Assembly (NCBI GenBank): GCA_039720395.1
Contig: CM077824.1
Coordinates: 28,768,586 to 28,832,585, forward strand
Source: Liquidambar formosana
Lineage: Eukaryota; Streptophyta; Magnoliopsida; Saxifragales; Altingiaceae
DNA length: 64,000 bases
Direction of reading: 5' to 3'
The notes under the pieces are model-generated. The model saw nothing but the letters and a program-made list of their open reading frames with translations. It had not been told where the DNA came from and did not search any database. A program made the translations under genes and the position numbers. The first letter of the stretch is position 1, and every line of letters begins with the position of its first letter. This document shows positions 1 through 64,000 of this stretch, piece by piece.

Positions 1-539
1 GTATGGTTGAATCTAGTTTAATAGGTTGAATTGGATTGGTTTTCGAAACATTGGTATATTATATTACGAGGAATAATATGATAAAGTGGAGATGGTGGAT
101 ATGGAGGTGAATAAAGAACAAGATACTTTTTGTCCAGCAGAATCCAAAAGATATAATGTGTGTCCCATTTGCTTCAACCGAAAAAAATAAAATAAATAAA
201 CATGCAGAAAATTTCCTGTAAGAGAATAGTGTTGCTTTAAACAAAAAATAATTTATTCATGGGGCATGATGAATCAAGAACTCCAATCAACCAAAATCTT
301 CGGTAGAAAAAGAGAAGAAAAAAAAAGGGAGAATGAACACATAAAAATATATATAAATATACTTGTAAATATATGTTGGATCATGATCAAGTGAGCACGT
401 GAGTCATGGGGGTACCAATGCATGGGTAGAAACCTGACACATGGTGTTGATATAAGTTAGGTGAGGTAAAGGATGAGTAGCCAAAGAGGGGAAAAAAAGA
501 GAGATGGATTGAATTCGTTTCCTTGAATGAGCTCTAAAA

Positions 540-676
540 ATTTAAGAAATTGTGGACCTTCAAAATATAATCATAAACAAATAATGCGGATACTCATATG
601 ATAATAAATAATAATAATAATAATAATAATTGCAACTTAAAATGGTCCATGTGCATTGCACATGTGCATCAACTAG
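540..676 (+). mobile_element. possible Helitron 3' end
   Basis: A short palindrome-rich stretch (CATGTGCATTGCACATGTGC, 647-666) is followed a few bases later by CTAG at 673-676 and then T. That is the layout of a plant Helitron terminus: a hairpin close to a CTRR end, inserted before T. It resembles the end of the better-supported element at 3363-3810. I could not place its 5' end. Confidence 0.4.
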
Positions 677-1284
677 TATATAAAAGAAGACAGGTGAGTA
701 CGTGCTGATATAATTTATATTAACCTTGTCTTGGAAATTGTATCTTGTACATTAATGGTTTAATTACGAGGTACTTTGAACTAATGCAGAGAGTACAACT
801 CCTAATGTATGATGTTAATAAATTATATCAATACATGCTCATAAACTGAAGTTGTATATGTATGTATGCATACAGAAAACTCTTAATTTGGGATCACGGA
901 CTTCAATAGAAAATTCTCCACTCCAAACCAAAATGAACTAAATATATTCTACATTTGTGAGAATTAGGGATCTATCTTTTTTATTCTTTTATCCATATCG
1001 TTCTAAGGTATCTAAACTTTTGGCTTGACTATTCCCCAATCTCAAGTAAGAATATCGCTCATTTGAGCATATAATCAACCAAAAAAATCCTATTGCCCCT
1101 TGGGAGTATTAGGAGTTGAGGAAATCTTGAACCAAATTAGTGTTCGAATATATTTGTCTAGAGAAAATACTTGTAAAAGGGGTTTACCCAAGTCCAAATA
1201 AAGATGAGAATGATTTTGTTAGTTGGATAAAGAAATTATATATGAGGAGTTGTGCGCTTATATGGACAAAGAATGCTGTTAGTT

Positions 1285-1313
1285 ATATATATATATATGT
1301 GTGTGTGTGTGTG
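1285..1313. repeat. (TA)n(TG)n dinucleotide microsatellite
   Basis: A run of TA repeats passes directly into a run of TG repeats. It is a simple sequence repeat likely to vary in length between individuals. Confidence 0.85.
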
Positions 1314-2541
1314 AGTAGCGACTTGCATGATGCATGACAAGTTTATTTATTTATGTTTTTAAAGAAACTCTATTAAAATTTTTATGAATAAATCTAACAA
1401 ACAAAATCATATTTAGATGAGAAAAATAAGAAATAAATTTAAATAGATGCCATCCAACCCATAAGAAATAGGTAGATTTAGAATTTGAGTATGGTAAAAT
1501 AGCATTAAAAAAAAAAGGATTTGGAGTGCAGTGCTGTGGGAGATGGATAGTGGGTAATGTGTAGAAAAACAGTATTTCGTATGATGCGCGGAATAATATA
1601 TAATATTTTTATAATTATAACCAACGTTAATATCGCATTCTAGTCAAATGTTACCTAAAGATTCAAGTTTGAGTTTGAGCTACTTTGATGAATATAAGAG
1701 GTCAAATATTTTGTGCCTTCCGAATAAGGGTAGGGTTTTGTCTCTGGTTGTCTTGCCGAAGAAAGTCGCAAATTTCAGAATTCAATGAGTGCTCCCGTCG
1801 CTTATATACATGGCCATGGATTCATGGGAGATACATTATTATTTTTTAATTATTAAATTCTAATATATTATCCATATTGGCTCCCATGTGACATGCTGGT
1901 TTTACACTGACCTTTGTCTACTGTTTTCATACGTGACATTGCGAGCTACTAAGGTAGGCCCATGTGTAGCCCTCCCCAAATTAAAATGCGTGTGGTTGCC
2001 GCCGGCACCCTAGCTAGGGCTCTAGTATCTGCCACACAAAAAAAAACAAAGCTAGGGCTCTAGAATTTTATAGAACTTCTAAAGTTCCATGTGCCTACCA
2101 CATCATAATATTATAGTAGTAAGGACATCATGTTTAATTGTCTCATTTTCTTATACCTACCAGGGGGAATACTTGTACACGGATCCGACCCATTGCTGAG
2201 TTCTTTTGGTTTTACATGTTTCTCCTCCATATTTGGATGGTCAATGAAACCCCTTTGATATATGCAAAGTCATCTTCCTTATTTCTTATGAACCAAAAGG
2301 CCCAACTTTGACTTTTCCCAAAGGGTTAGCCATTACGCTAAATTTTTATGTGTTATGTAAAACATAGTAAGTGGTAGCTTATTTTTATTTTCTTGTGTTT
2401 TCTAATACATAGTAAGTGATAGCCTTACGTGTGCTTGGGATTTGTCAGGTAAAAGCATCAAATATCCCATGGCAAAAATGAAAAAAATTATATATATATA
2501 GTCCTTCCATTTTTCGATGCATCTGATATTGGCTTAAATTA

Positions 2542-2843
2542 AGTGCGCTCCAAAACTCTACCTAATGATTTGTATTTTGTGAAACAAACCATGAATTAGA
2601 TTTGCTTCATATGTAACTGATTTATGCCAGAAATCTAGTTGATCCAAGATCAAGAGTTACTTCATCCGACATATCCACAATTAGGCGATTGTTTTTTATT
2701 AAATAATACAAGTTTCAAATCAAATAACAATCAATCGCATATCAATTTCATTTTTGACATAGATTGCTTACATGAGAAGACTATCTAATTAAACGGTTAG
2801 ATTGACAAAATACAAATCGCTAGGTAAAATTTTGGAGTGCACC
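2542..2843. mobile_element. MITE with about 45-bp inverted repeats and TTA duplication
   Basis: The left end (AGTGCGCTCCAAAA...) and the reverse complement of the right end (GGTGCACTCCAAAA...) match over about 45 bp with scattered differences. TTA flanks both sides (2539-2541 and 2844-2846). A 3-bp TTA duplication and a short non-coding body fit a Tourist-like (PIF/Harbinger) MITE. Confidence 0.6.
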
Positions 2844-2979
2844 TTATTAGAATCGAATGACTATATTTATACTACTTATAAAAAGATGAGTGTAAGAAAA
2901 ACTTTTGATTAACTAATATACCTTTATTTTAATTTTTAAATACACAACTACCCACCCTTCTGCATATATAAGAAATATA

Positions 2980-3255
2980 GCAATATGAAAACTATAATTC
3001 TAAAACACATACCTTAATATATTCTAAAACATATACCTTAATATATAAAACGCAAATAGGAATTCAAATGAAACGGAAACTATAATTCCTATATAATAAA
3101 TAGAAATATATAGGAATATGGAAACTATAATTTTAAAACAATAGCCGAAACACGTACATATCTTAATATATTCTAAAACACATACCTTAATATATAAAAC
3201 ACAAATAGGAATTCAAAAGAAACGGAAATTATAATTTCTGTATAATAAATAAACA
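2980..3255. repeat. imperfect tandem duplication, about 150 bp period
   Basis: Two successive copies share GAAACTATAATT, then ACATACCTTAATATA, then CAAATAGGAATTCAAA motifs in the same order, with small gaps. A segment near 2867 also resembles the 5' part of the Helitron at 3363, so this block may lie inside an older related Helitron. Confidence 0.55.
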
Positions 3256-3362
3256 GTCAGATTATAAATTCCACTTTCTCCATCAAGAGTAGTTTCAACC
3301 TTCTTTCCACCTTTTCCATTAACAGCGACTTCTCCCTTCTCTGATAAGTTTTGCTTTGCAAA

Positions 3363-3810
3363 TCTATACTACCTATATAAGGTTGAATCTCAAAAAAACT
3401 TTTGAACGACCAATATACCCTTATTTTTAAAAAAAAAATACATATCTACCATTCTTTTAATTGAAACACATAATAAATATTCTTATAATTTGGTAACAAA
3501 TGAAAGTTGGATTTTAATTCAAACCCTTAACAAATTAAAGTTAGATTTTTACTCAAATTCTTTTTTTAGAGCAACTATCAAGTTGCATGATAATATATAT
3601 GAATATAAACTTTTTAAATATTCCGTTTTATGAAGCAAAAAAAAAAAAAAATTCTGAATATAAATCTAAAGAGTTTTAATCTTTCGTTGTACTTTCGAAT
3701 TTTAAACTTTATCTTTTATGAAAAAATATAAAATCTTTATGTATTTATTATTTTGTATAACTAATATTATTTAAAAATATTCACATGCAACGCACGTGTG
3801 CTATATCTAG
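3363..3810 (+). mobile_element. non-autonomous Helitron
   Basis: It begins with TC after A (TCTATACTACC) and ends with CTAG before T. A short palindromic stretch (CGCACGTGTG) lies about ten bases before the 3' end. This is the standard Helitron layout with insertion between A and T and no target duplication. It is only 448 bp long and has no coding capacity, so it would depend on a RepHel helicase encoded elsewhere. Confidence 0.6.
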
Positions 3811-5073
3811 TATATATATATATATATATATACACACACATCAATGTAACTCATATCAGTACTACGCATTAAGAATTGTATAATTTGTATTGGCCTAAAG
3901 TACCCCACAATTTATCAATTTTTTATTTTTTATTTTTAATTTTGTGTGGTTATGGAACCTAAAGCTATGCCCCGTGAAACTTTGTTCCACTTAAAGATTT
4001 CAAGATTTTTATCCGTGGACCCCTTTAATGGGACAGAAGTAGCAAGTGATTAAGCGATGATTGAGGTTTTACATGAAAGGGCTTCTCATATACTTCAATT
4101 TGATGAAGAGAGTGGGTCAACTAGGTTCTTAAAAGGATATCATCCAAGACATAATTGAATATTACTTTTGAAAGTAAAGAATGACTTTTTATCTTTACAT
4201 AATTAGGACTTTTGGCTTTAGACTTCCTTTTTAGGAATTGTAGAATATACAAATAGATAAAACAGCCTTTGAAAGCTGTGATTTGGACGGGGAACACAAT
4301 CTTTAAAAATAGAATGTTGTGGCTTTAGAATGTGACTAACACATGCGTCCAAGATTCATTTTGATCAAAACTAATAATGCAAAAGGGATTAGAATAATAT
4401 GATAACAAGCTTCTCAACAGACAACGCCAACTTGGTTCAATCATTTAAAAAGGAGAGGAGGGGAAGGGCCGGGCAGGTACTACATAATATCCTCTGATCC
4501 ACGGGTCATGTTTGTAAAAAAAATTCTATTTTCTTTTTCTTCTTGAAATGTTCTCTTCGATGTAGTCAATTAAATTAGAAAGAATCAGATAGGAAAAAAT
4601 TGTCACCTTTCTAAAAAGGGCCGAGACTTATTTGATTTGTGAAATACTGAAACGGAATTTATACATAAAATTGTGAGTGGTTATTTTTAATAAGCCTTAA
4701 TTTAATAAAATTTTGACATGGTGCCACCTGTAAATTGGAACTTGTGACTTGTGAGTGGTAAAATACAACTTATAAATCAAACACATGGGAAGCCCCACTG
4801 TCTATCCAAAAATATATATATTATGGGCATCATAAATCGACGTGAGTTCCACAATCTTACCATGTAGTTAAATATTACATACCAATATTTTTAAATACAA
4901 GAAATTCAAGTATTAAAATATATTGTCCAAGAAACTTAAAATTTAACAATAAAACTGGTCAACATAAAAGAGGTCCATTTAGCCACGGTTGGTTGCCTCC
5001 ACATCCTCAAATATATGAATCGCTTTTGTTTTTATCTAAATCTGCAAAGGTAAGGGTATAAAATACATCTATA
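3811..5073. other. intergenic, no gene seen
   Basis: It starts with a (TA)n(CA)n tract (3811-3840). The rest is AT-rich unique-looking DNA in which I recognise nothing. Confidence 0.55.
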
Positions 5074-5335
5074 TCTATACTGCTTTTAAAAGTGGCTAAA
5101 GCTGAAAGACTTTTTATTGACTACTTTATCCCATTAAAATTGTTAATGACCATCTTATCCTTCATGAATGAATTTACTCTTAATTTTTGAATTAATAATT
5201 TATTATTTATTAAAAACATTTTTGAATCCCAATGTGATTATATTCATAAAACTTTGAAGCGTTCGTTGTTCAAAGAGATTCTATTCTCCTTCTTCTATTT
5301 CTTTCCACTTCCCGACATGCATGTAGTGCATGCCT
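5074..5335 (+). mobile_element. decayed Helitron-like fragment
   Basis: The stretch opens with TCTATACTGCTTTTAAAAG, close to the 5' end of the Helitron at 3363. It ends near a palindrome-rich GCATGTAGTGCATGC, but a clean CTRR-T terminus is missing. It is probably an old copy with a mutated 3' end. Confidence 0.35.
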
Positions 5336-5344
5336 ATTAATTTG

Positions 5345-5465
5345 GGGAAATGGTAATTAGCCCCACATTTTGCCCTACGGTAAAGTTGTGGGATTCATTG
5401 ATATGGTAAAAACTGAAACAACACTAGATTTGTAGGGCAAAGTGTCGGGCTAACTATCATTTCCC
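5345..5465. mobile_element. 121-bp MITE with 9-bp target duplication
   Basis: The arms are about 33 bp long: GGGAAATGGTAATTAGCCCC on the left pairs with the reverse complement GGGAAATGATAGTTAGCCC on the right, and both run on into TTTGCCCTAC. ATTAATTTG occurs on both flanks (5336-5344 and 5466-5474). A 9-bp duplication points to Mutator-type transposition. Confidence 0.7.
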
Positions 5466-5474
5466 ATTAATTTG

Positions 5475-8400
5475 ATAGTGAACACATGCTTAGTTTTGCC
5501 TCCATATCTATTTTCATACATTATCAATCATCTTGTGGTCAGAGATGGACATTTTGAAGATAAGGATTTCTCTAATTCGAAAGAAAAGATTCAGCATTAT
5601 TCATGTAAACAATCAAACCTTACACTTAGATTTTTATTCGTAAAATAGTTATATATAATGAAAAATTCTCAAAAATGATTTAGTAGGAAGATCACCCTAG
5701 GAGAGGTTTGTATCTCTTCTATACATGCTATAATGTTGTGTAGTGCATAATGCTAAAACTTGTAAGAGAATTAGTAGTTATTATTTTTGCACCTTTAAAT
5801 CTGGATCAAAGCCATTTATCGATTCTCACTAGATTATTGAAACAAACACAAATAAGTGAGAAACACTAGAATTTTTGTACAAAGAAAAAAAAAACAAAAG
5901 AGTTGTACCACGTGAAGTGGTGAATTTGGTATTTATTTCGAGGGAACAATTAGACTTAGCTACAATCCACATAGGAAACTTGATTAAAATTAAAATAAAG
6001 TCTCTAAAAAAATCTGAGTACTTTAATTGATTGCAATTATTTAATTCAATTGTTCAAAATCTAAGTTAAACTTAACTTGATTTCAATCAAACACTGATTA
6101 GAGCCCATCAGGACCAAAGAAAACTTTATCGCTAACTCCAAAAACAATTTTAATTGGAGAAGCAGGTTCGGCGGGTATATCTATTGCCCAGTAGAAACCA
6201 TGGTTAATTGGAGAAGCAGGGGCAAAAGTAGGAGGAGGAAAGTGGTGTGGGCCTATATATATTATGGAGATTGGGGTACACGGTTTCCTTCATGAAAGCC
6301 ATTTTGGGTATGGTTTGGCCTAGCTGGTGCATGGGGGTTCATATATTCATTGTCTCCCCCAATGTCCACTTGTCTTTCTGAAGATATTAGCAAAATATTG
6401 TGCGCGCAGGCCCCTCATCAACAAAAAAAATACGCAGGAGACATATATGGTTGTAATCGCTCGGCCCGTGGCCACCACTATATTTATTTGTTGGACAGCT
6501 TACTTAGCTAGGGTTTTGTGATTCATCGTTACGGTAGTTTTGGCACTGAGACATATATATTACATCAAAATGGAAAACATTTTGGACGCTTTCGGGCTGT
6601 TTGATTCAACATTCGACTATGTATTTGTGAAAATCCTTTTTATTTCTGTGAATATGAGTGGTGAAAATTAATTTTGAGCTACAAGTCATTTTTAGGCTGG
6701 AATGGGCTTTATCACTAACTTCAAAAACAATTTTTAGAAAACAGTATGGGAAATCACTGACAACATTGTGCTTTGTGTCATTTTCCTTTTACAAAAAATA
6801 CAGAACAGTTTTTAGAACATCACAAGAAAGGCTCTTAGGTTCTTAGTTGCTTCATTACCCCACCTTCGTTTCTTTTCTTTTTTTCTTTTGCCATGATTTT
6901 CTTGGCAATAAATTAGATGGGTTCCTCCTCGTTAAAAAAAATAAATAAAAAAAAAAAAAAAAGAAGGCATCTGGAGTAATTTGGGAGCGGGAGTCGTTAA
7001 ACTGTGGGAGATGGTAAATTCCATTAAAATTTTCAAGTTAATCAGGAAACTATCATATATACTTGTTATTTTTTATATTTATTTTTTTTCATCAAGAGTA
7101 ATATTATTTGGACTCTTACTTCCTTCAAAATAAAAACGTTATTCAATCAAACATATATGTGTTTTTTTTTTTTTTTTTGAATTTATTTATATATTTTATA
7201 ATGCGCTGTGAAAATATTGGTTGTGATATATGGTTCAGAGATTTCTAAATAATTTGCCCAGCTATTAGGACAAGAAACAGAGACGGTAGAGCAGTATAAG
7301 CATGCATGCATCTGACATGCGTGCATGATTGTTAATAATGTTGGTTGATGTAAAATCGTGTCAATTATTCAAGGTTCACTGCACAATTAAATTTATATGT
7401 CTACTTGGACAAGAAACTAACAGTCTGTTATTTTCAACATTTTGTGCAGATGATTCTATTTTATTAATATATTTGACACTCTTGTCTTTTGTTGTAAATT
7501 TGACAACCACCACCAAACCAATGCGTGGTTGTCTTACACAGAAAAAGGGAACAAAATTTGGAATACTTCATGCATTCTTGAAACAAGCTAGAGTGAGAGA
7601 GGGTGGCCCACCCTTGTTAAGGTAGATAATAATTATTAGAGAACATGTGCAAGTTCGTGTATCTGATAGTGAGAGATTATAGATTTAAACTCAGAACTTG
7701 TGGTGTTTGAAACACTGTCCTAGCCTTTACCGGCTGAGTTACGTATCCTTATAAGTAACTAGATTGAATGTATTAATATTATAACCTTGTTATAGATGCC
7801 AACCAGCTTGGGCAATGTGGGTCAGTATAGTAAAGAGGGTTGTCGCACCCAGAGCTATCAATGTCAAGGGCTAGCTATGCTGTAAGTTACATAGAATTTA
7901 ACAACAAAAATTAAGGTCTTGTTGTCCACATGCCTTTGGAAGACGCTACAAAACATATGGTTGGGTAAGTCGACAAACAGTTGGGGACATGCATGCTAAG
8001 AAACCATATGCCATGTTTCTTCCATGCATCGACCAATGTTCCGCATAACACATGAATCAATTGTTAAATCAAATATATATGGATAGGTCCTACCCTCTAG
8101 CCTGGATAACTATGGGTAGGATAAGGCTGGGAAAAAATGTGAACCGAACCCCCAAATCTTTACTAATTGCCTAGGAACCCCCATCCTATCTTTTTGCAAC
8201 AATTATCACCTTTCATTTAAACCCTGAAAATTTCCATTATTACATACAATTCCCCAGAAATTTAAACATAGGGCCCAGAAGTTTTGGTACTTGCTTTCAT
8301 TGAATTTTGATTCATCGGAGAAACTTGTAAATTGTAATCATAGTTTCAGAGAATATGGGATTGGGTTTGTTTGTTCAAAAGAGTTGAGAAAATAACAGGT

Positions 8401-8759
8401 TAACAAGAGAAAATAGAAAAATCAAGGATGTGATACCAACCAATTAGGTGGGATTTTTTTTCACTTCGCCAAAAACAAATGTCGTCCTTTTTCTATATTG
8501 TCCTTAAAAGTAAAAACAAATGTCGTCCTTGTGACAGTCAACATCCAAGACCAATGCTATATCCTTTTAAATTAGACCTTCAACTCCTTCAAGTGATATA
8601 TATACAGTGGTAAGGTCACACTTCGATTATCACTCTAACCAGGACTCGTGTACATCAGGAATGGGCATGAGGAAGTCGGAATCACTTTGGACCAGGCCAC
8701 TAGTCTGCGCAAACAATCAAAACGTGGGCCTAAGCCTGGCCTGGCCTGACATAAACTAA
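5475..8759. other. intergenic, no gene seen
   Basis: AT-rich DNA with A- and T-runs (about 6943-6963 and 7161-7179) and a small repeat of TTAATTGGAGAAGCAGG near 6151 and 6200. The short open frames at 6327-6521, 6658-6846 and 7329-7625 have no family features, and I do not call them genes. Confidence 0.5.
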
Positions 8760-9145
8760 GGCCACCCCTCAATTTTATCAGAGCCCTTACTTGTTTTAGT
8801 TTTTTTTAATATTTTATGTAAAATATAAAAGGTTTTTAAGAAAACTAAATGTGTTTTTCAAATAGAAAACATAATTTTGAATAACTTTATAAGAGAAAGC
8901 TTTTTTAAAATCTATCGTTTAAATAGGACTTTTTGGCCATTTAATCTCTATTTCATTTTTTGCCAAAAATCCACTTAAATGACAACTTTTGGAAAAAAAA
9001 AAAAATCTCTTTTGTAAGTAAAGTTGTTCAAAATAATGTTTTTTAGTCAACAATATGGCTGGTTTTTATAAAAGCCTTTTATATTTTTGCATAAAATCTT
9101 AAAAACCTAAAACAAGTGAGGGAACTGAGAAAATTGAGTGGTGAC
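8760..9145. mobile_element. hairpin MITE related to the copy at 13740
   Basis: A left arm with AAAATATAAAAGGTTTTTAAG is mirrored by a right arm containing CTTTTATATTTTTGCAT. The ends CCACCCCTCAATTTT and GTCACCACTCAATTTT are also inverted. The core (AATATAAAAGG, CATNATTTTGAANAACTTT, AATCTATCGTTTAAA) is shared with 13740-14140. I could not fix the duplication, so the ends are approximate. Confidence 0.55.
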
Positions 9146-9896
9146 AATAGCAGGGCCCAAAAACCAATCTGTCGACCAAAGCCTGGCCCTAAGGTTTAAT
9201 AAATAAGCCCACATCCAATGAGATAGAGGTACGCATTGATAAGATTTAAAATTTTTTATTAATTAAGCATTATTATATCGGGCAAGATAGGGCTGAGCCT
9301 AAAGGACAGTCATGTCCTGAATTCTAATACGTGAGAAGATTAATTAATAAATGACTATGTGGTTACTTACTTTTTTATACATTGAACCTGCTGTATGATC
9401 TGACACATCAATCGTAAAAAAATTCATACTTTAGGGGAAAAAAACAAACGAAAAAAACTATAACTTCAATTAGCACAAAACTAAATTCTTGTAAACAATC
9501 CTCACAACACATTCTATGGTAAAAGCAGAGTTTGAATAAAACATGATTTTCATTTCTTTTTATTTATTTATTTATTTGAAATCAATTGAAAATTGAAATA
9601 ATTAAGACACTAAAAACTGATTTTAAAATTTGACTGATGATTAAAACCTTTTTTTTCTTAATTTTTTATTATTATTATATATAAAATTATGTTTTGAAAT
9701 TGCAGCACCCAAAATACTTTTCTAGAAACTAGACTCTGCATGGCTACAAAATCCCCACATGACTTAGGTTAATTTATTCAAAGATTTTTCTTTAAAAAGT
9801 TTTCAATGAATAGAGTGATTTCAATGAACAGAGTGATTTGACTTTCTTTGATGCTTAAGGATTTTTTATTAAAAAATTAAAATAAGAATAAAAGAA

Positions 9897-11075
9897 GGGT
9901 GATGATATTGTCGGAGAAGAAAACACTGCATCCACGTTCCCATATAGGGTATTGACTATTCTGCCCTTCCCTGCTTTAGCAAATAGCCCATGTGATGTTA
10001 ACATGCTTTTACTAAACAGAAACATACCCAATGACCCACTATCCTGTCTGTCTATCCATTACACGAGGGAAAAACCATTCATCCATTTTTTCCGATGGAT
10101 AAGGGAGGGAGAAGAGGGCGATGGTTTCATCTCCCATCCTTCAACAAAATTTTAACTTCATCACATGATCCCACCTCCATCATCCTAATAGGGAAATTTT
10201 TTTTTTATAGAAAAAACGATCACAGTCATCCAGCAAACTCCATTTTTTTCGACGAGTGAAAGATGAAGAGAGGGAGAGAGAGAGGGATAAGAGAAGATCA
10301 CAGTCATCCATTGATATGGCTATATACATATATTTGGGTTTTGATCTGCTAAGGGCATGTATATTTCTATATTATGGGTTTTTTCTCTGCCATGGAAATC
10401 ACAAAGAATAATGATAAATTTGTGCCTAATGCGGACGAACCGACGAAGTCTTCACCTTTAAAGCTGTTATGGGTGATTTAATGTTCTGATTGTGTCCGTT
10501 TAACGAAAGGGGAGAGGAGAGAGAAAGAACTTGCGGAAGCGGTGCGCGTATTCGCCGAAAAAAATGGAGGTTGCCATCAAAAGTTTTTTATAAAAAAAAA
10601 AAAAAAAAAAATTAATTGAGGCGAATCATCATGGACTAATGGTTTATCGAATCCCATCACACATCGCAGCACCAGATCGAGGAGGCTTGCCATTGAAGGG
10701 TAAGGCCCTTCTCTCCACGATTATGTGTTAGCTCCAACTGTGAAGAAATATATTTCAGTATGAGTGTCGACTCCAAATTCAACATGCTCGTGTGCTCATT
10801 AAGGTAGAGGCATATACCACTCCAAAGTTGGGATGGAGGTAGTCAATATACCTTCTGTCATGGTGAGGGTAGATTCTTAGAAGCCCATTGATCTCTCACT
10901 CGGAAGTGCCCTCAGAGATGGACGCTATTGAAGAGGGAAGCGAAGCACCAGAAAGGGGGCCCGTTGGTAGAGAATAAAACGCCTTTTTGACTTCATGACT
11001 TCAAAGGGCAAAATAGTCGATGAACTACAAATTACCGTGGAAGGAGAGTTTCCCCCTCTGGCAATATCGCCTCCC
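9897..11075. mobile_element. 1.2-kb non-autonomous TIR transposon
   Basis: The left end (GGGTGATGATATTGTCGG, reaching GACTATTCTGCCC) matches the reverse complement of the right end (GGGAGGCGATATTGCCAG, reaching GACTATTTTGCCC) over about 65-70 bp with differences. TAAAAGAA flanks both sides (9889-9896 and 11076-11083). Long arms with an 8-9 bp duplication suggest a Mutator-like element, with hAT as the alternative. The interior holds a GA-rich tract near 10255-10290 and an A-run near 10590. I see no transposase, and I could not tell whether the interior is captured gene sequence. Confidence 0.6.
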
Positions 11076-11083
11076 TAAAAGAA

Positions 11084-13730
11084 TGTTAAAAGCTAGCTCC
11101 CTTAAGGTTTGTAGAAAAATCCCCAAAAAATGGAAATTATATCTTTGGATGGAACCAATTCTGAATGAAATTTAATTGATGATCACAAATTTCCATAAAA
11201 TTGATTAGACTTCTATAAGATTACTTATTGAAAGCAATGAAGATCTTTGCTAATTCAGAATAGGGTGGATCCATAAAATTAATCATTCAAAGTGATTCTC
11301 AGGTAGTTGTGGCTTGGGCTTCAGGTAAGGAATTGATCCTTTGGGGGTTGAGATTTGTTTTTAATGAAATCAGACTTCTATGATATTGTATTATCAAAGT
11401 ATCCTTTATCCATCGCTTTAGAGGAAGAAATTCGGTAGCAATAGGTGTGCTCCTTTTCTTTCATGGATATAAATAAGGGGGGAGTCTTCTCTTGGAGGTT
11501 AGCTTTTGCTCTGTAATCTTTGTTGTGGGGTGGGGTTTTATATTTAGAATTAGATTCAAAACTTGTACGATGCACGGATTTATTTATAAAAATAATATTA
11601 TTAGAAAATTAGGATTTTAATAAAATATTTATTCTCTAAAATAGTAAAATGCATTTGTTAATATAATATGTCAATTAAATTTAGAAGATATAAATAAAAA
11701 TAAATTAAATAGTTAAATCAAAATAGTATTTGGTGCGTTGTTAGCGTAATGTATCATACAAAATGTAATCATGCTTCCAAAAAGGATAAATTATTTTGAA
11801 AAACAATTAATTTAATAGTAGAAGCTTGTAAAAAAAGAAAAGAGTTAATACATTATGGTATTTGGTAGAAAAAGATTAAGACTCTCTAAAGCCTAACCCA
11901 TCTCACGATCATAGTTTTGACATTTTGGTATGTATAAAAGCAAGTATAGCCGTTAAAAGTGCCTCGAAATTCAATGGTGTGGATTGTAGAATGCATGACA
12001 ACGATGAATATTGACCTTCCATAAGGGTTTTTAATGGGTTTCATAAATAGTGAAAAATCATAGAAAAAAATACTGAAAATTTGTTTGATATTAGAGCATA
12101 AAAATATCAAAGAAAAGTTTAGAAAGAGAAAAGTTTAGAGAATGGGAGGAGCAAAGAGGGAAGGAGAAGAAGATAAGAGAATGCATAGATCTTTTCAATT
12201 TTAGGTAATAAACCATCTGAAGAATTTTGATTAAAATAATTTTTTTGTTTTTTTTTTTGTTGAAAACAGATTGGGAGAAGATTCCGACATGTTGTTTTTT
12301 TAAATAAAAAAAAAATCATTTTTTCCTCTATCTATCTCTCTTATTATGACTATTTATAGTTTTATACGTTCAATTTTTGGGAGAGGAGATAAATAGGTAT
12401 AAAAAAAAAAACCGAATAAATATAGTAGTTTACAAAGTTTGAGCTAAACATTGTATAGTGTGGGTTTTTTTATCTTACATAAAAACAAAGAGATATGTAG
12501 TGAATACCAAGCGACAATTTACTTGCATGAAAAGGAGTAGTGTATACCAAAAAAAAGTTGGGGAAATTACTTATTGATGACCACTTCCTAACTTAATACC
12601 AAAAAAAAAAAAAAGAACGTTAATAGTCATTTTGAAGCACATATACAGTTAATTTGTAGCAAGTTGATAGAGAATAACTTTTGTTTGGTATTAAGATTGA
12701 AAGCGGTCACCAAAAAAGCAATGTCCTCAAAAGTCACTAAAAGTTACTTTTTGAGAAAATTACGTTTTAGTGATTAATTTTCAATGTAATATGAAACAAA
12801 AGAAATTAGTAGTCATTTCACGCATGTATATAGTTAATTTGGAGTAAGTTGACAGCTTATATCCTTTATTAGTATTAAGTTGTACTATGATCACCAATAG
12901 GTAATTTTTTGAAAAACGTTTCCAGTGACTTTATTTTACTGTTGAGCATATGATTTAAAAAAAAAAAAAAAAAAGAAGAAGAAGAAAGACGCGTGGCACA
13001 GTTACAGGAGGACCAATCCTCTGATATATATATATAATAGATATTTTATGGCTCATTTGTTTAGTTGGAATCGAGGCAAAGTGTGATGAGAAAGAGAACG
13101 AGAAGAGTGCTTATGAGATATGAAATCATAAACCTCTTAAGAGCCTTAATTTCATTACTACGGCTTGCTATGGTAATGGAATCAAGACTATCATGAGGCT
13201 AATGATTCTACTTCTTCTCTATTCTCTTTTCCTTTCTTCTCTCGCCGCAGTAACTTACTATTGAAATCGGTCTCATTTCATTTCGCTTGCATGATTTTGG
13301 CCAAGCAAACAAGGCCTTAGTTGTTTAATGTTCCTGTTCTGTTTTGGAAGTCTTTTTCTTTCCTTTTAGGTTTCCATGGCTTTCAACTTTGTTTAAGTTC
13401 AAATTATGCCTTTATTCTCAGGGGTGGAGCTCAAGTTTCTTTATGTCATTTTTGTAGTTCACACCGATTTTTTTATCTATGAAATTAAATTTTCGTTGCC
13501 AATCTCAAAAAGATATTTACTCACTTATCCAAAAGAAAAGAAAAAAAGGATCACAAATTTCCATTAATCAAATATTAAGTACTCCGAAAGAAAATAGTGT
13601 GTGAATAGCATATGCTACGGTAACTACAATTGCTATAATTAAAATTTTGTTTTTTCTTTTAAAAGAAGAAATTAGAGCCCGTACTTGAGAATCTAAAAGA
13701 TTTAACAAGATCTTAGAATGCAGAGATGGA
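11084..13730. other. intergenic, no gene seen
   Basis: AT-rich DNA with several homopolymer tracts and a tandem duplication listed separately. The open frames at 11378-11575, 11886-12110 and 12119-12319 show no recognisable motif. Confidence 0.5.
12580..12950. repeat. diverged tandem duplication, about 187 bp
   Basis: Two copies share the order TAGTCATTT, then CATRTATANAGTTAATTTG, then AAGTTGA, then GGTATTAAG or AGTATTAAG, and end in TCACCA. The copies start near 12622 and 12810 and are clearly diverged. It is probably an old repetitive element of unknown class. Confidence 0.5.
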
Positions 13731-13739
13731 TTTGAACAT

Positions 13740-14140
13740 GGGAACGGCTATTGCAACCCCCCCATTCCTATAAGTCCACCCCCCATCCTATAGGTTTTTA
13801 AGGTTTTATGAAAAATATAAAAAGTTTTTATGAAAACCGGTAGTGATGTCCACTAGAAAACATCATTTTGAACAACTTTGCAGAAGAAAGTTTTTCCAAA
13901 ATCTATCGTTTAGGTAGATGTTTTGGCAAAAAATGAAATAAAAGCTATAAACGGCTAAAAAGTATATTTAAACGATAGATTTTGGAAAAACTTTCTTCTG
14001 TAAAGTTGTTCAAAATGATGTTTTTTAGTGGACACCATGGCTGGTTTTCATAAAAACTTTTTATATTTTGCATAAAACCTTAAAAACCTAAAGGATGGGG
14101 GGTGGGCTTATAGGAATGGAGGGTTGCAATAGCCGTTCCC
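13740..14140. mobile_element. 401-bp Mutator-type MITE
   Basis: Nearly the whole element is an inverted repeat with arms of about 190 bp. It begins GGGAACGGCTATTGCAACCC, and the reverse complement of its right end reads the same. TTTGAACAT is perfectly duplicated (13731-13739 and 14141-14149), the 9-bp signature of MULEs. Its ends differ little from the ends of the large MULE that starts 611 bp further on (GGGAGCGGCTAATGCAACCC), so that element's transposase is a plausible source of its mobility. Shared ends are seen; mobilisation is inference. Confidence 0.85.
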
Positions 14141-14565
14141 TTTGAACATACACTGGCCCAGCCGCAGCCGAGTAATTTGGGCCCAACAGGATCCCTTAGC
14201 TTGCATCGTATATCAACATGTTTTGGCCAACATCACTAGCAACCTATTATCACCAATAACTGTATGACAGATTCCTCACAAGTCACAAGAAATTAGCAAC
14301 ATATAAAAATAAAATTACACTAGGATGAGTAATCATATAAAAAATTACACGCTCTAGTTATGATCACATTAAGCTAGGAAAACCAAAAAAAAAAAAAAAA
14401 AAATTATTATGAGAGAATTACACTTGGCTGCTTTTTTTCTCAATTATGTTTTCACTTTAGCTGCTCGAAAATTTGAATGAAACATAAAGATGCTTTGTTT
14501 TGGTTGACCGTCCCATTAATGAAACAGAATTTTAAAAGACCGGAAGGGTACGATTTATATTGGGC

Positions 14566-14662
14566 CCGTGTGGGTTTGTCTCACATCGGAAGCCCCTATT
14601 GACAATTGCCCCTCGAAGTATTTAAGTGTAGTAATCACGTGTGGGTTTGTCTCACATCGAAA
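14566..14662. repeat. 70-bp spaced direct repeat
   Basis: CGTGTGGGTTTGTCTCACAT occurs at about 14567 and again at about 14638. It looks like part of a dispersed plant repeat, and I cannot assign the family. Confidence 0.45.
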
Positions 14663-14750
14663 GATTAGAAGAAAGAAAAGGTTTTAATATATAAGTAATG
14701 GACTCACTGCTAATAGGCTTAGGCTTTTTGTATGGGTACGAATTCCAGAC

Positions 14751-14792
14751 GGGAGCGGCTAATGCAACCCCAAATAGAGTTAAGTTGACCCC
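14751..14792 (+). repeat. left terminal inverted repeat of the MULE
   Basis: It opens GGGAGCGGCTAATGCAACCC and continues through GTTAAGTTGACCCC. It pairs with 43110-43151 with only a few mismatches. Confidence 0.88.
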
Positions 14793-14899
14793 GTGTGTTA
14801 AGCCCACCCCCCAATACTATATGCCCACCCCCCAAAATGTCCAAAGTACCCTTCCTTCCACTAAACCTAAGCCTCACCCACCCCACTCCCTCCACACAC

Positions 14900-15240
14900 G
14901 AGACCATCAGCCACCCCGCTCACCCACGACGACTGGAGAAAGTCACCGGTGGCGACCCCGTTCACCCGCGACGACTGGAGAAAGTCACTGGCGGCGACCC
15001 CGTTCACCCGCGACTGGAGAAAGCACGGCGACCCCGCTCACCCGCGACTGGAGAAAGAGAACGGCAGTCCTCCACGGCGACCCCGCTCACCCGCGACTAG
15101 TGACTGCACTCACCCGCAACTGGAGAAAGTCACCGGCAGTCCTCCACGGCGACTCTGCTCACCCGCGACTGGAGAAAGTCACCGGCAGTCCTCCTTGGCG
15201 ACCCCGCTCACCCGCGACTGGAGAAACCCCATTTCCGACC
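14900..15240. repeat. GC-rich minisatellite next to the left TIR
   Basis: About seven irregular units contain CCGCTCACCCGCGACTGG, then AGAAAGTCACCGGC, then a GGCGACCC junction. Unit length varies from about 35 to 70 bp. It is far richer in G+C than its surroundings. All three plus-strand frames stay open for long stretches only because the repeat lacks stops. Subterminal GC-rich repeats are known in MULEs, but their role here is unknown. Confidence 0.8.
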
Positions 15241-15593
15241 GGTAGTCCTCCATTTTCGACGGCGACAGTCCTCCACTCCCTCCAAACACGAGACCCTCTC
15301 AGCCACTCCTCTCACACTCGGCGCCAGAAACCCCACGGCCCCATTTCCGACCGGCGATAGTCCGCCATTTGAAGGGGTTCTCCAACCCCACCCCTCATAT
15401 CAGTGACCACCGGCGACGGAGAAGACGAGGAAGAAAACCCTCTCACTAGAAGGTGCATATTGTAGGTAAAATGTGTATACACTGTGTGTGTAGAGATTTA
15501 CAGTTGATATTCTGCCATTGTTGTCTCTGTTGCACCTGCAATCTATTCTTATTCGTGTTTGAATCCATTGAAAGCTTTCAAATTTTCGCGGGT

Positions 15594-15684
15594 GTGTTCG
15601 AATATGTAAATCCGAACGTATTGGCTATGTTTGGTGAATGAGGACCGAACATCAGGGCTATGCTTGGACCCCATAAACCGAACA
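15594..15684. repeat. 33-bp phased palindrome block, left copy
   Basis: CCGAAC occurs at 15612, 15645 and 15678, exactly 33 bp apart, each preceded by a diverged TTCG or TTGG half-site. The same motif and spacing occur at 38240-38910 and 42268-42640 in the same MULE, so this is not a chance occurrence. Confidence 0.7.
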
Positions 15685-17631
15685 AAGGAATTATTTGGGT
15701 TTTAATTTGTGAAAGAAAGTCCTTTTTATTAAACTCATTCTATGATTATGGAGGAGAAATATTTCTTTTTTCCCTGGGTGGATGTGTTTAAGAATTCTGG
15801 TTTAATAGGATGACTTGTGTGATATATAGTTAGCTATGGAAATGATCACAATAGCTGATGTAATTACTTCAATTTTAGAAATTTATGAAATGCTTTCATT
15901 TATGAATTTTTTTCATCTTTTTTGTGATGATAACGATCATTTTCTTGAATATTGTCAGTTAAGATCAACAACGGATTAGTGCTGAGATCTGTTTCTGAGA
16001 TGGGGCATTTCATGGTTAAAGGACCTGCTATTCTGCTAAACTATGATCTGACTACTGATTCACTAATAGAAGAGTCCAAAAGATTGAAATTCAGATAACA
16101 TATGCTAAATGCTAATATGAATGCTCCTTAACCACTTACCTACCAAATAATGTTTGCTGGTGCTAGATCATTGTCTTTCATTTACCTGCATTGAGTTTAG
16201 TGTGGACATTTGAGGGATTGATGTGATAAAAGTTACCTTGATCTTGAAATATCAAGTCTTGATATTTTCAACTACACAATTTGCTGTTACGTTCACACAT
16301 GCATTTTTGTTTAAATTATTGTGATGTTTATTCAGTGTTCAAGTTTTCTGCTACCATGTTTGTAACGTCGATTTTTCTTTTTGTTTATTGCAGTCCTTTG
16401 CTACACACAGAATACTTGTTAGAGCTTCAGGTTCGGAATTGTGGGAAATGTTAGATAGTTTTTTGGTACCTGTTTGATGATAATAGTTAAATACTGGATT
16501 TCTTAGCTGCTCAATATACATTATAATTCATAATTATACTCCTTTTTTTTTTCTTTCTTTTTTTCTTGGTTAAGATGATGACCTTGCTAATAGAAGACAT
16601 CAAAATTACTCAATCTACTTGTCGGAATGGTCATTTCCATCATTGAATTTCTTGGACAAATTGATAGTAAGAGACGTAAGAACACGCATCTTCTGCTCAT
16701 CATTCAATAAGAACTCATTTTATAATGATTTATTTATCAGCCTTTGTAATTGGACATCTCTGATCATAGTTGTTTGTAAGCTGCAGGCTGGTGTCTTCAC
16801 TGTTTCATGAAGTTCATCTAACGAGACATGGAATGAAGTTTTGCTTCTTGCTTCTTGATCTCTTTCATGATATCAGGTCAAAATTACTCTTCTGGCATTA
16901 TAGTCTCATCAATGTTTATGTTGCTCAATGTTTTTGTTTCCCTTGTAAAGGTTTTGATTGGATTGATGTTGATGGCTAGTCTTTCCTTATTGTTATTTTG
17001 TCTGGAGATTTTCACTTTATATTGGCTTAAATAAAACCTAATTTTGTCCTCCAAACGCTAGGCTTTATATAAATCGTGGTTCATTTTTCTTCTGATTGGA
17101 AGGTTGTACTGTTGTGATGTGGTTCAATAATGACTATGAATACCTAGAAATACTCCCTTAGAATGTCATAATGCTATTTTCACTGGCATGGAAGAGGGTG
17201 TAGAAGGGATCTTAATTTTCTTTTCCATATTTCTAAACTTGAATTCTTTAACCTGTCAAGTTTTTACTCTTTATAATTTTATTTTAGACCAAGTTAGAGA
17301 AAATTATGCTTGATTGGCCTACTGATATTGTTTTTACAATATTTGCAATAATCTATATTGAGCTTTGGTTTGAAGCCGTTTTCTACAAAAAGCAAGCTCT
17401 ATTAGGCAGTCTAGCCTTTTTCCTTTTTTCTTGTTCTTGAATATAAACATAAATGCTATAGAATTAAGTTTTTTCCTTTTTTTTTTCGTTGGTTTTTTCT
17501 TTTTTTTTTGGGGTGTGGGGGGGGGGGGGGTTTGTTTTAGGTCTTCATTTAAAATTTTAAAAAAATAAAATAAAATCTACTTGGGCATTATGATAGAAGT
17601 CTGATTCTTTCTAATCCTTCGTTGAAAAGGG

Positions 17632-17677
<46 letters not shown>
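17632..17677. repeat. (TC)n microsatellite
   Basis: About 20 CT units with one interruption, inside the noncoding left part of the MULE. Confidence 0.9.
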
Positions 17678-17681
<4 letters not shown>

Positions 17682-19103
17682 CTCTTGGTGGGTTGAATTT
17701 TTGAATTCGCTTAAGAAAAAAACAAAGGACGACAAGCCATATAGAACTAGGGGAGCCCACCAAAACATAAAATGCCTTACAGTACAATTGAAAACCCTTC
17801 CCCCAAGTAGAAGGTGTATCACTCATCTATAACAGAAAATATATTTGGATTAGAATCCACACCTTAAAGAAAGCCTTTAGTCCAAGTCTAATATTTAATT
17901 CAATTGTTTGAGTGATGGATGTGCGGTCTCGAGACTGATTAGTTTGCAAAATGAGAGAATAGCATTTACATTAATCAAGATTACAAGAGATAAATATAGA
18001 ATGGGAAGGGCAAATATTGTTCAACTATGGCTTGGAAGATTCAGCAATGGTAGGGAGAAAGGGGGTTCGATTGATGCTAAGAGTTATGCAACTAATACTA
18101 TAGAATAGGAAGATTGTGATGGGTGGTGCGAATGTGTTTGAGATAGTCGATTGTGATGGTTTGATTAAGATAGAGGGGGTTTTAGTTGTGTGAATGGGTT
18201 AGTGATGTTGCGTAAAAAGGCCAAATAAGGTTCGTTTGTCTATGATATTGTTGTGACTGTATCGAGTGGGTTGGTTCTTGCTGCGCGGCTGGGTCTATGT
18301 GTGGAGACAATTGATTAGGGACTAGAAGGGTTGAGATTCTACATGAAGAGAGAAATGCAAATGACTAGTGCCACTAACTAGGATTTGTTAGGGTGGTGTG
18401 TGACTAGGGCATGTGACGAAGAGAGATGCAAATGACTAGTGCGCAAACAGAGGAGAGGAGACTAGGGCTTCACTTGGCTACACATAGGTTGATTAGGTGC
18501 AATAAGGATAAGCAATTGATATGAGAGGATGCAATTGGGTGCAATAGACAAGGATGATTTGTTGGTGTGATTGGCTATACTGGTGTTTGAGAAGGAGAAG
18601 TGCAACACGAAGGCTTCACGGTGCTTCACAATGGTGGTTGTGCTATTCAGCCCATAGGCCTCTAATACCATGATAACTTTACAAAAGGAGCAAATTACAT
18701 TAACATTGAACAAGGTCATTTATGGCATTCTGTTATCAAGAGCAAGTACCGCATTCATGATAACATGTGGGATTCTCATTCTGCGGATAGGGAGACCTTT
18801 TGGTGTCCTTGGTAGTTTATCTCTCAAGGCTTCCTCGTTTCCTGAACTGCATTAATGCATGCACTCTGTAGACAGTGATATTGTTGTAAATCTTTTGCTC
18901 AATTATTAATATTAATAAGCTAGCTTTGTTAAGAAAGCATGATTGTTTATAATATCTCTCTCTTTCTCTATCTATGGTTAATCCAAGATGAAAATGAACA
19001 TCTCTAATAAGACACTAATTGTTTACAACTGTTTATGATCTATATATATACATTTTATATAAATTGTTTATAATTTAATTCGTTTATTGCCTTTTATTCA
19101 GAT

Positions 19104-21096
19104 ATGGATGTAGTGGAAGGTGGTCGGCACAGACCAACTGCATCTGCTAGGCGACGGCAACGGGCGGCGACTGATCAACACCCAGCTAGAGGCAGACGCC
19201 GTCCCCGGGGTGGGATTCAGCCTGATGTAGCACCCCCTCCTCCACCTATTGCCCTACCAGTACCCCCACCAGTAGATGTCCCAGCTGGTGACGTACCTGA
19301 TGCTGAACAACACCCAGCTAGAGGCAGACGCCGTCCCCGGGGTGGGATTCAGCCTGATGTAGCACCCTCTCCTCCACCTATTGCCCCACCAGTACCCCCA
19401 CCAGTAGATGTCCCAGCTGGTGACGTACCTGATGCAGAAGCTGCACATGTTGTTGATGCACCTGAAGATGCTCCTGCTGCTGCTGTTTGGGATGGGATTG
19501 GACCACTTCCTGGAGGTCCAGTAGATGAGTCGCTCCTGATTAGTTTCAGGACACATGTCGCATCACAGATTTGGGTCAACAGAGATGTATGTCAAGTCAT
19601 AATAGCATCTCATTTATATGTCTGTTATTTTATTTTATTTTTTGAGTAGTCTCATTTATATGTATTACATTCATATCATGTTTGACATTATTAAAGTGTT
19701 CAACTTTTCTAATGCAGTATCGAGGTGTCATGCGACCACACTCTCATACGAAAATCCTGGAGCCCCCCTATGTGTTGACACAGATCATTGAGAGGACGCG
19801 ACTCAGTCCACTTGTCACGTGCTCTTTTCGATGGACCCATAAAGCCTTGGTCACAGCTTTTGTGGAGAGATGGCAGCCAGATACGAACACTTTCCATATG
19901 CCTTTTGGTGAGATGACTATTACCCTGGACGATGTCGCCACCATCTTAGGGATTCCTGTGATTGGGAAAGTTGTCTCCTGCCCCAAATTAGATGATGCAG
20001 TTGCACGGGACCTACTTGTGAGCGCTTTGGGAGTTGAGGATAGTGATGCTAGTCTTGCTCTACGAGATGTCCGTGGCCAGTCTGTGAAGTTGTCATGGCT
20101 GAAGACAAAATTTGCCAACCTTGGTGACGCACCTACTGTTGAAAGAACTACCTATGCTGCGAGGGCGTACCTGCTTTACCTTCTTGGCTCTACTTTATTC
20201 ACAGACAAGAGCGGGGGCAGGGTGTCAGTTGGCCTCCTCCACGTATTACAGGATTTGGATACAGTCCATGAGTATGGTTGGGGTGCTGCTGCATTGGCTA
20301 CTTTGTATCGACACTTGGGTATGGCCAGTAGGAGTGATTGTAAACAGATTGCTGGCTATTTGACCCTTCTAGAGGCATGGGTGTATGAGCATTTCCCAAT
20401 GTTTCAACCACCCCGTAAAGTTGGATATGTTGATGTGGATCCATGTGTGCTGCGTTGGGCTCCTCTCAAGGATCAGGGGAGCTCTTTATCACATTTATAT
20501 AACTTAAGGGAGGCACTTGACGACCTGCAGTCTGAGTCGGTATGATATTTATTGATATTTTAGATTGTTGTAATTTCATATCTAATATATTTAAAATTTT
20601 CCAACTTTAATCGCTAATTACATACGTTATTTCTTATTTCAAGTTGTTTGGGATCCCTATAGCTGCATTAGGGGTCATCATCCTCTTGAGGAGTTCACAT
20701 ACTACGCTGGGTTGCTGCATTGTGTCGATATTGTTGAACCCTACTAGCCTGACAGGGTTCTTAGGCAGTTTGGACGTGTCCAGTACATTCCGCGTGCCCC
20801 AGTACAACCAACATCATCTACCCGTGGTTCATCTGCGCAATCCTACAGTCTATTATTCAATGTTGTTGGTAATCAATTGGAGACGTGGATGAATCATTTG
20901 TTGGCAGCAGATGCACGCAGTTCCCCCGTGAGTTTTCCAGGAGAAACCATTGTAGGGTATATGGATTGGTTTAGGGGTGTGTCACATACTCGTGTGCAAA
21001 ACCCAGCTCACCGGGCCTTCCCACTTCCAGTTGTGGAGCCACCTGTCCAGCCAGTACGCAGAGATCCTCAAGAGGTCGTCCTTCCATTGACAACCT

Positions 21097-21134
<38 letters not shown>

Positions 21135-21410
21135 ATGAAATTTTATTGCCCACTTGTACCCTAAGTTTAATTTTACTTTCTCATTATTCCACAGTGCATT
21201 GATCATGCATTGAAGATTGGGTTGCCAGTGTTAGACATGGATCGTGCAGATGCTTGTACAGATCCTACTATGCTATATGGGACGATTCGTGCCATAGTAC
21301 GAGTTCTGCAGGGTCGAGCTGATGCTGTTGAGGAAGGATGCACACCGGATATTGATTTAATATACTCTCGGGCAAATAGGAGGCGTCGTACTGGTGGGAA
21401 CTCCACTTGA
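19104..21410 (+). pseudogene. plant mobile domain (PMD) gene of the MULE, broken
   Basis: Inferred exons are 19104-19586, 19718-20539, 20644-21074 and 21195-21410, all with GT/AG borders. Exon 1 encodes a proline-, arginine- and aspartate-rich leader with an in-frame 44-codon tandem duplication (132-bp period). Exon 2 encodes a typical PMD core: FVERWQPDTNTFHMPFGEMT, then TLDDVATILGIPV, then YLLYLLGSTLF. PMD proteins (MAIN/MAIL1 relatives) are nuclear proteins tied to gene expression and silencing, and PMD genes are known as MULE and gypsy cargo. Joining exon 2 to exon 3 leaves the PMD frame (VWDPY...) off by one base, and that frame meets TAG at 20745-20747. The C-terminal exons keep family-like sequence, so the damage looks recent. 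A different splice choice could rescue the frame but not the stop. Confidence 0.82.
21104..21131. repeat. (TA)n microsatellite in the last PMD intron
   Basis: About 14 TA units sit within the intron at 21075-21194. Confidence 0.9.
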
Positions 21411-22143
21411 TTTGGGTTGTGGGCAGATATAATTTTTTGGACTTGGATGATGTCATTTTTTGGACTTGGATTATGTAACTTTTTTGAATTGAATTATGTG
21501 GTTCTAGAATTGTAATTATATTTGGTGGTGGGCAGATGAGGATAGGTTGCATATTTGTTTATTTTGAACTTGGAGTATATGGGTTTCTAGATTTGTATTA
21601 TATGTAGTGGTGGGCAGATGAGGATAGGTTGCATATATTGTAAGTTATTTTGGATTTGAATTATGTGGGTTTCTGGAATTGTATTATCTGTGGTGGTGGA
21701 AATGTGTTTTTTGCAGGTTATGTTTAAAGTCGAGAACTTGGTATGTTCCATTTTTAGGCGGGACCATGCCGAAATTTACAAAAAATGGTCAAAAGTTTTT
21801 GGACGCCGAGAACTTGGTATAAGATAAATAATGGAGTTTAAAGTAACATAATATCAAGAAATTGAGTATAGGAGAAATAACTTGCATCAAGGGTTAAATT
21901 CTAACCCTTTTTTCTCACACTTTTTGGTTTTTCAGGGGTTAGGTCATACAAAAGGGGTTAGGTCATACAAAAGTTTATGCCACCCTAAGAGGTCCACTAT
22001 GAAATGTTAGGTCACATGTTAAAAAGTTGACATACTCACTTTTACAGCAGCTTCAAGGGTACTAGCAAGTCACGCAAGTCCTGCCTCAAAAAGGGTAGGT
22101 TGTAAACAGGGTACGTTGTATCAATGTAAGTGGTTCTGTGTCG
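21411..22143. other. region downstream of the PMD gene with short tandem repeats
   Basis: GTGGTGGGCAGATGAGGATA recurs near 21523 and 21608, along with repeated GAATTATGTGG and TTTCTGGAATTG phrases, giving two or three units of about 85-90 bp. No gene is seen. The region ends at the retrotransposon's target site CCCTT (22144-22148). Confidence 0.6.
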
Positions 22144-22148
22144 CCCTT

Positions 22149-23541
22149 TGTGAGCGCCGCGTCCTGAACCACGCCGGCTCGGGAGTACGCCGCTAACCAC
22201 GGGTGTGATTAGGGCGGAGAGGGAGTCGCCACCCGGTTGGGCCCCGGGAACCGATTGACCCCTAGCAAGAGGCCCACTCGTCATTACCCAAAGAATCAAG
22301 GTTCGGAGTTAAGGTACGTTGTTGGGAAGGTGTTAGGCACCCGAAAACGCCCGGCTAAATCCGGCCTCCACACGCATTTTGTTGGCTTTAATTAATGAGA
22401 AATATTAATTGAGTTTAACCCTATTCATGCGACAAATATATCAAGCGACTATTGCACACAGGATGACATTATGTGAATAAAAATATGCAAATAAATAACT
22501 AAACAGAAGATAAAAATTAACAGATAGAATAAACAGTAGCTATGAAAGGAGAAAAAGGAGAAGGATTCGTCACTGCCTGCAAAAATGGGTTAGCACAGCA
22601 TCACAGATATGCGTACGTACAAACACAAGGTGCGTACGCACCTTTAATTTATACGTACGCACATTTAATGGCAGATTCGAAAATAACAGAAAACATGCTA
22701 AAATTGCACATGCTATTTTACTCCAAATTACAGAACCCTAATTGCATGCAGATATCCTATCATGTCATTATTACACCCTAAATCTAACCGTGAATTTATG
22801 CACTTTAAACATTACACCGATTAATCATGCAAAGACATATTTAAATGATGCTAAACATGCTAGAACATAATATAAAGTGTAGATCTGGTCATGCAACATT
22901 TGATTGAAAGCACTTGAAATCACGGCATTCAACGAAAATACGCATGATGGAAAATATGCTTGGAGGAATAATTAGTGATTATTCAAAGAACTGAATCATA
23001 AAAGACGTTACCCTCAGGTTTGGGTGAATCCCAATGAATGCACTAACAAGAATCTCTCCTTCGAGCCTCCGTAATCGCAGCCGCCGCCTTTTCAGCTTTA
23101 GGTTAAGAGTCTTTAGGGTTTTGTGGAGCTTTCAAAATAGTGGTGACAAAAAAGGTCCCTTCATTTGATGCGGAAGTGGTCTTTTTATAGGCGAAGAATT
23201 AGGGTTTCGGGGTAAGGAACTAGGGTTTCTCTGGTTCTCAGCCGTCACAGGCCGGATGTGCAGTAGGCTCCATCCATATAAGGCAACAGGGGAAATGGGG
23301 GGAAAAATTCGAATACTGGAATATTAACATGCGTACGCATAAATTTAAGGTGCGTACGCACAAATTAAAGGTGCGTACGCACAAAGGAATGGGCTGGGCT
23401 TCTTTGGGCCAGGCTGCAGCTGCGACCACATCAGTTCTTTGGGGATCACTTGTTAGTCATTTCAAGTTGGGCTTCTCTTCATCACCGGGCTTAAAAGGGT
23501 GGATTCGAAATATTTAGGCGGTACAAAATGGGGTGTTAACA
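22149..23541 (-). repeat. 3' LTR of the Tat element
   Basis: It starts TGTGAGCGCCGCGTC and ends GGGGTGTTAACA on the plus strand. In element orientation a TATA box (TATAAAA, 23183-23189, minus) has three CGTACG palindromes 145-190 bp upstream (23332, 23353, 23374). A second triplet lies downstream (22612, 22633, 22654). All neighbours are 21 bp apart. Confidence 0.95.
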
Positions 23542-23556
23542 GTTGCCCCTTCTTTC
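23542..23556 (-). other. polypurine tract of the Tat element
   Basis: Read on the minus strand, GAAAGAAGGGGCAAC directly precedes the 3' LTR. This is the expected place and composition for the plus-strand primer of reverse transcription. Confidence 0.75.
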
Positions 23557-23811
23557 AGCTCTATTCGCAGAGTGAATAGAACTGAAAGACTATAAACAAT
23601 CCATTTTGGCCGGCCGATATTCCAAGTCCTTGGAACAAATGCTGAGATATGCATAAGGTGAGATGAGGTCGAATCAGACAATGAGCCTGCTTTCCTACGT
23701 ACTCTTTTCAGAGATCAGACCTAACGTAGTTCTTATGCGTGGTATTGACTTTTCGGGGCACGAGAAAGTCCGTAAAAACAGTGATGAGTTGAATTGACGC
23801 TGCGGATTAAA

Positions 23812-24330
23812 TGATTCGCGGGCGGAATCGAGAAATTCGCGGGCTGAATTTCTGATAACGGACGATTCACAGGTAGACTCGAGAAATTCGTGGGATGAAT
23901 TTCGGATAGCGGACGATTCACAGGTAGAATCGAGAAATTCGCGGGCTGAATTTCTGATAACGGACAATTCGCGGGTGGAATTGGGAAATTCGCGGGTGGA
24001 ATTTCAGATCACAGACAATTCGCGGGTCGAATTGATAACGGACAATTCGCGGGCGGAATTGGAAATTCGCGGGTGGAATTTCAGATCACGGACAATTCGC
24101 GGGTTGAATTGATAACGGACAATTCGCGGGTGGAATTGGGAAATTCGCGGGCGGAATTGGGAAATTCGCGGGTGGAATTTCAGATCGCGGACAATTCGCA
24201 GGTCGAATTGATAACGGACAATTTGCGGGCGGAATTGGAAATTCGCGGGTGGAATTGGGAAATTCATGGGCGGAATTGGGAAATTCTGATAATGGACAAT
24301 TCGCGGGTGGAATTGATAACGGACCTGATG
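23812..24330. repeat. tandem repeats in the Tat 3' untranslated region
   Basis: A short phrase (GACAATTCGCGGGTGGAATT) recurs in many variants, alternating with AACGGAC and ATTTCAGATCACGG, and builds higher-order units of roughly 60-110 bp. Tat-clade elements are known to carry hypervariable tandem repeats near the 3' LTR that can seed satellites. Minus-strand open frames through it are repeat translation, not genes. Confidence 0.85.
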
Positions 24331-24439
24331 AGCCGAATTTTGAAACGCGGCACTGAACACTCGAGGTATGGTCGAGTGATTCGTGCGTGGCATGGTTCAC
24401 ATGCTTCGAGGAGCAACAGGGGGTCTGTCTCAAAAAGTG

Positions 24440-24507
24440 CGTACGTATAAAATAAAACGCGTACGTGGGACCTAAATACACGTACGCGTAAAGTAAATGT
24501 GCGTACG
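24440..24507. promoter_or_regulatory. four CGTACG palindromes upstream of the antisense PMD gene
   Basis: CGTACG cores lie at 24440, 24460, 24481 and 24502, spaced 20, 21 and 21 bp. They stand 213-280 bp before the ATG at 24720. An A/T-rich TATA-like stretch lies near 24526-24536. Position and phasing match the arrays in the LTR and before the second antisense gene. The role is inferred. Confidence 0.6.
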
Positions 24508-24719
24508 CATATTTACTTGATGTTAGAAAAATAAAAACAGAACGACGCCGTTTCGCCTGGACTGTTCTTCTTCTCCATGAACCCGACACCCTTCCTCCAT
24601 TTTCTCCGGAAACTCCTCACCCACGATTCTCTCTCTCTCTCTCTTCCCTCGCACAAAAACCCTACATCTCTCTCTTTTCTCCTTACTCCTTCTCATCCTT
24701 CGATACCCACAACAGAGGA

Positions 24720-27314
24720 ATGGCTCCCAAACGAGCACGGCGTGAAGGCGCGCAAGGCGGCGAGGAGGGCAAGCCGGCGGTGAAGCGATGGGCTCCGAAG
24801 CGCATCGTGAATGAGGTGATGAGGATCGTGCATCGTCCCAAAGAGCACCTCTCCCACTACGCACGCCAAGGCATGGTACGACCTTCACCCCTTTTCGCAT
24901 TTGTGTTCGTTTCCTCTTTCGCCGTTTAGTCTAGATTAGGGCTGTGAAACCTGCTGTCAATGAATGAAACATACTAATGACGAATGGCCTAAGTGGTTTG
25001 GGGTAGAAAAACACGACCTTGACTGACTGTGATGGGGGCGGGAAACGATGGGGACGATGACAAACTTTGAACACAAAATGTGCGTACGTGCTTTTGTTTT
25101 ACGCGTACGTATGTGTAGGAAGCGTAGAATTGCAACTGAACAAAGAGCGTACGCTATTTTCATTTATGCGTACGCGCATTCCTGTAATGAACAAACACGG
25201 GCTTCCAAAACACGCGTACGCACATTTAGTTGAAGCGTACGCACATTCCTGTAATGAACAAACACGGGCTTCCAAAACACGCGTACGCACATTTAGTTGA
25301 AGCGTACGCACATTCCTGTAATGAACAAACACGGGCTTCCAAAACACGCGTACGCACATTTAGTTGGAGCGTACGCGCATTTACAAATCCTGAAAATGTA
25401 AATGTGCGTACGTACTTTCAGGTGCTGTTTTGGCCTCCTATAAGTGCGTACGCATATCCAAGGATGCGTACGCACATTTTAAATGTACGTACGTTTATTA
25501 TTCAAACAGAATATGTGTAATGCGTACCTGTGCTGTGTACTTACCTGTGACTCTTCTTATGGCAGCTTCCACCTGAGCTTGTGACGAGGGGCAGTTTCAC
25601 CAAGACAGGTGCTTGGTGGAATCGGCTCTCCGGCGAGACCAGAGCTCTGGTCAATGCCGTCGGTTTTTCTGCAATCACGGCCGACGTGAACGCGCGCACT
25701 CCCAGGGCGATAGTCCATTGCCTAGCTGAGAGGTGGTGGGACACTACACATACATTGCACATCGGAGGGCGAGAGTTGACGATGACCCCTTACGATTTCT
25801 ATCGGTTGTCCGGGCTGCGTATGACTGGAGAGCCTTTCTCCTTTGATCATGATGCAGACGAGCGAGCAGAGATTTCAGTGCGGCTGCTGGGCATAGCCTT
25901 TACTGGTTCTTCCATTTACTGCCCCGGCCTATATGATGCGTACCTCTCCTACCCGCAGGATACCCCCGAGCACCGAGCCCACATGGCGCGAGCTTACATC
26001 ATGTTCCTCTTGGGGGCCTATCTGGTCCCCAACTCTTCACAGACCGTCTCTTTTGGGTGGCTGCTGGCCTTGGAGGATCTGGAGACAGCCGATCGTTTCT
26101 GTTGGGGCGCCGCCATTTATGCCCATCTAATCTCCGCCATGGATTCACTGAGCAGGGGTGCTATCAACTCCATGCTTAGTTATTGGAGAGTGTGGGTGGT
26201 AAGATTCTTTATCTTCTCTTGTTTGTGTAACTTCTTTGCTCATGATGTTTTATTTCTATCAGCTCACTTGCGTTTTTTATTGTGCCACAGCTATGGGTTC
26301 ATAGGTACCTCCGGAAGGAGGTTGAGGAGGAGGGAGTCCCTGCAGTGAGTATGCGGCAGCATCTGAGCTCCCGCAGGTTCCTCGACGAGATGGTGGTCGA
26401 GAGGGTAAGAATCACTACACAATCCTGCGCTTCTTTGTTTTCTTTCATTCCTCTTCCTGATTTCTTATGTGTTCGCAGATCGTTCCCCGCCCCTGGGAGG
26501 ATGAGGCACCTTTGCCCCCAGTTGAGCACGACACTGCGGCGTGGGAGCTCACCTCAGTGTCGCAGGTGTTCGAGTACGCCGGCGCCCGTTCGTTCTATCT
26601 GGCTGAGAGGGTAGCTTGGCAGTTCGATGCCGATATGGGCGTGATCCCTCGTGTGCCGTTGGATCCTCCCCCGTATATTGCATTCCCTTACCAGTGCAGT
26701 GACGAGGATTTGGCCGTCTGGCGGGGTGGGATTGCATATACAGACAGACTGATGGGGGAGGATCTTGATTACGAGCTTTTTGCCAGAGAGCAGCTCATGC
26801 CGAGCCTTTCCATGCCCTCGACGGTGGGTCAATATCCTGCTCTTTCTTCTTTTTCACTTTAATCCTGTTATCTGATCTGATGACGTGCTTTGCTGTAGGA
26901 CCCACATGCGTCATCTTCCGGAGCTGTAGACCCTGTGTACCCGGGATGGTACGTGCCCTTTCATGAGACGAGGGGCGTTCCAGGGGAGCGGATGGTTCCC
27001 CGGGCGTCTTCCTGTCTCGGCTACCCCATGCCTGAGGGTGTCCGTGCGGTATGCAACATCTTACCTGTATTTGAAAACACGTTAAAATGCTATGCATGTC
27101 CTAACATGATCCCATCCTTGTTTATTTTGGACAGCCTACTATCCCGGAGGTGTCAGACCTGATCCATTTGGTGGGCAGCCTGAAGCTGATGGTGACGGAT
27201 CTGTCCCTTCAGCTAGTCATAGCTCGGGAGGAGGCGGAGGGTCATGGTGAGGATGCCGAGAGCGGCGATGATGATGATGGTGGCGAGGGTAGCGATGCTG
27301 CCTCGGACTCTTGA
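24720..27314 (+). CDS. antisense plant mobile domain (PMD) protein of the Tat element, 525 aa
   Basis: Six exons fit with GT/AG borders and no stop: 24720-24875, 25566-26198, 26291-26404, 26479-26823, 26899-27048 and 27135-27314. All introns are phase 0, giving 526 codons with TGA. The N-terminus is basic (MAPKRARREG). Exon 2 holds the PMD core: HCLAERWWDTTHTLHIGGRE, then MTPYDFYRLSGLRM, then ARAYIMFLLGAYLVP, then WLLALEDLE. The C-terminus is acidic (Asp/Glu/Gly/Ser-rich). It is transcribed against gag-pol, lies between pol and the 3' LTR, and is followed by a second antisense gene. CGTACG arrays sit upstream and throughout intron 1. The PMD family is recognised; a role in anti-silencing or gene control is inference. 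The intact frame in a young element suggests selection. Confidence 0.88.
25083..25493. repeat. dense CGTACG palindrome array in intron 1 of the PMD gene
   Basis: Cores lie at 25083, 25104, 25148, 25169, 25215, 25236, 25282, 25303, 25349, 25370, 25407, 25447, 25467 and 25488. Neighbours within a group are 20-21 bp apart. Part of the array (about 25181-25380) has been amplified as three 67-bp units, each carrying two palindromes. Confidence 0.9.
25181..25380. repeat. 67-bp tandem repeat, three copies
   Basis: CCTGTAATGAACAAACACGG starts at 25181, 25248 and 25315. Copies are nearly identical, so the amplification is recent. Confidence 0.92.
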
Positions 27315-27785
27315 CTGTGTTGTTTCTTTTTTTTCTTTTATTTCTTGGATCAGACTTGTTTTAAACTTTACATTTGGGGTTGTATACTCATGTTTACTCA
27401 TTTCTCCTTCCCTTTCTTACGTGGATAACTTAAACACTCATATCCTTGTTTTTGTTGTGTTTCAATTGTGCTATGAGTTCGACCATCCCATCAATATTGC
27501 GAAGCAAGCCGATGTGTTAAGTACCCGAAAAGCTAAAAACTGCACCAAAACCCCTTCAAATGTGCGTACGCATGAAACACATGTGCGTAAGCACATACCA
27601 GTGCTGGTATTAAACATGCATACTCACAAATAGTATGTGCGTACGTACCTTTGAAATGTGCGTACGTACATTTACCCACCCTGCTTCCCTATTTTCATAC
27701 TTTCCAAAAATGAAACCAGGAAACCCTGGTACCTCCTATAAACCCAAGCTCGACCTTGCGCCTCCTTCTTCACGAGTTAGAATTC
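27315..27785. promoter_or_regulatory. spacer and likely promoter of the second antisense gene
   Basis: CGTACG or one-off variants lie at 27565, 27586 (CGTAAG), 27640 and 27661, again 21 bp apart within pairs. A TATA-like TATAAAC lies at 27737-27743, about 43 bp before the ATG at 27786. The palindromes sit 70-170 bp upstream of it, the same arrangement as in the LTR. Confidence 0.6.
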
Positions 27786-29130
27786 ATGGAGGCCTCTCAA
27801 CTTGGCAAAACGATTACCCGATGGCTGACGTCCTTTAGTGATTCGGCCAAAGCCGAATTCAATGAACTCTTTGGCCTGCCGTGCATCTTTCATTACTGTC
27901 AGGTGGACGTTAACTATCCTTTTCTTCACGTGGCTGCGGAATTTTGGCACCCGTCTCGCCATGTGTTCCGGTTCAACTGTAACGAGCTGTGTCCGACCAT
28001 TGAGGATTTTGGCGGGATCCTTGGGCGTACTGCTTTCAATGGTTTGCTCGTGCCGATTACGGAAAAGGTTACCGCAGATGAGGTTGCTCGGTTTCTCGGG
28101 CTCTCTACGAGGCTGGTGAAACAATGGGTGAAGGATTTTCGCATCGACGTCCCTTCCTTGTCGCAGTATTTTATCAACCGCCCAATGCCCACCGGGGAGG
28201 CTCGCGTCTTTTACCTGCGTGCCGCGTGTATGTGTGCCATGGCTACCCTTTTCTTTTTGGAGGAGCAGAACAAGATAGAGACCTTCATTGTTCGTTCTCT
28301 CACTGAGATAAGGAGTTTCAATCCGAGTATGATGATTCTTGCCGGTACCCTCAATGGTCTGGATCGAGTAGTGCGCACCGAGAGCTTCTCCTTTGATGGC
28401 AGTCCCCTCTTACTACAGGTTCCCGAGAGAGATCCCCCGGCTTTCCCGCCCGTTATCATTTTTTTCCTTTTACTGGAATTTGCCTAAATATGCGTACGTA
28501 CATACTAAAGGTGCGTACGCATATTTAAAAAGTGCGTACGCATATTTATAACTCCTGTTTTTCCCCTTTTCGCAGATCTGGCTGTATGAACGCCTGCGGT
28601 TAATTGCTGAGCCAAAGATGAGCATCTGGACTTATCATCCCCAGCACTATCGTTACCGAAAGTTGCAAGCCCCTTTCCCGTCTGTCGAGGAGTCCCGAGA
28701 GATGCTGGATACCATTCCGTGCCACGCGATCTTATGGTATTGCCCCTGGTGGCGAGTCACTTACGCTGTGAAGAAGCTCGTGCTCTCTTACTGTGTCATG
28801 ATGGTTGGTCTTAAGGAAGTCTCTTTTTACTCCCCTCTCCGTATCCATCGCCAGTACGGGGAAAAGCAAGAACCTATCAAGTATTGGCATCTTGGGTATA
28901 CTTGTCCATGGTCCCCTAGGGTAGTGGAGCGTATTGAGGACGAGTGGCACAATCAAGCCGTATATTGGCGTATCTCAGCCCCCAAAGTGATCAGCCCGTC
29001 AGGAAGTTACTACACATGGTTAGCTACTGACATGGAGAGGGAAGTGGAGGCTGAAGAGACATACAAGCGGAAAAGGGATGCTGAAGATGAAGAGGGAGCA
29101 AGCAAGAGGGCGAAAGATGATTCTACTTAA
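27786..29130 (+). CDS. antisense DUF7745-like (PMD-related) protein of the Tat element, 395 aa
   Basis: Two exons fit: 27786-28418 and 28576-29130, with GT/AG borders and phase 0. I chose the ATG at 27786 (MEASQLGKTITRW) because the frame upstream has no ATG. Motifs include AAEFWHPSRHVFRFN, then ELCPTIEDFGGILG, then YFLRAACM-type helices. This layout is typical of the plant family I know as DUF7745, which resembles the PMD core and often occurs in repetitive loci. The C-terminus is Lys/Glu-rich and may carry a nuclear signal (KRKRDAEDEE). The intron (28419-28575) carries three CGTACG palindromes at 28493, 28514 and 28535. The frame is intact. Function is unknown. Confidence 0.82.
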
Positions 29131-29286
29131 TGAATGAGCCCGGATGATTTGGTTTCATTTATGCATTTTCCTTTCTTTCCTATGAGTTAACGAATAAGCA
29201 TCAAAGATGTACTAGTCTTTACCATTATCAATGAAGAATTATTATATTAATATGAGCACCGCATTATACAAAGTTGGCACTTATCC

Positions 29287-32200
29287 CTACACATAATACT
29301 TGCGAAGCCTATCCATGTTGATTGGATGAGTGAACTCATTACTATCACTGTCCATGAGCTTAACAGCACCTCCGGGAAGGATTGTCTTAATGATGTAAGG
29401 CCCCATCCAGTTTGGCTTGAATTTTCCGCGGGGGTCAAACACTGGTGCCCGAAATTCCTTCAGTACTAGATCTCCTTCTTTTAAGTTCCGTGGTTTAACT
29501 CTTTTGTTAAAAGTTCGGGCCACACGGCGTTGATAACCTTGCACATGATAGGATGCTTTTAACCTCTTTTCTTCTAAAAATGCCAACTACTCATACCTTT
29601 CCCGCATCCAATCCATTTCTGGAATTTCACTTTCTATTGCTACGCGTAACGACTGTACTTCCATTTCTACAGGCAAAACGGCCTCCATCCTGTATACCAG
29701 TGAGTATGGGGTTGCTCCTGTGGAGGTTCTTATGGATGTCCTATATCCCCACAATGCATATGGAAATTTTTCAGCCCAATCTTTGTAAGTTATGGCCGTC
29801 TTTTCCAAGATGGTCTTAACGTTCTTGTTGGCGGCTTCAACAGCTCCATTGGTTTGTGGCCTATAAGGAGAAGACTGATGGTGCTGGATTTTGTATTTCT
29901 CGAACATGCGCTTGACCTCATCCTCGAATTGTGTGCCGTGATTTGAGATGATCTCATGTGGTACCCCATAACGACAGATAATATTGGCCTCTACGAACTT
30001 AGCCACTTGCTTGGATTTCAGTTCTGTGTAGGCAGCCGCTTCTACCCACTTGGTGAAATAATCGATAGCCACTAAAATGTACTTGTACCCTCCTGTGGCA
30101 GCTGGTTTGATTTCTCCGATAATATCTATGCCCCAGGCAGAGAAAGGCCAAGGAGCACTCAACTGATGCAACTCAACCGGTGGCATGTAGTTAGAAATGG
30201 AATATACCTGGCACTGATGACATCTCCGAACATATTTTACGCAATCATTCTCCATGGTACTCCAATAGTATCCCAACCTCATAAGCTTTTTGGCTAACAT
30301 TCTTCCGTTCATGTGCGTCTCGCATTCCCCCTCGTGAATCTCCTTCATCAAGGTCTCCCCGACATTCTGATCAACACACAACAGATGAATTCCGTCATAA
30401 GACCTTTTGAATAACTTCCCTCCGCAAATGATGAACTGTGTAGCGAACAATCGTAATGCCCTACGTCCTTTCTTATCGGCCCCTACCGGGTATTCCCCTT
30501 TTCCTAAGAGGTTCCACACATCATGGTACCAAGGATATCCGTCATCTGGCTCCCCGTCAATCAATGCAATCATTTCCTCATGCGCTGGCCTAGACTTTTG
30601 CTGGACGACCAATGGTTCTATCTGGGTCCCGCAGGGTATTCGAATAAGCGAAGCTAGGGTGGCCAATGCATCCGCGAACTGGTTGTGGATTCGAGGAAGC
30701 GGGGTAAACGTTATCTTTTGGAATTTCTGTGCCAACTTCTCTAGGTAACTCTGATAGGGTTTTAAGTGCTCTTCTCGAGTCTTCCAAATTCTCTGAACTT
30801 GGGAAATTACTAAAGCTGAATCCCCATACACCTCTACCTCCTCTGCCCCTAGTACTAATAATGCCTCTAGACCTGCAATGCATGCTTCGTACTCTGCCGT
30901 GTTATTTGAGTTTGGGAAGTTCAATTTAAACGATAGCGGCACATGAGACCCATCTGGGGTAATTAAAAGAACTCCCACTCCATCTCCATATTGATTAGAG
31001 GCTCCGTCGAAGTACATCTTCCAAGGTCCAACGCAATCTATAACAAAGAGATCTTCATCAGGAAATTCATCGTTCAATGCCTGCCCCGGGACCGGATTCT
31101 CAGCGCAATATTCCGAGATGGCCCTTCCCTTGATGGATTTCTGCGTGACATATATGAGTTCAAACTGGGCCAGTAGAGCCAACCATCGTGATAACCGCCC
31201 GTTCAGCACGGGCTTTTCAAACAGATACTTGAGCGGATCCATCCTGGCTATAACCCAAACCTCGAAACTTGACAAGATGTGTCTCAATCTTTGTACGGCC
31301 CAAACCAAGGCAAAACAGGATTTTTCTATGGCATTATACCTTGCCTCATACCCCTGCAGCTTCTTGCTTAAGTAGTATATGGCTCGTTCGCAGCTTTGGT
31401 CGTCCTCCTGTGCTAACATACTCCCTAGAGCTTCCTCAAAAAGAGACAAGTATAATAGTAAAGGCCTCCCAGGGCGAGGGGGGACCAATACTGGTGGGTT
31501 CAGTAAATACCTCTTGATGGTGTCAAAGGCTTCCTGGCATTGTTCATTCCACTCCTTCGGCTCTCCCTTCCGGAGTAACTTAAAGATTGGTTCGCATGTT
31601 GGGGTGAGTTTCGCGATAAACCGGCTTATGTACTGCAATTTTCCTAAGAACCCTCTGACTTCCTTTTCGGTACTAGGGGGTGGCATCTCTAAAATCGCCT
31701 TTACCTTGAGCGGGTCTACTTCGATACCTCTGCTGCTTACGATATACCCCAGTAACTTCCCCGATGTGACCCCAAAAGTACATTTCTGGGGATTCAACCT
31801 TAAACTGTATGTTCGTATCCGCTTGAAGAACTTTCTCAGGTTTTCCAGATGTCCGTCTCGAGTTTCCGCTTTTACAATCATATCATCCACGTACACCTCA
31901 ACCTCTTGGTGCATCATGTCATGTAACAAAGTAGTGGCCATCCTTTGGTAGGTGGCTCCAGCGTTCTTCAACCCAAATGGCATGACCGTGTAGCAGTAAG
32001 TGCCCCATCCGGTGGTAAAGGTCGTTTTGCCCATATCTGCTGGTGCCATCCGTATCTGATTATACCCCGAGAAACCGTCCATAAATGACATTAACGCACT
32101 CCCTGCGGTATTGTCTACCAGAACATCTATGTGCGGTAATGGAAAGTCGTCTTTTGGACAAGCTTTATTTAAATCCCGGTAATCTATGCAGACTCGCACC

Positions 32201-33045
32201 CGTCCGTCCTTCTTTGGCACAGGTACTATGTTTTCTATCCAGTCGGCTTGGTCCACAGCTTTTATAAACCCTACCTTTAGTAGCTTCGTAACCTCTTCTT
32301 TGACCTTTAATGACCATTCTGGTGACATTCTCCTCAATCTCTGCTTTACTGGTTTCACCCCATCTCGAATGGGAATGTGGTGCTGGGCGATTTCTGGGTC
32401 TATGCCGGGCATGTCCTCATATGACCATGCAAACACGTCTTGAAACTCTCGTAAAAGAGCGGATAAGCTTGCCTGTTCATGCATGGTCAGGGTAGAGCCA
32501 ATTTGTATATTTTTTGGATTTTCTGTGGTGCCTATATTAATGATAATAGTTTCTTCTTTGATAGGTTCGATTTTCCCATCTTGGTCCTTATTAGCTAATT
32601 CATTTGGACTTAGAAGGTCATGCATTGGATTAGCCTCGTCATTGGGGGACTCATTCAAATAAGCAAAATCAGATTTTATTGCATCATCAAAAATTTGGGT
32701 TACATTGGTGGATTTTTTTGCGACAGACTCATTCCCAGACTCTAGCTTAACTTTAGAGAGGACAGACTCCTTATTTATTTTGACATTATAAGTGATTTCA
32801 GCCTCGCGTTCCCAGACCCAAGCACTAGTGTTCCCATCAGCCGCAGAGATGAACTCGGAGGGGTTAACAGTCCCAGCATTCTTACTTAAAACCAGCACGC
32901 CTTCATTGCTTCTAGCTGACAATAGGAGGTCCCAGCTTGCCTGATCCACATTTTCAACCCAATCTTGTTCTTCAGAGATCTTAACAGTCTCTGAGCTTGT
33001 GTCTCTGAGGGTTAATTTTTCTTGGAAAAACACCTCCAGCCCCAT
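29287..33045 (-). CDS. pol: Tat pol: reverse transcriptase, two RNase H domains, integrase; one in-frame stop
   Basis: Domains in order: reverse transcriptase (RVCIDYRDLNKACPK, then the YVDDMIV active site), the usual gypsy RNase H (YLSKKLQGYEARY), a second archaeal-type RNase H (YFDGASNQYGDGVG, then NTAEYEACIAGLEAL), and integrase with an HHCC finger (CHQC). Dual RNase H marks the Tat clade. Two faults are visible. TAG at 29587-29589 cuts off the last 99 codons. The integrase motif normally read SDNG is SNHG near 29950, replacing the second catalytic Asp by Asn. The start overlaps the end of the gag-protease frame by about 34 bp in another frame, so expression would need frameshifting or reinitiation. 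This copy probably cannot integrate on its own. Confidence 0.93.
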
Positions 33046-35648
33046 TTCCTTTTTTTACTCTTCCGATTCATCCACGGTTCAGGGAATCCACAATAAGGGA
33101 AATCCTCTCCTTCCTTTATGAAATTTCCGTTAAGCGTATCAGCATTTTTGGGAAAATGTTCCTTGTTCTCGCCTGTGTACCCGAGTCCCCTTCGATTGTT
33201 CTGCATATGAAATTCTGGGAATTCCGTGATGCCATCTCCTCTTTTCCCTAACCCCATGCCAGGCATGTATCCAAATTTCTTCATGATGTGGGCCACGATG
33301 TGATTAATATTTTCCCCAAAATCTGGGGATACCTTCTCCTTTTCTTCATCTGCTCTGTCAATCACTTGTATGAATTCGAAGCCCCTCCATTCTATCTCAT
33401 TGCTTTCCTCTTTTATCCTCAAGACCTGCTCGGTGATTTCCCTGTCCCCGTGAATTACCAGAATGCCCCCACCCCATGGCAACTTGATTTTCTGATGCAC
33501 AGTGGAAGGGACTGCCTGTAGAGGGTGTAGCCAGGTCCTTCCTAACAGCAAGTTATAGTTGGCAGGGATGTCCATGACACAAAATTCCACTGTCGATTCC
33601 ACTGGTCCCACTTTGCATGTTATCTTGAAAGTCCCCATCACACTCCTGCAACCATTATCATATCCTCTGACTGTTACTGCGGATGGTGAGAGATTTTCCT
33701 CTGTTATTCCCAATTTTGTCGCAGTACGCATTGGGCAGACATTCAATGCCGACCCATTATCAACCAGAACTACCGGTATCTTTAGGTCTTTGCATTCTAC
33801 AGTGATATACAGCGGCTTCGCATGCTCGAACCCTTCAACTGGCAAATCCTCTTGGGAGAAAGTCATCACGGCTTTGTTTATTGAGCTCACCCCCATGAGG
33901 GACAATACTTGTTCAGGGGTAGTTTCCATTGGTACCTCCTTTTGCGCTAAAGCGTCCAGCAGAGCTTGACGATGCTTCTTTGAGGCAGTAATCAAACCCC
34001 AAATGCTTATGCTCGCCTGCGTCTTTTTTAGCTGTTTCAAGACCCGATCTTCCTCTTCTTCTTCTCCCGGGCGCCCCATTCTCTCTCTTACCTTCTCGAT
34101 GTCTGCTTCTTGGCTCATTTCTCGGCCCGGGTGATCTGCTTCCAGAAATCCGGGCTTGAAATGTCTCCCGGAGCGAGTCAGGTGCATGGAATCCTTTTTC
34201 ATTTCTGCCCAGATATCCTCCTCTTCACTATCATAATCTTCCCAGGGAGCTTTCTTTGTACCGATCATTAGAATAAACTCGGACGGGTCCTCGACCTTAT
34301 CTGCACAACTGATCAAATTCATAAATGCCGGGGGCGGTGTATTTCTGAAATCCGGGAGCGGGTTATTCTGTATGTTTGGCTTGTCGTTACTTGGTGGTGG
34401 TAGCTTTCCTGAATCGATCAAATCCTGGATTTCATTTTTCAGACGCATGCAATTATCGGTTCTGTGGCCTATGCGCTGGTGGAAATCGCAAAACTCATTC
34501 TGTCTCCAGTGCGGGGGAATAGGGTTGGGTAGCGCCCTAGGTTCCAATGGCTTCAAATGCCCTCTTTTGTTCAAATTGGCCAAAGCCTTTGACAATGGGA
34601 CTCCCAGGTCATGGTACACTCTCGGAGGTTTCTGTGCTGCTTGGGCTTGTTGGACGGCCCCTATCGTGGCCTGTATTGGGGTCCCACCGCCCATCCGGTT
34701 GCCTCCGTTTCCGCTGCTGGTACCGGAACTATATGTCTTCTTTTGCCTGTCCACCTGACCACGATGAATGGCGTCTTCGATGCGAGTCCCACACTGATAT
34801 AACTGTTCAAAGTTCATAACCGAAGAGGTCAGCATGCGGTCGAAGTAAACGGGCGTCAAATTCCTCAGGATGATGTTTATCTGGTCGATTTCCGTGGGTC
34901 TATTTATCATTTTGACGGCTTTAGCTCTCCAGCGGGTCAAAAACTCAGAAAACGTCTCGTTTGATTTCTGCCTTGTCATCTCCAGGTCCCTCAAGGTGAC
35001 ATCCAGCATAGTGTTGTAAGCGTACTTGTTGGCGAATTCCGAAGCGAGTTGTTCCCAAGAGTCTGAGACCTTTGGGTCAAGGGCGTAGTACCATTTCGAA
35101 GCATCTGACGAGAGAGACAAAGGGAAGGCATACAAAACTTGGTCGGGGGTTAACCCCCTCATCTTAGCGATGCTCAGGTACTGGCGCAAGTGCTGTTTGG
35201 GATCGCCGGTGCCATCAAACTTCTCATAATCAGCTATCTTGAATTTCGGGGGAAGCTGTACCTTCGACTCAGTTGTGATCCCTGCCATAGAATACATGTA
35301 GTCATCTATGCCTTGCGACTTTTGCCATGCCGTCTGCATTCGGTCCATCCGGGCCTTCATGTCAGCATTCTCTGCTGCTAGTTTCTCCACCCGGGCGTCC
35401 TTTTCTTTGGCCTCTTTCCTCTTTAGGTAATCCTCGTAGTCGTCATCTTCCCATCTCGGGTGTTCTTCTTCAGTTCCCTTAGGTTCCCCTTTTTCCTCAG
35501 TCTCAGGTTGTTCTTCTTCTCCTGACTTTCCTTTCCCTTTTTCCAGCTTGGTAACACGATCCCTCATCTCATTCATGAAGCCCCTCATCTCGGCCTTGTC
35601 GCTTCTCATCTGTTCAAGGATATCAGCTAAAGTCACTTGCTCTGCCAT
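33012..35648 (-). CDS. gag: Tat gag-protease with G-patch
   Basis: The frame is open from 35777, but MAEQVTLADILEQ at 35648 is a more natural start. It has a coiled, charged N-terminus; a retrotransposon gag core (LRQYLSIAKMRG, then WYYALDPKVSDSWEQL, then MINRPTEID); a zinc-knuckle-like stretch (FCDFHQRIGHRTDNC); an aspartic protease (VVLVDNGSALNVCP); and a C-terminal G-patch (MKKFGYMPGMGLGKRGDGI). It forms the virus-like particle and processes the polyprotein. No stops are seen. The G-patch after the protease is shared with Ogre/Tat elements. Confidence 0.93.
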   Translation of the reverse strand: MAEQVTLADILEQMRSDKAEMRGFMNEMRDRVTKLEKGKGKSGEEEQPETEEKGEPKGTEEEHPRWEDDDYEDYLKRKEAKEKDARVEKLAAENADMKARMDRMQTAWQKSQGIDDYMYSMAGITTESKVQLPPKFKIADYEKFDGTGDPKQHLRQYLSIAKMRGLTPDQVLYAFPLSLSSDASKWYYALDPKVSDSWEQLASEFANKYAYNTMLDVTLRDLEMTRQKSNETFSEFLTRWRAKAVKMINRPTEIDQINIILRNLTPVYFDRMLTSSVMNFEQLYQCGTRIEDAIHRGQVDRQKKTYSSGTSSGNGGNRMGGGTPIQATIGAVQQAQAAQKPPRVYHDLGVPLSKALANLNKRGHLKPLEPRALPNPIPPHWRQNEFCDFHQRIGHRTDNCMRLKNEIQDLIDSGKLPPPSNDKPNIQNNPLPDFRNTPPPAFMNLISCADKVEDPSEFILMIGTKKAPWEDYDSEEEDIWAEMKKDSMHLTRSGRHFKPGFLEADHPGREMSQEADIEKVRERMGRPGEEEEEDRVLKQLKKTQASISIWGLITASKKHRQALLDALAQKEVPMETTPEQVLSLMGVSSINKAVMTFSQEDLPVEGFEHAKPLYITVECKDLKIPVVLVDNGSALNVCPMRTATKLGITEENLSPSAVTVRGYDNGCRSVMGTFKITCKVGPVESTVEFCVMDIPANYNLLLGRTWLHPLQAVPSTVHQKIKLPWGGGILVIHGDREITEQVLRIKEESNEIEWRGFEFIQVIDRADEEKEKVSPDFGENINHIVAHIMKKFGYMPGMGLGKRGDGITEFPEFHMQNNRRGLGYTGENKEHFPKNADTLNGNFIKEGEDFPYCGFPEPWMNRKSKKRKWGWRCFSKKN

Positions 35649-35777
35649 TCTGCTTATTGCAACCCTCCTAAGTCTGTTGGTGGTCGGAGATCGAGCCCAA
35701 ACACAACCAAATGCCGTTCTTGGTGTCGAATCAATCGTGCTGAAAGGAGAATGAGCGTGCATGAGTACTTCCCCCAA

Positions 35778-35951
35778 TTTTAAAGTTTTCTTTCAAGTCT
35801 TTTACCCGTGTCATACCTTATCATCGAACCCTATCATGTTTACTAAATCTTCAAAGGTTCGATGACAGGTAGACCTCTCTTGTGAAGTCAAAAGCACCAT
35901 CTCATCCTTGGCCCATTACAATGCTCTCATTTGGGATCCAAACCTCTTCCT

Positions 35952-35999
<48 letters not shown>

Positions 36000-36703
36000 T
36001 TTGGTCCCATTACAGATTTATCTCACTTTCCTCTTGTTGGGCTTTGGACACAATGGTGCTTGGACTTCGGTCCAGCTTGGAAGGTTATGGACATTCCGTA
36101 TAGGTCCTAGTCCTTTACTACCAGTAGGTCCACCTCGCATGTAAATTTCCTTTGTTCGAGCCCAAGACACACATCTTACCACTCTCTTGGACTATAGGCC
36201 TAACAGACTTTTTTTTTTTTTTTTTTTTTTCGTCCGACGGGCCTAGGTCCAATTACATTGTCGCACAATCTTCCCTCAAATGAGCTCGAACTTAGAAAAT
36301 CCACATTAAAGTGGGCCTCGTCCCATACCCGTGCTAAGAAATGAATGCAACATGACATGCGATGCAACACACATTCACACAAGGTTGGGTAAGAGCCTCG
36401 GGGGTTACTAGTGTGGTGGGTCAGAGTGGGGTGTCTCCTTCAAGGGTTACCCAGGCTAGGGTGCTCAAAGAGCAACCCGTTAACGTACTCACTAACTTAT
36501 CACAGGTTAGTGGCACAGGCCGTGGGCTGATGGTGCTGAGCCGAGTTGCCCATAAGATCGAGTGGATCCCAGGTCTCTAATCAGACTTCCATCGAGGGGT
36601 AACAAAGTGCCAAGATCGTGCGCGTGTGTGCAATTTGGTTTTCACCCAATTAAAAATTCTCATTAATTAAAGCCAACAAAATACTTTGAAGTCTAATTCT
36701 CTA
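35778..36703 (-). other. Tat 5' leader with two long A-runs
   Basis: About 0.9 kb lies between the primer site and gag. It contains two tracts that read poly-A in element sense: 40 bp (35955-35994) and 22 bp (36209-36230). I see no gene. Confidence 0.7.
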
Positions 36704-36721
36704 TCCCCAGTGGAGTCGCCA
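36704..36721 (-). other. tRNA primer-binding site of the Tat element
   Basis: On the minus strand TGGCGACTCCACTGGGGA follows the 5' LTR after one base. Its place and its opening TGG fit a tRNA 3' end. Ogre/Tat elements often use tRNA-Arg, but I could not verify which tRNA matches. Confidence 0.7.
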
Positions 36722-36722
36722 A

Positions 36723-38115
36723 TGTGAGCGCCGCGTCCTGAACCACGCCGGCTCGGGAGTACACCGCTAACCACGGGTGTGATTAGGGCGGAGAGGGAGT
36801 CGCCACCCGGTTGGGCCCCGGGAACCGATTGACCCCTAGCAAGAGGCCCACTCGTCATTACCCAAAGAATCAAGGTTCGGAGTTAAGGTACGTTGTTGGG
36901 AAGGTGTTAGGCACCCGACAACGCCCGGCTAAATCCGGCCTCCACACGCATTTTGTTGGCTTTAATTAATGAGAAATATTAATTGAGTTTAACCCTATTC
37001 ATGCGACAAATATATCAAGCGACTATTGCACACAGGATGACATTATGTGAATAAAAATATGCAAATAAATAACTAAACAGAAGATAAAAATTAACAGACA
37101 GAATAAACAGTAGCTATGAAAGGAGAAAAAGGAGAAGGATTCGTCACTGCCTGCAAAAATGGGTTAGCACAGCATCACAGATATGCGTACGTACAAACAC
37201 AAGGTGCGTACGCACCTTTAATTTATACGTACGCACATTTAATGGCAGATTCGAAAATAACAGAAAACATGCTAAAATTGCACATGCTATTTTACTCCAA
37301 ATTACAGAACCCTAATTGCATGCAGATATCCTATCATGTCATTATTACACCCTAAATCTAACCGTGAATTTATGCACTTTAAACATTACACCGATTAATC
37401 ATGCAAAGACATATTTAAATGATGCTAAATATGCTAGAACATAATATAAAGTGTAGATCCGGTCATGCAACATTTGATTGAAAGCACTTGAAATCACGGC
37501 ATTCAACGAAAATACGCATGATGGAAAATATGCTTGGAGGAATAATTAGTGATTATTCAAAGAACTGAATCATAAAAGACGTTACCCTCAGGTTTGGGTG
37601 AATCCCAATGAATGCACTAACAAGAATCTCTCCTTCGAGCCTCCGTAATCGCAGCCGCCGCCTTTTCAGCTTTAGGTTAAGAGTCTTTAGGGTTTTGTGG
37701 AGCTTTCAAAATAGTGGTGACAAAAAAGGTCCCTTCATTTGATGCGGAAGTGGTCTTTTTATAGGCGAAGAATTAGGGTTTCGGGGTAAGGAACTAGGGT
37801 TTCTCTGGTTCTCAGCCGTCACAGGCCGGATGTGCAGTAGGCTCCATCCATATAAGGCAACAGGGGAAATGGGGGGAAAAATTCGAATACTGGAATATTA
37901 ACATGCGTACGCATAAATTTAAGGTGCGTACGCACAAATTAAAGGTGCGTACGCACAAAGGAATGGGCTGGGCTTCTTTGGGCCAGGCTGCAGCTGCGAC
38001 CACATCAGTTCTTTGGGGATCACTTGTTAGTCATTTCAAGTTGGGCTACCCTTCATCACCGGGCTTAAAAGGGTGGATTCGAAATATTTAGGCGGTACAA
38101 AATGGGGTGTTAACA
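36723..38115 (-). repeat. 5' LTR of the Tat element
   Basis: Same length and ends as the LTR at 22149-23541. Differences I noticed include G/A in GTACRCCGC, a C/A in the CCCGAMAACG phrase, and three changes near GGGCTWCYCTTC. It carries the same two CGTACG triplets, for example cores from 37906, and a TATA box at 37757-37763. Confidence 0.95.
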
Positions 38116-38239
38116 CCCTTTGAGGGCTTGAATTGATATTCAGGAATATATTTAATTATTGGAATATAATTAGTCACCTATTGAACAAAAAGGATGTATA
38201 AATTGGATGGTTTAAAGGAAGATATGTTCTAAAGTCTCA

Positions 38240-38915
38240 AAACGATATGTTCGGTACCACTATGCCGAACATAATGCTCTTGTTCGGTTGTATGAAACCG
38301 AACATCTAAGTAAGATCTGGCGAAATAACACCGAACGGTGTATTATGGAAATTCAAAATGAGATGTTCGGTGGTATGCCTCCGAACATAATGGCCATGTT
38401 TGACTTTAGACGACCGAACATGTATGTAATGTTTGGTTGTATGGCACCGAACATACTATTACGGTAATTCAAAATGATATGGTTGGTCGTATGAATCCGA
38501 ACAAAAAGCTTTTGTTCGACTTTAGAAAACCGAACATGTACGCAACGTTTGGTGACATGGCACCGAACAGTAGTATTACCTGAAATTCAAAATGATATGT
38601 TTGGTGGTATAACTCCGAACATACCGCTCTTGTTCGACTTTAGAAAACCGAACATCCAAGTAATGTTTGGTTGTATGGCACCGAACATACTATTACGGTA
38701 ATTCAAAATGATATGTTTGGTAGTATGAGTCCGAACATAAAGCCCTTGTTCGACTTTATGAAACTGAACATTTAAGAAACGTTTGGTTACATGGCACCGA
38801 ACGGCATTACGGTAATTCAAAAGGATACGTTCGGTGATTGTAATCCGAACATGGTGAACTAGTTTGGTGACATAAAACCGAACATTAGAATATTGTTTGG
38901 GTACTTAATGCCGAA
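38240..38915. repeat. 116-bp tandem repeat made of phased CCGAAC palindromes
   Basis: About five units begin AATTCAAAATGATATG at 38349, 38466, 38584, 38700 and 38814. Within a unit, interrupted palindromes of the type TGTTCGGTT-6 bp-AACCGAACA recur at 33, 33 and 50 bp (CCGAAC at 38298, 38331, 38381, 38414, 38447, 38497, 38530 and onward). The block lies just beyond the 3' end of the transposase gene, on the MULE side of the retroelement's target duplication. Confidence 0.92.
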
Positions 38916-39124
38916 CAGGTGCAAATCTGTAACAAACAAAACAAAATTGATTTGTCATAATTTTAACACAAAATCCATAAGTCCTTTCTGCCATTATCAT
39001 CCTAAATTACTTTATTAGACCAAAACAACGATCTATTAATCCAAAAAAATTAACAAGTTGGCTACTCAATGTCTACAGTATATTAAGGGACCAATAAAAC
39101 AAGATAGATGATATTATAAATGGG
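38916..39124. other. likely 3' flank of the transposase gene
   Basis: AT-rich sequence with no motif of note lies between the palindrome array and the transposase stop codon. Confidence 0.4.
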
Positions 39125-42100
39125 CTAGTCAATGTCTACAGTATCACAAGTGTCAGTAGTTGCAACACCACAACCAATTACATTAAGGAAATTTTGAATT
39201 CTATCAATGTAAGGAGAATCCCAGTCTGCTGCCACAACATCGCGATGAAGTCGCCAAGTGGTAGCTACAGGAGGCACGGGATGACCCGCTTTCATGAATA
39301 CCTGCATGTTTGTTACACCCGTTGTCAATAGGACTAAAACTAAAAAGCATAAAGAAAAATACATAAATAAAAGTTTTAAGATCATACTTGAATAAAATGG
39401 TTTCCATTTACGAACCCAATTGCAATTTCTTTACGCGCATGTACAGGCATGGGATTCGATCTAAGTGGTAAAAAGGTAAGGCATTGCTGCATTGACAGAT
39501 GGTACAAGACCACATTATAACGGGATGCAATAAGATGTCCCATATCAGGCATTGTCATCCAATGCTCATACCCTGCAAAACCACCCTCAAAGTGTGCTAA
39601 TCTAGATCTGATCTCATTTACCCTATGCACTGACTCATAAACCCGAGTGTACAGTTGGTGGTTATAGAGTAACTCATCAACTAGATCTTCTCTCACAACC
39701 ATCCATCCATCTTCTCCCTTTCCCATCAAAGCAGCAATAGCCCTAAAACCACAATTTCCATCAGCCTGGACATCCTTGGTTTTGAATATGTATTCTCTTA
39801 TTCCAGCTGGAAATTCATCAATGTGTGATATTGGCTTTGCAGCTTGGGTAGGATAAACCTGAAAACATTATATCACCCAATTCATTAGGAAAATAACCAT
39901 CAATATGCCAATAAAAGTAATATGACAATAAAAGTAGATATTCTACCATCTATAACTACATCATTTTACCTTTTCTTTTGGTTGTCGCTGTGGCACAAAA
40001 TGACCTGATAAGTTACTCGGCTCCACATTGAATCCAGTTGAGCAACTATCATGTCGAGACTGTACGTACTCAAAGGCGGACGGGTCACGACGTGTGGATG
40101 TGTCAACCTTTACCTTTGGCCGACCTCGGGTACGGTTATATGGTTCGGTGGGTTCTAGAAGATGTGTACAATGTGGAGCTATTATCTCCCTCAACTTCTT
40201 TAGCATCTGCAGTTGTGATTCTGTATCTTCATCTTCGAATATCTGGAGAAACAAATCTAAATATGGTTGACACATCAATTTCAGATTTTGTTTCTTAGTA
40301 GCTGGCAAGATATCAAGTTTTCTCCAAAATTTATCAATGCAGTCAAGTGGAATAGGTCGACCTTCCCTTTTGTATTCTGCAATCTCATGTGCACAGGGTA
40401 ATCCATGGGACCGACGGTTTGCACAACCACATGCTGAAGCATCAACCCCAATTGCTCTAGCACGCCGCATCTGTACAAGGATATTTTCTAATGCAACTAT
40501 AGATACCATGCCCCGAATCTCCTTTAATTCTGCACATGCAAACTTGTGTTTAGTAACTATTGAGCTCTTCTCAAACGATGCCTTGATTTTGGTGTACTGT
40601 AACTCAATCAAACTGTGCACCTCGCCCCATGATAACTCAAAGTTCAAGGTACTACACCCTAATTGCCTCTTTAACCTTGCATGTGCACTTTCCACCCTGG
40701 TCAATAAAATAAAATTTGTTAATATCAACATCTTATTGCTAAATTATAAATGTAACACACAATGTTTTGATAATTGCTTAGAAGCTACACCTGTTTGACG
40801 TTCGATTTCCAAAATGCATACATATGTCTGTCCAAGCCGAGACAAACCTATCCTTGTAAGGGGTCAACCAACTACTAGACACATATTGTAGGGCCTCAGG
40901 ATAGGTATTGAAGTTCTTATGCAGTATGTCCACTTGAGTTAAGTACTCAGATTCAGTGGCAGACAAGACAACTGTTTCCCATTGGGAGTTAAACTTCTCC
41001 CACTGATCTCCCGACTCAAAGTACTTCTTGCAATTACTTAGAACATTCTTTGAAATGTGCCATCTACACAATAAATGCCTAGCATTGGGGAAAACTTTCT
41101 CAATAGCATTCATCAAGCTCAACTCTCTGTCCGTGATAATAACACCAGGTAAAATCTTTTGATCCTCAACAAGACTACGCAATCTATTCAATGCCCATGT
41201 GTAGTTATCTTCCCGTTCATGCTGAATGTATACGAAAGCCACAGAGAATGTCAAGTTAGTTGATGTGACTCCAACAATCTCAAAGAGGGGAAGACGATAT
41301 TTATTAGTCTTGTATGTGTAATCCATTATCAACACATGTGGAAAGGCACGAAACAACTCCACACTACGAGGGTGTGCCCAAAATAAATCCAAAATGGCAT
41401 CACTATCATCAGAACTCCTATGCCATTCAATGTATTTATGCTCAGCTAACTTACCCAACAAATATTGCATTTGTGATCTGCCAGCCTTCTCTTTTATCCT
41501 ATTCTTTAGACGTGCATTGTAGATTGTCTTCAAAGTGCTTGTATTGAGTATATCCTTTCGCTTCAAAGTAACTAGAATGTCTTTAGGCCGACTCATTTTC
41601 ATGGACATGTCAACCACTAATGAGTTCTCTTGCTCTGATAATCTCCCAGTATAGGAGTGCCCCTCGAGATACTTTGCAGCTTCATGATTATGTATTCCAC
41701 ATAAAACCTTCAACATCCATTCATCATCATCTGGCATCTTCTCACCCTTTAAGGCAAAGGGGCATCCACACTTCTTTGTACCAGTTTCCTTTCTTCGCTT
41801 CTTCTCATGTTCGGTCTCAATGTCTTTTTTCCTGTTTATATAATAGCCACCTCGCTCACATCCAAGCGTTAGTCTTGCTGTCCTGCCTTTGCTTGTAACA
41901 TCAGATTTGGTTATCACAATAACAAACCCATTTTGTCTTCCTACTTCTCGAGCCCAATTGCATAATGCTTCCCTACTCTTGAAGACCTACACATGAAAAT
42001 AAATTCATTTATATTCTTCAACTTCATGAATTATATTTATTCCATCAAGTAAATGAACATTTTCATAAGTTTTATTTACCTCATAATTTGTGAATTCATT

Positions 42101-42751
42101 ACTATAATCCATAACACATGCCGACTCATGGATGCTAGCTTTTGAGGAAGCCTGAGACAAGAATAAAAGACGGTAAAATAAAAGTAATAATCCGATGCTT
42201 AAAAAAAAAACAAAAAAACTATTCTGGAACTGTTCGGTTAATTCATACCAAACACTGGCAACATGTTTGGTTGTATTAAACCGAACATATCTGTTTTAAT
42301 CGGTCAGATGAAACCGAACATAATCTTTATGATTGGTTGTTTAAAACCGAACAGCATTACTGGAAACTGAATAATCCATGCACTGTTCGGTTTGTTACAA
42401 CCAAACAAAATAGTTATGCTTGGTTGTGTCAAACCGAACATTACCATAATGCTTGGTTGTGTAAAACCGAACATTACGGATTACCAGAGTAAAACCTTAA
42501 ATAGTTATGGATCTCAAAAACCCTTAAATAGTTATGCTTGGTTGTGTAAAACCGAACATTACCATAAAGCTTGGTTGTGTAAAACCGAACATTACCATAA
42601 TGCTTGGTCACGTAAAACTGAACATTACGGATTACCAGAGTCGAACCTGCGCGACTGCAATCAAAAAAATCGCCATTTTTGCATACTTTGAAGCCAAAAT
42701 ACATACCTCCTTGCTACCAACACCATTCCAACTGACTTCTTCCTCCTCCAT
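39125..42751 (-). CDS. MULE transposase fused to an OTU cysteine protease, 895 aa
   Basis: Six exons splice cleanly on the minus strand: 42751-42707, 42151-42080, 41986-40791, 40696-39970, 39858-39388 and 39301-39125. They total 896 codons including TAG, with no internal stop. The N-terminus reads MEEEEVSW. Residues about 40-150 form a FAR1/WRKY-GCM1-like zinc domain (CNWAREVGRQNGF, then CGCPFALK, then CGIHNHE). The MULE catalytic core has Asp near 260 (HVLIMDYTYKTN) and Asp near 325 (VIITDREL), followed by CRWHISKNV. A SWIM finger (CGCANRRSHGLPCAH) lies near 530. The C-terminal third holds an OTU-type catalytic Cys box (ADGNCGFRAIAAL) near 720 and a His box (NGNHFIQV) near 834. It would bind the 42-bp ends and catalyse transposition. 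The OTU domain may remove ubiquitin or SUMO-like modifiers, which is inference. Confidence 0.93.
42230..42640. repeat. 33-bp phased palindrome array in transposase intron 1
   Basis: CCGAAC or a one-off variant lies at 42281, 42314, 42347, 42401, 42434, 42467, 42552, 42585 and 42618. Most neighbours are exactly 33 bp apart. The common unit contains GCTTGGTTGTGTAAAACCG. The array sits wholly in the first intron (42152-42706). Confidence 0.92.
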
Positions 42752-43109
42752 TGCTCATAAAAAACGTAAAAGCCACTACAAATGGGTTATGGATTTTTGT
42801 TTAAGGGTTGTTGTGAGAGAGTGAGGGATGAAGATGATATATTGGTTAGGGGTGGTTATGAGAGAGTGAGAGATGAGGATGAGAGTTGCCGGAAGAGCGC
42901 CTGAGAATGTTGCCGGACAAAGTTGCCGGAGAATGTCGCCGGAGAGGGTGCCGGATAGTGGAACGTGATGGTGAGGGGTTTTGGCGCGCAAATGAGATTT
43001 CAGATGAATGAGGGGTGGGCTGGCGTGGGGTGGGGTGGGGTGGGTTAACACCTGATGCCCCTTTTGGTCATTTCACACCATCATTTTCTCATTAAAAAAT
43101 TGGGGGGGG
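42752..43109. promoter_or_regulatory. MULE right subterminal region, likely transposase promoter
   Basis: It lies between the transposase ATG (42751, minus strand) and the right TIR. Near 42880-42960 GTTGCCGGA-type phrases recur about every 15-20 bp, then a GGGGTGG repeat and a G-run (43101-43112) follow. GAGAGTGAGRGATGA occurs twice (near 42816 and 42862). Promoter function is inferred from position. Confidence 0.5.
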
Positions 43110-43151
43110 GGGGTAAACTTAACCTTTCTTGGGGTTGCTTTAGCCGTTCCC
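43110..43151 (-). repeat. right terminal inverted repeat of the MULE
   Basis: Its reverse complement opens GGGAACGGCTAAAGCAACCC and continues to GTTAAGTTTACCCC, matching the left TIR. Confidence 0.88.
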
Positions 43152-43160
43152 ATTCCAGAC

Positions 43161-44030
43161 TTGTATATTGGGCCCGGCGTTGATGAGTGTGATTTTGGGT
43201 GATGATGTTGGAGATGGGTTGGGGTGTGGATGGCATGCAGTAGCTAAAGCCTAGCCATTGACGGGTCAATTGTATCACGGTTGCATAATATTTGGTAATA
43301 TATGGTTTTCTTTAATTAAGGATCTGGAGAAGAGAGTTTATTTGATAAAAATTTGAAATTGTTGATGGCCAATTAGCTATTAGTGGATCACCAGATCGAG
43401 TTACCGGACCGACGGCCAGATTGGGTGTTGTACGTAGATATGGTGGGAAAGTCAGCATGAATGGCTTGATTATAGTTCACATTAACAGCTATCTAAAACT
43501 TACTCCGTATAGAGATCCGCCAAGTGCAATGAAAGCATGTCTTCGAATCAGAATTAAAGTCAATTGTGTAGATCTCAAATAGCTCTTTCACTCATCAGAA
43601 TTAAAGCATGGCTTGATTTCGATGATCGTGTTATTCCCAACGAGTTATGTTGTTAGTTTGTTACCTGACCCAAGTTCTAAACTAAAATTAAAGACCAACA
43701 ACTAACTAAAGTTCCACCACGAGATGCCATATCATGGTGAATTTGTGACACATTAACATCAAATGGAACTAAAATCTGACCTTAAAAGGCCATTATCAAA
43801 TTTTATTCCTCGTCATCCTTTATGTCTAAGTACAAGCAGAAAATAAAAATTTGGGAAAATGATTATTTCCTTTTATTGTTTCCTTTCCCCTCTAGTGAGA
43901 GAGAAGCAAACGATATATAGCTAGAAAGACCCAAGGAATTAAAGTCAAAGGAAAAAAGAGAAAGAGGAAGGGGCGCGCCGACCAGATAATAATTAGAAGG
44001 GGGAAAAAGGGTGCAAATGACATGAATTCA
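43161..44030. other. intergenic DNA downstream of the GST gene
   Basis: I see no gene in this 870-bp stretch. It contains the GST 3' flank, since the GST reads leftwards into it. Confidence 0.5.
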
Positions 44031-45001
<971 letters not shown>

Positions 45002-45391
45002 CTAATTTGTGTTTCCAATGAAGTATTCTTGGTTGCCCCTCCGGAAGAGGCCGCCTTGATATTGTCGTCTCCAACTTGTGCTATGTAGCTGGATATAATG
45101 GCACCACGTAGTTGGAAGTTTGCAGGCAGATAAGTTTGTCTTAGCTTGCAACATGTCATTTATTACGTAATTGGAAGTTTCAGCTACATAATTAAGTTTC
45201 TCTTGTATCATGTCATATATGGCCTGTAATAGGTGTGATACACAACACGTACGGACACAAAATTCGTAGGCCGCAGTGCAACAAATGATATCGCGGTGCC
45301 CTGGTGGTTTTGACTTTGGAAGGAACTTTTTTGGTACGTGCACACATTTGTGTTTCAGGAGAAATTTCTTCCCTTTTTCTCCTTTTTTTTT

Positions 45392-45422
<31 letters not shown>

Positions 45423-45759
45423 GGGTTTCATATGGAAGGTAAACCATTTTGAGTCATTAATTTTTCAACAGTGATAATAATTTTAAAAATGTAATAATTT
45501 TATGGCCAGTCCGCTACTTTATATCATGCAAAATAATTCACATTACAATCCATCCGGTCCATTCTTGAAAATATTATTTCAAATAGGCAAACGCAACCAT
45601 AACCATAAAAGTACTAACATATTTTTTAGAAAACATAGTATCTTGGGTAAATTCTTAAGAAAACCCCACACAAAAAAAATAAAAATAAAAATTAGTTGTT
45701 TCTGGTCAGAAGTCTGACATTTTTAAAGATCCACAAAATCTACTTATATATTTAACTTA
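45002..45759. other. intergenic, GST upstream region
   Basis: No gene seen. It contains a T-run followed by a G-run (45383-45401 and 45402-45425). Confidence 0.5.
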
Positions 45760-45917
45760 TGCCATGTTTGGATAAAGAATTTCTAGGTGGAATTTGTTTT
45801 CGAGATGGAATTTGCAAAATTTTTATAAGGATGAGATGGACAAAATCCTTTTAAAAATTTTACAAATTCCATCTCAAAAGCAAATTCCATCTAGAAATTC
45901 TTTATCCAAACATAACC
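45760..45917. mobile_element. 158-bp Tourist-like MITE
   Basis: The arms TGTTTGGATAAAGAATTTCT and its inverted partner near the right end are almost perfect and extend to about 70 bp. TTA flanks both sides (45757-45759 and 45918-45920). Size, TTA duplication and a GCCATGTTTGG-type end fit PIF/Harbinger MITEs. Confidence 0.75.
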
Positions 45918-46113
45918 TTAAGCACTAGGTAAAAGAATACACATTACAGTTTATCAAGCCAAAGTCTAGAATCCTCACCAAGGAAACCGACACCACCTAT
46001 AACCATAAAGATTGCATTTGAATGAGACATTTGATTTAGTGTGCATTTAGTGCATTGATTGGGAGGGTCTAAAAGGCCTTTTTTTGGGATTAAAAGTCAT
46101 TTTATATATTTTA

Positions 46114-46283
46114 GGGACCGGTTAGTGCCACCCCTTATTAGTTTTATTAGCACACCCCCTTTCCACTACTTATTTTAATTTTTCAAGATTTTACAAAAAT
46201 ATAAAAGGTTTTTATGAAAACTGGTTGCGTGGTATACTAGAAAACATCATTTTGAACAACTTTTCAGAAGAAAGTTTTTTTAA
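46114..46283. mobile_element. truncated copy of the MULE-related MITE
   Basis: It begins GGGACCGGTTAGTGCCACCC and then has the same core order as the element at 13740 (ATATAAAAGGTTTTTATGAA, then CATCATTTTGAACAACTTT, then CAGAAGAAAG). The second arm is missing. Confidence 0.6.
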
Positions 46284-46714
46284 AATGGCAACTTATTTTC
46301 TTACAGAGTGTAATTCCACCAAAATGCCCTCACGTCTTAAACTTATTTTCTTTTATATATCCTTCAAAACCCAGTGGTCAAAGAAGTTATGAAATTGCCA
46401 ATATAAAGGCACCAGTTCAACTCCATAACTATTAAAGCCTTGAAGGAATATCATGAAAAATCAACCAAGCAAAGGTTTATGAATTATGACATTCCACTGT
46501 TCAATCTACCATGGTTGCCTCGAAAAAACAAACAAAAAAACGAAAAAAAAAAAAAAAAAAACCCATCTACCTTCATTACTTAACTCACCGATGATCAAAT
46601 ATAGATGTGAATTATTTTTTATTTTTTATTTTTGTAAACTTTTAATTTCTTCTACTTGCTCCGTTCCTAATTGTCTGTTTCCTTTGAAAAACACGTTTTT
46701 TTAGGAAACCTTAA
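46284..46714. other. intergenic, no gene seen
   Basis: AT-rich, with an A-run near 46542-46560. Confidence 0.5.
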
Positions 46715-47223
46715 TGTGTGGGAATATTTCTGAACCGAGGAACTAGCTCGGGCTAAAGAGCTCAAACCAGAATTATTGACACGTGGCAAAGGCAACTCAG
46801 CCAGATCCGTTGCAACGCACGTGATCTCCCAGCTCGAGGACTTACACTCAGCTCGGGACATCTGTCCCATGACTCACACTACAATCCAAATCCTACTGCA
46901 ATCTAAAACTGTTACTACAGCTGTAATTCCTGACACAGCGGTTACAGGAAACCATAGTTCTTTGCCCAACCATGATCAATAAACCATAATCAGACGGTTA
47001 TTGGCTAACCATGGTTAGATCTAGCCTAACCAAAGCAGTTACCTGACCTCACATAGTCAATCCTTACAGGTGGGTATAAATAGAATACGATACAGCCAAA
47101 TAAGGTAAACTACAGTACCCTAATTATCTGAAATTCATCTTCTTCCTTGTCTCTTCCTCCATAAATGGCTTTTGACTTAAGCATTGGAGAGGGCTTGGCC
47201 AAAACCCACCTTGGCCTACCCTC
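46715..47223 (+). repeat. LTR of a decayed gypsy element, first part
   Basis: It begins TGTGTGGGAATATTTCTGA, has a TATAAATAG box near 47076, and then the TGACTTAAGCATTGGAGAGG phrase common in plant gypsy LTRs. It stops abruptly where another LTR (TGTAACACC) starts at 47224. The sequence expected next resumes at about 60714. Confidence 0.72.
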
Positions 47224-48346
47224 TGTAACACCTGTAATTTTTAAATATGGTATTAAGGGTTTAATCTATAGTTAATGTAGTTAATCCCTTGATTTTTTGA
47301 ATGACTTCATGCATGGGTAATGCATGTGTATGATATTATGATGTTGGATGTGTTTTGATGCTTGTTTTTGTGCATCGAGTATCTTTCGAGTGCGTTTAGC
47401 CTTATTTGCAACTTAAGGGTTTAAGTTGCTGAAATTTGGCTAAGTGTTAGGGAAAAAATGAATTTTCGTAAATCTTCGTTTTTAAATATAATTTTTGGCG
47501 GTAATGGAAGTTTATAATATTATAAGACTTCTGTGATTTTATGGGATTTTATTAGCATGTTTGGATCGGATTCCTCACATGTTTGTTTTAGAAAAATCTA
47601 TCGGGAGACGGATTTTGTACTAAAACTTGGAAATGAGATTTTGATATATTGGGTATTTGATTTTTCTGATATTTTATTTGGATTCAAATAGGGGGTTATT
47701 TGCTTATTTTCATTAAGTAACTTAAAGTAATCTTCCATTCTTTTATTCTCCCTTTTACTTAAATGTTTTGAATGAAAATAAGATTGTGGAGTGTATTCTG
47801 CCTGTTTGAGTGGACTGAAGTGTGATTTCAGTTGATTGAATTACACAGACGCTGAAGAATTTGAATTCTAGGATTTTCAGTTGACTGAATCCTCAATTCA
47901 ATCGACTGAATTGTCATTTCAGTTGACTAAATTGCTAAATGAGTCGACTGAATTGATCTGAAGGCTTATTTTTGCTGAAATGACGCATGTGCCCCTCTGA
48001 GGTTATATAAACCCTTTAACCCCAACTTGTAACCCTCATTCCTGCATTTTAGAGTGAGAGAGAGGGAGAGTGAGCTTGGGAGAGCTCTTAGGGTGTATGA
48101 AGGAGAGAGAGCGAGTTTCTCTCTCTACTTTTGCTTGAATTTTATGCTTGGGGGCTTGGATTTCAGCATTTTTAGCTTAGATTCACTCATGGTTTACCTC
48201 CATTTCAGATTTGAGAGGTAATTTCTCATGTATAAGGCTAAGGTTTGCATTTCTTTTGGATTTTAGTTATCATATCCTCATATCTTGTGTTTATTCATGC
48301 AATTTGTGAGGTGTGGTTGCATCTTGGAGTTGGAATCTCCATTTTC
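47224..48346 (+). repeat. truncated LTR of family X, first part
   Basis: It starts TGTAACACCTGTAATTTTTA and matches, over more than 600 bp with substitutions, the reverse complement of the solo LTR at 51694-54345. A TATA box (TATATAA) lies at 48004-48010. Four palindromes of TCAGTCGACTGA type precede it, with centres near 47882, 47903, 47924 and 47945, each 21 bp apart. The LTR is cut at 48346 by the copia element and resumes at 60634. Confidence 0.82.
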
Positions 48347-50152
48347 TGTTGGGAATCGAATAGAGAAGAAAACAAACAAAGGTGGAATAAAAATTTTCCT
48401 ACGATTCCCAAACCCATGAATCCAATTATGCTTAATACAAAACATAAACCTAACTACCAAGAGAGTTAGGATACTTATAGTTGTTTAAAGTCTTCTCCTT
48501 TCTCCAAGCTTTGTCTTCTCCTTTTTGCTCCAAGCTTGAACTCTGAGCAGCAATGAATGAGCAGTCCAAGCGTACTGCCTCCAATGGTAATCACACCTAG
48601 CTTAAGCTTGAAGTTCTTTCCTTCTTCTTCCTTGTTATTGCTAGAGGTGGAGAAAAGGGAGAGAAAGAGAGAGCCTCCTTAGTGAATTTCGGCCAGCACT
48701 TTGGGGATCCAATTGTGATGATGTCATCACATCATAATGTGGCTTATATAGCCCACTAATAGGGCCGGCCATAGGGGAAATACTAACCCTAGTGTATTTT
48801 GTGTAATTACTCTTAATTACACAATTAGCGCACTAGTTTGCATCAAATACAAATTAGCCCCTTAAAGAACTCTTCTTTAATCACTCATAGCCTTTCTCTT
48901 ATAGACAATTAAGCTCTCTTAGCATGATCAGTGTCTTAATTACACAAAATACACTAGTTTGCATTAAATACAAATTAGCCCCTTAAAGAACTCTTCTTTA
49001 ATCACTTATACCCTTTCTCTTATAGACAATCAACTTCTCTTAGCATGATCAGTGTGTGACCCATTGGGTTCACATCATCAAGTAGTAGGAACAGCACAAG
49101 TTGTGCACAATGGAATACTTTCCATTAAGGGTCTAATTGAAACTCCTTTCAATTCCCTAATTGATTATAACTCATTTATATCAATTAGGGCTTCTATTAA
49201 CCATGAGTAACACCTAGCATATGGCTCATGGTGTGGTCCTTAATGAGGTGAATAGTCATTTACAAAGAACCCTTCTGTTATAGTTTATAGGTTACAATTC
49301 CATCCTTCCATCAACACAATGTCTCCAATTGAACTAATAGGACATGGAAGTCTGTCAAGTCCCTAGTTCAATTACTTTATACTCATTCATTGATATCAAC
49401 TCATGATGAACTTATGGAAACTCCTTTCCATATTCATTCTACCATGGGCCCATGGATTTAATGAGTTATATTCAATGAATGCTATATGAGACATTCACTC
49501 CCTTTTTCCTGAGAGTGATGGATTCCTTGTTGATCACTCACATGCCTTCACACACATAGCAGTAGGGCCAATTAACACCCTTATAGACCCCTGAATAGGA
49601 TCTGCACTTAGTGTTATCAAACTTCTAAAGCTATATGTATAAGACAACCATGGTATCTCAGGTCTAAGGATTACTTGTACCACTATAACAATGAGAAACT
49701 GATTGACAGGCAGGTTAAAACTCCATTCAGTTTATCTCATATCTTTGGTCACATTCAGTGTACCTATTCTTATAATAGGTACCCACTTGTTGGTTGTAGT
49801 GTCTTCACACAAATAACTTGAGACTAGCTATCTTCCTATAGAGTCAACCTAACAAGTGCTAGTCCTATGGTTCATTACTGTCCATCATAGTGAACCTTCA
49901 ACTAGGAATGTTTTAGGAGTTTAGTACAGAGATATATTTACAATCTCAAAATTACAACACTTTGTAATTTCATATTCTCAACTCTAACTCCATGGACATA
50001 TTATGTAAATATAAATGATGCATATAAACATAATAGAATAAGCCCTTTTATTAAATCAATAATAAATGTGACATGCATAAATGAAATCAATTGATTGTTC
50101 CTAATCCCTAAACAATCATCTCTATGATTGGCTCTAGGGCATAATCCTAACA
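48347..50152 (-). repeat. 3' LTR of the copia element
   Basis: 1806 bp, from TGTTGGGAATCGAA to ATAATCCTAACA on the plus strand. It is about 115 bp longer than its partner because of an internal tandem duplication at about 48820-49050 (CAAATTAGCCCCTTAAAGAA occurs twice). Confidence 0.9.
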
Positions 50153-51693
50153 ATCTCCTACTTGCACTATAGCCAATCCACCATGTATCTCATACTCATA
50201 TCCTATCGGTGGTGATCCATTACATTTGGGTCATAGCCTTAGTGAAGGGGTCTTCTTTATTCTCTATTGTATTAAACTTCTTTATGTATATGTCATCTCT
50301 TCCAATGATCTCTCTAATCATTTGGAATTGCCGCTTAAAGTTTGGACTTTTGATGAGACCGTGGTTCCTTGGTTTGAGCACTAGCCCTATTGTTGTCACA
50401 AAAACAATAGTAAGGGCTTCTCAATGTCAGGAACCACTTTTAGTTCTGCAATAAACTTACTCATCCAAACATGCAGCAATGTACTCAACCTCTATGTTGA
50501 TCTCCTATCATCATCGTCAGATTGAAAATCTGAATCCGTTTTACCAACTATTTCTAAGTTTCTTTCTCCATAAACAAAGCATGGGTCCTTAGTTCTTCTC
50601 AAGTACTTAAGGATAGCTTTGACTTCTTCCCAATATACCTTATCTGGGTTACCTGATATCTGCTCATAACATTTACAGCAAAACTGATATCTGGTCATGT
50701 ACATAGCATAGCATATGCTTTTAGACAACTTGATTTCATGTCTGATAGGAATTAGACTTCTCTTGAAATCATGCATTTTGAACCCATTCAAAATCTTGTC
50801 TACGTACATCAATTGGGAGAGACTTAGCATCCTTTAAGATCTATCTCTATAGACCTCTATTCCCAGAATATAGGATGCTTCTTCCAAATCTTTTATGGAG
50901 AAACTTTGTGAAAAACCAATTTTTCACTTTTTCAACGTCTCTACATTATTCCCTAATAAGTAGAACATCATTCACTTATAGGACCATAAATATGATCGCA
51001 CTCCCACTAACCCTTTGTACAATCATGGTACAATAATGGGTTCTGTCTCAACAAGGACAGGGGTTGCATCATTGTTGGTTTGTGTCTCATTAGACAACTC
51101 TTTGAGTTCTATTTTCCTGTTATTGCCTCCTTCTTGAATAAACTCTTTTTCAAGAAAGATTGCAAAATTACTAACAAACACTTTTGTTCATCAGGATGAT
51201 ATCCTAAACTCCTTTTAGGATAAACCACAAACCTATATTTAAGTTATCTTGATTTCCAATTTTGGTTACATCATGTGTTTCTACATATGCAATGCAACCT
51301 TATACCTTAACATTCTTAAGGCTTAGTGCTTCCCTTTCCATATCTCATATAGATCTTAAGGGACAGCCTTGGTTTAAACTTTGTTTCATAGGTACATGGC
51401 AATTTCTAGGGCATATCCTAACAAGGATAATATTATGTCGTTGTAACTTATCATGGATCGGACCATATCCAATAAGGTCCTCTTCCTCCTTTCTAACACA
51501 TCATTAAGTTATGGTGTTCTAAGAGGTGTCCATAAAGAATGCCTGTTTGAACAAGATGATCTAAAAATTAACCGGTTAAATATTCGCTTCCTCGATCTAA
51601 TCGAAGAGCTTTAATACTTTTACCGATTTGTTTCTCTACTTCATATCTGAATTCTTTGAACCTTTCAAATATTTCAGACTTGTACTTCATTAA
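50153..51693 (-). pseudogene. copia pol remnant: integrase end, reverse transcriptase, RNase H
   Basis: Read leftwards from 51693, an integrase piece is recognisable (FKEFRYEVEKQIGKSIKALR, then LDRGSEY). It is followed by badly decayed reverse transcriptase, then LSLSQLMYVDKILNGF and YWEEVKAILKYLRRTKDP (50492-50830), and finally an RNase H tail ending in DPFTKA near 50220. Stops and frame changes are frequent. A purine-rich stretch abuts the 3' LTR at about 50153-50170. Confidence 0.75.
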
Positions 51694-54345
51694 TGTCACG
51701 ACCCAAATTAATTAAGCCCTGATCAATAATAATAAAACCAGCTTTTTCTTTAATAAATCCTTTGATAAAACATGGATGACACGTGTTAAAACCTCAACCA
51801 TTTTTTAAAAATATTTCGGCATGACCCATCCGTAGATAGGACATACCATCGTGAAAACCTGTTATGAAAATCCATACATAAAAATTTCCTGTCATCCATG
51901 GTGGTGGTATCATCCCATGCATCGCATTCCACGTATACACAACCATAAGTAATTAAAATTACAACCCGGATTAAATTTACATTTACATTAACCCAATAGA
52001 AAACCCACTTAATTACATATTCCTTCCCATGAAAATACATTAACAATTAACTTAAAGGAATTCCACTAGGAGCATCTTCCGCCCAAGATAGCATAACCAA
52101 ACCCTGGATTATCTGAAAAACATTTAAAATAATAGGCGTGAGTCCGACGACTCAGTAGATACAATTTGACATGGTAAACTAAAGCAATGATATAAATAAA
52201 ACCTATTATATCATTTAAAGCAAAATATACTAACCAAGTATATTATAAATACCAAAATAAGTTATAACCCATAACTTAAAATAAATAATGCATAATGGCC
52301 AATGCATGTGACTCATGTCCAATTTACATTAAATCCATTTATTACCAACCACTCCCGCAGGAGTCTTCGCGCGGAAACGGAGGATTTAAACCCAACCTCC
52401 AAGAGGACAACACAAGGGTTCCTACCTGGAACCGGAAAGTACCCCAGGACCAAAGGAATGGAAAACACCGCCAAGTCCCATTGACTGCAAGTAGTCCAAT
52501 TCCAATGACCCCTTTTAATGCAATACTTTTACCCAGTATTCATTAAATCCATTTAATGCATGATTATGCCAACATGCAATGCGATAAACTATAAAATGAT
52601 TTTATAACCAAAATCATCTTCAAAGTATGCTATGTAAGCCATAATCAAATAACTTCATAATTATACCCAAAATCATAATAACCATATGAATTCTCATAAA
52701 TGATTATAACCTTGAAATCATAATTGAAAACCTCGAATAAACAGGGAAAGTAACCGTAAAATCCCTACATCTATATTCCATAGGATGTACACAATTAACC
52801 AAAATTATTGATAAACATAATTCCAATTTATGTTGTCAAATACCCAAAGTTCTCTTTCAAGATTTATTCCATAAATCATGTGTATACATATTTTATGCCC
52901 AGGAATACCAAATAATATGATAATATAAACCATATTATCATGTCAATAGTTTAAACCTATGTAAATTGCACCTACCTCAACCAAATGCGTGGAAAAATGT
53001 AACCTTTGATGCCGTGGGTATGAAGTCCAAACCCTAGGATGCAAATGCAAGCTCCCAATCCAAGCCCTAGCTCTCAAATGACTTGGTTGATGTTGGTAAC
53101 GGAGGTCCCAACTCCAAATCACCACTAAAATTCCCCAATATGCATGAATAAACCCATAAATGTAAGAATGAGATGATAAACCAAAAGAAATTACAAACCC
53201 TAACTCTAAAATGTGAGAAAATACCTCTAAGAATGCAAAAGAGTTGGTGGGGATGACAATCCATGCCAACACCCACGAAATCCAAGCTTAAATCACCGTG
53301 AACAAGCTCCAAGCTCCACCAAGAGGTTGGAGAATATGAATCCAACCATAATAATGCATTCCCAAGCCTCAAAGAGAGAGAAAAACCCAAATCCACCACC
53401 ATACACGCGTAGATCGGGCTAAAATACGCTAGATCCGAGCTTGCCGGCGTCGGATCGAGGTCGCCGTACTCCGGCGAGACGCCGTCGAGCCTCCGCCCCC
53501 TCTTCTCCTTCTCTCCCTCTCTCTCTCTCTCTCCATGCCCAAAAAGACCAGATTTTGGTCTAAAATCGTGTGGGATGGGTTTTTATAAGGGGTGAGGGGC
53601 ATTTGCGTCATTTTACGCAAAAAATTTGCAAAATCCGCGATGCATGATCGATCGTGGTTTGAGGGCACGATCGATCGTGAAAAACAGAAGCCAAATCATG
53701 TTTCTGGGACACCCACGATCGATCGTCCCCAAGGCACGATCAATCGTCCCTTGCTGAAATTGCCCAGTAACTCAGGCAATTGTGTATAAACCCACACAGT
53801 ACACATCCATGCCTTCTTCTCCATTCTTTCTTCTTCCTTTTACTTTAAGTTATTTAATGAAAATAAGCAAATAACCCCCCATTTAAATCCAAATAAAATA
53901 TCAAAAAAATCAAATACCCAATATATCAAAATCTAAATTTCAAGTTTTAGTACAAAATCTGTCGCCCGACAGATTTTCCTAAAACAAACATGCGTGGAAC
54001 CCAATCCAAACATGCTAATAAAATCCCATAAAATCACCAATGTCTTATAATATTATAAACTCCCATTACCGCCAAAAATTATCCTTCAAAACGAAGATTT
54101 ACGAAAATTCACTTTTTCCCCAACACTTAGCCAAATTTCAGCAGCTTAAACCCTTAAGTTGCAAATGAGGCTAAGCGCACCCGAAATATACTCAATGCAC
54201 CAAAACAAGCATCAAAACGCATCCAACATCATAATATCATCCACATGCATTACCCATGCATGTAATCATTTGAAAAATCAAGGGATTAATTACGCTAACC
54301 ATAGATTAACCCTTAATACCCTATTTAAAAATTACAGGTATTACA
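51694..54345 (-). repeat. full-length solo LTR of family X (2652 bp)
   Basis: On the minus strand it begins TGTAATACCTGTAATTTTTA and ends GGGTCGTGACA. ATTAA is perfectly duplicated on both sides (51689-51693 and 54346-54350). No internal region is present, so unequal recombination removed it. A TATA box (TTATAAAA, minus) lies at 53581-53588. Upstream of it are four ACGATCGATCGT-type palindromes, with centres near 53649, 53672, 53720 and 53741. The first half matches the truncated LTR at 47224. No gene is supported inside. Confidence 0.92.
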
Positions 54346-54350
54346 ATTAA

Positions 54351-54853
54351 GTATACACACCCAAACCTAGAATGAATCATCGGCAAAGGTTGTAAAGTAA
54401 GAGAAACTTCTACATACATCATTATGTATATCTTGTTCTCTTAGGTTTATTAGCATTCAATTTAGAACTATCATGCTCCATTGCAATTCATATTTGCAAT
54501 AAAGTTTATAAAATAAAGGCCATCCACATAAACTCCAGAAGTAATGAACTTTTTATTTTAATAAAATAGAAAAAATTTATTAAATCAAACTAAAAACTTG
54601 TTTAGACAAAATTGAAATAAAATCAACGTTTCTAATAACTTCTGGAATGTAAAGATAGCCAACTATTATTTCTAAACTACTCCATTAGGTAGAGTCAAGC
54701 AGCAAGCCCCACAGCTAATGTAGCAACATTTGCTCCATTCCCCACTTGTAGGGTTGATCCGCCTTTGCTCTGCCATTTGCTTCCCATTAGATTCTACATG
54801 GAATTCAAAATTGACATCAGAATTAAGTACCAAAGTGGAAGCAGAACTAACAT
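54351..54853 (-). pseudogene. copia protease and pre-integrase remnant
   Basis: Downstream of gag in element sense, a decayed protease-like stretch is visible near 54700-54740 (a degraded VGNGA...VAT phrase), then sequence too broken to read, up to the solo LTR. It connects to the integrase fragment at 51693 once the solo LTR is removed. Confidence 0.5.
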
Positions 54854-55402
54854 TTAGTTTAGAGCATGATCCATACCTTCCAAAGGTCGATTCTTTAGAG
54901 TATCCAAATACTCTCGGCAGTTATGTTTCCAATGCCCATCTTTGCCACAGTGAAAACGGGTTCCTTTGGCCTTGTTGTTACCTTTCTTCTTCCTCTGGGT
55001 ACTCTTACCCTTGCCTATACCCTTGCCCTTGGGCTTGAGCTTAGACTTGGAAGTAGCAACTTCATTAAATTCAAGCAAGAATTCTTTCCCATACAACTCT
55101 TGTATGTTGAGAAAAATCTCGTAAGCACTTCCCATGGACTCGTGTTGCTTCTTAAGCTCGAGACTCATAAATACCATCATATAACACCTTACCATGAGAT
55201 TGTCGTCCATGCGCTTCCAGTAAGCGTCTTTCTCTTGTTGAGTTGTAGCCTCAACAGGAGCAATGGGAAGTGGATTATGAAGTGCATAGGTAAGATTCTT
55301 GGAATCTAAAACAATTTTTAGATTCCTAAGCCAATCAAGACAATTTGGTCCAGTCAAACGGTTGGTGTCCAATATTTTGGATAACGGGTTGAGGTGAGCC
55401 AT
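54854..55402 (-). pseudogene. copia gag, internally shortened, 182 aa
   Basis: It starts MAHLNPLSKILDTNRLTG, continues with a copia gag N-domain (CLDWLRNLKIVLDS), then runs straight into a Lys/Gly-rich stretch and a CCHC knuckle (FHCGKDGHWKHNC). The usual middle region is missing, so I read it as deleted although the frame stays open. Confidence 0.8.
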
Positions 55403-58400
55403 TTCAATGAACTACATATAAAAATTAAAATAGAGAATTAGATTTCATTTTTATCCATAATGATCGGGTCTTTAATCATATGGTACCTCCCACTATTTTA
55501 TCAAATTCCATACACCCTCTAATGGAATTCGGGAATTTCATTCCTAATGGGGATTGGGGTCCCACTGTGACCTAGAAGCCTCACATTATAGTTTCTTGAC
55601 TTCTAACCCACAATAAGAAGACAACTCCTTGTCTATTGCTTCATAAGCAAGTTCCAATCATTTTGCCTCTAGGGTACATACTCCTCACATTATAGTTTCT
55701 TGGAATACTTCCCTAGTTAAGTTAAACCCATCATTCACACAGGTATGTTTCGCCAAATATATACCTCACATTATAGTTTCTTGGTATATACCAGTTTAGG
55801 CACCCCATGATATCTCTATATGTGATAGTTTCAAGTAATGTCTTTAATATGGGTAGCTCCTACATGTCTACAGCCAGGTACCCACATTTAGGGACGTTAG
55901 ATGATCCTATAATGATAGAAGGCAATGAAGAATGCATTCCTTAATGTATTCTCCATTTCCAACTTAATATTAAAAAGAGAGGGGTTTTAAGGGTCTCATC
56001 AAATTAACTAATCTAACATACATCTCATGCATTTAAATAAAAATATATAACAACATTATATATGTAATCCACTTATCGATATTAGTCCCTATAAGGTGAC
56101 ATATAACGATCTTTGGATTTGGAGCTATCTCTATTAATCTCATTAAAAGCTCCCACTATGATGATTATGGACTTTAAGAGGATTCAATCCAAGCCAATGA
56201 ATTGAATCCTAGGTCTAAGGTGGGTGTAGGTGATAGTAAAACATTCATTTGAAACATAGCATGCACTCTTGAAAATCTTTTCCAAGCTTTCAAGTCCTTT
56301 AATCTCCTCCATTAGCTTCATGGTCTCCACCATAGGCTTATTGGGCTCCACCATGCTCTTTTAGGTCCACCATGCTCCTTAGTGCGCTCTCGATTACATA
56401 ACATTTACATAATTTAAAGAAAGGGAAACATAAGGGGAATGTGGGGTACATAAGAGAATGATAGAGAGAGAGAAGAAGGTAGCATGCAAGCCCCAAATAA
56501 ATAATACATCACCATAATTAAATTACAACTCTTGAAAATAATACAACCCATTCATAAGACGGCCAATCACAATTGGTTTAAGGGGTATAGTCCATAATCA
56601 TCATCCATCCATAACCATACAATCACATTGCATAATAAAGGAAATAACTGTAAGCAATAAACATATGGGCATTTATGGTAACTCTATTGATTGGTATTCA
56701 TTAATCTCATTAATGTGTCCTAATCTTATTAGGAAATGCATAAATTCCAGAATTAATTAAGTCTTAACATTTAAGACATTTAATTTCAATTAATCAAATC
56801 AATTGAAACATTTAAAGTCCCCTAATTGAACTCTAATATCAAATATTAGGGTCTCTTTAATTAAACAAAACAATTTCATTTAATTAAAAAATTCCAGATT
56901 TTAATTTAATCCTAAATTGTCTTTTAAACCATTTAAAACATTATAAAATTAATCAATATTAATTAAATAATCAATTTCGGAATTAAATAAAATCAATTCA
57001 TTAATGAATTAGTGCATTAGGGTTTCCTAAAACCCTAAACCCTAAGTGCATTAACTCTAAACCCTAAATGTAACCCTAATGCATTAAATGCCTTATGATT
57101 GGTCAATTAATGACCAATCATTCAAACCCTAGGTTTATACGGAATTAATGATTAGGATTAGGGTTTAATTAATGCCACTTAGGATATTAATTACTCCTAA
57201 TTAATATGCATTAATTAGGGTTTCTAAAACCCTAAACCTTAAACCTATTAAATGCCAATGATTAATTACCAAACCTTTAATGATTATGATTGGTCATTAA
57301 TGATCAATTATTTAACCCTAGGTTAGACACATTAATTACTAGGTTTAGTTATTAATTAATGCATTAATAGAATTAGGGTTTAATTAATACAAATTAGGGT
57401 TTCCTAAACCCTAAACCCTAGACATCATAAATGCAATTAATTATACCCTAATGATTAATAACCATGATCGGTCAATTAAGGTAATTAATAGTCAATTAGG
57501 GTTTTTAATTAATGCAATTAATGAATTAGGGTTAAATCATTAATGCGAATTAGGGTTTCCTAAGAAACCCTCAGGTTGCCACTACCTATGGTGGGCTGCC
57601 ATGGCTTAGCAAGCCTGCCATGGCTTGGCCAGGCCATGGGAGGCCATGGCCAACAAAGGGGGACTCAAGCCAGGGTGTGGGCCAAGCCCATGGACACGTG
57701 TGGGGTGGCCAAGAGGGCTGTCTTCTTCAAAAAACATTAGGGTTTCAAGAACCCAGTGCTGGCACCACCATGGGAAGACCTCCAAGGTCACAAAAGTTTC
57801 TAAAACTTAATCAATTCGACTCCACCATCAAAACCAGATTTTGTATCATGTTCCTACATGAATTACTAAGCTAATTGAAGTGGTTTGGATGATCAAATCA
57901 TCCCCAATTGTTCTAAACAATTCAAGAACAGTAGGCTGTCCAGAATTTGACAGTATGCTGTCCCTTGTCACAAATTGATTTAAAACCCAGCAAGATGATT
58001 AATTCAGGCTACCAAATTATTTTTTCTACTATCCTACATGTCTTAGGAAACTAATAAAATTGGTTTCATGCAATTTGGAGTTCCCTAGCTCAAGATATGA
58101 ACCAAACTCCATTGATGACTTTCTGCAAAAAAACAGCCTGCTATGTTCTTCCAAGAAATCAAACTTTTTGATTCTTTATGCATCAAGACTCTTTTGAAAC
58201 TTAAAGAAAATCATACATACATTATGTACAATGATCCTACAATGAATTTACATCAATTTTACAGAAGTTTCTGATCATAACAGTAGCAAGAACCCTAGGG
58301 TTCTAAAACCCAGATTCGAACATGGTGGTTTTCTCCTTTTTCCTTCTGTTCTAGAATCATAATCCAATTATGATGCATCCAAATGCTTGGGAACCTTTCC

Positions 58401-58926
58401 CTACCATGTCTAGAACATAACCCAAGTGGTGGCAACCATTGCCATGCCTTTGATCTCCATAAAAAACTCACAATTGTGGCTGTTGCATCATTCTCGAGCA
58501 AAACTATCTTTCCTGACAGCCTGTAGTAAACAATTCATAACTTTCACTATAAAACTCGGATCGATGAAACGTTTGTTGGGTTGTAAAGCTGATTCGAAGA
58601 GCTTTCTAACCATATATGGCTCGAAAAGTTTTGAGAAGAACTCTGATTTCAGCATGAAAAATAAGATAACGGTTTTTCATGGACTACCATGAAAACTATT
58701 CTTCTTACTTCTCTAAACTCAATCCCTATTCAACTCTTGAATAACCAGCAACTCCAAAACTTATTTTAGAAGAGGAGTAGAAGGAGAATTAACCTAGGGT
58801 TCAATAACCCTAGGTTTGGCCATGAGAGGGAAACCATTCTAATGCATGAACATAAATTCCAGATTTATTAACCAATCAATTTACCATAAATTCCAGCCCA
58901 TATGCAGTTTGTATTAGGCATAATCA
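55403..58926. other. 3.5-kb leader between the copia 5' LTR and gag
   Basis: It is much longer than a usual copia leader. It contains three copies of CCTCACATTATAGTTTCTTG near 55579, 55683 and 55764, and an AT-rich part with many telomere-like CCCTAAA phrases (about 57000-57560). The small open frames at 57606-57874 and 58295-58692 have no family features. It may be family-specific leader or a further unrecognised insertion. Confidence 0.55.
57000..57560. repeat. AATTAA-rich DNA with scattered CCCTAAA telomere-like units
   Basis: ACCCTAAACCCTAA-type phrases and their inverses (TTAGGGTTT) recur about every 50-100 bp among ATTAAT-rich DNA. The units are dispersed, not a perfect array. Confidence 0.6.
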
Positions 58927-58940
58927 TGGCTCTGATACCA
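58927..58940 (-). other. copia primer-binding site (tRNA-iMet)
   Basis: On the minus strand TGGTATCAGAGCCA lies one base inside the right LTR. This is the standard plant copia primer site and fixes the element's orientation. Confidence 0.9.
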
Positions 58941-58941
58941 C

Positions 58942-60633
58942 TGTTGGGAATTGAACTAGGGAGGAAAACAAACAAAGGCGGAATAAAATTTTGCCTACGA
59001 TTCCCAAACCCATGAATCTTAATTATGCTTAATACAAAAACAATAACCTAACTACCAAGAGAGTTAGGGTTACTTACAGTTGATGAATGTCTTCTCCTTT
59101 ATGCTCCAAGCTTTGTCTTCTCCTTTTTGCTCCAAGCTTGAACTCCGGGCAGCAATGAATGAGCAGTCCAAGTGTACTACCTCCAACGATATCCACACCC
59201 AGCTTGAGCTTGATGTCCTTTCCTTCTTCTTCTTTGTTGTTGCTAGAGGTGGAGAAGAGGGAGAGAAAGAGAGAGCCTCCTTAGTGAATTTCGGCTAGCA
59301 CTTTGGGGATCCAATTGTGATGATGTCATCACATCATAATGTGGCTTATATAGCCCACTAATAGGACCGGCCATAGGGGAAATCCTAACCCTAGTGTATT
59401 TTGTGTAATTACTCTTAATTACACAATTAGCCCACTAGTTTGCATCAAATACAAATTAGCCCCTTAAAGAACTCTTCTTTAATCACTTATACCCTTTCTC
59501 TTATAGACAATCAAGCTCTCTTAGCATGATCAGTGTGTGACCCATTGGGTTCACATCATCAAGTAGTAGGAACAGTACAAGTTGTGCACAATGGAACACT
59601 TTCTATTAAGGGTCTAATTGAAACTCCTTTCAATTCCCTAATTGATTATAACTCATTTATATCAATTAGGGCTTCTGCTAACCATGAGTAACACCTAGCA
59701 TATGGCTCATGGTGTGGTCTTTAATGAGGTGAATAGTTATTTACAAAGAACCCTTCTGTTATAGTTTATAGGTTACAATTCCATCCTTCCATCAATACAA
59801 TGTCTCCAATTGAACTAATTGGACATGGAAGTCTGTCAAGTCCCTAGTTCAATTACTTTATACTCATTCATTGATATCAACTCATGACGAACTTATGGAA
59901 ACTTCTTTCCATATTCATTCTACCATGGGCCCATGGATTTAATAAGTTATATTCAATGAATGCTAAATGAGACATTCACTCCCTTTTTCCTGAGAGTGAT
60001 GGATTCCTTGTTGATCACTCACATGCCTTCACACACATAGCAGTAGGGCCAATGAATACCCTTACAGACCCCTGAATAGGATCTGCACTTAGTGTTATCC
60101 AACTTCTAAAGCTATATGTATAAGACAACCATGGTGTCTCAGGTCTAAGGATTACTTGTATCACTATAATAATGAGAAACTGATTGACAGGAAGGTTAAA
60201 ACTCCGTCCAGTTTATCTCATATCTTTGGTCACATTCAGTGTACCTATTCTTATAATAGGCAGCCACTTGTTGGTTGTAGTGTCTCCACACAAATAACTT
60301 GAGACTAGCTATCCTCCTATAGAGTCAACCTAACAAGTGCTAGTCCTATGGTTCATTACTGTCCATCATAGTGAACCTTCAACTAGGAATGTTTTAGGAG
60401 TTTAGTACACAGATATATTTACAGTCTCAAAATTAAAACACTTTGTAATTTCATATTCTCAACTCTAACTCCATGGACATATTATGTAAATATAAATGAT
60501 GCATATAAATATAATAGAATAAGCCCTTTTATTAAATCAATAATAAATGTGACATGCATAAATGAAATCAATTTATTGTTCCTAATCCCTAAACAATCAT
60601 CTCTATGATTTGCTCTAGGGTATAATCCTAACA
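58942..60633 (-). repeat. 5' LTR of the copia element
   Basis: 1692 bp, from TGTTGGGAATTGAAC to ATAATCCTAACA on the plus strand. It matches 48347-50152 apart from scattered substitutions and the missing duplication. Confidence 0.9.
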
Positions 60634-60713
60634 TTCTCTTTATCAACCAAGTCATTTGGAAGTTAGGGCTTGGATTGGGAGCTTACATGTGCATCGCGCG
60701 TGGACATGCATCT
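60634..60713 (+). repeat. truncated LTR of family X, second part
   Basis: ATCAACCAAGTCATTTG, then AGGGCTTGGATTGGGAGCTT, match the solo LTR just where the first part (ending 48346) should continue. The remaining roughly 1.3 kb of the LTR is absent. Confidence 0.72.
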
Positions 60714-60805
60714 GACTTTGTTTCGAAGCTTGTGAGTGCAGGTCCACGCGCGAGAATAAGCTCCTTCACCATCATTAGCTCTCGAGGAGCAGATTTTACC
60801 CCGCA
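60714..60805 (+). repeat. LTR of the decayed gypsy element, second part
   Basis: The sequence ACTTTGTTTCGAAGC to TTTTACCCCGCA continues the LTR interrupted at 47223 and ends in CA just before a primer site. The reunited LTR would be about 600 bp. Confidence 0.68.
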
Positions 60806-60810
60806 TAATT

Positions 60811-60828
60811 TGGCGCCGTCTGTGGGAA
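60811..60828 (+). other. primer-binding site of the decayed gypsy element
   Basis: TGGCGCCGTCTGTGGGAA lies five bases after the LTR end. It is a common primer site in plant gypsy elements and shows that this element reads on the plus strand. Confidence 0.8.
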
Positions 60829-60842
60829 CCATCAGCGAAAAG

Positions 60843-62646
60843 ATGGCCACTCCACCTCCGCCTACCTATGGGCGAACAAAATTTGGAGCAAACTTTACTC
60901 GCGCAGACCAAGTCGCCGGAGGCGACGCTAGGAAATGCGTAGAAACCTAGCTTCCGTAGGCAAACCCACCTTTACCTCAGGTGGGAACCAGTTAACCTCC
61001 CTCGATTCAGCATCACCAAATCTCGCCAGAGATGTCTGTTGTACTCTGTTCTCTTGATGATCAACCTGTTTTGAAAGTTGCCTTTGACAGGGCTGTGACA
61101 AATAACCCTAACCCAGCGGCGGTAGTGGAACTGATAGCAACTATGCAGTCTGAGATCCAGTCAACACAGCTCGCCAAGCTGACGGCAGAGCAAAACTACC
61201 ACCACCATCTCCAGTGAACTTTTTCTCCTCGCGGTGTTAATGTTGTCGCTGAAGAGGCCAGCTAAACCAATTCGCATCATCGCACTTGCCACCAGGAAAG
61301 CTCACCTAGACGTGGAGTCTCGCACCACCATCACCGTAGCAGGTGCGATGACAGACAACGCTTAACTAGCCCAGAATATGTGCACTCAGGGAAAAGGGAT
61401 AGACAGTACCACAAGTTAGTGCAAAGGTCTCCTAGAGATAAATGGGCGTTCAGGTCATTCCCGAAGATGGAGCGAGGACCATCGCAGATCTCGTGCTCGA
61501 ATGGACTCTGAGAATGAAACACATAGGAACGAGAGACAACATCATAGTCTCGGTCTCTGGAAAGAAGAAGGGAGAGGAGTTCTTGGGGAACAAGCAGAAA
61601 ACATTCTCGATCTCCTAGGCATGAGGAGAATGAGGAAGAAGGTTCCAAGAGACATCGGGGTAACCATGGCAGAGAAGGAGATGGGCCAGGGAGTACTGTA
61701 GTGCTTCGAAGTCCATTCACGACGTGGATTCAACGGATCCCAATCCCACGAGGGTACTACGAAATAACCTTTACTCTTTACTCTCTTTCAATAGATCCAG
61801 ACCATTATTTAAACTATTATTTGTAATGCATGTTGCTATATTCTGGGAATGAGGGTTTTCTGTGCAAAATATTTCCTATGAGTTTCGGGGATGTAGCTCT
61901 TAAGTGGTGGGCCAAGATTTCAGCTGAGTCTATTGACAGCTGGCAAGAACTGAGTAAGTTGTTTAAGAAGAGGTTCATCACTAGTTGCAAGTTCCCGAGG
62001 ACCATGCAGAACTTATATAAGATGAAGCAAAAATATGGGGAAGGACTTCAGGAATACTCTTAAGGGTTTTGGGAGGTGTACAATGAGAATGACGACCCAA
62101 TTAAAAAGAATGCCATGGACTTATTCCTGTCTCGGGCTCAGGAAGCCATCACCTTTGTTTAAAGAGTTGACAGTCAACCTCCCAGAAACATAGCCAAATT
62201 ACTCTCTACTATGGCCAACTACTCAAAGCTAGATTACTTTTACAACCCAAAGCCCACCAAAACCAATGAAAAAGATTATAAGAAAAAAGACTCAAAACCC
62301 TAGAGGGATAGCCCCTGAGGAGAAAAACCTAAGCCATCCTCTAATCCAAATCGAGCCATTTTCACTGTATTCACCCTCCCCATTTACAAGCTGATGAAAG
62401 CAGTTGAAGATAAGGACTTCTTTGAAAGACCTAGACCCATGGCTGGAGACCCCGAGAAGAGAGATAGAAAGTTGTTCTGCAGTTATCACAAAGACCACGG
62501 CCATAAACCGGAAGATTGTAGGATCCTGAAGAACAATCTTGAGGCCTGGGCCAAGGAAGGGAAGTTGAATGAATTCATAGCTCGAGGTGAGAAAGGACAG
62601 CCATCAGAGCAGAAGAAGCTTGAAAACAGAGCTCCTCAATCCGTAC
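60843..62646 (+). pseudogene. gag remnant of the decayed gypsy element (Tat/Retand type)
   Basis: Short open pieces start with MATPPPPTYGRTKFGANF. The gag core is recognisable near 61860-62060 (FGDVALKWWAKI, then SWQELSKLFKKRF), and a zinc-knuckle-like FCSYHKDHGHKPEDCRILK near 62480-62540. Stops fall in the core (for example after GLQEYS near 62061) and elsewhere. Pol is absent because another LTR begins at 62647. Confidence 0.8.
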
Positions 62647-64000
62647 TGTCACGCCCCAAAAATAGCCTTACTTAAGCCTAATATGGCGATAACAGTTCAG
62701 AAACCTTATCCATACATCCACGAAGCGAAGTCATTCTGATAATATTACATAACTTAGCACAAAACATTATTGTTCGATATTACATAACATATAAGTTCCA
62801 AATTACATTCTTTGAATAAAGCAAAATAAACTCTAATTCTAAATAGCAAGCTCCTTCTCCCATGTTTTCCTCAACTGCTCACAAATTTCCAGATCCTGAA
62901 AATTATTTATTAATAAAAGGGTGAGCAAACCTACAGCTCAGTGAGATAATTCCTCTTTGAACAACCAACATGGGTCTAATACAATTTATCATGCATAGGT
63001 AAGTATTTTGTAATATTCATGAGTCAATAATGCCTTTCTCGCATATAAAATTTTTTGCACATACCTGTGCCTCTATTGCCTTTCGCAACCTGCAAAACAA
63101 ATAATCACAGTATACCTGTCTACTCATATAGGATACACTGTCTACGACCACAGCACACACCTCTCATTATGTGTGTATACTACCCCACTGGCCTCTTGCC
63201 CTCAAAAATGGAGTAGCATATTAGTGCACTAACTGTCAGGCTTTCTCAACCCGGTCAGTCTCATCTCAACATCTCAACATTTCAATCTCAATTACAAATA
63301 TAAGCAACTTCGCATAAACATTTCATACAATAGATTCATACATGTTATTACATGTATTAATTATTATGGAGCTCAATATATGGATGATAATTTCATATAT
63401 GTATGCAAATTAACCTCAATAGTATGTTAACATCCATTCCCGTTGTAAACTATGAATATGCATGCTCATGCATTATCATTCATATTATGTTCTACTACCA
63501 TTAACAATCTAAATCAAACTACTCAACATCAATCTTAATGCCAAATATTCAATTTGGGATAATTTGAAATTTTCATAAACTTAGAGGCTATATTGCAAAT
63601 ACAAGAATTATGAGAACTATGATGACATCATAGAAATGTTAATAAAAGTCCCTAAAGTGTTTTACTTCTCACCAATATCTCATAGATTCAAATAGAACTC
63701 AATTTGGAATTCATTTGAGCTATTTTTAGTACGTAGGGGTATAATAGTCATTTTACAAGTGAATAAAATAATGCTCAAAATAAAAATATTCATTTTGCCT
63801 CACAATATCCTCATATAGATTTTGTTGATATGAATCCAATGTTTTAAATGGTAACTTAATCGGAATTCAATACACTTTGTTTAAGGTAGTCAAAGTTTGG
63901 AAACAAACTACATAAAAGGGTTATAATATCCTAATTTTTGAAACCCATGTTATCACAATCAAATGGTTACAAAATTGTAAATATAGGTTTCTAGTATTTT
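62647..64000. repeat. LTR-like sequence running off the window
   Basis: It starts TGTCACGCCCCAAAAATAGC inside the gypsy gag. The start resembles the plus-strand left edge of the solo LTR (TGTCACGACCCAAATTAATT), so it may be a minus-oriented LTR of a related family. No coding region is seen up to the end. The partner end and target duplication lie outside the window. Confidence 0.6.

Follow-up and report, generated by a model that had tools for sequence, protein, structure and literature searches.

The window considered here, that is the whole stretch of DNA analyzed (64 kb), carries a Tat-type Ty3/gypsy LTR retrotransposon of about 16 kb (22149-38115), which lies on the minus strand and was delimited by LTR alignment and by reading its edges directly, with a 5-bp target duplication, CCCTT, present at both outer edges. 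This element is young. Because it lies on the minus strand, the LTR that the first-pass annotation had called the left one is the 3' LTR. Two predicted genes, as1 and as2, are encoded in antisense orientation, and the features of the locus are listed below (papers are cited throughout by PMC identifier, for the passages covered).

22149-23541, minus strand: 3' LTR, with 7 differences over 1393 bp relative to the 5' LTR (LTR alignment)
22612-22659, no strand assigned: LTR array a, a triplet of palindromes spaced by 21 bp, located downstream of the LTR TATA box
23184-23189, minus strand: likely LTR TATA box, TATAAA, a pattern match only
23332-23379, no strand assigned: LTR array b, a triplet of palindromes spaced by 21 bp, located upstream of the LTR TATA box at a distance of 143-190 bp
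23813-24314, no strand assigned: second motif array, 20 units of the AATTCGCGGG type, at spacings of 20, 21, 27, 30 and once 37 bp
24440-24507, no strand assigned: array upstream of as1, 4 palindromes (20, 21 and 21 bp apart), with a TATAAA at 24446 inside it
24720-27314, plus strand: as1, predicted exons 24720-24875, 25566-26198, 26291-26404, 26479-26823, 26899-27048 and 27135-27314, 525-aa PMD protein
25083-25493, no strand assigned: as1 intron 1 sites, 14 palindromes that form 21-bp pairs, one triplet and one isolated site, some of them being copies made by a 67-bp tandem repeat
27565-27666, no strand assigned: array upstream of as2, 3 exact and 2 damaged sites (27586, 27619)
27786-29130, plus strand: as2, predicted exons 27786-28418 and 28576-29130, weak donor GTTCCC, 395-aa PMD protein
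28493-28540, no strand assigned: as2 intron array, 3 palindromes at 21 bp
29587-33054, minus strand: pol ORF, with successive RT, RNase H, second RNase H and integrase domains
33012-35792, minus strand: gag ORF, with a G-patch at the C-terminal end
36723-38115, minus strand: 5' LTR, six palindromes, the same as in the 3' LTR

In the pol product, RVT_3 (the second RNase H) occupies residues 682-799, between RT_RNaseH (527-630) and the integrase zinc-binding domain (894-950). Since a second RNase H located between RH and integrase characterizes Ogre and Retand, the angiosperm Tat clades (PMC6317226), this arrangement assigns the element to the Ty3/gypsy Tat lineage, as an Ogre or Retand type. 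Like Tat/Ogre elements, it shares both this domain order and extra ORFs encoding a plant mobile domain (PMD), the latter being a common but not strict feature of the Ogre clade, reported in 57% of Ogre elements (PMC6317226), and both antisense proteins score above the PMD cut-off. PMD and G-patch domains are known from LTR elements, and the primer binding site of Ogre corresponds to tRNA-Arg (PMC9289625 for both). The element also resembles Retand in having a long region between pol and the 3' LTR that harbors antisense genes and tandem repeats (PMC11963269). In Retand, however, the antisense product is TRP28 (PF04195), which is found in 97% of Retand clusters (PMC11963269), whereas as1 and as2 encode PMD proteins and gave no match to PF04195 up to E 10. 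A regulatory, DNA-binding role has been proposed in the case of Retand (PMC11963269), and according to PMC7264820 it is not known what antisense genes do in retrotransposons of this kind.

The exons of as1 and as2 were predicted visually, on the basis of GT-AG borders and of an open reading frame, and the resulting coding sequences (525 and 395 aa, respectively) contain no internal stops. The PMD (PF10536, cut-off 34.9 bits) is detected in the spliced products at 61.6 bits for as1 and 49.5 bits for as2, with matches that cross the exon joins. The spliced as2 match (E 4.7e-13) is far better than that of the second-exon stretch alone (E 9.2e-5, or 0.007 when cut at the predicted border), which supports the predicted as2 splice. 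The proposal that a Tat element carries two antisense genes with introns is supported, with the introns being predicted and both products being PMD proteins. Basic stretches resembling nuclear localization signals (NLS) occur at the start of as1 (KRARR) and at the end of as2 (KRKR and KRAK).

Several other features of these proteins were recorded. Four weak helix-turn-helix matches, all below cut-off, fall within residues 94-132 of as2 (best E 0.0082 with the full protein and 0.0032 with exon 1); this stretch is a lead only, and may be just a shortened PMD loop. A separate PMD ORF is located in the left flank of the element (19646-20545), and a PDB sequence search with it returned no match up to E 1. 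An AlphaFold prediction for as1 exon 2, based on three alignment rows, proved useless (mean pLDDT 34.9). In the literature passages covered, no DNA binding by a PMD is reported.

The hexamer CGTACG occurs exactly 39 times in the window, including 30 sites at 22612-28535, six in the 5' LTR (37186-37948) and three outside the element (44479, 44908 and 45248). The first-pass annotation had described about 30 such palindromes in the left LTR and antisense-gene region and six in the right LTR, a description that is exact down to the coordinates. CGTACG ranks first for enrichment among all 64 six-base palindromes in the 3' LTR and antisense region, with 30 occurrences vs 0.96 expected (score 27). 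For comparison, seven control windows taken outside the element, which overlap in part, gave at most 13.3, for ATATAT. A first-order Markov model predicts 0.1 occurrence for the 3' LTR and 0.78 for the remaining antisense region. The palindromes had also been said to avoid gag-pol: zero CGTACG is indeed found there, but only 0.3 is expected, so that this absence says little and does not count as evidence of avoidance.

Base counts over 27 sites (the 30 minus the copies produced by the 67-bp repeat at 25282, 25303 and 25349) give a consensus of about AAATGTGCGTACGCACATTT, whose core columns are fixed by how the sites were chosen and whose information fades near 11 bp from the center. The repeated word reads approximately GTGCGTACGCAC with A/T flanks. 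A scan with a symmetric matrix, which scored no higher than 8.6 elsewhere than in the element, retrieved two sites with a damaged core (27586 and 27619), each located exactly 21 bp from an intact site. The remaining non-exact matches comprise a weak one in pol (31385, score 4.7) and three that coincide with intact sites in a frame offset by 4 bp. When flanks only were searched, an intact core was present in 12/12 matches scoring above the best score outside the element, and in 17/20, 19/25 and 22/31 matches at looser cut-offs, figures that are partly circular because the matrix was trained on core-intact sites.

The 30 sites define 29 neighbor gaps, 17 of which are under 30 bp: 15 measure 21 bp, two measure 20 bp and none measures 22 bp, in agreement with the groups of 20-22-bp spacing, mostly 21, reported previously. 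Once the three sites copied by the 67-bp tandem repeat are removed, there remain 15 pairs spaced by 20-21 bp, of which 13 have the 21-bp spacing. Within the window, 21-bp palindrome groups are found only in the Tat element. A phase running across the whole regulatory region, as was also claimed, is not supported: no helical phase of 10.5 bp links the groups within a region, which are separated by 44, 46, 46, 46, 37, 40 and 75 bp. The phasing is therefore local, and what is repeated is a pair or a triplet rather than one long phased array. Beyond the array ends, the matrix scan revealed no further site at 20-22 bp except 27619.

The distribution of the 30 sites (six in the 3' LTR, four upstream of as1, 14 in as1 intron 1, three between as1 and as2, and three in the as2 intron) bears out the claim that they lie upstream of both antisense genes (4 + 3) and in their predicted introns (14 + 3). 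None is found in the predicted antisense exons, which represent about 2.77 of 7.44 kb, although a simple probability of such exon avoidance is overstated because the sites are clustered. Their reported position upstream of the LTR TATA box is correct for array b, but not for array a, which lies 525-575 bp downstream of the chosen box. The match at 23189 was taken as the LTR promoter, a second minus-strand TATAAA being present in the 3' LTR at 22653, inside array a, and all TATA boxes considered here are pattern matches and not mapped starts. At two promoters (LTR and as2), an array is found 70-190 bp upstream of a TATA-box match. At as2, the TATAAA at 27737 is located 71 bp past the array, which spans 71-172 bp upstream of it, and 49 bp before the start codon.

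Which protein could recognize these sites? The main rival to the explanation proposed below is a host GTAC-binding transcription factor exploited by the element, most plausibly of the SBP/SPL type, in which case the PMD genes would be unrelated to the arrays. GTAC lies inside all 30 sites, by construction, and corresponds to the SBP core (PMC6600651). Motifs for host factors are frequent in LTRs (PMC12786077), and arrays upstream of TATA boxes are placed where host activators would be expected to bind. SBP/SPL targets have the same palindromic GTAC center (PMC6600651), whereas the word repeated here is a palindrome longer than the GTAC core, forming an extended dyad in 21-bp groups, and a simple host-activator model would not predict sites in both antisense introns. 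Sequence alone cannot separate a host factor from a self-encoded one, and we regard the host factor as a serious though rather unlikely explanation.

The symmetry of the sites was examined at positions 4-10 from the center in the set of 27, where 90/189 comparisons were complementary within a site, vs 96.5 (sd 5.8) after shuffling halves. The two halves are hence similar on average while each varies on its own, a behavior that fits the two half-sites of a dimer and not a selected stem, which agrees with the dimer-type sites proposed initially. A single position, +/-5, was nominally above the shuffles (0.74 vs 0.59, P 0.02), among 13 variable positions. These data bear on a different explanation, in which the palindromes would act as nucleic-acid hairpins, either as RNA stems in the genomic RNA or as a double-stranded source of 21-nt small RNAs. 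All arrays would be contained in the full-length sense RNA, and minus-strand RNA folds better than all 200 shuffles for each of the four arrays tested (-38.1 kcal/mol and z -7.8 for LTR array a). However, palindromes fold well by nature, and co-variation is seen neither within sites nor between the first and third units of six triplets, whose pairing (0.50 vs 0.52 by permutation) is not above expectation. As regards a structured RNA family, there is no Rfam match in 21500-38500 and no overall within-site co-variation. A hairpin function appears very improbable.

Repeated units at a fixed distance might also be a neutral minisatellite, a 21-bp unit palindromic by chance and duplicated by slippage, with a spacing devoid of function. 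Tandem Repeats Finder reports the palindrome unit as a 21-bp array both at LTR array b and within the intron of as2. Tandem repeats of 67 bp and of 51-99 bp are present in the region as well, and about half of the Retand elements surveyed carry tandem repeats between pol and the 3' LTR (PMC11963269). Four triplets (those of LTR arrays a and b, the one preceding as2 and the one in the as2 intron), picked from six after their likeness was seen while the other two do not fit, display an in-register similarity of 0.644, reached by only 1/216 unit orders, and could be dispersed copies of a single one. Pair by pair, their register was the single best in 2/6 pairs, tied in three and beaten in one, and their outer flanks are unlike (identity 0.125-0.325). 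A cassette of about 60 bp may thus have been copied to four places, on what is modest register evidence.

On the other hand, when the core is set aside, units separated by 20-21 bp do not resemble each other more closely (identity 0.552 over 15 pairs) than units more than 200 bp apart (0.514 over 304 pairs; P 0.20), and the sites occupy several places, with none in predicted antisense exons. In the four triplets, the core differs in 6/108 comparisons, all due to one damaged unit, vs 96/270 outside the core, which suggests selection on the palindrome core, in a comparison biased in part by the fact that the arrays were found by their cores. The seven differences between the two LTRs, none of which falls in the palindrome arrays, are too few to judge core conservation. 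A neutral minisatellite is considered improbable. The independent variation of half-sites, the lack of any extra likeness between 21-bp neighbors and the small number of core differences in the four triplets point to dyads bound by a protein more than to a recent repeat or a hairpin.

Separately, the CpG ratio was considered as a sign of hypomethylation. With the motif masked, it is 0.57-1.64 for the LTR, non-coding and antisense parts and 0.67-0.68 for pol and gag; these mixed values do not indicate hypomethylation, and this line was dropped.

The closest functional parallel is provided by the VANC anti-silencing system of Arabidopsis VANDALs, which are Mutator-like DNA transposons (PMC13317346). 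VANC21, encoded by VANDAL21 itself, binds YAGTATTAY motifs, which are tandemly repeated within introns of VANB21 and VANC21 as well as upstream of VANA21 (PMC5735166), and VANDAL21 loses methylation (PMC5735166, PMC10398659). Like the Tat element, VANDAL encodes proteins, and its non-coding DNA, both upstream of genes and within introns, contains dense short-motif arrays, a trait for which 30/30 sites are found here outside predicted exons, and its arrays have spread by tandem repeats, as here (PMC5735166). VANDAL is a DNA transposon, whereas the element described here has LTRs, RT and integrase and is not Mutator-like. The VANC21 motif does not resemble CGTACG, and neither does CATGCAGTTT, the motif associated with the Arabidopsis PMD proteins MAIN/MAIL1 (PMC9899485), resemble the CGTACG palindrome; the words palindrom, spacing and helical are absent from PMC5735166.

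VANC proteins carry DUF1985 and DUF287 (PMC5735166), whereas the proteins considered here are PMDs with only sub-threshold DUF1985 matches. DUF1985 (cut-off 35.1 bits) was matched by two of three PMD stretches, as1 exon 2 at 15.5 bits and the flanking PMD ORF at 17.8 bits, with E values of 0.0033 and 0.017 for the two, which are not independent since both stretches are PMDs. Full-length as1 reached only 12.8 bits (E 0.12), and as2 gave no DUF1985 match. We read these weak matches as a hint of a distant kinship between PMD and DUF1985. Given the different transposon class and the sub-threshold domain match, the system proposed for the Tat element is one that would work like VANC, not VANC itself. 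PMDs captured by MULE transposons have been speculated to serve anti-silencing, and clades PMD-A1 and PMD-A2 are encoded by Gypsy elements only (PMC5418596 for both); the explanation proposed here extends the MULE idea to a retrotransposon with a candidate target.

We tentatively propose, as a possibility that falls somewhat short of an even chance, that the palindromes are sites for one dimeric, sequence-specific DNA-binding protein, most likely the element's own PMD proteins or a factor recruited by them, which would keep the non-coding DNA of the element unsilenced as VANC does. Each site would consist of two half-sites (about ACGCAC, then A/T-rich) placed back to back, and the 21-bp spacing would put neighboring dimers on one DNA face, so that pairs and triplets could bind together. 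A single factor would then serve the LTR promoter as well as the promoters and introns of the two antisense genes, thereby coupling sense and antisense expression. If this factor were made of the element's own PMD proteins, or recruited by them, it could maintain the non-coding DNA of the element in an active, unsilenced state, like VANC for VANDAL transposons. We infer the binding, the identity of the factor and the direction of its effect. A broader version, possible but doubtful, is that LTR retrotransposons have their own VANC-like system, in which antisense-encoded PMD proteins would bind helically phased palindrome arrays in LTRs, promoters and introns, and would free the whole element from silencing.

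To what extent are similar arrays documented elsewhere? The Tat/Ogre passages covered (PMC6317226, PMC9289625) mention no CGTACG or dyad array, and in PMC11963269 CGTACG appears 0 times and 'palindrom' only in a reference title. In the open-licence literature, titles or abstract openings among the matches listed describe no comparable palindrome array, and no paper combines three of GTGCGTACGCAC, GCGTACGCA, CGTACGCAC, retrotransposon and palindromic. Viral contigs scanned with the RT-RNase H stretch, as1 exon 2, as2 exon 1, the flanking PMD ORF and the integrase end yielded no confirmed relative. Pattern scans for phased CGTACG triplets retrieved 36 stretches in viral contigs and at least 119 in genome contigs, all 80 among the matches listed being titled bacteria; as these collections are without plant genomes, such scans are no evidence of absence in plants.

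The element thus encodes two PMD proteins and contains a candidate target for them, which makes the function of its antisense genes testable by one binding experiment. If as1 or as2 bind these arrays, a scheme of self-targeted regulation would be common to retrotransposons and DNA transposons, and plant chromatin could be steered through these arrays in a new, sequence-specific manner. If the broader proposal is true, PMD and DUF1985 would form one superfamily, and the host silencing proteins MAIN and MAIL1 would be relatives of an anti-silencing factor used by retrotransposons.

Outside the element, the Tat-type Ty3/gypsy LTR retrotransposon on the minus strand at 22149-38115, the following features were annotated:

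19646-20545, left flank: a long ORF with a plant mobile domain (PMD, PF10536; 188 bits)
38265-38852, directly right of the element: a tandem repeat with a period of ~116 bp
40778-41986, right flank (minus strand): an ORF for a MULE transposase that has a FAR1 domain
48346-50157 and 58941-60638: a pair of direct repeats, 93-96% identical and ~10.5 kb apart

The direct repeats resemble the LTRs of a putative further element, and no ORF of at least 230 aa was found between them. The right flank also holds three isolated CGTACG (44479-45253; 0.28-0.57 expected), which lack the extended palindrome and show no phasing. Five CGATCG are packed into 80 bp at 53649-53725; 0.1 would be expected for the whole 7.4 kb stretch that holds them.

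The left-flank ORF shares 28-30% identity with exon 2 of as1, one of the two predicted antisense genes of the element, both of which encode PMD proteins. In the other, as2, residues 94-132 (within 27786-28418) gave four weak helix-turn-helix matches (HTH_23, HTH_28, HTH_17 and P22_Cro), each below the cut-off.

The element itself carries a second motif array:

23813-24314: 20 copies of a AATTCGCGGG-type unit

Many of these units take the form AATTC-7 bp-GAATT, and the units are spaced at 21 bp (seven cases), 20 bp (two), 30 bp (six), 27 bp (three) and 37 bp (one). This array may be the target of a second factor, or else may represent an ordinary tandem repeat.
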